DNA of 64,000 nt, taken from Dioscorea cayenensis subsp. rotundata (Eukaryota > Streptophyta > Magnoliopsida > Dioscoreales > Dioscoreaceae). Location of the stretch: contig NC_052488.1 in NCBI RefSeq assembly GCF_009730915.1, positions 20,268,305 to 20,332,304 on the forward strand, given 5' to 3'. A program made the position numbers and the translations under genes. The notes under the pieces were generated by a model that saw nothing but the letters and a program-made list of their open reading frames with translations, had not been told where the DNA came from and did no database searches. Shown here piece by piece: positions 1 through 64,000 of the stretch. The stretch's first letter is position 1, and each line of letters starts with the position of its first letter.

Positions 1-120
1 CCCCCAAAATCCTACAAAATCACCTTGCAAATCTAATGCATATCATACTACAACACACAATTGACATGGCTTACCTGAGATGATCAATTCAAGAAGAAGA
101 TAATCATCGATGTTTCATTT

Positions 121-1725
121 TTAACTCTTTGTTTGCCGTAGTAAAAATCGAATGAGCTCCGAGTTTTCGCCTTCAATCTGAGCACAACCAGCTTCCTTTG
201 ACACTCCTCGGTCATCCATCAATTTCCTCACCTTCTCTACTCCATCCCATTCACCCATTGAAGCATATATGTTCGACAGCAACACATAATCCCCACTCGC
301 GCCTTTTCTCAGCTTGAGAAGCTCTTCATTTGCACACTCTCCTAACTCGACATTTCCATGAATCCTACAAGCTCCAAGCAACGTCCTCCACACGATGGCA
401 TTCGGTTCAAACTTCATATCCTTCACAAACTCAAATGCTTCTTTTAAATGCCCTGCACGTCCAAGAATGTCCACCATGCATCCATAATGCTTAACATTTG
501 GTTCGATACCATATTCGGTTCTCATTAGTTTGAAATACTCACGACCGTCTTCAACCATGCCCGCATGACTGCAGGCGACGAGGACACTCACAAAAGTGAT
601 ATCATTCGGCTTTGTGCTCTTTTTCCTCATCTCCTCAAACAGAGATATAGACTCTTCCGCGTGCCCATGGAAAGCTAAGCCACCAATGATTGAGTTCCAT
701 GTCGATACATCTTTTTCTCTCATCCCTCTAAAGACCTTGAAGGCTTTGTCAATACTCCCGCACTTGGCATACATGTCAATCAGCACATTTCCAAGGGAGA
801 TACTCAGATTAGTACTTCTCGGATAAATCTCCAAAATAGACTGATGTATTTTCTCACCAACATCTAAAGCTCCTGAATCGGCGCAAGCAGATAACAAGCT
901 CAGCATTGTAACCTCATCAGGCCTTTCTCCGGCTTGATGCATTTCCTCAAACACTTTCATTGCTTCCTTGAGTGACCCACATCGAACATACCCTGCAATC
1001 ATCGCATTCCAAGACACGACATCCCTTTGCGGCACTTCATCAAATAGCTCTCTTGCATTCTCCATGTCTCCTTGCTTCACATACCCGGTTATCATCACGT
1101 TCCATGAAACCAAATCCTTGCAAGGCATTTCATCAAATAACTGTCGAGCGACATTCAGTTGGCCTCTCTTTGCATATCCAGCGATCAAAGATGACCATGC
1201 AACTACATCTTTTCTAGCAATATCATCAAAAAGAGAGCTAGCAATTGCAAGATCACCGCAATTTGCATGAAGATTGATAAGGGAATTCTTTGTAAAGATG
1301 TCTGTTTCAAAACCAAACTTAACTATTTTTGCATGGAACTGGGAACCCAGAAAAGGAGATGAGAGCTTCGTAGAAGCTCGTAGTAGGAAGGGAAAGGTGA
1401 GCTTGTTGGGTCGAGCAAAGGATCGTTCCATGCGGGCGAAGAGGGAAATAGCATCGAGCGGAGTCATGGTGTGAGCAGCACCGCGAATGACGGTGTTCCA
1501 GATGAAGAGATCTGGATCAGGAATTCGATCGAACAGTTGAAGAGCATAGTGCATGGCGCCAGGAAGGGAGATGGCGGAGCAGAAGATGAGCTCGCGCAAG
1601 GCGGAGGGGTCGGAGAGGAAGCCACGGACGACCATAAGACCATGGATTTGCTTGAGCGAACGAAGGCTCCAGCACCAGTGCCATATCCCCGTCCGGTGTC
1701 GCTTGTTGCCCGACTTCCTGATCAT
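121..1725 (-). CDS. PPR protein, PLS class with E/E+ tail (At5g15300-like), copy 1
   Basis: Intronless 534-residue protein. PPR proteins of this class bind organellar RNA sequence-specifically and act in editing, splicing or stabilisation in mitochondria or plastids; the target here is unknown. The N-terminus has the usual LKQIHGLMVVRG stretch, followed by tandem P, L and S repeats (for example DVVAWSSLIAGYAKRGQL, DLVSWNVMITGYVKQGD, DVVSWNAMIAGYVRCGS). The C-terminal E region contains WRTLLGACRIHGNVELGE and GDYVLLSNIYASMGEWDGV, ending near AGCAQIEGENSELIRFLL. There is no DYW deaminase domain, so it would need a DYW partner in trans if it acts in editing. The order of repeats resembles Arabidopsis At5g15300 as I recall it. 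A very similar gene lies 370 bp upstream in the same orientation, so the pair is a tandem duplication. The N-terminus MIRKSGNKRHR is basic, but a targeting peptide is not obvious. Confidence 0.93.
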   Translation of the reverse strand: MIRKSGNKRHRTGIWHWCWSLRSLKQIHGLMVVRGFLSDPSALRELIFCSAISLPGAMHYALQLFDRIPDPDLFIWNTVIRGAAHTMTPLDAISLFARMERSFARPNKLTFPFLLRASTKLSSPFLGSQFHAKIVKFGFETDIFTKNSLINLHANCGDLAIASSLFDDIARKDVVAWSSLIAGYAKRGQLNVARQLFDEMPCKDLVSWNVMITGYVKQGDMENARELFDEVPQRDVVSWNAMIAGYVRCGSLKEAMKVFEEMHQAGERPDEVTMLSLLSACADSGALDVGEKIHQSILEIYPRSTNLSISLGNVLIDMYAKCGSIDKAFKVFRGMREKDVSTWNSIIGGLAFHGHAEESISLFEEMRKKSTKPNDITFVSVLVACSHAGMVEDGREYFKLMRTEYGIEPNVKHYGCMVDILGRAGHLKEAFEFVKDMKFEPNAIVWRTLLGACRIHGNVELGECANEELLKLRKGASGDYVLLSNIYASMGEWDGVEKVRKLMDDRGVSKEAGCAQIEGENSELIRFLLRQTKS

Positions 1726-1844
1726 CTCTTGTGCCGCGCCGTCTCGGAGCGTGAACCTTCCCGCCTAAATACAAATACTAAAATTTTTATTTTAGTCCCC
1801 AAAATTTTTGAAATTTTTTTTAAACCATTGAACATAATTCATAT

Positions 1845-1883
<39 letters not shown>

Positions 1884-2093
1884 TTTTTGCATATACCTAA
1901 AGAAAGAATCTTGATGCAAGGCCAAGAAAAATTATACTTTTCATTCATGGTATGTACTAAACTACCTTCCTCTCATCTTCGATATGCTTTCCCAAGATGA
2001 ACAGCCATGGCTTTCTTGATATATACTTTCTCAAGATCAGAAGGATTTTATAACTGAGATTAAAACTCATGCTTTGAGTCAACCAACAAACCA
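1726..2093. other. Spacer between the tandem PPR genes
   Basis: AT-rich spacer with a TA dinucleotide run followed by a T run at about 1850-1888. It must hold the promoter and 5' leader of copy 1 and the 3' end of copy 2. I see no other gene. Confidence 0.6.
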
Positions 2094-3728
2094 TTAATTC
2101 ACATATTTGGCAATGACAGAGCTTGTGCATTCTGATAGTGGCCGTAACAAGAAGCTAATGAGCTCTTCATTCTTCCCCTCAATCTGAGCAAAGCCAGCTT
2201 CCTTGGCAACTTTTCTATCATCCATCAACTTCCTTAATTTCTCCTTCCCGCCCCACTTACCCATTGAGGCATATATGTTGGACAGCAACACATAATCCCC
2301 GCTCGCGCCTCCTCTCAACTTGAGTAGTTGCTTGTTTGCATGTTCTCCAAGATCCACATTCCCATGAATTCTACATGCTCCAAGCAATGCCCGCCAAACA
2401 ATAGCATCCGGTTCGACTTTCATTTCGTCCACAAACTTAGATGCCTCTTCCAAAAAACCGGCCCGTCCAAGTATGTCCACCATGCATCCATAATGCCTAA
2501 CATTTGGTTCAATTCCATACTCAGTTCTCATTAGCTTGAAGTACTCACGGCCCCGCTCAACCATGCCACCATGACTGCAAGCAACCAGGACACTCACAAA
2601 AGTGATATCATTCGGTTTAGTTCTCTTTTTCCTCATCTCCTCAAACAGAGATATAGACTCTTCAGCATGTCCATGGAAAGCTAAACCACCAATGATCGAA
2701 TTCCAAGAAGATACATCCTTTTCTCTCATCCCATTGAAGACTTCCAAAGCTTTCTCAATGCATCCACACTTCGCATACATATCAACCAATGCATTTCCAA
2801 GAACAACATTCAAATCATTTCTTGAATGGATCTCCAAAAGGGCCTGGTGTATCTTTTCACCGACATCTAAAGCCCCTGAATCAGAGCAAGCAGATAACAA
2901 GCTCAGCATCGTAACCTCATCCGGCCTTTCTCCAGCTTGCTGCATTTCCACAACCATTTTCATTGCTTCCTCATGAGTTCCAAACCGGACATATCCCGTG
3001 ATCATAGTATTCCAAGTCACCACATCCCTCTGCGGCACTTGATCAAACAACTCTCTTGCACTCTCCATATTTCCTTGCTTCACATACCCGGTTATCATAA
3101 CATTCCAAGAAACCAAATCCTTGCAAGGCATTTCATCAAACAATTGTCTGGCAACATCCAACCGGCCTCTGTTTGCATAGCCAGCAACCAGAGAAGACCA
3201 AGCAGCCACATCCCTTCTAGCATTTTCATCAAAAAGAGCCTCAGCTGCAGCAAAATCACCACAATTAGCATGAAGATTTATCAGAGCAGTCTTAATATAT
3301 ATATCCATTTCCAACCCCAACTTCAAAATCTTCGAATGGAACTGAGAACCAAGAAATGGCGATGAGAGTTTGGTACAAGCTCGAAGGAGGAAAGGGAAGG
3401 TGAGCTTGTTGGGCCGAGCACCGGATAGCTCCATGCGAGAGAAGAGAGACACAGCATCAAGCGGAGTGGCAGTGTGCGCAGCGCCGCGAATGACAGTGTT
3501 CCAAATGAAGAGGTCTGGATGGGGAATTTGGTCGAACAGTTGGAGGGCGTAAGGCATGGCGAAAGGGATAGAGATAGCGGAGCAGAAGATGAGCTCACGC
3601 AGGGTGGAGGGGTCGGAGAGGAAGCCCCGGACGACCATGAGGCCATGGATTTGCCGGAGAGCGCGGAGACTCCGGCACCATGGCCAGATCTCCGCGTGCT
3701 CTCGCTTCCTCCTCGACTTCCTGATCAT
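2094..3728 (-). CDS. PPR protein, PLS class with E/E+ tail (At5g15300-like), copy 2
   Basis: Intronless, 544 residues from the chosen start. An upstream in-frame Met at 3785 would add 19 residues, but the Met at 3728 begins MIRKSRRKREHAEIW, which matches the start of the neighbouring copy (MIRKSGNKRHR). Repeat order and E/E+ tail are the same as in copy 1 (DLVSWNVMITGYVKQGNM, WRALLGACRIHGNVDLGE, GDYVLLSNIYASMGKW). The C-terminus differs: copy 2 runs on with PLSECTSSVIAKYVN where copy 1 stops at RQTKS. Both copies are open throughout, so both are probably functional. Role: organellar RNA binding, target unknown. Confidence 0.92.
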   Translation of the reverse strand: MIRKSRRKREHAEIWPWCRSLRALRQIHGLMVVRGFLSDPSTLRELIFCSAISIPFAMPYALQLFDQIPHPDLFIWNTVIRGAAHTATPLDAVSLFSRMELSGARPNKLTFPFLLRACTKLSSPFLGSQFHSKILKLGLEMDIYIKTALINLHANCGDFAAAEALFDENARRDVAAWSSLVAGYANRGRLDVARQLFDEMPCKDLVSWNVMITGYVKQGNMESARELFDQVPQRDVVTWNTMITGYVRFGTHEEAMKMVVEMQQAGERPDEVTMLSLLSACSDSGALDVGEKIHQALLEIHSRNDLNVVLGNALVDMYAKCGCIEKALEVFNGMREKDVSSWNSIIGGLAFHGHAEESISLFEEMRKKRTKPNDITFVSVLVACSHGGMVERGREYFKLMRTEYGIEPNVRHYGCMVDILGRAGFLEEASKFVDEMKVEPDAIVWRALLGACRIHGNVDLGEHANKQLLKLRGGASGDYVLLSNIYASMGKWGGKEKLRKLMDDRKVAKEAGFAQIEGKNEELISFLLRPLSECTSSVIAKYVN

Positions 3729-3923
3729 CTCTTTCCATTCATTAACTTTTTTTCTCTCAATTGTCTTATGTGGTTTATAATTCAAATATATGTGTTATTA
3801 ATATTATGCTCGAATTAGTGATAAATAATCAATAGAAATATTTATGTTTTTTTTTAATTTTAACATGAAAAATAGTATGTAACTTGCAGTGAAAAATAAT
3901 ATGTAAATTATAACTCCTTCTTA

Positions 3924-4659
3924 GGTAGTGTTTGTTTGGAGGGTTTTTGAATTATATGTAACTTGAGTTACTGGATTTTCTGAATGTGGTTCACAGGATT
4001 TCAAAAATTAATGTAACTCATATTACATCCAATGAGGGATTTGGTTTTACGGCCAAATTGGGCGTAAAACCAAATCCCTTATCTTTAAATGTCTTCAAAT
4101 GCATAACTTGTGACCTATATGTGACCAATTAAAGAAAAACAAATATGATTAAACATTTATGGATATTTTTGTGGAGTGAAAAATTATAAAAATTAATAAT
4201 AAATTTAATAATAACTTTAATAATTAATTTAATAATAAAATTAAGAGTTAAAATGATTAATGTGATAATTAAAATTATTAATAATATGCTAAAAATATAT
4301 GAAAAGTTGAAAATACTTTTTTTATTGGGTTAAAAATTAAATTTAAAAATTATTAAATATAATAAAATAAATAAATAAATATACTAATAAATTTAATAAC
4401 TAATTTAATAATAAAATTAATAGTTAAATTAATTAATACGATACTTAAAATCATTAAAATATTTATAATGTAAAAAAATTTTCTAATTTCTAATTTATAA
4501 ATATCTCTTATCAAATACAAAATCCTATAATACAGCATCTACAGTACATCTAACCAAACATTAGATTTAACTGCATTGTATTATAAAATCCATGGATTTT
4601 CAGTTACATTGTAACTAGAAATCCACTGTATTTACAGTTACACTGAACCAAACGCCCCC
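3924..4659. mobile_element. Tourist-like MITE (PIF/Harbinger type)
   Basis: Terminal inverted similarity: the left end GGTAGTGTTTGTTTGGA matches the complement of the right end (GGGGGCGTTTGGTTCAG). Both ends are bounded by TTA (3921-3923 and 4660-4662), the target duplication expected for PIF/Harbinger MITEs. The interior is very AT-rich and non-coding. Subterminal regions are also imperfectly inverted (TTATATGTAACTTGAGTTAC near the left end; GTTACATTGTAACT near the right). It lies between two genes and may be a decayed copy. Confidence 0.6.
4035..4079. repeat. Perfect 17-bp inverted repeat (hairpin) inside the MITE
   Basis: AGGGATTTGGTTTTACG (4035-4051) is followed after an 11-base loop by its exact complement, CGTAAAACCAAATCCCT (4063-4079). 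The loop GCCAAATTGGG is itself partly self-complementary. Confidence 0.85.
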
Positions 4660-5603
4660 TTAATTTGTAATATCATTTAATTTCTTAAACATTTGGTTCG
4701 AGTGTGATCTTTAATTGCATTGCATTATCTTTTCATTTGATTATTATTAAAACTAATTATATATTTTTTTTGCTAGGTTTTTTTACTATAGAGTTAATAA
4801 ACACTGTCAACGGCTGCTAAGTCAATTGGCATCGGGTTTCTTGTGTAGGTGGAGGCACTTCTTACAGTTAGTAAAAACTAATTTGGAAGATACCATATAA
4901 ATAATAAAAAAATAACTCAATTTTGTGAGTTCTTTACCTTCGACTCAAACAGTATGTTCATTAGTTCAAGTCATGATCATGATTCCACTCATAAATTACC
5001 CATGATACTAATATTACTTGACTCTCTTTTGCAAGCTTTGTAAGGTTTTTTTTTTCTGTTATTTGTTTTGTTCTGTCATCTATTGAAGGCGGAGTTTTAT
5101 TTTTCTTTTTTCCTTTTCTTCTAGTCTTTCTACTTTATATATATATACATTTCCTCCTTTTTAATTTTGTACTCTGTTTTTGTTTTTGTTAAGCTATGAT
5201 TAAGTTAATTTATCAATATATATATATATATATTGCTAGTAAGAAAAAAAAAATTACAAATAGAGTTGTTTGCATTTTTTAGCTCTATTTCTCTGAAAAA
5301 TTTCACATTACAACATATATATCTACAGCAAAATTGTTTAGAGTAGAAAACTTATAATGACCAACTCATTTATTTTTGAGCTAAAAAATAATATGATTTT
5401 TTGAGTTAAAAGATGATGTATTTGTATTATGGGGTTATATAAACAAACATATGAAGTGAATAATAAATAAAAGGCAGTAGATGCCAAGCAGGTCTGACAT
5501 TAAAAAGACACAATAGTTACACAATGAGAAGTAACAACAAATCAAAACCTATTGTGATATGTATATATATATATATTCTCAAAACAGAGTCCAAAAGAGA
5601 TTA

Positions 5604-7642
5604 TCAACTCCTCCTGAAGACTCTGACCTTGAGTCCCTGAGCCATGGAAAGCACAGTCATCATCCTATAATGCACTGGATGATCAGGAACCAGCTTGAAC
5701 TCAAAGAACCTACAAAGTATGGCCAATGTCATCTTCATCTGCAGATAAGCTGAGTCTCTTCCCAAACATATCCTTGGCCCTGCCTGCAACCATCCAAGCA
5801 ATTCAGTCTCACACCTTAATATATATATATATATATATATATCAGGACTCAATTATATATTCTATGGATTCATAGTACCTGGAATGCAGAAAACTTGAAG
5901 GGTGAGAAACTTTGAAGAAAACCATCTTTTAACCATCTCTCAGGCTTGAAACATTTAGCATCAGGACCCCAATTGTACACCATCCTTCCCATGGAGTATG
6001 GCACATAGGTCACCAACCAACCAGCCTTCACTTTAGTCCCATCTGGTAATACATCATCCCTTATTGCTCCTTTAGGGTCCTGCTTTTCCTTATCAAACAT
6101 GAGTTTAAATGTTCATATATATATATATATATATATATATAATGGGGTGTTTGTGTGTGTTTTGGTTCACCTGAGGAACAGCAGGATAAAGCCTAAGTGT
6201 TTCAGAAATGGCAGCAGTTAAGTGAGAGAGTTTTCCCAAGGAGTCATAGTTGAGGAGTCCAGCAAATTGTGAGACTTTGCTCTCAAAGGAATGATCATCA
6301 TCTTTATCACATGTTATTAGTTTGATGTTCTCCTCTTTTGCTCTCTGTTCTTCAAAGCCCTTGAGCTCCATGCAGAGTTTGTCTGCAATTTTTGGGTGAG
6401 TTATGATCATGTAGGTGAACCATGATAATGTTGTTGCTGTCGTGTCCCTGCCGGCGATCACAAAGTTCAGGACGACGTCTCTGAGGCTTTTATCACTGTC
6501 AAAACCGCTCTCCGGTTCCTTCCCTAGATCTATGAATCTTGATAGTATGTCATGCTTCATCTGTAAGATCATTTAAGATTATATTTATACAAGAATACAG
6601 ATTTAATTTCTTAATTTGACATGTATGTATATATACACTTTTACTTTGTTGTTGTTCCACTCGGCTTTTCTTCGTCGAATCATGTTGTAAGTGAAGTCAT
6701 CAACAACCTTGATGCTTCTTTCAAGAAGAGCCTCTGAACCTAAGTTCAAAAACCTCTTAATCCTCCAGAAAGGATCAATGAACCTAAGTGTAACAATGGT
6801 GTTTGCCTCATCAAATGCATGAGCAAAGCTATTATCAGGCAAGTCTGGTGACAGTGTTCCAATCTCTACTCCAAATCCCACTTTGCAAATTGAGTCCAAT
6901 GTCATCCTCATGTACAAGTCCTAATTAAGTGCATACATGTATTATTAAAAAAAAAATACTTCAAAAGAAAGAATAGAAGCATTAGTTTGAGTGCTTGGTT
7001 TAATCAACCTGCATGTCAATGTCTTGATGGATTATAGACACATTGCATAAGATATTTGAAAGCTTTAAAGCATAGTCCCTGAACACAGTGGTGCTGAAAT
7101 CTCTGAGGTTCTTGGAAGCAAACTCAAAGCTTGCAGTCTTCCTTTGTTTTCTCCACATCTCTCCATCTGCATTGAAGATGCCATCCCCCAACAAGACATC
7201 CATGTAGGACCTATATAACTCCCCCTTCCATTGCACGCCATGCATGTTAATTAAACTATTTAAACTTGGAAACTAATATGCATAAGTGTGTATATATATA
7301 TATATATATACATACCTTAGGGTAGTTGGAGAAGTTGGTCTTAAGAACATGAGCTACATTGGAAGGCTCAGCAATATATGTGTAAGTAGTGAATGGCAAA
7401 GGAACAGTGATGGTCTTGGATACTGAAAGATGATCAGCTAGCCAATCATGCATCCTGTCATAGTTCTTGAGCAATTCAATGGATGCTCCAATGAGTGGCC
7501 ATGTCTTGGGGCCTGTCTTGTTTCTCTGACTCCATCTATGGATTAAAATCCATGAAAAGAGAGCTATAGTGGCAACAAGAGTGCATTGTTGGAAGGTAGG
7601 GGATTGAGTGAGGATAGGAAGAAGATGTCTGTCTTGTTCCAT
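5604..7642 (-). CDS. CYP704B: Cytochrome P450, CYP704B type (long-chain fatty acid omega-hydroxylase)
   Basis: Six exons: 7316-7642, 7009-7224, 6639-6920, 6171-6560, 5879-6079, 5604-5783. All junctions are GT-AG and in phase, giving 531 residues. Visible parts: N-terminal membrane anchor (about residues 18-36), I-helix AGRDTT (311-316), ExxR as ETLR (395-398), KPERW, and the heme loop FQAGPRICLG with the axial Cys at 478. RKTASFEFASKNLRDFST, LLNYDSLGKL and VPYSMGRM closely match recalled CYP704B1. In Arabidopsis and rice, CYP704B enzymes omega-hydroxylate long-chain fatty acids on the ER of tapetal cells for sporopollenin and anther cutin, and mutants have defective pollen exine. The same role here is inferred from family. 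Introns carry TA microsatellites. No key residue is missing. Assignment to CYP704B rather than CYP704A/C rests on memory of sequence. Confidence 0.93.
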
Positions 7643-7698
7643 TTGATGAGATGTTTTGATTTGCTTACAAGTGATGAAGATGAATGGTGATGGGTTTG

Positions 7699-7704
7699 TT
7701 TATA
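7699..7704 (-). promoter_or_regulatory. Probable TATA box of the CYP704B gene
   Basis: On the minus strand the sequence reads CTCCTATAAACA about 57 bp upstream of the start codon. This fits a TATA box with a short 5' leader. No transcript evidence is available. Confidence 0.45.
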
Positions 7705-8350
7705 GGAGTAATGAGGAAGAGAGTTGTATATAGTTGAGATGTGGGTAAGAAGTGAGGCAAGAGGTATTCAGCCATATTTAAGTAAATCATCTTGGTGTGA
7801 ATGGAGATTAGATGGGATTCATTCCTTTCATGCTTCAAACCTAACACACTCTGGGAAAGATGAGAACATTCTTATCAATTTTTAATTCAAAATCTTGTGT
7901 GTGTGTGTGTGTGTGCATATATACATGCTTGTATAAACTTATGAAAACAATGAATACATAACAAAAAGAACAACAAATTTTACTTGAGAATTGAACTTAC
8001 AAATGTTTTATTATATATATAAAAAAAAATCATTTGCACTAGTATATTAGGTAAAAATTAAGATTTATAACTTTCGTGTTTGAGAGAAATGTGCAAATAG
8101 TATTCGAACCTTCAATTTCTAAGTTGCAAAAGACAACTACTGCATGTAGGGGTGGTTAGATTGAGATTTTATAACTCAACTGGTTGTTAGACTCTTCAGA
8201 GTATATATTAGGAATTTTCATAATCTTGTGTTGGTTGTAATATAATTGTTTATCTTTTTTCCCGCGCCCACAACTCCTATCTCTGGTATTGTAGAGATTT
8301 TGATTTTTTTTTTTATGGGATTATGTTTTATAAGATGCCTATTTTTATAA
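7705..8350. other. Intergenic region upstream of CYP704B
   Basis: Contains the distal promoter of the P450 gene, a GT dinucleotide run near 7898-7914 and AT-rich sequence. No coding sequence recognised. Confidence 0.5.
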
Positions 8351-8359
8351 TTTTATTAA
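8351..8359. repeat. Left 9-bp target site duplication of the Mutator-like element
   Basis: TTTTATTAA occurs immediately outside the left terminal inverted repeat, and again at 14615-14623 immediately outside the right one. Mutator-like elements typically make 9-11 bp duplications. Confidence 0.85.
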
Positions 8360-8500
8360 GTGGAAATTGCCAAAAAAACCCTACAATTTTGCCAAATTGC
8401 CAAACAAACCCCCATAGTTTCGGAATACCCAAAAACCCCTTCCTTTTCAACTCCATGATTTTGAAACCCCCAAAGTACGTAACGGCATTAAACGGAGTGT
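8360..8500. repeat. Left terminal inverted repeat of the Mutator-like element
   Basis: Begins GTGGAAATTGCC and is rich in C runs (AAACCCCC, AAAAACCCCT). The complement of the right end begins GGGAAAATTACTG and has the same spacing of AATTTT, AAACCCCC and a later GCCCTTGCA block. The outer 60-70 bp pair best; the similarity fades inward. Confidence 0.75.
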
Positions 8501-9026
8501 ATTTAAAATTTTATGGACGAAAATGCCCTTGCACGGGAAGTCGTGGCTGCACCCATTTCGGCGGTGTGAGAGGAAGTGGGTGGGTTTTTCTTAGGCATTA
8601 CAGTTTGCTTGTCTTCTCTCAACTCACGACTCGACTCAACTCGCGTCTCCAGCTCTTCTCTTCCCACCGGCACTCTTCCCTTTCCACCGGCGTCTCGAAG
8701 AAGAAGTCCCGTGCAAGTATTCGGCATTTCGTCACTTTGCAGTCTAAGGTATTCATTATGGTTTTTTGTTAACTATTCTGTTACGAAGAGACATTTTTCG
8801 GTTTTGGTTTGTGATTTTGTTTTTGTTGGAAGACATTGAAGCTTTCAGGGGGATTAATCGGCTGGGGTTTTGTTAGTCTGCAGGGAGATGTCTCGGCTAG
8901 GGTTTTTGTTTTGTTTTACATTTTCGTCTGTGTATACGATCGAAATGGTTTTCCGATTGTTGTGCTTTGTGTAATGTTTATAATCTACGTTTACCCTTTC
9001 AGTTGATATGGTTGCAGTTGTAAAAA

Positions 9027-9195
9027 TGAGGTCTCCGTTTAAACAATGAGCTTTACCGTTTAAGTTAGTTCGTCTCCGTTTAATTATTTGTATCTCTGTT
9101 TAATAGTATACGTCACTGCTTAAAAAAATGATATCGATGTTTAAGAACCGAGTGTTTACCGTTTAACAAATTACATTTCCGCTTAACAATGTCTT
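9027..9195 (+). repeat. CCGTTTAA-type motif array 1
   Basis: About seven copies of a short motif (CTCCGTTTAA, ACCGTTTAAG, CTCTGTTTAA, CACTGCTTAA, TACCGTTTAAC, TTCCGCTTAAC), spaced roughly 20-25 bp. The array lies just upstream of the first recognisable codons of the DUF1985/Ulp1 gene and reads in that gene's direction. Confidence 0.7.
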
Positions 9196-10054
9196 TGTTA
9201 TTGTCGCGAGGCTTGTGATTATGGCGGTCAATCTAGTTAATGGGCGATGCTACTTGACACCCGTGAGTGGAGACCGTGGGTCGAATTGAAAGTTCACATG
9301 ATCCCTCGACATCGGGAGATCATCCGAAGGACACCGTTCACGAGCATTCATCGAGTTGGAAGCTCGTATACCAAGAGCGGGCCCTTCTTGACTCTCGTTG
9401 CAGAGATACGATAACCGCACCAATAAATTCGAGGATCGGGAAAGCATCGCGACTTTTAGGCCTGAAGATGTGGCAATCGTTCTTGGCCTGCGTTGCGATG
9501 GGGAGGCAGTCGTATTTCAGAAGAAGAAAACACGGTCGACTTTCGAAGAGAGGTATTTATCGAAGGCGTCACGAGAGACACGAGACTCCATCAGGGAGCA
9601 CTCTTCAGCAACTCGTTGGACAGAGGGGAGAAGAGGAGAATTTTGCCAAACTACTGATGGTGTACCTCCTGGGTACAATCCTCTTCCCAAATACCTCCTG
9701 CTCGGTTCCTAACTGGATCGTTGATTATGTCGATGATCTACCTGGAATGGGGCGCTACGCATGGGCGCAAGCGACGCACAAGTGGCTTATGGAGGACATA
9801 CCACAAGCCGCTACCCGAGTGCAATCTAGATGCGCGGGGAAGAAGACCAACACCGGGTATGTTAAGGGTTGCACGGTAGCGCTTAACATCTGGTTTTACG
9901 AGCTGACCGGAACCGGAAAGAAAGTCCGTTTCTGCAAGATCCCAAGGATGCTGTGCTACGGTGAAAATACTTACCGGAAGCAAGCGACGATAGAGACGAG
10001 TTTGTCATCTCTCGAAGGAAAAGAGGTAATAATTCAAAAATATTTTGTTTAACT

Positions 10055-10262
10055 GTAGACGTTAACGTTTAACCATATCATTTACCGTTTAACTTTATTC
10101 ATCTATCGTTTAACATTATAACTTACCGTTTAACTTTGTTCAACTACCGTTTAAACTTTTAGTTTAATGTTTAATTTGTTTGTTTACTGTTTAACACAAT
10201 AGGTTATAACGTTTAAATATACGAGTTACATGTGTAAATATAGTTTTAATTGTTTAAACTAA
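10055..10262 (+). repeat. CCGTTTAA-type motif array 2
   Basis: Nine or more copies (ACGTTTAACC, TACCGTTTAAC, TATCGTTTAAC, TACCGTTTAAA, TACTGTTTAAC) at about 15-25 bp spacing. They sit in an intron-like gap directly after the DUF1985 block, where a GTAATA donor-like sequence occurs at 10026. Confidence 0.75.
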
Positions 10263-11409
10263 ATAATTTCGCTAAGATTGTTTGCTTTACACATGCTAGT
10301 TTCTCGAAATGGTTCGGCGAATCTTTCGATGAAGAAGTATTTGTTCAGGGCCAACCGTCGGTCGGATGCTATTGCTCGGAACCGCTTGCTCGAAAGGCAA
10401 GATGAGAGGCAACCTCTTCCTTGCGCTACTGGACGCCCGTTCTCCCACGCTTCGGGGCCAAAACGCATTCGCCGAGGTCGGAGAAGCCCTCCCCACCCCG
10501 CCCGACCGTGGCTTCCCCGACCGTGTCAGCCCCCGAACGTGGCGGCTCCCCCGGCACTAGGGCGAGGGATGTCACTGCAACTCTCATGCGAGGCTTGCCG
10601 ATTTTTGATGACCGAGTTCCCTCGGCATCGCTCGGGTGGAGACATTGGAAGGCCGGTCACAGTCACAATCGACTGCGCCTTCCCTTCATACAAATGAAGC
10701 ACCCGGGACGGATACGCCGTCGGAGTTCGACGACGAGGACATCATCGGGGTGGCCCTTCAAAGACGGCCTCATTCAAGAAGCTTGCAAAAAGAGGAAAAA
10801 CAATAATGCCTCCGTCTCCACCCGTCTTTGGTCGGCGATGAAATAATAGCGACACTCATCGGCGGCAGCACCATCGGGCGGTCGATGTTGTTAACGTTGA
10901 TGACATGCCCATCACGGTGGAGGAGATTGAAGATGGCGCCGAGTTTGCCGCGGTGGAAAAAGATCGTCGACTCGTTGTTGACGACATCATGCATACTGGT
11001 GGAGCCGGGCGCACGACGATCGCGGCATCAAAGATGGACACAATCCATGAAGAAGAACAACCAGACAACGTTGTGTCTCCCATTGATGTTGTTGCCGTGG
11101 AACTCACGGTTGAGAAGGTCGTTGAGTCTATCCTCAACGAAGTGGAATTCACGGTGGAACCAACGGCTGACCGTGCCGCATCGAAGGCAGACACAATCCC
11201 ACAAGAACAAGAAGCATGTAAGGAAGTGTCTCCCGTTGATGCTGCCGTCGTGCCCCCATTAAAGGAAGCCAATAAAAAAGTAGAAGAACTTGGAAAGTCT
11301 TCGATTCCGAAGAAAAAAATCGTTGACTAATCGGCCTCAATAAGTACGAGCGAGGAGTTGATAAGGATCTTCCTCAGCGCCCTATGGACAAAGTAAGTTT
11401 GAAGTTTTT

Positions 11410-11595
11410 TTATGATATTGTTTAAAACTGCTTTTTAGTTACCATTTAAGTAGGAGCGTTAACGTTTAAAAATTCTGAGATAACATTTAACTTATAAGTG
11501 ATACCCTTTAAATATTACCGTTACTCGTTTAAACATTCAATATAGAATTTAAAGTTTTATACTTTAACGTTTAATTTTATACTTACAACATTGTT
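11410..11595 (+). repeat. CCGTTTAA-type motif array 3
   Basis: Five to seven looser copies (ATTGTTTAAA, ACCATTTAAG, AACGTTTAAA, ACTCGTTTAAAC, AACGTTTAAT) in the gap between the acidic middle region and the Ulp1 block. Confidence 0.6.
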
Positions 11596-12429
11596 TACAT
11601 GTCTTTGTTCCGTTCAACCACAGCACTGTCGTGTGGAAGAATGACTCTATCAACACCACACGGGCCAATCTATTCGACCTGCTCGAGGGGAAGGAGATTA
11701 TCACGAGGGCGATGTGATGGGACGCATTCGTATATATCTTGCAAAAAGGCGATGAGCGTAGTGCCATATCGTTATAAGAGGCGCGCCTCCATCACCGCGC
11801 CAGCGGCCTTGTTCATGTCAAAGCGAGGCGACGACGCACATGAATCCACGATGGCTATGATTGGAGATGCAGCGCGCAGACTTGCATGAAGTGGACATCG
11901 TCATCCTCCCGATAATTATGAGTGGCCACTTCCATGTCGTCGTCCTTGACAATGAAAAACAAGAATACAGGCATTATTCTTCATGCCAAAGCGAAGAATA
12001 CGATAAAAAGCAGCGCTAGAAATGGTAAGTGCTTTTAATAATTTGTGTTTGTGTAATAGTGTTCGGTAAAATAATCGGCATTCTAATATGAACTTGTATA
12101 TCTCGACAGTGGAACCTATTCGACCTCCGTATCGACATGGAGTTAGGGCGAGTCGGCGATCGCAAAGTACCCGCTTGTTCACGACTACTGAAGCCCCACG
12201 ACGAGAAAAAAGGGAAGTGTCGATCGCAGCGTCTATGTCATGCGGTTTATCGAGCGATTACTCACGGGTGAGAAGCTACTGGGTACCGCGATCGAGCGTC
12301 CCTTATCTGCGATTAAGGTATGTTTCCCGCATACTTAGGGAGGGAGGCGGCCCGGCATCACAGCCCAGGAGGAGTCTTCGCAGCGGGTTCTTAGTCATTC
12401 TTTCTATATTTGTATACACGATTCTTTCT

Positions 12430-13010
12430 TTAATAATCCAGATTCATTGTTTAACATACACTTTCGGTGTTTAAGTATATAGTTCATTGTGTAAATATCA
12501 ATGTAATTGTTTAAACTCCGTTTTACTGTGTAAAACGAACCAGAGGGGAGTGTACGCAAGCGGGGTCATAGTCATTGTATAGGTGTAATAGTTTCAAATG
12601 TAAACCAGTTTAAATTCAATTCATTTTTTCCGAAGAACATGACAAATTTTGTCAATGTAAATGTACATGTATCTAAATTCAATTAAATTCATTCTGCTTT
12701 CGTTTTTGAAGTTCTGTTCTTGTTGGATGATATTGTAGTCCGCAGGGTACATTATCGGGTAGGGTTCTGTTTCATTTTCATTTTCATTATCGGCTAATAT
12801 CAACATTCATTTTAACTGTATAATGATAACTTTTGCCCTTTAACTTTCGTTTTCTCTGTTTAAGTTTAGGTTTCTCTGTTTAAATTTAATATTTTCTGTT
12901 TAAAATATCCTTATTATTTAATAATATCAATGTAATTACAACAAAAATATACTTAATATTTTCTGTTTAAAATATCCTTATTACTTAATAATCTCTTATA
13001 GAATGTAATG
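12430..13010 (+). repeat. CTGTTTAA-type motif arrays 4 and 5, downstream of Ulp1
   Basis: Copies at 12445-12545 (CATTGTTTAAC, GGTGTTTAAG, AATTGTTTAAAC) and at 12835-13000 (CTCTGTTTAAG, CTCTGTTTAAA, TTCTGTTTAAAA twice). They read in the direction of the Ulp1 gene and lie 3' of it. Between them, 12715-12790 resembles the element's own leader at about 8822-8900. Confidence 0.6.
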
Positions 13011-13033
13011 TAATGTTCCGATTTTTATGTGCG

Positions 13034-13090
13034 ACGGGAGTGGAAACGCTTGGGGAACCGAGCGTGTATTAATTACGCTTGGGGAACCGC
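13034..13090. repeat. Short direct repeat near the centre of the element
   Basis: ACGCTTGGGGAACCG occurs twice about 33 bp apart, in the gap between the two convergent pseudogenes, close to where the motif arrays switch strand. Confidence 0.7.
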
Positions 13091-13124
13091 TAGCACCATC
13101 CCGTTGTACATTTTAAGCGGATAC

Positions 13125-13235
13125 AAATTTATTTTAAACGATAAAAATAACAGTTAAACAGAGAATAAAATATTTAAAACGTAAGAGATATATTTAAATA
13201 TAAAGTTCAATATTTAAACAATAATAAGAAGTATA
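13125..13235 (-). repeat. TTAAACGGTA-type motif array 6, inverted orientation
   Basis: The motif appears here as its complement (TTTAAACGATA, AGTTAAACAGAG, ATTTAAAACG, ATTTAAACAATA), so it now reads in the direction of the minus-strand transposase gene, downstream of that gene's stop. Confidence 0.65.
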
Positions 13236-13244
13236 TACACAATG

Positions 13245-14240
13245 CCTAGTCGGCAACAGATTCATTCCACGATCTGCGATTGTGACCTGAAACGTGGCAA
13301 TGGCTACAACGCAACTTGCGGACCTCGGACGCTTACGACTCGATCCTCTTTCGTCTAGGACACCCAGGTTGCCTTCTCGTCACAGGCGGTCGCAAACGCA
13401 GTTCGCGATTTTCATCCATCGGCCTGTCATTGTCCGGTATGGGGAATATAGCTTCCTTATACGCCATTTTTGAAGTCGAAGCTTCCTTCCACAGTCACCC
13501 GGTGTTTCTCGTTCTTCAGTAATTTGAAGTCAAAATTCCTTTTGATTGCAAAATTCCTAAGTGCGTCTCTGAAATGTTCAACGCCTTCAAAACATTGTCC
13601 AATATCCAACGACAACACTTCAGCTTGATCGGATGAGGAAGGAAGGCATGCCACACCCTCAGGCTCGCCATGATGTGGAACAGAAGCGCTGCCAGATTCT
13701 GAATTCCTGCCAACACTTTAGTTTAAACGAACACGATCAATATTTAAACAGAGACACAAAATATTTAAACGATAAACATAAATCTTAAACGTTAAAACAA
13801 AAAGTTAAATAATAAGTTAATAAGTTAATCGGAGACAATAGTGTTTAAATGGAAACTTGATAAATGTAAACAGTGACAGGGATAATAAACAATAATTAAC
13901 TTCTACAACTATATAAACATAAACGAGAAGAAACTTACAACGAGAAGAACTCGTTTTCAGTAGGATACGATGCCACATCATCTGTCTCAACAACAAGATC
14001 AACAACAGAACATTTGAAGATGGAGTGCACGTGACACATGCGCTGGAAGTCAACCTCGTTTTATATGAGACATACCGTTTTATGTCCATCGGGTGTGATA
14101 AACTTCACCCTGACACGGGAAATATCGAGACCCCATCGCTCACATATTTCAGCTAACACTGATTCCCAAGAAGTCAGCGCCGTGAACATTAGCACTCGTC
14201 CCTCCCCGTTGTATCTAGCAATAGCACAAAAACTCTCCAT
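13245..14240 (-). pseudogene. mudrA-type transposase remnant lacking its catalytic core
   Basis: Starts at ATG 14240 (MESFCAIARYNGEG) with the PB1-like N-terminal region of plant MULE transposases (SRVRVKFITPDGHKTVCLI, then VDFQRMCHVHSIFKCSVVDL). It is interrupted by an in-frame TAA at 14061-14063, and a donor-like GTAAGT follows at 13938. After an intron-like gap of motifs, the MuDR DNA-binding block reads LSLDIGQCFEGVEHFRDALRNFAIKRNFDFKL (about 13515-13610). It is joined directly, in another frame, to the C-terminal block EAIFPIPDNDRPMDENRELR, then RPPVTRRQPGCPRRKRIES and a zinc knuckle CSHCHVSGHNRRSW, whose final Cys has become Trp. The whole DDE catalytic region, several hundred residues in intact relatives, is absent. 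The pieces appear in the correct order, so internal deletion is the likely cause. Confidence 0.8.
13725..13875 (-). repeat. TTAAACGGTA-type motif array 7, inverted orientation
   Basis: Copies of the complementary motif (TTTAAACGAACAC, TATTTAAACAGAG, TATTTAAACGATAAAC, TCTTAAACG, GTTTAAATGG) lie between the N-terminal and DNA-binding blocks of the transposase remnant, where an intron is expected. Confidence 0.65.
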
Positions 14241-14275
14241 AATTTAATCGGAAGAGCTAAAATTGAATACACCAA

Positions 14276-14345
14276 ATGAGAAGAAGAAAAAGAAGAAGAA
14301 CAAGAACAAGAACAAGAACAAGAAGAACAAGAAGAACAAGATATG
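14276..14345. repeat. AAG/AAC-rich microsatellite
   Basis: A purine-rich run of AGAAGAAGAAGA and AACAAG units in the 5' leader of the transposase remnant. Open frames through it are low-complexity artefacts. Confidence 0.75.
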
Positions 14346-14469
14346 AGCCTTCTAAACTTTGTTTGAGAAAAAGCAAGCAGGAGGCAAAAAAAAAAATTGA
14401 AAAACTATGCATAAAGAAAGTTATGATTGGGCGCCATTTTTCCCACCTTTTGCAAGGGCAAAAAAAGAA

Positions 14470-14614
14470 TTTCATATCGTGGACCCACTTCAACTTACCG
14501 GCGGGGGGTTAAAAGGAATGTAAAATATAACGGAGGGATGTCCGGGGTGTACAAAAGTTGGAGGGGGTTTTTGGGAAGTTTTGAAAATTACGATGGGTGA
14601 ACAGTAATTTTCCC
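14470..14614. repeat. Right terminal inverted repeat of the Mutator-like element
   Basis: The complement begins GGGAAAATTACTGTTCACCC and carries AAACCCCCTCCAAC and CACCCCGGACATCCC, parallel to the left end. It is followed directly by the second TTTTATTAA at 14615-14623. Confidence 0.75.
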
Positions 14615-14623
14615 TTTTATTAA

Positions 14624-14965
14624 ATATAATTAAATTAAAAATAACTTTCTACGATTTATGTTTAGCAAAATGTAAAATGATTTATCATCTTAAGAATTTG
14701 GTTTAAGGATTTTTTTTTTTTTTTAATAAAGATAGATAATCCACATATATCAATAAAACAATAAAGAAAAAGTGACCAGATTAAACATGAAATAGAAATG
14801 CAATAGTAAACAGAAGAAAAGAAGAGATACAAAGAGAAAATCCACTAGAAGTGGAAACAGAATCACATAAAGGAGTAGTGTAGGTCCTAGGAGTAAAGAA
14901 CTTATCCCTTGGAGCTACATCAAAACACAACAAATGAAGAGATGAAGCAAATCTAGCTGACATTT
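14624..14965. other. Gap between the Mutator-like element and the LINE fragment
   Basis: AT-rich at first, then mixed composition. Nothing recognised as coding. Confidence 0.4.
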
Positions 14966-16428
14966 GGGTTTGTCATGCACTCTCTTGGATCGCTCGCATC
15001 GCTTCCTCAGGACCCAAAAAAGTCAAGGTTTTTTCTAACAGTGTTGAGTAACTCCTCCAGCTTTATCTTCTTTGCATCAACCGCTTTGAGGGATTGCGCT
15101 AAAAGTCCTTTCTTCTTTACAAATTTTGGTATACATTGGAACATTGCTAGATTGCAGGAAATATTTGGTACTTTTATTAATGACAATATCTTGGGCCAAA
15201 TTAATATCATTCATGAACAGGATAATCACTAGGTTTGGTTTCCCAAATCGAGGGGCTCTAAACTTTCTTCAAAGATATATGCTTTCTTTAACCACAGTAA
15301 GTGTTCAGGTGATAACTGGGAAGGATGGGGTAAGTTATGGCGCCTGAGAACTGCATCTAGGGCCAAACATTTCATGTGGTTACTGTTTCATAATGAGGTG
15401 AAAACAAATGAATATCTCTATCAGTTGAACCTGGGACCCCAAAACATGTGCACATTCTGTAATTTACTTCCTGAGAGCATTGAGCATTTATTTCTTAACT
15501 GTCACAAGACGCAACAGATTTGGAGCTTAACTTGCTTGGAAATTGGTAAGCCAATCAACCTTTCAGATGGGATCTCCTCAGGTTTGTGGCTAGATCATGG
15601 TTTCTCAAGTAATGATATCTTCATTCAATCAGTGATTGCAGCCACTGTGTGGTTTATATGGAAAGCTAGGTGTAACAAAATTTTCAAAGAGGAAGAGTTG
15701 GATTGCCTGATGGTATCGAAAAGTGCTATTAGACGGCCTTGTCTCCTCTCTTGAGGAGTAGATTTGTGATGAATAACTTCACTATAGCTGAGAGTCCTAT
15801 TTTACTTATTGCCTATGTTTATAATGCTGATTGTTCCTTTGCAGGCCTTGGATTCATAGTGTCAGATTCAAAGTCCAATTTGATTTGCTCTGGCCGTTGT
15901 GGATGTCCAGTAATCTCTGCTGAGGATGCAGCAGTCAAAGTATTTTGCTTTGCTTTGCAGGTTATGCTCAATTGGAGGTGGAATTTTAATATCAAGACAA
16001 TCCTGTCTTCTAGTGTAGCATCGTTACAGCTATCCAGAACGGCTCTCGTTTGGATGACTGGCGTCTTGACCAACAACTACATCTCATCGTCGATCTCCTG
16101 GCTGAGTTGGGCAATCCTGCTACTCATTTGATCCCAGGAAGCTGGAGTAATGCCCCATCATCTCTTGTAGTTTATGGCCTTAATCATCATGAAGTGTGTC
16201 TGTTCCTTAGTGGAAGATATCTCCCCAAGTGGCTGATGAAGTCCCTTCGTTCCCAAGGATTTGCTTGCTAATTAGTTTTTGTGTAGTCAGTGTGTGAGTG
16301 TTTTCTTTTTTGTTTTCTTATTGTATTTGTTGCTTTTATTTCTACTTATTTGTAATCTTGATTGATTGTAAACTGTTTTTTTTTAATTAATAAAATAGCT
16401 CTGTGAGCTCTTTCCCTTAAAAAAAAAT
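14966..16428 (+). mobile_element. 5'-truncated LINE (non-LTR retrotransposon) remnant
   Basis: One frame, interrupted by TAG at 15230-15232, gives the linker RLQEIFGTFINDNILGQINI, then VWFPKSRGSKLSSKIYAFF and KLWRLRTASRAKHFMWLLFH. The zinc-binding C-terminus of plant LINE reverse transcriptases follows: MCTFCNLLPESIEHLFLNCH, a C-x2-C...H-x4-C pattern, then TVWFIWKARCNKIF. A frame change near 15740 leads to an RNase H-like region (ADCSFAGLGFIVSDSKSNLI). The 3' end has an AATAAA-like ATAAAATAG and a short A run at about 16418-16428. The polymerase domain upstream is missing, as is usual for 5'-truncated LINE copies. I could not identify the target duplication. Confidence 0.75.
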
Positions 16429-16856
16429 TTTCTTTGGTATTTAAGCTAGATACCCAATTTCTTCATTCAGAGAGCTTTTTCTAGCTCTCACTCCTGCATG
16501 AGGGCTGAGAAACAATTATATGGCATACAACTCAAAAGACATCTCTTCAAATTAGTTGTAGTACTTGGTTATGGTAATAAAAATAATAATTACAAGTAAT
16601 ATTAGATTATAATTAACCATTTAATATTTAATAATTATCATTCACATTTTTTTATTTCCATATTATTTTAGTTTGATAAATAGAAATTAAAATGATATGT
16701 AACACTAAAATTTTATCTTTTTAATTATCCTTAACGGGCTGATAACCCGCATGCCCGAATCCGTTAGAAAAACCGGGCTTTGTTTTAGCCCGAATTTAGT
16801 ATTGTTCTCTTTTGGGTTTTGGCCAAACAAGGCAGGCCGGGAGTGACAGAAGGGAC
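16429..16856. other. Promoter region and leader of the exosome subunit gene
   Basis: AT-rich sequence, then a more GC-rich leader from about 16735 with CCCG-containing repeats around 16740-16800. No other gene seen. Confidence 0.4.
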
Positions 16857-17858
16857 ATGGCTACGGCTCCGACAACGTATTCGCCGTCTCAGGGTTTAGA
16901 GAGACGACAACAACAACAACGGAGAAGGATCTTCAAGGAAGAGGACTGGGTTCGATCCGATGGTCGTGGTTTTAACCAATGCCGTCCTGCATGTTGGTCT
17001 TCTCTTTCTCTTACATTTTCCTTTCATTTGTTTTCAGTTTGTGAAGTTATGCTTGTGAACTGTTTGATGATGTTCTTGTTTGGAGCTTGTTTTGTTGTCC
17101 CTCTTGCTTTTTTGGGTGGAAAGATTTGATTTTGTGTTTTATTTAGCTGAATCACTTCATTAAATTTATGTCTGCAAACTGTTTGATGAATTGCTTGTTT
17201 TGTGTTCTTTTTGTTGTTCGTCTTGCTTTTTTTTTAATGAAAGATTTGATTTTGTGCTTGACTCACTTTAAATGCTTTACTAATTTCATATCTGCTAACT
17301 TTTTAATGAATTGCTTCTTTGGAGTTTTTTTCCTGTTCCTCTTATTTTTTTTAGATAGAAAGATTTGATTTTGTGTTTAATTCAGTTGAATCATTTCATT
17401 TGCGCGAGCTGTTTGGTGAATTGCTTGTTTGGAATTCTTTTCTTGGTTTTCTTGCTTTTTCAATGAAATAAAATTGATTTTGTGTTTGATTCTGTTGAAT
17501 CACTTCATTAAACTTATGTCTACTAACTGTTTGATGAATTATTGTTTTGAGCCATTCATTGTTCTTCCTGCTTTTTCTCGATGAAAAGTTCGTATTTTAT
17601 GTTTGATTCACTTCATTAAATCTATGCCCACTAACTGTTTGATGATTTGCTTGGTTGTATCCTTTTTCATGTTCCCCCTTTTCTTTTTGGGAGGAAAAGA
17701 TTTGATTTTGTTTTCAATGAATTGTGGTTATTATGTTTTCTCTTGTTGATGCTTGTCTTGCAGTTCTTAGGACAGGCGCAGGAAATGCGGCATCAGGATC
17801 TGCTTATGCAGAGTTTGGAACAACAAAGGTTATTGTTTCTGTGTGAGTACCTTAAATG

Positions 17859-17895
<37 letters not shown>

Positions 17896-20073
17896 AAATG
17901 GGATCACCATCATTGAGGTTGAGTAAACAATGGTGAAAATATACTTATCTGTAGCACGAGGAGTAACTCGTGAAGAAAGTTATTCACAATGCCTGAATTC
18001 TTCATTGATGCATTGAGTCATTGAATTCACCAGTGTGACTTGTTGCTTTCCTCTTAGAGGAAGAAATTTACTGGTGTGTGAAAATTAGAAACAGATACAA
18101 TGCAGCATCAAATTTTGATAGCATTTATTATGTTAGTCATGTGAATGGTGTATTGGGGTTTTTGAAAAGACTTAACTTAGGATTTATTGAGCACTCATCT
18201 CTTAATATCTAGTTTTATCAAACAAGAAAAATTAAACAAAAATTGAAGATAGTCATCATATGGTTGATCTTAATGTCTCCCTCTTGTTTTATATTTGAAA
18301 CAAGTATTTTGATTAATTGCTAACTGAAATGACCCAAATAGATCAATCACATAGCTCGTGGTTTGCAATGACATGCGACCGAATGACTCTAGCAGACATC
18401 ACCAAGTAGGTATGCCATTGGCTGAAAGGTTTTTGTGCCTTCTTAAATGTTTATATTCTGATGAAGTGATAGGGTGTTAATGAATTTGATTCAACATTAT
18501 TGATTGTGAACTTTGCCTCACTAGTTTTTTCATTGGTTTTGATTTTTCTTTTTCTTTTTCTTTTTCTTTTTCTTTTGTTTTGGTTAATATTTTGTTCCTA
18601 GTTTTGGTCCAAGGGAGAGCAAGAAAGCCATGATGTATAGTGACATTGGTAGACTCAACTGTAATGTGAGCTTCACTACATTTTCAACTCCTACCCGTGG
18701 GCAGGTGATGAATTCTTGAAATGTGCTTTTTTTTTTTTTGGCTCTGCCTATACATTACTCATGAAAATGTATGTATTTGGCTTGTGGTTGGATCTGTATT
18801 TCAGGGATTAGACAACAAAGAGTATTCATCAATGCTTCATAAAGCTTTAGAAGGTGCTATAATACTAGAGAGTTTTCCAAAGACTACTGTTGATGTTTTT
18901 GCACTGGTATTGGAATCTGGTGGGAGTAAGTGCTTTTATCTCTGTTTAGCTCATAAGCCTTATCCTTAATCCTAGGATATACTGGAAAGTAGCATGCCTA
19001 AAGGTATTTTCAATGTCACATTTTTGGATGATATCTTCTAAAACTTGATATATATTTTCTTAGTGTTCACCGACCTACCTAGAAATAAATGTTTTACGAG
19101 GGACAACATATGATAGCTAAGACCAGCCAAGTTGCTATATCTGCATCCAAACCACGCAGATGAGAATCTCATTAAACCTTCTTACTCTTGGAACCTTTGC
19201 TTTAATATATTCATTTCTTAAGTTTGGACTACCACTTATTCATCTAAAATTCAAGTTCTTGCTTATGGTAGATGCTTCATCTTGGCTAGTGAAATTTATT
19301 TTAATTTCACCATGGTGATTTGTGATGATGTAGTCAAGTTATGTTGAGTATAGACTACATCATTTTCAGATACATTCTGTTCATTTGTGCTTGAATAAGT
19401 TCTGTATGAAATCTCCAACTTTAAAAGGCAAGAATCACAATACCAACTCATTAGTGACTTGTTTTCTTTGTTTCACAGGTGACCTTCCAGTTATCATCAC
19501 TTGCGCGAGCCTTGCCTTGGCAGATGCCGGAATTATGATGTATGACCTTGTTTCTTCAGTTTCCGTGGTATGTACCATTCCTGTTCTTCAGTACATTGGC
19601 TGATATTATTTACTACTAACGAAATTAAACACCAGCTTATTGTTTGCAAACTATGCAAAAGTTAAGCCATGCTTTCTTATGGAACTGTTATATTTAATTA
19701 ATTTTCAAGCTGTTCAGTTGATTGCCACTTTGATCTCTTGTTATTCTCAGTCTTGTTTTGGCAAGAACCTCGTCATAGACCCAACAGCGGAAGAGGAAGC
19801 CTTTCAAGATGGCAGCTTCATGGTCACATACATGCCGTCTCGTAAGGAGGTTACTCAACTCACTCTTACCGGAGAATGGTCAACCGCCAAAATTAACGAG
19901 GTTGAACATGTTAATTCTCTTTCAATCTTCTTTTTCAATCTCCTGATCCCTCCATACCTCCATTTATAGTTCTCCATGTTTGTGGGCAGGCAATGGAGCT
20001 TTGTCTTGATGCCTGCCTGAAGCTTGCAGATGTTTTGAGGTCTTGTCTCAAAGAAGCAGCTAATGCTGGATGA
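16857..20073 (+). CDS. RRP41L: RNA exosome core subunit, RNase PH-like (MTR3 / RRP41-like)
   Basis: Seven exons: 16857-16992, 17764-17842, 18602-18704, 18805-18925, 19479-19567, 19751-19900, 19990-20073. All are GT-AG and in phase, giving 253 residues. The protein is a single RNase PH fold: SDGRGFNQCRPA, then GNAASGSAYAEFGTTKVIVSV, FGPRESKKAMMYSDIGRLNC, LEGAIILESFPKTTVDVFAL and CASLALADAGIMMYDLV. It closely resembles Arabidopsis RRP41-like (At4g27490), the plant counterpart of MTR3/EXOSC6, as I recall it. Such subunits form the hexameric ring of the nuclear and cytoplasmic 3'-5' RNA exosome and are mostly catalytically inactive. Intron 1 contains a six-copy tandem repeat. An upstream in-frame Met at 16812 exists, but the Met at 16857 matches the family start better. 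The choice between the names MTR3 and RRP41L is a naming convention I cannot settle here. Confidence 0.92.
17045..17720 (+). repeat. Six-copy ~115-bp tandem repeat in intron 1
   Basis: Each unit contains AACTGTTTGATGAATTGCTTG, a T-rich CTTGCTTTTT stretch and GAAAGATTTGATTTTGTG, then ends near TCACTTCATTAA. The ACTGTTTGATGA landmark falls near 17058, 17176, 17297, 17407, 17524 and 17630, so units are about 105-121 bp. Copies are diverged by substitutions and small indels. Open frames here are artefacts. Confidence 0.85.
17860..17892. repeat. TA dinucleotide microsatellite
   Basis: About 16 TA units in intron 2 of the exosome gene. Confidence 0.9.
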
Positions 20074-21091
20074 ACTCTGCTGCCTTTGTTTATGTGAGTG
20101 AGTGTATTTGTAATTTATAGTTAACCTTGACTTGATTGCTTGTCCACTGAAAACAATGAGATTTCCTTGCCCTTCAATCATTTTTTTTTTATTGCTGCAT
20201 GATGCTTAGTTTACAATTTGGTGTATTGAGTATAAAATATTTACTCCTTTAACAGAGCCTCTAATTATGATCAAGAATGAACAAGATACATATTAACAAG
20301 ATTAAAAATTTTAAAAGTCAATTTCATGTGTTTTTCTGATTATTCACCCACCGGTCGGAAAGTTTCTCATTGTTTAGTGGTGGGAAAGTTCGCCTTCTTG
20401 AGTGTGAGTGCTTTTTTTTTTATAGATAAAAATTTGAATTCAAAATCATAAATTATAATTTATTTTTTTTTTCACACATATAATATATATCTTATTTTAA
20501 AAATCTTAAATTTACATGTATCTTGCCTCAATTTTTTTTTTAATATGCACACACGTGTGGAAAGTCAAGATCTTGACCAATATATTTCGGAGTCATGCTA
20601 ACACTTCATCATCATTTAATATTTAAAATTTTAGATATGTATCTATTTGAGCGCGCGCGCGCACACACATATATATATATATATTAAAACTTTTAACCAT
20701 ATATAAAATAATTCATTATTTACATTGTATAGATATTTTTGGGAACAAAAATTTAAAAGTTGAGGATTAGTATTTCATTGGTATATATATACATATATAT
20801 TATATGTTAAAATTTCAAATTTACCCTAATTTAAGATTTTACAGCAATATACATACACATCAAGTAAAAAAATTACCAAATGTAGATATACTAAAAGTAC
20901 TATCACATAAACAGTAATTTACCAAAGAGAAGGGGGTTAAAAATGCAAAATGTCCATCTCACCAAATCAATTGTGTCCGTTCAAATACCTCGAGATAAGT
21001 ACTCAATCATAGTCAAGATCCGAACCCGTTAAAACGCTCTTCAGTGTGCACTATAAAATGAGCTCCTCGCCGGCTTCTCTCTCCTCTGTTC
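20074..21091. other. Intergenic region between the exosome gene and the DNAJC16-like gene
   Basis: Very AT-rich, with GC/AC and TA runs at about 20651-20685. The last 100 bp become GC-richer and form the leader of the next gene. No gene recognised. Confidence 0.5.
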
Positions 21092-21169
21092 TTGTCCGCT
21101 TTGGAGCGCCGGGTTTCGAAGCCGTGGAAACCACGGGATCTCCGCCATTGCCGACCTCGCGCGATCTCC

Positions 21170-24100
21170 ATGGCGTCCTTGTTCTCATTCCTTCGCCGCT
21201 ACAGCGTTCCCTTGGTCCTCTTCGTCCTCGGCCTCTTCTTCCAGCTCATCCTCCTCCCCTCCTCCTACCCTCGTTCTCGCTACGAAGGTCTGTTCCCTTT
21301 TCCTTAGTATCAGCGTAGATTTGCTTGATTGTGTGAGTTCTTGCGTAATTGGGTTTCTCTTTGTTGCTCATGGTGCCAGTGCTTGGCGTCCGTCATCTCG
21401 CGACCATCGAGGAAGTCACCGAAGCCTACGAGAAGATCTCGCTCAAGTGGTACGCTTTTTTATCATCTCTGCTTCTTTATTCACTTGCGTGGTTTCTTGA
21501 GTTTGTTGAATAGGTTTCTCGATCATCCTTGTTTGTTTTCTTGATTTTCTTTCATAGGTCTCTTGATTTAATTTGTCGAGTTTCTTGATTTTCCTCTGTG
21601 GGTTCTCGGATTTTCTTTCATCAATTTCGTGAGTTTATATGATGAGCTCCTTGATTTTTCTCGTATGTGTTTCATGATTTGCTCTCATGGGTTTCTTGAT
21701 TTTTTTTCTTGCTGTTCTTCATTATGTTGTATTATGTTCTGATTGGGTTAACTTATCCGACTCTCAATAAAAGAACTAATTGAAACCTTCCAATTTTATG
21801 TTTTTTTCAGGGCCTCTGGTGCAAATCCAACCACCGCAGAATTTGTAGATGTCAGTAACTTTATATAAATATATATATATATAATTTGTATCACTTCTAT
21901 AGCAGTGTGTCCACTAATAGTTTATTACTTTATTTGTGTTTGAAGATTTGCTTTTCACTTTTATGCACCAACTGTTATTATTGCTTGTGGGTTGACTTTG
22001 TGCAGAATTTTAGGTTGTAGTTATCTGCTGGCTGATAGTTATTGAACTTAAGCATTACGGATGCCTATTCGTAGAGAAACACCTTGTCTTTAGGGGATTA
22101 ACTCTTTTAAATTTAAGTCAAATAGCAATAATCATCTGATGCAAATGACACTGAGCTTGCTTGGTGGTTTCTGCAGGTTCGTTACGCATTTGAATTATTG
22201 ACCAATCCAACATGGAAGAGAGACTATGATCTTTATGGGGTTGATGAGCAATTGGTGAGAATCAGTAAATATTTTTCAATTATCTCAAACTTTTATTTTG
22301 TTGTGATCCATGGGCAAAATATCTTGATTTCTTTGCCATATAATTAAGAATTATATATGCTTAGGAGAGTATAGGAATTACTCTCCTTACGATAGATATC
22401 CAGCTTCAACCATTGTAGATATCCAGCTTCAACCATTGTGGCAATAGCCGAGCAGTTAAGGCACTTAATCCTATGCGGGAGGTCGAGGGTTAGACCTCTT
22501 TTCTAATGCATGGTTGAGACATAATAATAAAAAGTGTGTTTGGGATTATAATTTTAAATGAGTGCTTGATGCTTTTACATTCTTCTTGTTATAATACAAG
22601 TGAAAGGGAAAAGGAAAAGAACACCATTAAAGCACCCCAAGCGAGACTTACTATATCCATGTCGCAGGATGTTGTTGAAAAAACTACCCTTGACCTCTTT
22701 TCCAATGCATGGTTGAGATGTAATAATAAAAAGTGTGTTTGGGATTATAATTTTAAATGAGTGCTTGATGCTTTTACATTCTTGTTTGCAGGATGTTATT
22801 GAAAAAATTAAAGCACAATATGATGGGCAGTCTTTCTCGAATATTAAGCTTCCTTTACTTGATGCTGCTATTTTTGGTCAGTTTGAGGGTATAGAGTTTC
22901 ACCATCAAGTTCGATTAGAATAATTCCCTGGATTATTTTCCTATGAGTGTTTCTCTTTTCTTTCTAACAGGTTCTGCTGATCATGCTTTTAATCCGCTTA
23001 CTCCTAAGGAGTTTGCTTCCCTTATTGGTGGCACAAAAGCAGTGCTAATACAAGTAAGACCATAAACTAATGTTACCCTTAGCCTGCACTGTAATTTCTA
23101 TTATGTGACGTGGATATCTCCCTTCGGTCATTTTACCAGGTCCCACATAGGCTTTTGTTGCAAAAAATTAAACCATGAAAAAATTCTGTTCATGATCACT
23201 TATATAATATGAATTTTGAGAGGTATCATATGATGAAATGGTCTCCCCCTGTTATTCACATTTCAGGTATTTTCATCTGGAAGTCATCGATGTGCCAAAT
23301 TTTTGAATAGTTGGAAAAGGATCGGTATGTGGATGGTTAACACAAAAATCTGTCATTTCATACTACTCTCTTATCATGCCTAAGCAACAATATTTCTATC
23401 ATATGCATTGCATGTGATTATTTCCACTTCTGCCCGGTTCTTGTACCAACACTGCACCCTCATGCATAAATGGTGAGGAAGGCACCGATTCTGTAGTCAA
23501 AATTTATATTGAATGAGATAAAGAATTTCAGTAGGGAAAGTGCAGAGTTTATATGTCTCATCTTATTCAAACTTTTAAATGTTGTCATGCATCAAAACTA
23601 TTGCTACTCTCCTTTTAATTTAGACAATAAAATGTTGATGCTGCTTTCAAGTCATTATCATATCTGTTTTTTCTGTGTTCTTTGTGCAAAAGCAGGTAGT
23701 ATGCTGGATGGCGTTGTTGATGTTGGTATGCTTGAAGTTGGTGAAGTTCAGGTTGTGCCTTTCATGGCAGAAACGAAGTTCAATCGACCATTTTTTCGCA
23801 ATGGTATTGTTGTTGCATGGTCCAAACTATGTCCTTGAGATTTAAGTAGTTTCATTGTTTTGCACTATGCGCTCCTTGTAGGCTCTTGCTTACTGTTTTT
23901 TCGAATGGCTCTTGCAATTCCTAGGATGACACTAAGGAAGCCCCTGCCATCAATATACCTTTTAATCCTTTCTATGTGATGGTAATGCTTTGCACTGGTC
24001 AAGCTATAACCTTTATCATTTAAGCAGCCTCCTTGTTTTATGCCATTAGACCTGTATGGGCTCTTGCTCACTTTACTTCATACTGCTCTTCCTTGTTCTA

Positions 24101-27100
24101 GGATGGAACTACACATTTGCCATGCTTTCACGTTCTTAAGAACTAATTTGGTACTTTTTTGGGTCCTTACATTCCAAATGTAAAAGCCCGTCATTTAATC
24201 TATCCTCAGGACATGTGGATGTTTGATGACAATTATTAAAGCTTATTTATGCTTTCTAATGCCAATCCTTTGTACACTTGCTTTTCTTTGCCATTGTTAA
24301 ATATTATCTGAAGAATCAGCTTTTCTTATGATAATGCTCATACTGCCATTATAGTGACACATAAATTGTTTAAAAAGATTATGCTTGGCCATCAATCTTA
24401 TTTTATCCTACAATTGAACAGTTTCTTGCAGTTGATTAGCAATTTTCTTGTCATGAGTTTGAGATTACGAAATGGCCTCTCTGCACCTTAGAGCAAGATT
24501 GCATAATTTAGCTCTCCTTAAATTCTACACTAAGCTTAAGCCTTAGGATTTTCATATAACACACAACATTGATGTTCAGAGTTCTACTTGATAAGCCTGA
24601 TGTTGCCTTTAAAGATTGTCGTTTTTCAATAGCAATGTGCCAAAAATGTGTTTTGATGCTAGTCCAGTACTTGCTAGTTCTACTCAGGTGGACTCCCTAT
24701 ATGCTACTACATGATGCTTTCAGCATTTGATATCGAAATTGCTAGCATGTATTTTCCTTATAAGGTGGAATGCAACCTAATACCATAATTCTTGATGAAT
24801 AAGAATTTTAGTGAATTTTTTTTTTAAAAAAAAAATTTGAAGTTGGTAAAATAAATTTTAAACACAGATAAATACTTTGTCTAAGTCTGGTGCAAAAAAT
24901 GAATTTCAGAGAAGCTATTTCACCTCGTGGAAACGATTGTGTTGATTGTGTTAAAAAAATATATGATCTTACCATTTCTTTTTCCCCCCCATTTGTGGCA
25001 CTGATTTGTTAATTATATTTGCAGGTTTACCTGATCTTGTTGCATTTCCTCCTTATTGCAAAAGCTTTGATTGTTTAGTAAGGTTTGTCATGTTTTTGCT
25101 CTAAATTAATGATGCAATAAACTTTTACTTTGCTCCATAATAGTGGTTTTGTAGGAATTATAATGCTATTTGTGTGGTCCTTTAATAACATGCATTACTT
25201 TTGTGGCTGGCATAGGAGATGCATAGGAACTTTTGGCTGTCTGATTCCTCCCTGCTTTTAGCATAAATTATCCATATTCATTATTTGTTCTCTTACTTCA
25301 GCTTTGGATTTTAGGTACCAAGGAGATCTTTCAACAGATGCAGTTGTTGATTGGATAGCAACAAGCATTCTTGGATTACCTCGTATTCCTTATTATTCAA
25401 GGGATACTCTGGTAATTTATTCATGTTATTTGCTGACCTATTATGAGGAAATTCACTTATTTAATGTTTCTGAATTTATTCACAATAACATCATTTAGTG
25501 GCTAGTGCACTTGTTAATTTTAATATTTTATGGTGGCCTCGGTATCGCTGGCCATTGACCTTGATGCTGGAAAAATGGAAAAACATTTTATGTTAATGGG
25601 TTGGGTAACTCATTAATGCCAATCATTGATAATCTTAAATTAGTATGCTTTTTCTAGATCACCTTTCTGTGACCTTCCTAGGTTATTAATAATGGAGATA
25701 TCTAGTCAGCATTTGTTGCTTTGGTTGTTATTACCAGACTGCAAGCTTGTCACTTGATCTCAATTTTGACCTGCCAGATCTGTATTGGTCTTATTTAGTT
25801 GGATTATATTTAGAGGTTTCTAATGAACGAAGGTATGAGCCTTTAGTTGCGTTTAGTTTTTGGCTGAGGGAAGATGTTAAATTGATCATTACTATTGCAT
25901 ATTTCATTGCTGACATATTTGATCATTATGTACTTATTATTTGATTTAGACTGGAGCTACTTAAATTCAGGAACTGATATTCATTAGGAATGGAGTTGTT
26001 GCAAACTTGTTATACAAGCAAAGCCAGTAGTTGTATTACTATTGCATATATTTGAATGTTAAAACCATAGCAGTTTAAGTCATTTGTCAAAATCCAAAAT
26101 GAACAAATGATCCTATATGGGTTAAGTAGGGCCATAAAATGCTTAGAAAGTGAAAAGCCTGTCTACCGAAAGCTATGAAATGGATTGAGCTGTGATCCTT
26201 TGGAATCACTGAAGAAACATGATAGTGGCTAGCAGAGTGTGCAGCATTGTTTGGCTGACCACTACCAAATGCCAACCTATATCATGGTCCAAAAAAGTTT
26301 ATGGTTCCTTACAAGCCCCATGCCCAATCTTTTGTTGGGACCCTTATGGTGGTTGAAAAATTTTTGCTAAAGGTGGACAAATATGTTATTCTTCGGATAC
26401 CCTGACCTTTATCTTCTCTTTTGATAGCTTGCTTGTTTTATATGATTCTACAGTAATTTACCTTCCTATATTCCTCACTTATTTTTTGCTCATCTTATTT
26501 ACAACAAGAAGAGTAATTTGGTTCATGTTTGAACTCAGGGTCCCAACTTCATTGGAAAGACTGCTTTACATAAGGTGCTAATCTCTTTTATTTAATGATC
26601 TTAATATTCTACTCTTTGATATTGTGAACAATTGATTTATTTTAACTCCATCTTATTCTGCTAAGTTCCTTATACATCATTTAGAACTGTAATTAAGGAC
26701 AGGTGGGGAGTCGATGATTTAAATTTATTGATGCGTTTTTGAGGTGAAACAAATCTCACATAACTGCTATTCTGCTACTTGGATAGAGTTACCTGGAGTT
26801 GTCTTAAGTGGTCCAATTGCTTTCCATGAAACAATAATCCTTGAGTAAGATAGTTTTCTGGTTGTACTTAGTTGATCAACAATTTACCAGTTGGAAAAGT
26901 GAGCATGCTTAAGTTTTGTATTCTTAAGCTTATGCTGTATTTTATAGATTTTCTCATTTTATATGTCTAACCTTTATTGCTTATTTGCTTTGATGGTATG
27001 AGATGAATTTATGTGTGGCATTCATGCAGTTATCCTGATGATTGTATTGCCTACATTTTCTTGTCGATCACATCTAAATTGTCTTAACACATTTGTTGCT

Positions 27101-30100
27101 GTTATAGATGTGCTTATTGATAAATTTTGAATATTTATAAAATGATAGCAACCTCATATTGCAATTCGTACCGTGAATTAATTTTTAAATCTCTTTGTTA
27201 GGCTGATTAGGAGGCAAGTAGACTTTTTTAGTATTAGTCTACTAATCTGGACTAAGAGATAGAATGAAATTCTTGTATTTGTACTGTGTCACACTCGCGC
27301 CTGCAGACATGATGGACATGGTACCCAGCCAAAAATGTTGTTCACTTGTATATTGGTTAGAATAACTTAAAAATGATACTCACTTGCAATCTACAAAACT
27401 GGTAACTGGAGTTGCTTCCAGACGAACCAGTGCTTTGTTTTTTTCACTTGGTCCTCCACTCATATTTCTCTAACTGTGGAAACTAGGGCACTTCTCTTTC
27501 CCCATTGCTCACTTCTCACCCTTTGAGCTTGCACATTTTGTTTAACTTGTAAAGCTGACTCCACCATTCTTGCATAATTATCTCAATCTGATGCAGTGAC
27601 TATTATCTTCATTTCATCTCAAAGTCCATCTTCAAACCACCTACATTTTTCCTAAGGGCCTGTTACCATCGTGGGAGCATATTATGATTACCTATTGAAC
27701 CTATCGTGATTACTTATTGGACTTGCCTTCATATTGAGCCACAGTCAATTATCCCTAGATCAAGCGAGTAAATTTCATCTGTTTGGCATCTTTGTAGACT
27801 CATGGGAGGTATTGCTGATCAAATTCTCCCCTAAACTTTGTGCGCTAGATCGTCTCAGGATCAGGACATCAACAAAGCACTGTTTCCAATCACAATAGTG
27901 CACTGTTCTCCAATAACAATGTAGCATGGCCCCCTTATTCTCCTTTGGGCAATTCATCAACATAAGCACCATTTCCACTTGTTTGATCCATGCTTCAGCT
28001 ACTATTTGATCCAATATATCCTCAAAATTTTGGCCCCCATTTTCTTTTGTTAATGTAAGGCAACACAGGTTCTGGTTCGCTCTTTCTTTGTTTCTCCACT
28101 TGAAGTGGCAGAGTCTCCAGAGTCTGCATTAACTGTCTGGCTGCATTCTTTAATGCTTGAATTTAATTATGTAAAGATATTTTTTTTTATGCCTCTCCCA
28201 TCTCATCTTTGGAATTCTCACTCTGTAGTCTCCTCACACATCCCTCTTCTCACTAATAGGAGTGTATTTTCAATTTCCCTCATTACCTCGGGTTGGGTAA
28301 CCAATGCCCATGCCCCTTTTTTTTAATGAGGTATTTTGTTGAATACCCTAATTCTATTGCCAAATTTTAGGAGAGAATTGTATTAACAATGCTTCCCACA
28401 AATTTACTGAAAATGCAAAGTAGAGGGGATTTACTCAACTGATTTTAGGGGTCATTAACAGTGGCTAATATTAAGTTAAGTTCAATGAGTTATCATGGTA
28501 TGCTCCCATGATAATAGCAGACCTTTAGGAGAAATACAGGCTGTCTGAAGATGGATTCAAAGTTGAACTGCATCAAGTTGGGATAACTATACTTGACTGT
28601 TGATGTCAGCTTTATGAGTCAAACAAAATGTGCAAGCTTAAATGGTTAGAAGTGAACAACAGGGAAAGAGAAATAGCTTAATTTCATAAGTGCAGGACGG
28701 AGTAAAAAAAGTAGCAATGGTTCATTTAGAAGCAAATTCAGTTACCTGTTTTGTAGATTACCAGAGTATTATTTTTAGGTTTGTCTGACCAATATATAGG
28801 TGAGACAACATCTTTGGTTGGTCCCACATCTGTCATAGCTGCAATGGCGAGTGTGACATGCTTACTACCTATGAGTTTTATTTCTACTTTTGCCAATAGT
28901 TAGCTACTACCCTTTATAATTACATCACACCACTTATCTTTAAGAGTTACAAGGTTCTTTAGGTTCGTTTGATTGTCTAATAACTGGTTATTCTGATGGG
29001 ACGACCTACTTTTTCAGTTATCAAGTGCATAGTAAGTGGTAAGACTTAACAGTGAAAGGAACACTATAGTATTTCCTATTTGCTAAATGTATGTGTAGTT
29101 TGCTTGAGAAAATTTTAAGATATTGTGGCCTTGAAGCTATGCATTGTTTTACATTTAATTCACTTTGTTTTCCAGAGTCATTATGCTTTGTATTATTATT
29201 CTTGTTCTCTAAAATCATTCAGGTATCACCTCAAAGAAATGTTTGACCATACTTTGTCTCAGGTGAAAGTCATTGGCTTCTCAAAAACAGGGGAGCGAGC
29301 TCCTCCATTCATGCGCCAGGCTGTTAGGGACTATCAAGCGTATGCATCTTTTGCATTTGTTTTATGGAGAGAAGAGGAATCTTCCCTATGGTGGAACACG
29401 TACGTGCTTCTCTTATCCTTAAGATGTTGCTATTCTGCTTAGGTTTGGTTTTGTTATGAGAAATGTCTAAATAAAATCATTAGGCTTCAATTATCTACAT
29501 GGAATACACAGGAGCATCATTTTTGTTTAATTTTCTCTTCTATTTACCACATCATTCAACTACATATATACTTCTATAGAATTTGGTTATCATTTTTATA
29601 GTTAATATGAACCTTAAGGATAAACAAGCATGCTTTGTGCCTTTTTGTCTAGATACAAAAATATCATCTTTCTTTGAAACTGTTTTAATCAGACAGATGA
29701 TTTTCCAGTCAAACTTGGTAAGTTCATTTATGCATCAACTAGTATGCTTCTTTTTCCTGATAACTTATTTCTCTACCGAACATGAATGAAACCTCTATTG
29801 TGTCAGACTCTATGAGTTGACTATATGTATATCAGAAATGTATTTCTATTGTTTTTATTAAATTTTCAGTTGCAAGTGACTTAATTGATATTTCATTTTC
29901 TATTAACAGGTTTGGTGTGGATACTGCTCCTGCTCTTGTATTTCTGAAGGACCCTGGCCTGGAACCAACTATTTATCAAGGCATTCTCCTCTATAGTAGC
30001 TCTTTCGAAGTTATTTGTTTTGTAGTGTACTCCATGTTTGTTGAGAAAATTATGCGTTATCTTCATCTACTGCAGGAAACTTAAACAGTTCTTATTTCGA

Positions 30101-33100
30101 AAAATTGATGGAAGAAAATAAATATTTTGGTAAGTACCCTTGCCAGTTTTCTTCTTCTTTTTTCTTTTTTATTTAGTTTCCTTATTTTCTTCATAGAAGA
30201 ATCTGTTGAATTCAGCCAATTTTGGCTTTCCTGGAAACTGAAGTTTTTACTTTTTATATTTTAGGTATATTGCTTAATGACTTTAGGTAGAGATACTGTA
30301 TGCCATGAAAGCAGTTTTATCTTTCTTAAAGTAAAACACTAATTTGATGGTTCGTAGTAAAATGCCAATTGCATATGTGGAGAACTTCTAGATTGAGATT
30401 CTAATGTGATTTCGTTTGTCTCCAGTGCTCCCCCAACTAAGGAGCTTAACTTCTATGGAGTTAGGTTGTGATGCAAGGGGTTATTCCAGAGGGGGAAATA
30501 ATTTGGTTAGCTGGTACTGTGTAATTCTTGTTGGACGGCCAAGTTTGGAACTAAATAAAATGCGTGAAGTAAGTGTTTTGAGTGATTCCATAATAACTGC
30601 ATCTGATTGATTTGATTGATTACAATCCTGGTAATCATTCTCGAGTTTATCAAATAGGCTATGCTTATAGTCATTTATATCTTTGCCATGTTTACCTGAA
30701 ATTACCATAGACTATTCGCAGGGCCCTAAATCTATTGGCTCATGATTTTGATCCAGAGCGTGCGGAAAAAATTTCTGTCCCAGCACCAGCTATTGATGCA
30801 TTAAAGGAGAAAAGGTTGACATTTGTATGGCTTGATGGAGAGCTTCAAAAGGCAAGTTGCTTCGCTTTTGATATCATTACATATGATTTACCATCTTCTG
30901 TCACTATTAAAGTGACTTGTTTTTATAGCATACTGGCTATAACTTGAGGATGGCTCATATAATGCCTATAGGAGTATCCAAATCCAAATTGTAGTGACGA
31001 AATCTGGCTAATCAAGTTTGCATGGAATGACCACTGCTATTATGTAGTCATTCTTTTTCCTTGCTCTGCACTAATTCCAAGGTTTTGTGCAGGATTACTG
31101 TTTATTTTACCTTCATTCTGATACTATTTATGAAACTTGTGGACCAAGGAGGGATCTAGCCAATGTGCCTCGCTTATTTATTGTCCGGTACAAAAGAACC
31201 TCAAAAGTGGATGACCTGAATAGTGTGAAAAACCCAAAAAAGAAAAATATCTGGAAAACATTTCATGAGGAGGATGAGAATAAAGCATCCCAGCTTGTGG
31301 CGAAGTACAATGGCACAGAGGATCTTCAAGAGGTACAAATTTATGTTATGTGCAATACTTGTTCAGCTTCTTGTTCAAGAATCTCCTGAGAAGACCTTTG
31401 GGTCCAAAAGAAATGATTTGACCTTATTTCCAGGATAGGCTATTACACCGTAGAAACTATGCCCTTATTTCCTTTATTCCAATTATTCACAAAACAATTT
31501 TCAAGAATATAAAAGATTCCATTCTCTGGTTCTTCTCTATAATTACTTTCTGTACCCCCACGTTCACACACTTTATTCCTCATTCTCCTTGTTACCTATT
31601 ATGGGCACAACTTTCTGTATAAAGAATGCCTATGTAATTGTGATAATGCGGTCTCTTGCGAATGAAATTGAATACAATTGAAGTCTAACCCCTTAGCAAG
31701 TTTCAAGAATAGAAAGAAGCTCTCTTCCTGTGATCTAATTCTTCTTCATCCTTTGCTGCACCTTCATATTCACCATTCTTCTTGTCGCAAAATATGACAT
31801 ACAACTTTCTCTTCTAAGGTTGTCTTGGCAGTAATACAAATACAATCCATCCTGGAAATGATAATTGAATGAAATCCAACATAATCCTTAATAATTTTTA
31901 CGGGTTTGTCCAATGGCATTTTGATCTTTTAATTGGTTTTGTTTTCCTTTTGTGCAGATCATTTCATGGATCTCACAAATAATTGAGGATGGCGATACCA
32001 GAAATCTTCCTGATTTTGTAAGTTGTTGTGTCACTTTACATAGTGAATATTTTGAAAGCATAATTTCTGATTCTCATGTCAGTGCAGCATGCTGAAGATG
32101 CATTTGCTTGTATAAATGACCCGCTCATATAATTTGTTTATTGTTTATGATCCTAAAGCTACTTATGGTTTTAATTTTACTAATGCCATACATGCTTGAA
32201 TTTTTAAATTAGTGTAGGTGATTTACTGATTGGATTATTTAAAATAGCTGTCAGCCATATTAGAAATCCATGCCTTAAGTCAAATGAGCAAATATTGCAA
32301 AAAAATAGATGGCTTTCATGTACTAAAAAAACATTAGTAACATTTCTTGAAATATCTGTTATATGTATTCAAGGAGCTAATGCTGCTACTATTAGAAAAA
32401 TCATTGTCCCTTTTTTGTTGCCAGAGTTCTATGTTATAATAATATAGGTGTTATCTGTGAGGTTACTACTTGAACATCTGCTTGTTTTTTGGTTTACATT
32501 TTCTCTTGAAATCGATATTTGTTTCATTTGTTATCTTTTGATAAAATGGCCAGCCATACTTCCATAAACTATCCCATGTGAGGACTATATGCTTTACTGT
32601 TTTAGCACTAAATCTATTTTTGATTGAATTAAGTGCAGTACTTAGGGATTCACTCAGCTTCTCTCCCAAATTTCAATCCCACTATTCAAAAGGGTTTTTT
32701 TAATATTGCTCAATTTCCATTTCTAAATTGTGTATGAAGTATATTGGCTTGTATTCAAGCATACGAAACTGTAAGCTTGACGTTAAAGTTATAATGTAAG
32801 TATCACTGACATGTTTTATCTGCAGACGGTGTCAACACCTGAACTCCTTCCTGAGGAAGGAGATCGAACCTGGTCAAAGGGTACCCAAAACATTGTCTCC
32901 TCTAGCAAGGGAATTGTTCAAAAGTTTCAAAATGCTATAATGAATATTCCTGATTACATGACGGATCCTAGAGTTGGCCCATTTATGCTGCTGTGTGCAT
33001 GCTTATCATTTGGAGCCATTTGGTTTCAAAGCAGCTCAAGTCCTCAAAAAATAAGTCCTTCTGAAGAGGTGAGATATGGTTTGAATGTTAATTTTAATCT

Positions 33101-33566
33101 TCTGGATGTTGTATATCCCACCCTTTTATCCATCCGATTACTAAAATTTTGAGTCTCTGAGGAAAATCAATGCCAGCACAGTAGGTATTAGAACTCATTG
33201 TTGATGATGAATGGTTTCAACCACATAAAATGTTAAAAGATTATTGATTTTTATGCTATATAAAAGTATCACGAGCTAAGTCAGTATTTCTTAGGGTTTA
33301 ACTTCCATAGATTTACATCCTTGTCCATGTACATAAAAGAAAATTTTCACCTTTTTTAAGCACCCTCAAAGTACCTCTTCTTTGTGTTTTTTTATTTCAT
33401 CGACATTCTTAATGGTTTTGATCTCCAGGCTGTAGGAAAAGAGAAGCCAAGAAATCACAGAAGACGAAGAGAAGCAACCTCAAACCAAGAGCGGCCCCCC
33501 TCGATCACTGATACAGAACCTCGAGATGCATATCAGTGGTCAGCATCAGATACTAACTCGGAGTAG
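21170..33566 (+). CDS. J-like / thioredoxin-like membrane protein (DNAJC16-like, At1g65280-like)
   Basis: Twenty exons give 685 residues: 21170-21287, 21380-21449, 21811-21850, 22177-22254, 22792-22876, 22971-23053, 23267-23324, 23696-23803, 25025-25082, 25315-25411, 26539-26574, 29263-29399, 29910-29980, 30076-30129, 30426-30568, 30711-30851, 31093-31332, 31958-32017, 32826-33068, 33429-33566. The sum is exactly in frame. An N-terminal hydrophobic anchor (about 10-32) is followed by a J-like domain (YEVLGVRHLATIEEVTEAY ... YAFELLTNPTWKRDYDLYG), one or two thioredoxin-like regions (VLIQVFSSGSHRCAKFL; KVKVIGFSKTGERAPPF), and a second membrane segment near 592-612 (GPFMLLCACLSFGAIWF). The C-terminal tail is basic and polar. 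The HPD tripeptide of true J domains is absent (KISLKWASGANP), so Hsp70 stimulation is doubtful. Introns 13 and 16 have GC donors. A Met at 21092 would add 26 residues. Likely site: ER or endomembrane (inferred). Confidence 0.88.
22394..22440. repeat. 23-bp tandem duplication in intron 4
   Basis: TAGATATCCAGCTTCAACCA and the next few bases occur twice back to back, immediately before a tRNA-like sequence. Confidence 0.85.
22441..22505 (+). mobile_element. tRNA-like (SINE-type) fragment in intron 4
   Basis: AATAGCCGAGCAGTTAAGG resembles a polymerase III A box of a Leu/Ser-type tRNA, and GAGGGTTAGACCTC some 35 bp later resembles a B box. It probably derives from a tRNA-related SINE rather than being a working tRNA gene, since the acceptor arms do not pair. 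Confidence 0.4.
22490..22815 (+). repeat. Tandem duplication including a decoy copy of the exon 5 start
   Basis: A block of about 95 bp (ACCTCTTTTCTAATGCATGG ... TGCTTGATGCTTTTACATTC) occurs at 22490-22584 and 22690-22784. Each copy is followed by a 3' splice-like CAG and GATGTT(G/A)TTGAAAAAA. The second (22792) is the real start of exon 5. The first (about 22668) lacks the rest of the exon and runs into stops. Confidence 0.8.
23804..25024. other. Intron 8 of the DNAJC16-like gene
   Basis: A 1.2-kb non-coding intron. The stretches at about 23815-23930 and 23990-24110 are diverged copies of each other (both have GGCTCTTGCTYACT and CCTAGGATG-type landmarks), indicating an old tandem duplication. 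Confidence 0.5.
26575..29262. other. Intron 11 of the DNAJC16-like gene (2.7 kb)
   Basis: The largest intron in the gene. It holds a minus-strand gag fragment (see 27775-28060). A short inverted pair, TCACACTCGC near 27290 and GCGAGTGTGA near 28853, may mark the limits of an old insertion. The remainder is unrecognised. Confidence 0.45.
27775..28060 (-). mobile_element. Ty3/gypsy-type gag fragment
   Basis: Minus-strand reading DQIVAEAWIKQVEMVLMLMN, then CPKENKGAMLHCYWRT, resembles the start of the plant Ty3/gypsy gag core (DPLVAEGWI..IEKIFxxMxCP..KVxLA). Only about 60 residues are recognisable and no other retroelement domain is seen nearby. This is a small relic. Confidence 0.5.
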
Positions 33567-34300
33567 TTTGATTCTGATATGGAATTGCAGAGCCTTAATT
33601 AGTCACCACTGACGCTATCAGTAGTTTCTGATATCTATTTAACTATTTTGGGTGTTTGATAATTTATTTTACAATTTTCTTTTAAGTTGTATGATTGTTG
33701 TTTCGTACCATCATACAACTCAAGATTTGTGGATTCAGGTTACTTTAGATTATTTGTGTTATGAGTGCCAAACCCACTTGACTACTTGAGATCACATGTG
33801 AAGTGCTTCTCTTTTTCTGTTTATGAATACTTTGCACCTTTTTTCAGTGTAATTGTTATAGAGGGCAAGACAATCGAGTGGTGAGAGTTCGATTCTCGGT
33901 TGATGGTATATTTTTGGGAGTTGTGAATAGTGGTTGTGTACGAGGTGGTTAGGCGTCACGTGAGCGTGCTCCCGTTTCACTTGTTTCACCGAGGCATGCA
34001 CGCCTGGGGATCTCTAGTGGGTTCGCCCCGCTCTTTTTCCTCAAAAAAAAAAAAGACAATGGTGGTAATTCCATCAATCGTTTATATGAGGGGATTTTTT
34101 TTTTTTGTGTGGGAAAATATGGATTAATTTATTTTAACCAAAGTAAACAAAAGAAGTTTTTTAATGTTTTTGTGATTTTTGTACCAAGCTCCACTTAATC
34201 CTACTGCTTTACTTTTGTTTTGCTGATAGTAATCCTGCTGCTTTACTCTTGTTTTGCAGATAATATGAAAGAAAGAAAAAAAATTTAAAGAATGATAAAA
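33567..34300. other. Intergenic region downstream of the DNAJC16-like gene
   Basis: Contains the 3' untranslated region and a SINE-like sequence (entered separately). No gene recognised. Confidence 0.4.
33850..34057 (+). mobile_element. Probable tRNA-derived SINE
   Basis: GTGAGAGTTCGATTCTCGG is a good polymerase III B box. It is followed by about 150 bp of GC-richer unique-looking sequence ending in CTCTTTTTCCTC and a 12-A tail at about 34046-34057. The region stands out from its AT-rich surroundings. The A box is weak and a target duplication was not established. Confidence 0.45.
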
Positions 34301-34309
34301 GATTCAAAC

Positions 34310-34961
34310 CAAGGTTTTCAGACCCGAACCGGCCATCGACCCGGAGAAGGGTAGGGGTCAGGGGTCGAGGGGTTCAACCGGGTTGAACCGGGGTTGAACC
34401 GGGGTCAATAATTTTTATTAAAAATAATATAATTTTTAGTTATATATAATTTAAAAAATTAAATATTGAAGAATAAAAAATAAAAAATAAAAAACATGAT
34501 TTTTAAAAATTTAAGTGAGTATTTTATATAAATAAATATTGAAGTACACCACATTAAAAATGTAAAATACACCCAATAGCATAATAATAAACTAATATAA
34601 AATTAATTGAGAAGCATAAAAATATTCACAAAGAAATACACAACTAAAAAATTCATTAAATAATTAAAATAAAAATATTTCATTGGTCTCTCCCTTTTCT
34701 TAGTTTTTATAATTTTTACATTATAACCCCCAAAACATTAATATATTATAAAAAAATAAAATAAGAATTAAAAAATTGGTGTAAACTCGGGTTGATGACC
34801 GTAGGGTCACCAGGATTCACGGTTCAATCGCCTACAGTTGCTAGGGTTCAACCCTGAGTTTTATCAAAAATCGGTTTTATATATTGAACCGGACCGGTTT
34901 TAAAGGTCGGGTCAGGGTCAACCTGATCCCGACCGCTGGTCCGGTCCAGAGTCGCAGCTCT
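34310..34961. mobile_element. GC-ended MITE with 9-bp target duplication
   Basis: Flanked by GATTCAAAC at 34301-34309 and 34962-34970. The ends are rich in AACCGG/CCGGTT (left CAAGGTTTTCAGACCCG; right complement AGAGCTGCGACTCTGGACC), and the middle is AT-rich and non-coding. The 9-bp duplication suggests a Mutator-type non-autonomous element. The terminal similarity is only partial. Confidence 0.6.
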
Positions 34962-34990
34962 GATTCAAACGAAGAGGTGGTATGTTTTTA

Positions 34991-35155
34991 GGGTAAATTT
35001 TTTTTAGTAAGTCACTAAACTTTGACTCATTTTCACTTTGATCACTGAATTTCAATTTATATCAATTTAATCAGATCAAATTAATACAAATTGAAGTTCG
35101 GTGATCAAAGTGAAAATAAATCAAAAGTTTAGTGTCCTACTAAAAAATTTACCCT
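34991..35155. mobile_element. Foldback MITE, short member of the GGGTAAATTTTTT family
   Basis: Almost the whole element is an inverted repeat. The left half, GGGTAAATTTTTTTTAGTAA ... CACTAAACTTTG ... CACTTTGATCACTGAA, is complemented by the right half, TTCGGTGATCAAAGTG ... AAAGTTTAGTG ... AAAAAATTTACCC. The flanks read TTTA and TATA, so a TA duplication is possible. Confidence 0.75.
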
Positions 35156-35564
35156 ATATTTTTATAGAATGAGAAAAACACACCAAAACCACACAGAACC
35201 ACAGAAACAAGAAGGCCCACCCAGCCCAGACGATGACAGCTAACTAACGGTTAAACAAACAGGGAAGAAAACACAAAGTAGCCAAGAAGGGAATATAGAC
35301 TAACTGTGAAGAGGTGGTATGCTATTTTTAATTTTTTTTAATTTAAACTCAAAAATTCTTTTTGTTAAAAACTCGTTTCACTGAGAATTAAATAAAAGGT
35401 GATATGGATTATTAAATAAAATATGTTTTTAATTTTTTATCTAGGGAAAAGCCCTAATTCAACGATGCCGCTAGTTTCACGGTTAGGTCAACCTGGTCAA
35501 GTGATTGGGCTTTTGATAAAATAGCGAGCATTGAACTGGAGGCGAAGCACACTGCACCCAAGCT
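35156..35564. other. Promoter region and leader of the bL32m gene
   Basis: AT-rich with a CCCAGCCCAGACGATGAC-type GC patch at about 35220. No other feature seen. Confidence 0.4.
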
Positions 35565-37459
35565 ATGGCCGCGTCGTCGTCATCATCTCTTCTCCGGCGG
35601 GTCTCCTCCCAGATTCTCCATCGCCGCCCCATGCTCCCTATCTACTCTTCCTCCCTTGATAACCCCCCCTTCCCCTTCGAAGCTGGCGGCTCATCGGCCT
35701 CTTCATCCCTCCCTGGCTTCTCCTCGGGGGCTGTGATGGATCTTATGGCTGTTCCCAAGAAGAAGGTTCACTTTCCCTCTTTCCTGCTTTCTCCGTGTAA
35801 AAGCTTCAAAATATTCATCTTTGATTATTGGAAGCCTTTTGTAGTGGTTTCTGAAATCAATTGATTTTGTTTCTTTTTTCCTTTTGAATAGAAACGATTT
35901 CTAATGAATTCATTTCTTATTCGCACCTCTTTGAACATTATTCTCTAGGTATCCTTTTCTTCCTATCTTGTAGAAATTTCCATTTAATTAATGCTTTTTC
36001 CCAAATTCTTATTTGCCGATTCATACTATAATGTGCCTCAAAATAATTTATATATATATGTATATCAATGTTCATGAGTAAATTCAGTTAGAATGGTTGG
36101 AGCTGTGAATTTACGTGTATTCTCTTTCAGGTATCACGCTTTAAGAAAGGATTGAGAAATGGTCCTAAAGCTCTAAAACCCATTCCTGTGATTGTACGCT
36201 GCAAGTAAGAATTTTGATATTTTTTTACTCCATGTTTTGGATTCTCTCTTTGCTTTCCTGCTTGCAAACTTGCGATTTTTGTTAGGCTTTTGTGTTATTG
36301 TGTAATCAAACAATGTGATTTCCATCTGAAGCGTGCTAGAAAAGGTTTGGTTACTTACACTGATTGGAGAATGTCCTGCTTCCCATGATGTATCATATAT
36401 GTTGTGAAACTCGAGATGAATACACAAATAGGATTGTTTTCTTTCATCAATGATACCAAAATAGTAGTTTGTATGGAGACATATTAGAGACCTTCGTATG
36501 CAGCTTGTCAATGCAGACATTAGAAGCAGGAGCTAGTCTCTGCGAGAATATGGTTGTTACTGTTCAGAATCCATGCGAGTGTTAGATATGGCAAATTTTC
36601 ATTGTCAATGTATGGTTACATGAGTTTATATGTTTAGATGTTTCATGAGTACTTATATTATAATACATGACCATATGAAATTTTAAATTCATCCATATAT
36701 CACCCTGGCTTGCTTTTTATCAGTTACTATCTTATCAAAATGCTTAGTACAAGGTGGTGTCTTGTGTTTCCATAATGATGTAAGGGCTCAATAACTTGCA
36801 GTTCCAGAATGTTGTCTTGATGATTAATTATACTATGAAGTTTCTAACAAGATGATTTAGACTTCATATGGTTTGATTTTTCCTTAGTTTTTACAAACCT
36901 TCAACAACTAGAACGGCATTAGCTCTCTGGGCAATAAAAACTTGCACAAGTATGAGCAAAACTGAAATTTGTCTTTTTTTTTAAATCCATGAGTTCTTGT
37001 TACTACTATAATGTTTGATCAAGTCTGGCCAAGCTATAGAGAAGTTGATGTTGGCAGCAATGTGTATTAATATACATGACAACCCCAGATTTTTCCTTTT
37101 GTTTTTTCCCCTCACACATCACTTTGAACAAGTTAATGACTTATAGACCTCTTCTATTCTATGCATGCCAATCATGTAAATAATTCTTCATATAAACAAT
37201 CCAAACTGTTTAGTCTTATTTGAAATCCAGAATTGGTTGCTTAACACTTATTATTGTATGGCATAACTGTACATCTCAAACTTCTTACCTGTTATTGCTT
37301 GTCTGCTGATTGGCTCTGTAATCACTCTTTATTGTAATGTCTTTTGAAAAGTTTTTCATGTGATTACTTTTTTGATACAGAGCTTGTGGTCGGGTGAAGC
37401 TGCCGCATTTCTTCTGTTGCAGTGGTGATAGGGGGAGCAGTGGATCCGCAGATGCTTGA
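35565..37459 (+). CDS. Mitochondrial large ribosomal subunit protein bL32m
   Basis: Three exons: 35565-35765, 36131-36204, 37381-37459; 117 residues, GT-AG and in phase. The first 55 or so residues are Ser- and Arg-rich (MAASSSSSLLRRVSSQILHR), typical of a mitochondrial presequence. The bL32 core follows: MAVPKKKVSRFKKGLRNGPK, then VRCKACGRVKLPHFFCC, carrying the zinc-binding Cys pairs of this family. It would be part of the large subunit of the organellar ribosome. The mitochondrial rather than plastid location is inferred from the presequence style; plastid bL32 is normally encoded by plastid rpl32. Confidence 0.88.
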
Positions 37460-38567
37460 AACGTTATTAGTCGGAGCACATCAGCAGAACATGCTTTTAG
37501 ACTCGGATTTCATCTTATAAGCTGATTGCTGTTTTTCATTTTTATCAACACAACGGAATTTTGTCGAAGAAACCTGGAAATGCATCTTGTATCTTCTCAG
37601 CACTTTGCTGCACTCAGTATTAAGAAAATTTTATGCAATTTATTGTTGTCCGTATAACTCCATTTCTAACTTTGAAGAATCTGATTGTAGATCATTGTTG
37701 ATCTGCAGGTGGGTTTAATAGTTTTTTGTTAGCATCTATCTGAATGAACCGTCCCCTTTCATTCATTTTTTCTTTTTGATTATGATGGATGCTAAGACTA
37801 CTGTTTCTGTTGAAATATGTATGTGTATATACATACATAAATAGGTCCAAATGAGATTTTCTACGTGTCATGGGCGTGCATAGCAGTGAAGTTATATTTT
37901 TTCAGTAGAATATGAATATTTTACAAAAAAAAAATTATTCTAACATATCAAGAGATCATTGACAAGGAGGTTGATGAATTAATTCACTTTTACAATAATT
38001 ATCTATGCTCTTACCTTGTGTAAGTTGAGGTTTGAATACGTTGAGAGCGGAAAGAATCAATTTTTTCTTTTAACAATTAAAATGAATGGTTTGTCTATTT
38101 GATTATATATATATATATATATAATCAACAAATAAATAGACAAAGTGAGAAGATAGAAACAATTATGATTTTTTTCCCCCTCTTTTACCCAAGGAAAGGA
38201 TAATAATTATCCAATTTTTTTTTTCAAAGGGCATGCAAGTTAAGAGAAATAAAAACCTTCATATTTATCTCATACACATTGTCTGGTTAAGAGTCTTAAG
38301 ACAAATCAATTTAGTTGAAAAAATTTAGATTTCAGGTTGATGATTATGAATTTTTCATCACAAATATTTAAAAACTGTAATATTATATAATTAAATAAAA
38401 AATTAAAATTAAAATCAATTAATAAATACTTATTTAGTATCAAGTATCAACGACAACTACGCCCTTTGGATTTTAATTATTAAATCACGATCTCTTTTCA
38501 CTGGTTATTAAATTTTTCATCGTCTCAGAGCTGCTTTCTTTCTTGCGGTTCCTCGATTGAGAGTGAG
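37460..38567. other. Intergenic region between bL32m and the p24 gene
   Basis: 3' untranslated sequence, a TA run near 38106-38122 and AT-rich sequence. No gene recognised. Confidence 0.5.
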
Positions 38568-41339
38568 ATGGCGACGAAGCTCCCGGCGATGGTGGTGATG
38601 ATGATGGCGTTGGTGGTGCTGGCGTCGGTGATGCCCGGACGATCCCTTCGCTTCGATCTTCAGTCGGGGAGCACCAAGTGCATCTCGGAGGACATCAAGA
38701 TGGACGCCATGGCCGTCGGCAAGTACTCCGTTATCAATCCTTCTGATTCCGGTCCCCTTCCTGAAGCTTATCGAGTCACTGTTAGGGTTCGTGTTTCGTC
38801 TTCTTCTTCTTCTTCTATGCCAAATCGATCGGAGAATTGGTGATATTTGGTGTCGGAAAACTTCAAACTTCAGATCTGTTGATTCGGTGATCGTTGCTTG
38901 TTTGCAGGTGACCTCGCCGTATGGGAACAACATCCACTTCGGGGACAACGTGGATTCCGGCAACTTTGCGTTCACGTCGGTGGAGGCCGGGGATTACCTT
39001 GCTTGTTTCTGGACTCCCGACCACAAGCCTCCTGTTACCGTCACCGTTGACTTCGATTGGAGAACCGGAGTCGCCGCTAAGGATTGGCCCAGCGTCGCCA
39101 AGAAGGGTCAGATCGATGTATATTTTCTATTTCCTATCTTCTTTGTTTCGTACTTTCTTTTTTTTTCATTTGGGTTTTTTATTTTTCTTGTCTTAATTCA
39201 AAGAAAATCATAGCCAAATTCTATCAAGAAATCTTTTTTCCCCCTTCTATTTGAGAAATTCATATCAATATATCATCAGGACCGCATTTGAAACTTAGCA
39301 GTAGAAAACCCTTTTTTTTTAAAAAAAAAAAAAATCACCTTTCAGTGAAATTGCATAGATTTTTTAATAATTTGGAGAAAGCGAAAAAGCTAATGATCCA
39401 GTATATAAGGTTTATCTGATGTTTGAAGCGTGGAAAGGTTAGTTTGGAGATATTACTATCCTATTAGATTGAGTGTTGAAAGAAGGCATGGCTTGTTGTG
39501 AGACTACTTTAATGGTGAGCAAAAGAGTCTTGTGGTGGTTTCTTTACTATCATGTAAGAACTCTGGAACTGGATATTGGACTGGTATATTATGTAAGTTC
39601 TGATTTTATGTTATCGGGAATAGAATTTATGCTGGAGGATGATTAATGAATGAAACTTAACTATGAAACATATAGTTTGGGTCACATAGGTATTCATATG
39701 GCAAGAACCTTATTTGTGTAGTGTAGGGAAGTTGCTGTTTGTAGTGGTAAGTTATTCTTTTCAAGATTTAATAGAATAAATCGGTTTGAAGTAAGGTGAA
39801 TATCATGATGACCTAGAGGTTGGCTCAGTTTCATTGGTGATGCTGGAGTGAGCTATGTAAAAAATCTAAGCCCATCAGCATGAATTTAGCTAGTTCATCA
39901 CACAGGCCCACTGCCATTTTATCAAATAACACAACTAACGTTGTTTATTTAGCCCCTAGGCACCCATCCGTGCTTGAACTCCTGTCAATGCCCAATTATA
40001 AATAGATAAATCACCTACTTGGATTCTATAGAATTTTGTGGGTAATTTACTGAGCAATTGATTGCATTCAGCATGAAAATATTTTATTGTATTTTGTTTT
40101 AGTTTCCGATGGAAACAATCATGCTAAGTCCAATTTGTTGTGTCAATTCATTTTGGCTGTTTCTCATTTTTGTTTTATATCCTGTGGACGTTCAATAAAC
40201 AGGACTTGTGAGCTGTGATTTTATGTAAGTCATACATGAGCGCTTTATGCTGATGTCAGTTTACTTACGTTGATCTTTTAGTCTTGGCATTAATAGAAGA
40301 AATCAGCAATGGTGCATATGATTATTTTTTTTTCTTGCTTCTTTTTGCATTGAATAATATTTTCCAGTTGCCAATCATACTCAATCAATAATCTAATCAC
40401 AAATGCTGTCATTATTCTCAACACAGAAAGTATTGTTGCCTTAGAAGATGTTTTCCATAATTGCTAGATCACCCAATTTTTCTTCATTGTATGTGAATGG
40501 ATTTTTTTGTGTTTCTCCTGTAAAATGTTTCTCTTAAAAAGTGCTAGCCTGCTTCAAAGCATTTGTGAATTGTGCATATTTGAGTATGATTAATTATTGC
40601 TTAATTTGATTCCATATGTAGTAATTAGGACTTTGTTCTCCGTATCATTCTCTGCCTATACAATATGTATGTGAAATGTTTGCAACCCATGTGGGGGCAA
40701 GAACCAAAGAATGTTTTGCTGTGAGAAAGAACCCTTTTCTATTGCAGCAAATGGATGCCTGATTTGGGAAAGCACTTACTAATAACAGAACTTCTGTTTG
40801 GAGCACATATCATATTTATCATCATTGCCAATTTCTGCAGGTCATGGAGCTGGAGTTGAAGAAATTGTATGATACTGTCACTTCAATTCATGATGAAATG
40901 TTCTATCTTCGTGAAAGGTAAATTAATTTAATATCCGAAAAGTTAATCAAGTTCTACCACCATCTTGACAAAGATAACATGCTAGTAACCAACTCATAAA
41001 ATTCATTCTAATTTAACAATAGAAGGATACCTTTGTGTGTTTGTGCTAGAGAGATTCTCTGTGAATTCCATTCTGCTGAATTAGTTATTTCATAAGTTCA
41101 GCTTTTTCATCACTTTGAAGAGATGTTCATGAACTTCATGATGCTACATTTCAAACTGGTTTCTTTATGTCTTACTATGTAATATGTATTTCAGGGAGGA
41201 GCAAATGCAGGACATGAACAGAGCAACGAACTCAAGGATGGCATGGTTGAGCTTTCTTTCCCTTGCTGTATGTTTATCAGTTGCAGGCTTGCAGCTATGG
41301 CATTTGAAGACCTTCTTTGAGAGGAAGAAACTTCTCTAA
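38568..41339 (+). CDS. p24-delta family cargo receptor (GOLD domain)
   Basis: Four exons: 38568-38786, 38908-39117, 40841-40917, 41195-41339; 216 residues, GT-AG and in phase. A signal peptide (about 1-26, ALVVLASVMPGRSLRF) is followed by the GOLD domain (FDLQSGSTKCISEDIKMDAM ... AGDYLACFW, with the paired cysteines), a coiled-coil (MELELKKLYDTVTSIHDEMF, then REEQMQDMNRATNSR), one membrane span (about 183-204, FLSLAVCLSVAGLQLWHL) and the cytosolic tail FFERKKLL. The FF and KKxx signals bind COPII and COPI coats. p24-delta proteins cycle between ER and Golgi and help load cargo such as GPI-anchored proteins and the HDEL receptor. Intron 2 is long (1.7 kb) and non-coding. Confidence 0.94.
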
Positions 41340-42440
41340 ACTTTGTTCCACAATGAACTTCATTTTCTGAAATATTTACATCATATCAGATTAAATAGGA
41401 GCCATCGGACTTATAACTTGTAGACTTGAGGGAGAGATTGATCATAGTAATCTGTTCTCTATACCTTGTCTGATTTCTTTTCAATGTTCTTCTTTAGGGC
41501 TTTTTTTAGTTTTTGGTTTTTGGTAAGCGAAAGATATTAATTAACAATTCATTTGCTTGGTCATATCTTTTTAACCTGATTTTATATTTACATCTGACCT
41601 GAGCTTTCTTTTCTTTTGCTTCTAGATTTTGGTTAGATCTTGAGCTTGAACTTGAATTTTCAACAGAAATAATTGTGATGAAATTGATGTTCTTTATGCC
41701 TGTTACTTTTGTGCAGCTGCATTTTACCTGTACATTAACTGCTAATTAATTTTATTCTCTTCAATCTAGTTTGGCATGAAAGTAGCCGTTTTTATAAAAT
41801 ATAATTAAATTTAAAATAATTATTTAAATAATATTAAACTAGTAATACGTGATAAAAAATCAAGATAAAAAATATTTATTTTAATTTATATATTAACTAA
41901 ATCAAAACAGCGTCAACCACCAATTTATTTGGCAATGACAGGACAAAGTATACAAGCAATCTGGAACCTGTATTCCTGCTGGATGCAATCAATATGATTT
42001 AAAAAAATAAAAAAAAACAGATGGATGACTCAGCTCAACAAAGCAATCAGAATTTACTCACAATTTTTCAAATACATAAATATTTTGTCCTGAAATGAAA
42101 ATAACCCAAACAGTGTATAGTTCAGATAAGATAACCTATATATCCATTCCCATTGTGAGCACAAGGCCTGTGTTTATAATTTACTGCAATAATACCAGAT
42201 CACCGGAGTTATTACTCTGGGCTCTGACAAACACCCTTGACATGGTTTAAAAGCAATCACCATCCACAATAATAGAATTCAAATTTTGCTTGAGGGCATC
42301 TAATTACTTCCAGAACAATTTGCATCAATGATCAACCTTTGTATTTTCCAGTAGACTCAGAAAAAGCTCAACCATGAGGCAGAAATACCGGTGAGGTACA
42401 GAAACATATCTACAGGGAAAGAACCTGATCAGAGCTTAAA
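41340..42440. other. Convergent intergenic region between p24 and VIK
   Basis: Contains the 3' untranslated regions of the p24 gene (plus) and VIK (minus). AT-rich patches lie around 41790-41890. No other gene. Confidence 0.5.
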
Positions 42441-45400
42441 TTACTGTGGGAAGATGTGCCAATGATGATCAGGTGAAACCGCCTCCTTGATTTTCTCAAG
42501 CTTCTTGAGAATATCTATAAAAGAAGGCCTCTGCGCCATGTCAGCAGACCAGCATTCAACCGTCAATCTGGACCATCCGAAAAGTAGGAGTACAATCAGA
42601 GTTAAACTGGAGAAGGATGCATGGTTACAGACTTACAGGCAAAGGATGTGATATTCAACTTATAGTGAAATTGACCGAGACACTAAGGTAGTGTGGCGAG
42701 CTCAGTGTTGATGTATATACTTGTACTTACTCTTTCAATTCCAGAAGGTACCCTTTCGCACGAAATGTTGGACGATGGCCTTCTGCAACATACTTTGCAG
42801 CTTCATAAGGTTCATAGTTTGACATAGGAGGATCTCCTTCAAGCATCTGCAGATTGTGGAACAACAGTAATTAGAGGTTGAAGAAAAAAATGTTAAACCC
42901 ATTCTAAATGGCCAATGAACTGCTGATGAGAAAAACAAGTGTACCTCATATAATATCATTGCAAAAGAGAATACATCAACTTTCTTATCATACTTCCTAT
43001 GCTTGAATACCTCAGGAGCCATATATCGGTCTTCCATCTCAGAAAACAGCCTAAAATTAATTCTCAGGGCAAAGATCTGACTTTGTTAATATGAAACAAA
43101 TTTAATACTCACAGCTCCCAGTTTCTCCAGTCATTTTGTACACATCATGAGAATTCTGGACTCTGATCAGCTTGCTTAGTCCAAAGTCTCCAACCTTTAA
43201 ATGGTCCGCATTGGAGTTCACCAAAAGAACATTCCTGAAGGCATTGAGTGAGCTTCAGAATTGTTCTTAAAAGCACTCATCGAGTGTTATCAGATGAACT
43301 AACCTTGGTTTTAGATCACGGTGAATTATGACATTTGGTTCGTTGTGAAGATATGCCATGCCCCTGTGCAATCATTAAAACTGTAAATGACAACACACTA
43401 ATCTGCCATCACCCATATGCCACAAGTTAAGACTAAATTCTTGGCATCTAACTAAAACGTAATTGCCAGAAGAAAAAAACTAGTTGGCTAATACTTATCA
43501 GGCAAAGAGCTATGAACACTTTAGGATTTCTAAACATGGTCAGTGACTTTATCCGCTTTATCCACTATATGTCAAGTATGGAAAAAAGGATAAAAGATAA
43601 GGAAAGGAAAAATGCAGCACGCGAAGAAGCATCTATCTCATAGTTACCATAGTGGCTGTTATATGACTTGCACTCTAAGAAAAAAAAACCCTACATTGCA
43701 AATTTTAAAGGTTATAAGAAACCATTGAAGTGCATTAACAATGTAACACGATACCATATGCTTTGTCAACATAGATAATCGAGAAATTGCTATTTCAGTT
43801 ATCACTTGAGGAAATTGCTTCGAATGAACATAAGCAAGGCAAATCTGGGACTCAGGATATAAAAAAGGAAGAAGCACAACACCAATTTCACATGAAAGCA
43901 AAGCAAATGCCTTTTCTGATGAGAGTAAAAATATACACTGAAACAGGATTAAAGGAGCCCGAATTCCATGCCAAATTTATATGAATGCAGAAAACAAACT
44001 CAAAATGTGAACAACAGGGTTGCTCAACAATCCACACTATCTCAAACAATGCAATTCTTTAGTTAGCATCTACACAGTGCAATGAAAGTAAATTCATAGA
44101 AATGCCAAGAATCTCCATTAAGTTAATGAATCAGTCTTACCAAATTACAGCCACGCTCTCCTAAAACCAAAGGAAATTACATAAACATGCACTACACAGT
44201 ACAAGAAAAATAAATCCATAGAATGAACAGGTCACCATTGTTCGCTCTACAATAATGTTCAGGATCCCCTATAACTAGATCAATCAGAGTTGTAAAGGGA
44301 TAATAATAATAATTACCTGGCAATATCCAATGCAAAATTAACAGCGGTTGCTGGACTGAGAGCACCCTTTTCCTTGAGATATTGATGGAGATCACCCTGA
44401 TAAGGAATGAAATGTAGCAATTTAGAGAAGTTCAGTTCTTCCATAAGAACTTTTATGTTAGCCAATATGAAACTTTGCTTGAGATATAATTCTCATTTAT
44501 ACCCCTCTTAAAAATTCTGTGACTAGCATCAAAGGTTTCCTCTCGGTAACTGCTCCAAGAAATTGGACTATATTCGGATGGCGTAGCTTCACTAGCAAAT
44601 TCACCTCGTGCCTAAAGTCTTGACTGAATTCAATAGTACAAGAACAAGAGGAGTAAGAAGGGCTGATACTATCAATTAAGAACACATCACATTAAGACCA
44701 AAAGCAGTGGTGAAAACATGCATTTTTCTGATGGACTTAAACAAAGAATGCATTCTCGCCAAGTAATTGCTTCTCTCAATAAAACCATTTGTGAGACCAA
44801 ATTGCATATCTATATATAATACAAAAGATATGCTTACGTCACCAATCTATCATCTGAGAGTGATGGAAGAATACGTTTTACAGCAACTGGTGTTCCACGC
44901 CAATAGGCTATTAATATTTCACCAAATGAACCCTACAAAAACGAAGAGAGAACATAATTAAATTCAAATAAATTAATAACTTGCAAAACACCCCAGAGAT
45001 TTAGTTGTAGATTAATGCCTCTCTCATTCCTATTTATTCTGAGGCACCCTTCAAAATCATTCCATGCATCAAGATTACAATGTTTAGACCATTCCTTTGT
45101 ACTTGACCCCTTCTACAGTTCTACTAGCTATAACAGCTCATTATTCTGCCATAGTCAACTAGAATTTGATTGTTTGTACATAGCAAATAACTGACCTTTC
45201 CAATAACGGTTGAGGTTGAGAAATCCAACTCAGATGGGTCAATTTCCCAGTCACACTTGTTGGGAAGAGGGGGTGGAACTGCCTTTTGGTTCGAAATGAC
45301 TACCATTTTGTCCCTGTGTTCCATACAAACAGATGATTATTCCCTCCCTTACCAAACAATATGAGGTCTGATAAAATTGAATGATTAGTATGGTTTAGCC

Positions 45401-47566
45401 TAAAGATCATTATTATAACAAAAAAAAAAGGAAAAAGGCCAGCATGTCTCTAACCATGAACAGGAACTAGACAATAAGGAGTGAAAGCTAAAGGTGGCTT
45501 AAGGAAATATAACAGGAAATACTATAAAAAGTAACAAAGCGATGCTGCAATTAACTGATGCTAAAGATATAATGGGCCATAGTAATGCATACTAGTTTGT
45601 TTTATAAACCGAATATAAATATCATGAAAATATATATAATGTTCATCTCATATTTCAGAGTCAGAACGGACCAAATGGTATTTCCCAAGGCTGGTGCAAC
45701 TATAGTTCACCTTTGTAAATACAAGCATACAAGAACTGCCTATGCTCTCATGGCCATGCGCATTACTTAGTTTTATAAAACATTTCCAAGATGCCACTCA
45801 TAAACACTAAAAAACTATTCGTGGTCATGGGCAACACTTAATTTTTTTAAATATTTCCAAGGTACCACTCATAAGTGAAGAGAAACTATTTGTATAGTGC
45901 TGATACGACCTTGCGCAAGGATGAGATCATTCCTATCATTAAAAACAAATAAAAAAAATTATAGGCATAATTATATACAATTTCAAGACATGTATTAGAA
46001 AACAATTCACCATGGCATATATGCACGCAGGAAAAATACTTCAGAAATTAGTAAGCCACAAGTGCCCAACATGAATACGGCCAAATTCTCTTATTGGCAG
46101 CATTCAACATCTACGAAAGCCGGCATTGCTGGTACTGAACAATCTTATCTACAAGGTGAGGAAACTTACAAAAGACAAACCACCATAAGATTTCAATAGC
46201 TCAATCATACTGTGCTTTTTGGCTCCTTCTGCATCTGCCAATGGCTGTCAAAAAAAATACCCTAGTCAATACCATGTGTAACATAAATGAAATTTACAAT
46301 CTCTTTAATCTAAACAAACCAGAAATAGAAAAAAAAAAAATCTTCTTATAAACGCTATGCAGATTTGACCAAAACAGAATATCAAACATCAAGTCAAGTG
46401 TATGGCTATCGGAACTACAAACTGATTTGGGGACTAAAAGCTTTTAACTGCAAGATGTATTCTCCTCTTGATTAAAAAGACAATGTCCTCTGAGAATCTG
46501 TAAAATTCAACCCAGACCGTACAGGCTAAGACATGAATTAGGATTGAGAGACAAACTACTTACATCTTCTTCCACCTGATTAAAAGGAGTCCTTCATAAG
46601 TTCTCCAATCTTGATCTAAACCATACACAAGGAAAAAATTTTTAATGGTGAAGCTATTCCTTTACCCTGCCATCAAGCCAAACTTGTTACATCTGTGCAT
46701 CAGCTTTCAGGTCAATTCCCTGATTGCAAATGTAATTCTATCATTAAAGGTTTAGATATTATAGATACTGGCACTAGAATATCACAGTTAAGTCTAACCA
46801 TGATGTGTTCTGATTTAGTAATTGATTCAGCTATAAAGCTAGATCATTAGCAATGACTAATGCATTTAGGAAACAAAAATCATAGCTTATGATGAAGTAG
46901 ATTTGATGAAATAGGAGCAATGGCATCCAAGATTTCATATAAAACTATTCAAGATACAGTTTCCCCCTGGCATGTTTCCATTTGAATCAAAAGAAGGGAG
47001 TCCACCTTCTCTTACATATGAGATTGAGCCATGGTTTTAGTTGCATTTAAAAAAATCATCCAACAAAACAAAGCTAGGTACTTAAAACTATGACAGTTGC
47101 ACTAACATCAGCTGCCAATTATAATGAACAATCACAATTAGGCTCATGCGACGGGATCAACCATTCGCCTATAAAATTTCTCAGATTTCAATCATCAATG
47201 TGCTCCATACTAAAAGGAAATCAAACAGAGAAGGCCAAAGAGACACACCGTATTCTTCCAGCGGTCCTGGGCGTTGACATTGGCACCGAACTCAAGAAGG
47301 CACTTGGCGACATCGATCCACCCATGAAGCGAGGCGACATGGAGAGGGGTTCGGTTATCGTAGTCATGAGCATTGACAAGGCCAGGGTCCTCCTCAAGGA
47401 GCTTCCGGACGGCGGCAGCGTCATTCTGGTGGGTATGCCAGAGAATCAGAGACGTCCGGCTAACCCTAGCTTTCTCCTTCTGCTTGCTCGCCGTCGGTGC
47501 CTGCGAGGAGGAGCCACTGCCCAATTCCTCACCGCCGGGAGCTTGATCCCCCTCCTTCCCACTCAT
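42441..47566 (-). CDS. VIK: Ankyrin-repeat Raf-like protein kinase (VIK / ILK family), with a 1-base frameshift
   Basis: Eleven exons: 47249-47566, 46170-46244, 45196-45313, 44838-44932, 44503-44623, 44317-44396, 43304-43363, 43113-43234, 42945-43030, 42731-42846, 42441-42567. All junctions are GT-AG. Ankyrin repeats (about 35-130; LLEEDPGLVNAHDYDNRTPL, LHVASLHGWIDVAKCLLEFG) precede a Raf-like kinase domain: GKGSFGEI glycine loop, VAVKRI Lys, HRDLKP, GDFGLSK, and end SPDHHWHIFPQ. The sequence tracks Arabidopsis VIK (VH1-interacting kinase, At1g14000) along its whole length as I recall it. VIK binds the receptor VH1/BRL2 in vein patterning and phosphorylates the vacuolar sugar transporter TMT1. 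The exons sum to 1318 bp, one more than a multiple of three. Exon 3 starts in frame as GQNGSHFEPK but continues as AVPPPLPNKCDWEI only in the +1 frame. One extra base sits at about 45282-45287. Without it the protein would be 438 residues. As written, translation stops at about 45251. Confidence 0.9.
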
Positions 47567-47689
47567 CTCGATTCAGCGATGGTTTGTGGGGAGCTTCTTC
47601 TCTCGATCTGGATCCCAGATGATGCTTGCTGGCGCAAAGCTTCTCCCTTCTTCTTCGAGGTATCAACTGGCAGCCATTGATGGATCTCT

Positions 47690-47693
47690 CTCG

Positions 47694-47737
<44 letters not shown>
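47690..47737 (-). repeat. GA/CT microsatellite in the VIK leader region
   Basis: A CT run on the plus strand (GA on the VIK sense strand) lies about 130-170 bp upstream of the VIK start codon. GA tracts in plant leaders and promoters can bind BPC/GAGA factors; here that is only a possibility. Confidence 0.8.
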
Positions 47738-47738
<1 letters not shown>

Positions 47739-48414
47739 CGTCACTGGACTTTTTCGAAGATGCGAAGAAGGAGGAGGTGTGGTTATTATGGAGAATTGTT
47801 CTCAGTTTTCAGTTCTCCGTTTTCGTTTTCGTTTTCTGTGAAGAATAAAAAATGAAAACGAGAAAAACGGAAACGGAAACAAGTCCATCATTGACGGCAT
47901 TATATATTGATTGGGGGTCATTGTACCAATGACCGTCTCCTATATTATGTCGGCTTAAGCCTTTTTTAATACTTTTTCTTTATATTTTCAGTAATAATTT
48001 TTTTATTTTTTTATTTAAAATTTGTGATTAAAATTTTTAAAATTTGTACTTACTATTATTTAAATCTTTTTTATTTGAAAGTTGATGCTAAATAAAGAGT
48101 TCGTGGTCTGCAGTATTTGTCTCATTATGAAAAACTTGTAAAATATTTAATAAATTTCGAGTTTAAATTTTACTAAATGTAATAGTAATAATTGATTTTT
48201 GATTGTGAATACAAATTTACTATTTAAACTCTGTGTCACCGGTGATGATACATAAACTAGATAATTCATTTTAGATTTGTGCGTATGCACTTAGAAAAAA
48301 AATGATATTCTTATATCTTAATTCAAAAATAAAAGGTATTAAAAAGAAAGAAAAAAAAAAACATGAACATAGATTCCTTCCTTTTCATTTGTATTTTTAT
48401 TCAAAAATATCTTA

Positions 48415-48690
48415 CTCCCTCCGTTTCTTTTTATATGTCATAAACCTATGTTTCTTTTTATCTGTTATTTTTAAACATTAAGAAGCATTTATTATTTTTT
48501 TTTCAAAATTATCCTAACACTCAATTTCAATTCTCTTCTTGAAATTTAATATGAGAGATAAATGTGAAAAATATAAATCAGAGGTAATTTTGAAAAGATA
48601 ACTAATTTTTTATTAAATTATGTGAAATAACTAATTTTTGAGGTACGTGAGATTCGGTTATTCACAAAAGATAAAAAAGAATGGAGGGAG
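48415..48690. mobile_element. Stowaway-type MITE (Tc1/mariner)
   Basis: The left end CTCCCTCCGTTTCTTTTTAT and the complement of the right end (CTCCCTCCATTCTTTTTTAT) form matching terminal inverted repeats, flanked by TA on each side. This terminal sequence is the hallmark of Stowaway MITEs, common in monocots. Length is 276 bp. Confidence 0.9.
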
Positions 48691-50149
48691 TATATAATTT
48701 GGGAAAAAAATTAATTTTGATGATATTTTGTTTGATTTCCAAATTTTTAAAGGTTGATACTCCTTTTTTAAATATAAAAAATTAAAAATTAAAAAGCATG
48801 AACATATTCTCCACTCCATTTGCATCTGTTCAGAGGCATTGACCCACGAAAGGTGGGTTGGAGAAGATATTTTAGCATGTATTAAATCATTTTTATTTAA
48901 AAAATATTATTATTATTTTGGTAAATTTAATTTACTTCTTGCATCCAATTCAATGCCAAGGCAGACAAATAATTGATGATAAGTGCATGAGTTTCTATGG
49001 GTAATTGATTTTGCTCCAAATTATTTTGGCGCTAAAATTGCTAGTTTTTTAATTAATAATAAAAAATAGGGAAAAAAGTAATTTAGGATGAAGAATTATA
49101 TTCAATTTTTTTAATTTTAATAAAATTATGTCGGCATTATATATATATATATATACTCGCACACACATTTATAATGAATATTTCACCCCTTTTTGCCTAA
49201 CAATTTAGCTTTAAGCAACTAATATCCAAAATATCTTAATTTGAGTAGTTTAATAGTCAGAACTTAAAAGCTTTTTTCAAATGTATATATATAAATGTGG
49301 GACAAATTAAGTGTTAGCGACAAGCATACATGAAAAGTTGAACTTTATGACACTTATGCCCATTCGTTCTATATAAGTTGGGGGATTTAAACCCACCTTT
49401 TTAATGAGATGAAAACCTTATATAAAAGATCTGATGCCGATAAATCAAACGAGTCATTGGTGTATACATATCTATATATATTAGAAAAATATTAATATGA
49501 GTTTCAACAACCACATGGATTGTTACTTGAATAGTGAATGGGCAAATCCATGATCAAATCCTATAATTGATAATACTATTGTAGTATTGTGCAAGACACT
49601 GTAGAAATAACGCAGCAGTATATTCATTCATTGTTTATTACGTCCTTCTGTGAGAGGATGTCGTTTCCCTCCTCTCTAGATTGTATAGCAGAGGAATTTA
49701 TTAGTTTAATTTGGTTCTTAAAAATTTTTTTGAGCTTGCATGTAGTAGGATTCTAATCACTTTAGCTAATTAATAAATCTCTAAGCGATTAAATCACTAT
49801 AATTAGTGCACCATCATATCTATTTATCTTTTGACAACTCTCTTCTAGAGTAGGGTTTGCCGTCTGTCTAAAAAAATAATAATAATAATAATAATATAAA
49901 TTTTCTTTTACAAGCAACATAAATATAATATTAATAGGATATGATTTGGCTGTGTGAGACATTTTTTTAAAAAAAGGAAGATAGATAAAAAAGGATGAGG
50001 GTGCAACCATTCCTTACGAATCAGAGATGTAGGGTTTTGCATGATGGATGGAGATTTTTTTGTGCTTGTTTCCATTGGAATAAGAACTACATAAACTACA
50101 TAGCACTTTTGAAGTTGTGTTGTTGGAGAAGGATTCTCTGTGTTCCATA

Positions 50150-50315
50150 AAATGACATTTCAAGAGAATTTGGCATCAACTTGCTCCATGGGTGTTGTTG
50201 AAGCTAGTGTCCATATTTCTTTGGCAGAAGGGCATTCAACAAAGGCATACAAGGTGGACTCCATTTCAATATTACACATGAAGCAACATGTCTCTTGGAT
50301 GATGTTAAGATATAT
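50150..50315 (-). mobile_element. LINE zinc-binding domain fragment
   Basis: The minus-strand reading includes ETCCFMCNIEMESTLYAFVE, then CPSAKEIWTLAS. This resembles the C-x2-C...C..A..IW zinc-binding tail of plant LINE reverse transcriptases, with Tyr where the family usually has His. It is followed by a stop. About 50 residues only. Confidence 0.5.
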
Positions 50316-50333
50316 AGTTGAGGGTTATTTTAT

Positions 50334-50657
50334 TTTGTTAAATCATTGTAGTTCAGTTTGGTCAAATATCATTTTGATCACTGAATTTTAATTTATTTTA
50401 AAATACTCACTAAAATTACTAATCATTTTATCGCAAGATCACCCGATGAATTAGTATCTTCATTAGTTGACGTAGAGGTCTCCACCTGTGCATTGACTGG
50501 GCTTTTTTCCAACTTCTATGTCAGCTTTAATGAAGATGTTAATCCATCGGGTGACCTACTGATGAAATATTAATAATTTTAATAAGCATTTCGAAACAAA
50601 TTAAAATTCAATGATCAAAATAATATTTAACCAAAGTTCAGGGATTTACGAAAAAAA
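50334..50657. mobile_element. Foldback MITE
   Basis: The left arm (GTTCAGTTTGGTCAAATATC, ATTTTGATCACTGAATTTTA) is complemented by the right arm (TAAAATTCAATGATCAAAAT, TTAACCAAAGTTCAGGG). Inner segments also pair (CACCCGATGAATTAGTATCT with the complement of GATGTTAATCCATCGGGTG). It is related in arm sequence (TTTGATCACTGAATTT) to the element at 34991. Confidence 0.7.
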
Positions 50658-52843
50658 CTGATAGTTAAAATTAGTGCAAGTGATATCTTTACAAGCGCGC
50701 CAAGAAAATTATGAACTATTAGTGGAATTGATAAGCTCCAACAATCACATCAAATGTTGAATGGGGGTGTTCAATATAGATGGATGAAGCTTCAATGCAA
50801 GCCAATAGCCACTCTTCACTGAGTATTGTCTAGATTCTGTGAGTTGCCATCCAATTTGATCAAACTATGAGAAGGCCTAAACAAACAAAATTTAATTTCA
50901 ATTCAAGAATGAAATGGACCTACTTAATTGGAGAAGAAAAAAAGAAGGCCAAAATTATTGAACGAAAGTTTGGCGAACCATGCAATAATGTCATCAAGTG
51001 AGCAGTTCACCCTTTGACTTGATGGGGAAAAACTTTTGAAAAAGGTGCCATGCAAAGTGATGATTGACAATAACTTTTAGTCAAAGCAAGTCAATTTAAC
51101 CTTGCCAATTATATAGAGGCAAAACACTCAAAAGTCCTTAATAAATTTTATTTACCCCGTTTAGTCTCTCTTCATTATTTTTTAGTGCTTGCTTTATGAA
51201 ATTATTTCCCATTAGTTCTTTTTTGAGGGTTAAGGTATTAACTTTTCATAGGGTTTTTCCATAGGGTTATGTAAGTAATTTTAAGATAACATTTGTAGGT
51301 ACAAACAACTTTGGTTGTTAATGAATTTTGTTGTTGTTGGGTTTTTGTGAAAAAATGGCCAATTTTATTAAAAAGCAAACAGAAACATTAAAGCAAACTA
51401 AAAATGGATAAAAACAAAAGAACTACAAGAAAAAACTCCAGTCATGTTGTTGTTGTAATTATTATTATTTTAGTTAATTTTTTTTAAAAAAGATGGATAA
51501 ATTTAGTTTTTAAATTAAAGAATGGATTATTTTGAGGCTAGAAATGCCTGAAAATAAATAATATTTTTACTATATGGACTGTGGCCCATCTGTCACATTG
51601 GGCAACATCTTATCCAATCTGCCATGTCACAGACCACTTGTCACAAGAATTTTTAATTTTTATTATAGAAAGATTAATTGTTCATACGTTAGCAACACAA
51701 TCAATCAATCATTAGAGGATAGATATGTTGGAATTATACTCTAAGCCCATATAGAGTCTATTGAGAACCCACTAATACTAAAATATAAAATTTAACAAGA
51801 TATACATGTGAAAAATTAAAATTTGGAAAAAAAAATCAATATTCTAGAAATATATGTTTGATATTTTATTTTATTTTATTTTATTTTTTAAAAGAAACTA
51901 CATCTCCCCATTTGTATTTTTTTTAAAATTTTTAAATGTAAAACATGAGAAAATAACCAATTTAGTTTTTATAGGAAGAAAATTTATCAGTTTACCTTCT
52001 CATGGGAGAAAAGAAACATTCAAACTTTTTTATTTTTAAATAATTTCTGATTTTTTTTATCTTCCTAAAAATCTTTGATTTTTTTATTTTAAAAAGTAAA
52101 AAAATGAATAATTTACGTTTTTTCCAAAAACAAGATGTGAAAAAAAAATCAAATTATGTTGATATCAAATCCTCTCTGCATTAGATTGTTGTTCTTATCA
52201 GGAGGCAAGTTTGAAGCTTAATTTATATAAATAAAGGCCACAAATATTCTTACATATGTCTTCCTTGCCCACATTTGTTCTCCACAACCATTGATCTCTT
52301 TGCCAAGTGTTCGATATCTCAAGCTATGGTATTTTATTAAAAATATTATTATAATAATATTAAATGAAATAAAAATTTAAAAAATATTTTTAATGAAATG
52401 TGAACATACATTGCATCATACGTGCATCCAAAATAGAGAATTCAGTGTTAATATACCAAATTTTTATTGATAATTTAAAAAATTAAAATATTTATATAAA
52501 TATTTTGAGATATTTTAAGCAAAATTTTCAATTTTATATAAATTTAACACACATATTACCTACGTTATGCTTATAGCCATAGAGTAACTTACTTACTTGA
52601 TTCTCATAAATAAATAAATAAATTTAACACATAATTTATTTATTTATTTATTAGTAAAATGACTGAAAAGCCCTTGCTAGATACCAAGGTTGCCTTGCAC
52701 TATTCCTAAAGCAAAAGCAAAAGCACTTCTTCTCCTTCCTCTCCAAGCAAATCCATGGTCCATGGATTCATTGGATTCCATTCTCTTTAAAAGAGGCCAA
52801 GCGCGGGCGAGAGCGAGAAAGAGAACGAGATCGAAGAGCGTTA

Positions 52844-55800
52844 ATGGAGATGGACGCCTCGCCATCAATGCCTTTCCAAGCTCAATTGCCGGTAGAGTTA
52901 GCCGGCGGGCCGGAGATCGCCTTCTTCGACCTGGAGACAACGATGCCGTTGCGGGGGTCGTGGAAGCGATACGCACTGCTCGAGTTCGGCGCCATCCTTG
53001 TTTGCCCTAAAAAGCTTGTGGAGGTTGGTAGCTACTCCACTTTGATCCGCCCCTCTGACCTCTCCGTCATTACCGACGCTTCCATACGCTGCAATGGTAT
53101 CTGCCCCGAATTGGTCGCCTCCGCCCCCTCGTTCCATGAGGTTGCCGACGAAGTGTTCCGGATTCTTCACGGTAAGTTTTGCATTCCTTTGTCGCTGACC
53201 TTTGATCGGCTTTGACGGTTTGTCGCTTTTCAGGGCGGGTGTGGGCTGGTCATAATATCTTGAAGTTCGACTGTGTTCGTATTCAGGAGGCTTTCGAGGA
53301 GATTGGTAGGCCTTCCCCTCAGCCTCGGGGCACAATTGATACTTTGCCATTGCTTACCCAGAAGTTTGGGAAGCGAGCTGGCAACATGAAGGTAAAATTC
53401 TCTTTTGGTGGAATTAACTGCGTGGAATTTGTTGTAAAAAGGGTTGCTTGGAAATGATCTATGGATATACACACATATACACACTGCAAATATGTATACT
53501 GCGCTGGATATTTAAAAAAAAAAGAAAATGATTGATTTACATCACATTATTTTTTCTAGATTCTTATAATAAGGTTGACTACTAGGTTTTGAGATAAAAA
53601 GAGGTTGCTTGGTAATGATCTGAAGACCCTATCATATATATAATACGTATTGTTCTAAACATTGAAAAATGCGTGATTAATGGTAGATTTTTCTTTCTAA
53701 ACGGCTGGGTCTTATGATTTTGGACATCCAGTCTAGTGAGTTCGAGTTTAACTTTGAATGAAATATTTTCCTGAATTGTACTTTCTGTGAGTTGTTATTT
53801 TTGCAGATGGATAGCCTGGCAGCTTATTTTGGCCTTGGGCGGCAAATGCACAGGTAGGCTCTCACTCATCAACTACTTTTCGGATATCAAAACTATAGTT
53901 TATCGATGGATATCTTTTATAGAATTATTGTGGTTAGCATCTTGATAGTGTTGAGGCCCCTTCGGTAAGCTAATGGACTCAGTTATTTTTTTTTTCAACA
54001 AGATATTAAGCCATCTTGGTATGATCAGCCTAGGGATCCTGTAATTCTGTATCTCAAGAGGTATGATAGACCTCTCAATATTTTCTAAAAGTAGCTCCTT
54101 TTAGAATCATTGTTCCCATTTCTAGAGCCATATAGGTAATAGGTTGTTTGATGGCAGAACTTTGTCATTATTCATTAATATTATCAACCATTATTGTAGG
54201 AAATTAATGATGGAATGAGTGATTATTTGGTCTTATTCACCCAAAAGTTTTAGCCATGCAGTTGATGTTTCTGAACACGCGAAAGATTAGAAAGGTTTTA
54301 CATTATGCAACTTTATCATCAAAATTTCTCAGTCTGTGAATTGGACTGTAAGAAGATTGAAATTTAAGATGTGCAAACTCCCACACAATCTATTTAGTGA
54401 CATAGAAATAGATTTGTTTTATCACTGTCACATCTTGCACGATCTAAGTTTATCTTTAATATTATTTAGTTTGTATGTTATATTTATACATTCGTTTGAA
54501 TTTGGTGTAATTTATATATGTGATCCAGGAGCTTGGGTGATGTTAGGATGAATCTGGAAATTCTGAAGTACTGTGCTACTGTATTGTTCCTGGTAATTCT
54601 GTGATCCATTTCTCTCAATTTCTTCTTATTTTGTCAATATATATATATATATATATTTCCAGTCCCTGAAGCTAATGCATGTGGGGAAGGTCTTCAGAGT
54701 TTGAGTATAAACCACAGTCTTGATCTCTCAATGCATGAAGTGATGGAATGTCTCTAACTGGTTTCCTTGTGACCATTTTTGAAATCCCGGCTTCTCTTGA
54801 AAATATTTTCTTTCTATATTCTGCTGATAATTTATGACAATGAGTCACTTCCCTCTTTGATTATGGGTCTATACAAAGAAATTATATTTTCAACATTGGG
54901 TTACATATAATCTCTTGCCATTTGCTGTTTGTCTTCCATGTTGAAGGCTGTGTCTGTTGTTCCAATAACTGTTAGGTCATGTATATTGCAGCATCATAGA
55001 TGGCCTAATGTATTCTTAATATTCTGAATCCTGTGGTTCCTGCAGGAATCGAATTACTCTGATATGTTTCCAGTGAACAGTTTGATTAATGAGAGCACCA
55101 TTCCAAGAAACAATGCTGGTGGGAGTGCGTCTCCTGTTGAAACCAATGCTACAGCAGATCCTAGTGCCCCAGCATCAAACATGGAGCCTTTTGATTTAAT
55201 GCATAATATTGAGCAAATGAGAATTGACCAAAATGAATCCATGGAGAATTTTAGGTCAACAACTAGTGTTGCCACTCTTGCTGCTGGTGAGGGTTGTAGT
55301 CAGTGTGTTGGATTTTCACAACCTGAGGAAGTTTCAACTCAGTGTGTTAGGGCATCGCTTGCCCCCTCTCCTTATCAACAATCTGTTCCCAGAATAGTTC
55401 TACTTCACAAAGATACCCCTTTGCAACTTTGCCAAATGGGAATGAAAATCCATTTCAGATTAAGCACTAAATTTGCTCCAAAATTGAGTTTTATGGTTTA
55501 TGTGGAATCAAGCCTACACAATATTCTGGATTTGTGCGACAATCTTGCCGAAAGCTTGCATGTGGAATCCGGCAGCAGCTCCCAGTGGAGGCATGTGATA
55601 AACACTAATTATGCAAAATCTGCCAGCGTCAGATTACAGTAAGTTCTCATATTCTGTCTCATCTTTTGTTGCTTTCCACCTCTTGATAAGATAACAAACC
55701 TTGTCCTTAAATAGGTTTGTCTGTTTATGGCTAAGCGCCACAAATTGAAGGTGAGAAAATGGTCACTCACTGTGGAAAGCAAGGTGGCATAGATTTAAAG

Positions 55801-56440
55801 CCTTCCCAGGTTCTGTTTGGTGAGAACTAGGGTTGTCCTTAGGCACTTCTTCAGATTAGAATAGATCTTGACTAGAAGCTGACTTGGTTTAATGACACTT
55901 GGTCGTTGTTGTTTGAGTTTGTTGTTCATGGTAGCAATGAGAATATGCAATTCAATCGCCACAAATCATAGGAGATTGCCATTCCTTCAAATCTCCATCC
56001 CAAATTCTAGTCATATGTTAGGGGCACCACAACCCTGAACCTCTTCTGGCATCATAAAAAAGTTTAAGTTGGAGATGAACCCTTACATTAACATGAGCAA
56101 ATATTTTTTAATTCTTCACTACATATGCATACTACTTACACTTGATATGCGGTCATTTTCTCAGTAACTCTGTTCTTAGCTGAATTCTCTTGTGATCTTT
56201 TACAGCATACCTACTGTCATAAATGACCATGTTGCAATGTACTCGACGGAGATTTACCATAAGGAACCTTCGGGGAACACTCGGAGACTTGTTTTCAGAG
56301 AACCAGATGCGGAGGAGCTTGAGCCATTAATCATTCCGGGGAACATGGTTGATGCCTACTTCAATTTGGAGACATATGATTTCCAGGAGTATGCTGGCAT
56401 TCGCCTTGTGGCGAAAACATTGGTGCTGCATGCCAATTAG
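52844..56440 (+). CDS. NEN1-like DEDDh exonuclease
   Basis: Six exons: 52844-53171, 53234-53391, 53807-53853, 54529-54592, 55046-55638, 56206-56440; 474 residues, GT-AG and in phase. The N-terminal exonuclease domain has the DEDDh set: D29 and E31 (FFDLETT), D122 (WAGHNILKFD), H177 and D182 (QMHRSLGDVRMNLE). It is followed by VLKYCATVLFLESN. The large C-terminal part is less familiar and ends with VAMYSTEIYHKEPSGNTRRL, then PLIIPGNMVDAYFNLETYDF. It resembles Arabidopsis NEN1/NEN2, NAC45/86-dependent exonucleases that act in enucleation of phloem sieve elements. Whether this copy does the same is inferred. The start Met is the first in frame and lies just after an out-of-frame TAA. Confidence 0.9.
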
Positions 56441-57497
56441 AATGAACACAAAATTATTGCTTAGTTTGTACTATGAATTCACCATTCACTTATTAGTGTC
56501 TGGTAGTGGCCTCTCTTCTTTGTCTTAATGTAACTTATCTGTATCAAACTCTCTGGTTTTCAGCAATGTGCAACTTCCGAATTTATTTATACATAACTTC
56601 AGAATTTTTAAATTTTAATTTGTGGACAATAACTTTTATAAGCAAAACTATAACTAATCAACTACAAACAAAACTCAATTAACACTTATTATACTTTTTA
56701 ATATATACTGTGTTTAACTGCAGATGTTCTACGAACGTCCACAGTTGACGTTTTCCCATTACAATTATGTAGGTATTCTACGAACGTCCTATGTTTCTTC
56801 ATTACAATTATGTATATAGATTCAATAGTGACACACATGTAGTTTTTCTTATAAAATATATATAAAATAGGTTTTTTTCTAACCAAATATTAATGTTTTA
56901 TTAAATATACATGCAAGTCAATTTTTTATGAAATGCAAATAATCATTTGATTTATTAGCACTAATTTCGTACATAGGATATTCGTGTTTTCACTGATAAG
57001 ACAAGTTTAACCTACAACTTATACAGAATGAGAGCACAACTATATTAAAATATTAACTTCTCACCTGTGATCATAGATGTCCATGATATGATTTGTCCAC
57101 TTTGTAAAAAAAATAAATCTATTAAATATACTAAAAGTAATAAATTTTGTAAAAAAAAAAAAAATCAATAGAATATATAAAAATAATAAACTTCCCCACT
57201 ATAAAGAAGAAACAATTTTCATCTCCCTTAAAAAAAAAAATTATCTCCCCACCATAGGTTGACAATGAAGTGAATCCCAGCTGTTAGCAGCATTTTAAAA
57301 AAAATAAATTAAAATTATGAAGGTTTCTTAAATATATATATATATATATATATAATAAATACAGATAAAAGAAATTTAAAAACACTCTGTTCAACCATCC
57401 ATTTATTCCCACGTGGCAGACACTCCATCCCTCTCCTGAAACTTCAACCATAGAAACTTCTCAGCGTGAGAGAGAGAGAGACAAAGAGAGAGAGGTG
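56441..57497. other. Intergenic region between the NEN1-like and DUF1997 genes
   Basis: AT-rich. It contains a short duplicated motif (TCTACGAACGTCC near 56728 and 56777), a TA run at about 57334-57353, and a GA-rich leader at 57466-57494 just before the next start codon. No gene recognised. Confidence 0.5.
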
Positions 57498-59023
57498 ATG
57501 GCCAAGATTTCAGCAGCAATTGCAACAGGATTTAGATCAAATAGATGTACTACTATTACTACTATTTCCCCTCTTGTTTTGCAAGGTAGAGTTTATCTAT
57601 TTCCATTATTTCCTCTTATTATCTTATAATTCAATCAATCTAATCATCTTCAGGTTGTGGAAGCACAACAAGAGTTCTTGGATGGAAAACAAACAGAGTT
57701 CAACACATGAGGTTCTCAAATGCTATCATATTCATCATCATCATCAGGTCCAGTGACTTTCAGCTCCACAATCTCCACAGACATCCCTCTTTATGAACCA
57801 CCAGGACAAGTATAGTATATAAATACTCATCATTTACTTGCTCTTTATTTTAGTGTTTTAATGGAGTTGTTCCATTCCATGTCCACAGGCTTCATTTGAT
57901 GATTATATCCAGGATAGACCCAGAGTTTTCAATGCAATGTTCCCAGATAAACGTAGGAGCAAGAGACTGAATGATGCAAGTATTTATTATTATCATTTAT
58001 TAAATTGAAGTTCAATAATATATATATATATATGATTTGCATGTAATTAACAAGTATAAATATTAAAATTGCAGGAGGAATGGCAGATCCAAATGCTTCC
58101 AATACAGTTTCTGTTTGCAACAGTGATGCCAGTGGTGGTAATGCGCCTCAAGTGTAGATCACTAGGCAAAAACTACCCTTCTGGTGTCCCTCTTCATGCT
58201 ACTAGAGTTTTGGATCTCCAAGCTGTAATGTTGCCTTGCTATATTTAAACTAATATATATATATATATATATAGAATTTACATCTTCTATGGACGTCCAA
58301 TTCTCAGCCATTGGATTGTGATCATAATAAACAGTATTATTGTTTATTGTATTGTTTTAAACAATAGTTATTGTGTCGTAGTAATTACTGTTTATCAATG
58401 TTATAAACAGTATTATTGTTCATTATAATAAAACAGTAATCACTGTATATGCATTGTAGTTAAATTTTTCCAGTGAGCATCTAAGTTTGGCTTTATATCG
58501 GCTGAGACTCGACTTTTCAATTTAGTATCAAAATAAGCACCAAAGCTTTTAATTTCATTTCTCCGACGTAATCGTGATTTCAGTGGATTTTTGGTGACGT
58601 GAGCCGAAAAGCATATGTGGATGCCCCTGGGTCCACGCTCATCGACTGTCACTCACCTACTTAACCAATGCTGGTGTTTTTTGTCACGTAGGGATGTACA
58701 CGTCGATTATCTGTAAATTAATGTAGTTTTTTTGTCCAGATAGGATGAGTTGGTGAGTCGGTGAAGTGGACCTAGGGCATCCACGCAAGCTTTCCGGCGT
58801 CCACATCACCAATTATCCACCGGAAATCTCCAATTACTCCATCGGAGAAATGAAATTAAAGCTTGGTGCTCATTTTGATACAAATTGAAAGTTAGTGCTC
58901 AAACTTATATAAGGCCAAACTTAGGTACTCACTGAAAAAATTTACCCAATTATTGTTCATCAAATGTTAACAATTGCATCGAGATCCAACGGCTGATAAT
59001 TGGACGTCCGTGGAGGATTGGTC

Positions 59024-59066
<43 letters not shown>

Positions 59067-59603
59067 CTGATTAGTAAAAAGGGGAAATGGTAGAATGTTA
59101 ATTGAGTTTTGATAAAGTAATAAATAATAACAAACTTGCAGACAAGGTGGGAGCTCCGTGGCCTGGAAAACATGTATGTGCCTTCACATTTCTCTCTCAG
59201 TGTGCAAGGAGCTTTGTATGCTGAGAAGAAAAGGAGCAATGGAGGAGGGAATAGTCGTCTTAAGGGTCACTTGAAGATGAGCATCAGTGTGGTTCTTCCG
59301 GCTATTCTCGCTATTGTGCCGGAGAACATCCTCCGAGTCGCTGCTGAGACGGTCGGTCGGAGTATTATTAAGGATAACAGTCTCAAATAGTCTTGGATTC
59401 TTGATTAAAGATTATAAACATGAACCCTGTTTATGATGCTGCAGGTGCTGAAGAGATTGGTGGAGAAAATGAAACAAGAAGTAGATGGAGCTTTGCTGTC
59501 TGATTTTCAGAGTTTCAGGAAGGAAATGCTGATGACTAAAAGAGCACAAGCCATTGCTTCTGCTGCTCATAGAGATAGAGATACAAGTAGCAATCAATTG
59601 TAA
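57498..59603 (+). CDS. DUF1997 family protein, probably plastid-targeted
   Basis: The preferred model has six exons: 57498-57585, 57748-57809, 57889-57975, 58075-58224, 59142-59351, 59445-59603; 251 residues. The family core is clear: TDIPLYEPPGQASFDDYIQD, RPRVFNAMFPDKRRSKRLND, EEWQIQMLPIQFLFATVMPV, TRWELRGLENMYVPSHFSLS, then ISVVLPAILAIVPENILRVAAET. The N-terminus MAKISAAIATGFRSNRCTTI looks like a transit peptide. DUF1997 proteins occur in plants and cyanobacteria; their biochemical role is not established to my knowledge. Intron 3 uses a GC donor (GAT/GCAAGT at 57976). A possible extra exon at 57655-57747 would put the core out of frame, so it is left out. Intron 4 carries nested MITEs. Confidence 0.85.
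58265..59030. mobile_element. Outer foldback MITE in intron 4, interrupted by another MITE
   Basis: TGGACGTCCAATTCTCAGCC followed by ATTGGATTGTGATC (58291-58324) is inverted near the other end as GATCCAACGGCTGATAATTG followed by GACGTCC (about 58981-59008). Both ends abut TA microsatellites. The intervening sequence near 58330-58440 has several AACAGTATTATTG units. Confidence 0.6.
58459..58947. mobile_element. Foldback MITE, long member of the GGGTAAATTTTTT family, nested
   Basis: The left end GTTAAATTTTTCCAGTGAGC continues with ATCTAAGTTTGGC. The complement of the right end is GGGTAAATTTTTTCAGTGAG followed by TACCTAAGTTTGGC. Further inside, AAAGCTTTTAATTTCATTTC pairs with GAAATGAAATTAAAGCTT, and CACCGGAAATC-type segments also pair. 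The terminal sequence is shared with the element at 34991, so they are one family. Confidence 0.75.
59028..59064. repeat. TA dinucleotide microsatellite
   Basis: About 18 TA units next to the outer MITE in intron 4 of the DUF1997 gene. Confidence 0.9.
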
Positions 59604-59730
59604 CATGTGGCTTTATATATTTTACTTGATCTGCTGTGAATCTCATTGATTTGTATAACAATTAATTATAGTGTAAGATTGCAAAATATGTTTTTGTTAC
59701 AAGTATACAGCTTCTTCGAATGTTCTGGTA
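59604..59730. other. Tail-to-tail spacer between the DUF1997 and DUF3110 genes
   Basis: Only 127 bp separate the two stop codons, so the 3' untranslated regions of the two convergent genes very probably overlap. Confidence 0.7.
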
Positions 59731-62039
59731 TTAGTCTTCGAGGGAACGCTTCCGGGCCCGTAAGTTCTGCTCGAGGCTTTTAGGCAATGGTGGTGTTATT
59801 CCTCGGCGGAATAGGACGGCAAGAGCCCTCATCTTGTGGCAAAGATCAAACACCTAGAATGGAAGAGTATCTGAAAATCAGAAATTACATAAATGGATTT
59901 AGCCAAGAAATTCAATGACTCACCGAGGATGCATCGATTTCTGCAATGCCTTCGCAGCCTTGTCCTCCGCCTTCTAGAAGATCACAGTATTTTGCAGCTT
60001 CATCTTCGTCTTCAAACACCTTCAATGCAGGAGAAAAATTTGTTTAAAAGAAAACAAAAACCCAGAGCTTACCTCAGTCTCACTGGCAAGAAAAAAAAAA
60101 AAAGAAAAACAGCTTGTGAAGGTGCATCTAGATCAAGAAAATGTAGGGGCAATTATTTATAAGCTGATTACTTATGAGATAATTCGCAAACAAGCACATC
60201 GACATATATAAGCCAAAATTATGAGATGCACAAACTCAATATAGACAGACATGATTAAAAGTTTCACTAAGCAGAATTATTGAAAGAAAAGCATTTGGTG
60301 ATTATATCAAACATATCACTAACGCACATTGTTTTGACATAAATCACCTGATGGCATACTTCATGACTAAATCTCTTCTTTATGCCTATGACTCCATGGG
60401 GCAGTGCAAATTATTTCCTAGTCTAAATATTTCTTGTTTATGTCTCAAATAAGAAGAAAAACAAGAATTCAAAATAAAATCTGCAACTAAACTTCAGAGT
60501 TCAGATGAAGAGCAATTTGGTTGTGAAAATCAAAGGATGAAAAGATATTCTGAATTATAATTTGCGATCATTATATGAATGACTACTGCTTACCAGCACA
60601 CCCTCCCTGATATCTTCAACAAGCATGTGAAACTTGGTTCCAGCTCTTGAGTGTTTAGTTTTGTTACCAGTCTCAGATCCCTGCTTTGCACTCCTGGAAA
60701 ACAGTAACCCAAGCTCCCTCTCCACTTCACTGCACAAAATATCAAGATGATCAGTTTCTCAAGTGTCAAGCTACATCAAACATGTTGTGCACTTGAAATA
60801 TAAGCAGACCTTCGATTCCTGCGTGTTTTCATTGTCCAAAGCTGGTTTTCTCTCTGAGTTAGCACATAAACAGGCTTTGAATCTTCTCTCCATGGGTTGG
60901 TTTCCACCACTGGAAAATGAAATACAAGATATGGCTCATGATACTAAAAACACTTAAACCGGTAAGAGGAATGCCACTCATAAAACCTTGGACATACACA
61001 AGAAACAGTTTATTATTTAATCAATGTGAAATTTTCAATCTTAGCATGTCTTAGACTCCAGTGATAAATGATTCAATGAATCACCCCATATTAACTATGA
61101 GTTGAAACTGACTGACCAAATATTAACTCAAGAACAAATCATTAGGAAAGAAAAACAACTTGGTTTATAAAATCTAGAAATATGATGCTAAGATGTGGCT
61201 CTGACATCATGATAGAGGGGCTCAATCACCTACAAACTCCAAAGCCATAAAGAGGTTAGAATGACATACATCCAAACAATTTTTACTTGAGCAATATGTA
61301 AACATACAAGTATAAACAACATGAAAAAAAATTGAACTCCAACATGATAAAAGACAACTATTTCACACATTAAAGAATATACTAGCATAGAACAGCATGA
61401 AACAACCTCACAAATCTGAGAACCAACGTGATAAAAACCAACTATTTCACACATTGAAGAATATACAACAGCATAGGGGAAAAATTCACAAATTTGAACA
61501 CTCCTCCACAATAAGATATATATATATATATATAGAATGAGAATAAATGCAAGAAATTCAACAGCAAAACACAAAAAAATGGCAACTTTCCAGTCCTCAG
61601 CCTCAAACATAACAAATCTAAATAAAGTAATAAACATAGAGATCCTTTTTTTTAAAAAAAAAAAAAAAAGTTATGAAGTTATTCCGAGAAAGAGGGCAAT
61701 ACCATCATAGCTAACGGAATCCAAGGACTGGTTGAGATGCCGGCGCATATCGTAGGCACGAGAGGAGACGCGCCTCACGAACTCGGAGGAGCTCCCAGGG
61801 ATGCTCCCATCCATCCCAAGCGCCCTCTCAACATCCGAATCGTATCCTCCTCGCGCGCCCGATCTCTCCTCATCTCCCCCTTCTCCCCCAACCGAGGAAG
61901 AGCACAACACGAGGAGGGGTTTCCGGTACCTCCGAGAAGAGCAAGAGAGAGGGCGATTGATGACCGGGGGGAGCGCGATGGCACTGTAGGGCCTGGAGGT
62001 GGTGGGGGTCGGGTGGCAGAGAAAGCTCAAGGCCTCCAT
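59731..62039 (-). CDS. Chloroplast DUF3110-domain protein
   Basis: Five exons: 61703-62039, 60810-60909, 60594-60729, 59924-60019, 59731-59853; 263 residues, GT-AG and in phase. The N-terminus (MEALSFLCHPTPTTSRPYSA) is a likely chloroplast transit peptide. A variable acidic segment follows, then PWREDSKPVYVLTQRENQLW. The DUF3110 core reads KFHMLVEDIREGVLVFEDED, EAAKYCDLLEGGGQGCEGIA, then EIDASSVFDLCHKMRALAVL. DUF3110 is found in plants and cyanobacteria; its function is unknown. An in-frame Met at 62066 would add nine residues, but the Met at 62039 gives a typical transit peptide. The C-terminus is basic. Confidence 0.86.
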
Positions 62040-62066
62040 TGGCGACCTCGAGATCGAGATCAACAA

Positions 62067-62871
62067 AGAGAGAAAGAGAAGGAGAGATCTTTTTGGGGGC
62101 GTGACGAGGCGCGTCCAAGAAAATGAAAATGGAAAATGGAAAATGGAAAACAGGTGAAAATGAAAATGGAAAATGAAAATGAAAAACGAAGAATGGAAAC
62201 AAACAAATGGAAAAGTGGTATACTCTTGCTCTTATTGGTCACGTCACGGCACCCGGTTGCCAAATCCAACATGCAACTTGTGTTCAGTGAACCAAGTTAA
62301 GTGCTAAGTTAGGAACTTAGGACCCACTTAATTTTTCATTTGAGCCGTTTTATTCCTTAAATAAATATTTCATATCAATCGATTTTTTTATTAAGGGGAA
62401 ATATTATAAATCTTTTTATTTTTTTTTATTGGCTAAATGAGATTTTTAAATATAAAATTAATAAAATATATAGAGTTTTTTTAAAATGGATAAATTACTC
62501 AAAATATATTAGAGAAAAACAAGTAAAAAATAATGCGAGTTCAATTAATAAATTGGTTTAAATGATAGAAGTTTTGGGTCGTTTAAGTAATTGATTTTGA
62601 GTTTTTTATTTATGAAAAAATATTAACAGAAATGATTTACCCTAAACAATGGATTAATAATTAATTTAACTTTTATTTATTTATTTATTTATTGTAACCC
62701 TTAATTATTTTAAGGTTGCTTTATATGTTTTTATTTTCTTTTGTTGTTTTTTTTCTTGTCTATATATATCTTCTCTTTTGATATATGTCATCGAGTTATC
62801 TAATTTAATTTATAAAAAATATTAAAAATCAAACTAAAATAATAAAAATTTATATTGAAGAAACATACATT
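62067..62871. other. Intergenic region between the DUF3110 and B3 genes
   Basis: Starts with GAAAATG-rich short repeats (about 62120-62190) in the promoter or leader of the DUF3110 gene, then becomes very AT-rich. No gene recognised. Confidence 0.5.
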
Positions 62872-62970
62872 TCAAACATCAATCATACTAAAATAAAATG
62901 AAAAAAAAAAGATAAAAACAAAAAATCTATTCTTAATTTTCTTTTTAACATAAACTCTCATTAAAAAAAG

Positions 62971-63001
<31 letters not shown>

Positions 63002-63523
63002 TAATCTTTGCCAATTACAAGACATAGCTTCATCCTTCCATTATCCTTCTTTCTGAAACTCCAAATTTGAACATGATCACCAACTTTAATCTCTCCAAAC
63101 ACATGCACGTACCTCCATTCTTTTCCCTTAATAACAAGCTCCTCCTTTGAATCCCAATGAATAAAAATCACATTAAACCTCCATCCACCCATAGTATATA
63201 TCTCCAAATCTAATCCATTATGAACTCTCCCAACTTTTTTCATCACCATAGCATTAATAGTATTGTTCTTCTTCCTTTCCTTCCTTATATTTTGCCTGAT
63301 ATTATTTAAGTTGGCAGCAATGATCTCATCTTGTGTTAACAATGGAATAATAAAATTGTGAACATCATTCTTGTGGAATAAAAACCGGTTTTGATAATAA
63401 TTTTTATCTGCGTTGGTAAAGGTCTTCTCTCCAAAGAAGTATAAGTTGGATCCATTGTACTTCTTCATCACATTCAATGCCCATGAAGGTGGCTTCATAA
63501 TCTTTTTATGATGTTTTGGCTTT

Positions 63524-63554
<31 letters not shown>

Positions 63555-63645
63555 GTGTGTGGTTCATTGTTGTTCTTTGTTGTGTATATATTGATGATGG
63601 GAGATCTTTAATTACTAGTTCTGTTGGGACTGTGGTATTGAGCAT
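62872..63645 (-). CDS. B3-domain (DUF313-like) putative DNA-binding protein
   Basis: Intronless, 257 residues. The middle is a plant B3-like fold: KNYYQNRFLFHKNDVHNFII, PLLTQDEI, LDLEIYTMGGWRFNVIFIHW, then WRYVHVFGEIKVGDHVQIWS and FRKKDNGRMKLCLVIG. The pattern (QNRLL.P..V...I.PLL, then Y.M.F..W, then GD.IQ.WSFR) matches the DUF313/REM-type B3 proteins. Low-complexity runs flank it: nine Asn encoded by an ATT/TTA microsatellite (about 63522-63553) and nine Ser encoded by a GAAGAA run (about 62970-62999). The hydrophobic C-terminus (FVFIFFFSFYFSMIDV) is unusual and may be run-on from a lost stop. The start could also be the internal Met of MNHTHNNN or MKPPSWALNVM. Target genes unknown. Confidence 0.72.
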
Positions 63646-64000
63646 TTAGTTATAATTTCCTTCAGAATTAGATTTGAGTTTGTTTAGAACTCGTATATAC
63701 ATGTAAAATATTTTTCATATATACCCCTCTGAAATAGTGTGTGTATATATACACATCCGTATGGAATACATATTTGATATTTGTTATTATGCCCCTCTTT
63801 TTATTATCAATTTTATCGTTAGTAAAGGAATTATTCGAGTTTTATCTATTTTTCTTTATCACAATTATCAGTATTTGTGGAAAATATAAATATTGTATTT
63901 ACATACTTGTTTAATTTTAATAAAGCTAAGGGTTGAGCGAATGACCCCAGGGTAAATAGCATTATTGTGGTACTGTGCATATAACATAGAAACACTGTTT
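63646..64000. other. Upstream region of the B3 gene to the window end
   Basis: AT-rich; presumably the B3 gene promoter. Nothing else recognised. Confidence 0.4.

Follow-up and report, generated by a model that had tools for sequence, protein, structure and literature searches.

A gene of 11 exons that encodes both ankyrin repeats and a kinase occupies the minus strand from 47566 to 42441 of the window, by which we mean the whole 64-kb stretch of yam DNA that was analysed. By its sequence, the gene matches plant VIK (VH1-interacting kinase), a Raf-like kinase that carries its ankyrin part at the N-terminus, and its exons are as follows:

47249-47566, minus strand: VIK exon 1, read in frame 0, encoding the N-terminus and the ankyrin repeats
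46170-46244, minus strand: VIK exon 2, frame 0, PLADAEGAKKHSMIELLKSYGGLSF
45196-45313, minus strand: VIK exon 3, 118 bases, containing the frame break and the premature stop
44838-44932, minus strand: VIK exon 4, encoding the glycine-rich loop and the region of the catalytic lysine
44503-44623, minus strand: VIK exon 5
44317-44396, minus strand: VIK exon 6
43304-43363, minus strand: VIK exon 7
43113-43234, minus strand: VIK exon 8
42945-43030, minus strand: VIK exon 9
42731-42846, minus strand: VIK exon 10
42441-42567, minus strand: VIK exon 11, up to the natural stop
42441-44623, minus strand: VIK exons 5-11 with their introns, remainder of the kinase domain

All 10 of the 10 introns have GT-AG ends. 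N-terminal ankyrin repeats were detected in exon 1 by a Pfam search that covered the stretch 47210-47569 (PF00023, E = 2.6e-9; PF12796, 1.2e-8), and a kinase domain was detected in the later exons (PF07714, E = 6.4e-63; PF00069, 7.7e-56), where VAVK, HRDLKPRN, DFG and APE, which we take to be the catalytic motifs so named, were read by eye. When the kinase part was compared with solved structures, 2760 distinct sequences were matched; in the best 60 of these, an EGFR chain came first, with a score that is the sum of two stretches of about 88 bits each, and TNNI3K, MAP3K9 and Arabidopsis-type CTR1 kinases came behind it. A CT repeat was also seen at 47702-47735, upstream of the start codon.

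The comparison sequence for Arabidopsis VIK (AtVIK, At1g14000, from the Raf-like MAPKKK subgroup C1 or plant ILK group) is a provisional one and not a database record. Local identity to this provisional sequence was 106/129 (82%) for the ankyrin part and 243/287 (85%) for the kinase part, AtVIK being the one ILK that was compared. Together with the Pfam matches, these values bear out the original prediction that the gene encodes the VIK kinase. The order of ankyrin part, linker and kinase domain is the same in both genes, and their lengths are equal apart from one surplus base, without which the yam gene would, by arithmetic, encode 438 residues, as does provisional AtVIK. Date palm PdVIK, of 458 residues, is likewise described as an ankyrin plus kinase protein and given as 85% identical to AtVIK (PMC7288329), a figure to which the identities of yam VIK come close; the date palm protein was shown to be active in that work. 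In exon 10 (42731-42846, minus), GYLLELKE stands in frame opposite GCTPDLRE of provisional AtVIK, with several adjacent sites differing, which is perhaps mere variation or perhaps a pair of compensating indels.

As the sequence stands, one continuous ankyrin-kinase reading frame is absent, with the break lying in exon 3. The coding exons total 1318 bases, which is 1 modulo 3; exons 1 and 2 have lengths divisible by three, exon 3 is entered in phase 0, and the exons after exon 3 fit only with one base fewer ahead of them. The kinase part is read only in the +1 frame, open for 307 codons from DKMVV to the natural stop across eight introns, and the frame-0 product of 151 residues ends at a TGA at 45253-45251 (minus) without the kinase. 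Over the joined exons, 24 stops were counted in frame 0, 32 in frame 2 and five in frame 1, the last of these five being the natural stop and the other four all preceding the kinase part. Frame-1 stops being so few, with none inside the kinase part, the open kinase frame is not a matter of chance. Therefore, both the single-base break between the ankyrin and kinase parts and the coding total of one over a multiple of three, as predicted from the sequence, hold true. Given the chosen splice sites, the existence of the break is independent of provisional AtVIK, because the frames of exons 1-2 and of exons 4-11 differ by one base.

The features of exon 3 that bear on the break are:

45304-45306, minus strand: ATG in the kinase frame, would yield a 305-residue kinase without the ankyrin part
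45282-45287, minus strand: AAAAGG, frame switch from ...HFEPK to AVPPP..., placed by eye against provisional AtVIK
45283-45284, minus strand: AG of a candidate alternative acceptor, AAAAG/GCA, first exon base 45282, omits 31 bases, low score
45251-45253, minus strand: premature TGA in the ankyrin frame

The sequence CCAAAAGGCAG lies at 45289-45279 on the minus strand of exon 3, so that AAAAGG corresponds to 45287-45282, as had been predicted. The placing of the break at this point was made by eye, rests on provisional AtVIK and picks no particular base as surplus; BLAST alignments to provisional AtVIK stop at residue 139 and restart at residue 150, the linker between them being unaligned. The coding sequence has 19 homopolymers of at least four bases, five of them of length 5, and besides the AAAA at the break the other 18 (13 of four, 5 of five) come without a frame break. 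Thus, with the four-base run being just one of 19, nothing about it makes a slip particularly likely, though one could have happened there: the short homopolymer first proposed as the cause stands as a possible site of slippage, and as an argument it is weak, since so many other runs cause no break. The remaining exons are open and in phase, as had been claimed, and no second frame break or stop was found in the 1318 coding bases and no irregular end at the ten introns. An old pseudogene was rejected because only this single lesion was found, and identity to provisional AtVIK is not lowered.

The break has the appearance either of a common sequencing slip or of an allele inactivated very recently, which are the two explanations paired in the original prediction, and both survive. 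We favour a sequencing or consensus error, with a probability of about 0.55, a figure that represents a judgement, as does the lower one behind our wording for a young allele. The surplus base in exon 3 would then have been introduced in sequencing or consensus building and be absent from the plant, and the product of the true gene would be a complete kinase of about 438 residues. An error is supported by the regular introns and the long kinase frame that spans eight of them, by the strong Pfam scores of both domains, by an identity to provisional AtVIK near the date palm level, by the agreement in length once the surplus base is removed and by the low age to which a real unconstrained null is confined (below). 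Against it, the run is merely A4-G2 and its 18 counterparts are undisturbed, a young real allele would give an identical appearance, and the coding sequences checked elsewhere in the window, two PPR ORFs and P450 exons read by eye, are unbroken. Other features of the window are:

121-1764 and 2094-3794, minus strand: neighbouring PPR ORFs, both unbroken and with an E motif, of 547 and 566 residues, 3339 bases together
5607-7642, minus strand: cytochrome P450 gene, PF00067 1.4e-27, one frame, profile positions 145-345 of 462
17766-19900, plus strand: fragments of a 3' exoribonuclease gene of the exosome type, RNase_PH_C 21.1 against a cut-off of 20.8
38568-39117, plus strand: beginning of a p24 (emp24/gp25L) gene, the cut-off being passed by exon 2 (45.6 bits) and missed by exon 1 (21.6)
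52667-53215, plus strand: ORF that matches an exonuclease profile, RNase_T 1.3e-8

Pfam searches covered VIK exon 1 and the kinase part, the PPR ORFs, three frames of one strand at 17000-24000 (plus) and 5001-7800 (minus), and also 3800-5100 (minus), 38400-41000 (plus) and 52600-58000 (plus); on 24000-33900 (plus) they gave no match. The two PPR ORFs, alike by eye, are apparently tandem paralogues. In the P450 gene, whose introns carry TA repeats, an intron apparently separates FQ at 5879 from the haem-binding stretch AGPRICLG, which runs from 5783, and a pattern search found no unsplit haem motif. Two RNase_PH pieces of the exoribonuclease gene (17766-19900, plus) fell under their cut-offs.

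Generally poor sequence was considered as a cause and finds no support in the two intact PPR ORFs, nor in the exons of the P450 gene and the first two of p24, the P450 and p24 exons being judged by eye and without a reference. From the PPR ORFs and the P450 exons, none of which shows a break inside an exon, errors are thus not common in the stretches examined, although this does not clear one single base.

The same unbroken coding stretches nearby, along with the literal reading of the sequence, would favour a surplus base that is real and a recent loss-of-function allele of VIK, which we regard as possible but doubtful. The premature stop starts 57 bases before the end of exon 3 and has eight exon junctions downstream, so that the transcript would be a likely target of nonsense-mediated decay, and any protein made would be the 151-residue ankyrin fragment. 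The lack of a second lesion and the unreduced identity to provisional AtVIK argue against this allele and limit its age. If 7e-9 per site per year is taken as the neutral rate, an unconstrained VIK gene would be expected to gain about 1.6 additional disabling lesions per Myr, and therefore a real unconstrained null would be less than about 1.9 Myr old at the 5% level; across a range of neutral rates, the age that leaves a 5% chance of no further lesion runs from 1.1 to 4.4 Myr.

Published work on other plants bears on whether such an allele could persist. Seedlings of the Arabidopsis T-DNA mutants vik-2 and vik-3 are described as having fewer lateral roots, and redundancy with other ILKs is raised by the authors (PMC11434109); the loss of VIK is thus survivable in Arabidopsis. 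A review describes VIK of potato and Nicotiana benthamiana as a late blight susceptibility factor, the potato protein being used as such by a Phytophthora effector (PMC7773600), so that a plant might tolerate its loss or even benefit from it. For date palm, the database is said to contain four VIK isoforms (PMC7288329), which makes other VIK copies possible. Within the 64-kb window no second VIK copy was found, as tblastn matched the exons of this gene only.

Alternatively, the base could be real and splicing could restore the frame, either through a different acceptor, with 45282 as the first base of exon 3, or by skipping of exon 3, but this we consider improbable. Both routes are in frame. 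An exon start at 45282 coincides exactly with the frame break, requires just one changed splice site and, joined to the normal donor of exon 2, gives by arithmetic a 428-residue kinase minus a ten-residue stretch of the linker; when the nine internal exons were omitted one at a time, the frame was restored by omission of exon 3 only, giving 399 residues. However, on score tables made of consensus values, which separate sites weakly (those of the gene itself score between -1.2 and 8.4), the 45282 acceptor reaches -2.6 compared to 2.9 for the normal site, under the gene's own lowest of ten (-1.2), and it is placed after the normal AG and after another AG that gives an exon start at 45299. Donors (GT or GC, in a range that opens 10 bases inside exon 2 and closes 250 bases beyond its end) and acceptors (AG, between 300 bases upstream of exon 3 and a point close to its end) were also scanned for pairs that lead from the ankyrin frame into the kinase frame with no stop on the way, and the best of the 21 pairs found had a summed score of 0.1, versus 3.4 for the canonical pair. 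With the normal donor, the workable exon starts were 45282 (-2.6), 45255 (-7.0) and 45228 (-9.8), and with the normal acceptor there were four workable donors, with scores from -2.8 to -7.4. Skipping of exon 3, for its part, would probably lose the start and first strand of the kinase fold.

A bypass at the level of translation, with ribosomes shifting +1 at AAA-G or with the kinase starting at its own ATG in exon 3, seems to us more improbable still. This ATG (45306-45304) is flanked by A at -3 and G at +4, but it arises of itself from the Q-N-G codons. The RNA of 45313-45180, a genomic stretch that ends with 16 bases of intron 3 and does not include exon 4, folds worse than its shuffles (z = +1.44; 190 of the 200 fold at least as well), and so no stimulating structure is seen in it. 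A programmed frameshift was rejected on this lack of structure in 45313-45180, which includes some intron; we know of no plant nuclear precedent for such a +1 shift. Little weight is likewise given to a base both real and fixed, with the gene working via the 45282 acceptor, or split into an ankyrin peptide and an ATG-started kinase, or being a natural VIK null, perhaps thereby lacking a late-blight-type susceptibility factor.

A sequencing or consensus error is thus the reading that we retain. Compared to AtVIK, the frame break of exon 3 is a feature of the yam sequence. Among the titles listed in literature searches none concerned a frameshifted VIK, which does not prove absence. Relatives were also sought in contigs of prokaryote genomes and of viruses, where none of the 65 and none of the three pattern matches, respectively, was upheld by tblastn.

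Should the base be an error, this genome may have a wrong gene model, or none, for a conserved kinase. Should it be real, the plant would be a natural mutant, and the kinase affected would be one with a link to lateral roots in Arabidopsis, as reported for the mutants (PMC11434109), which the review describes for potato and Nicotiana benthamiana as a susceptibility factor for late blight (PMC7773600).
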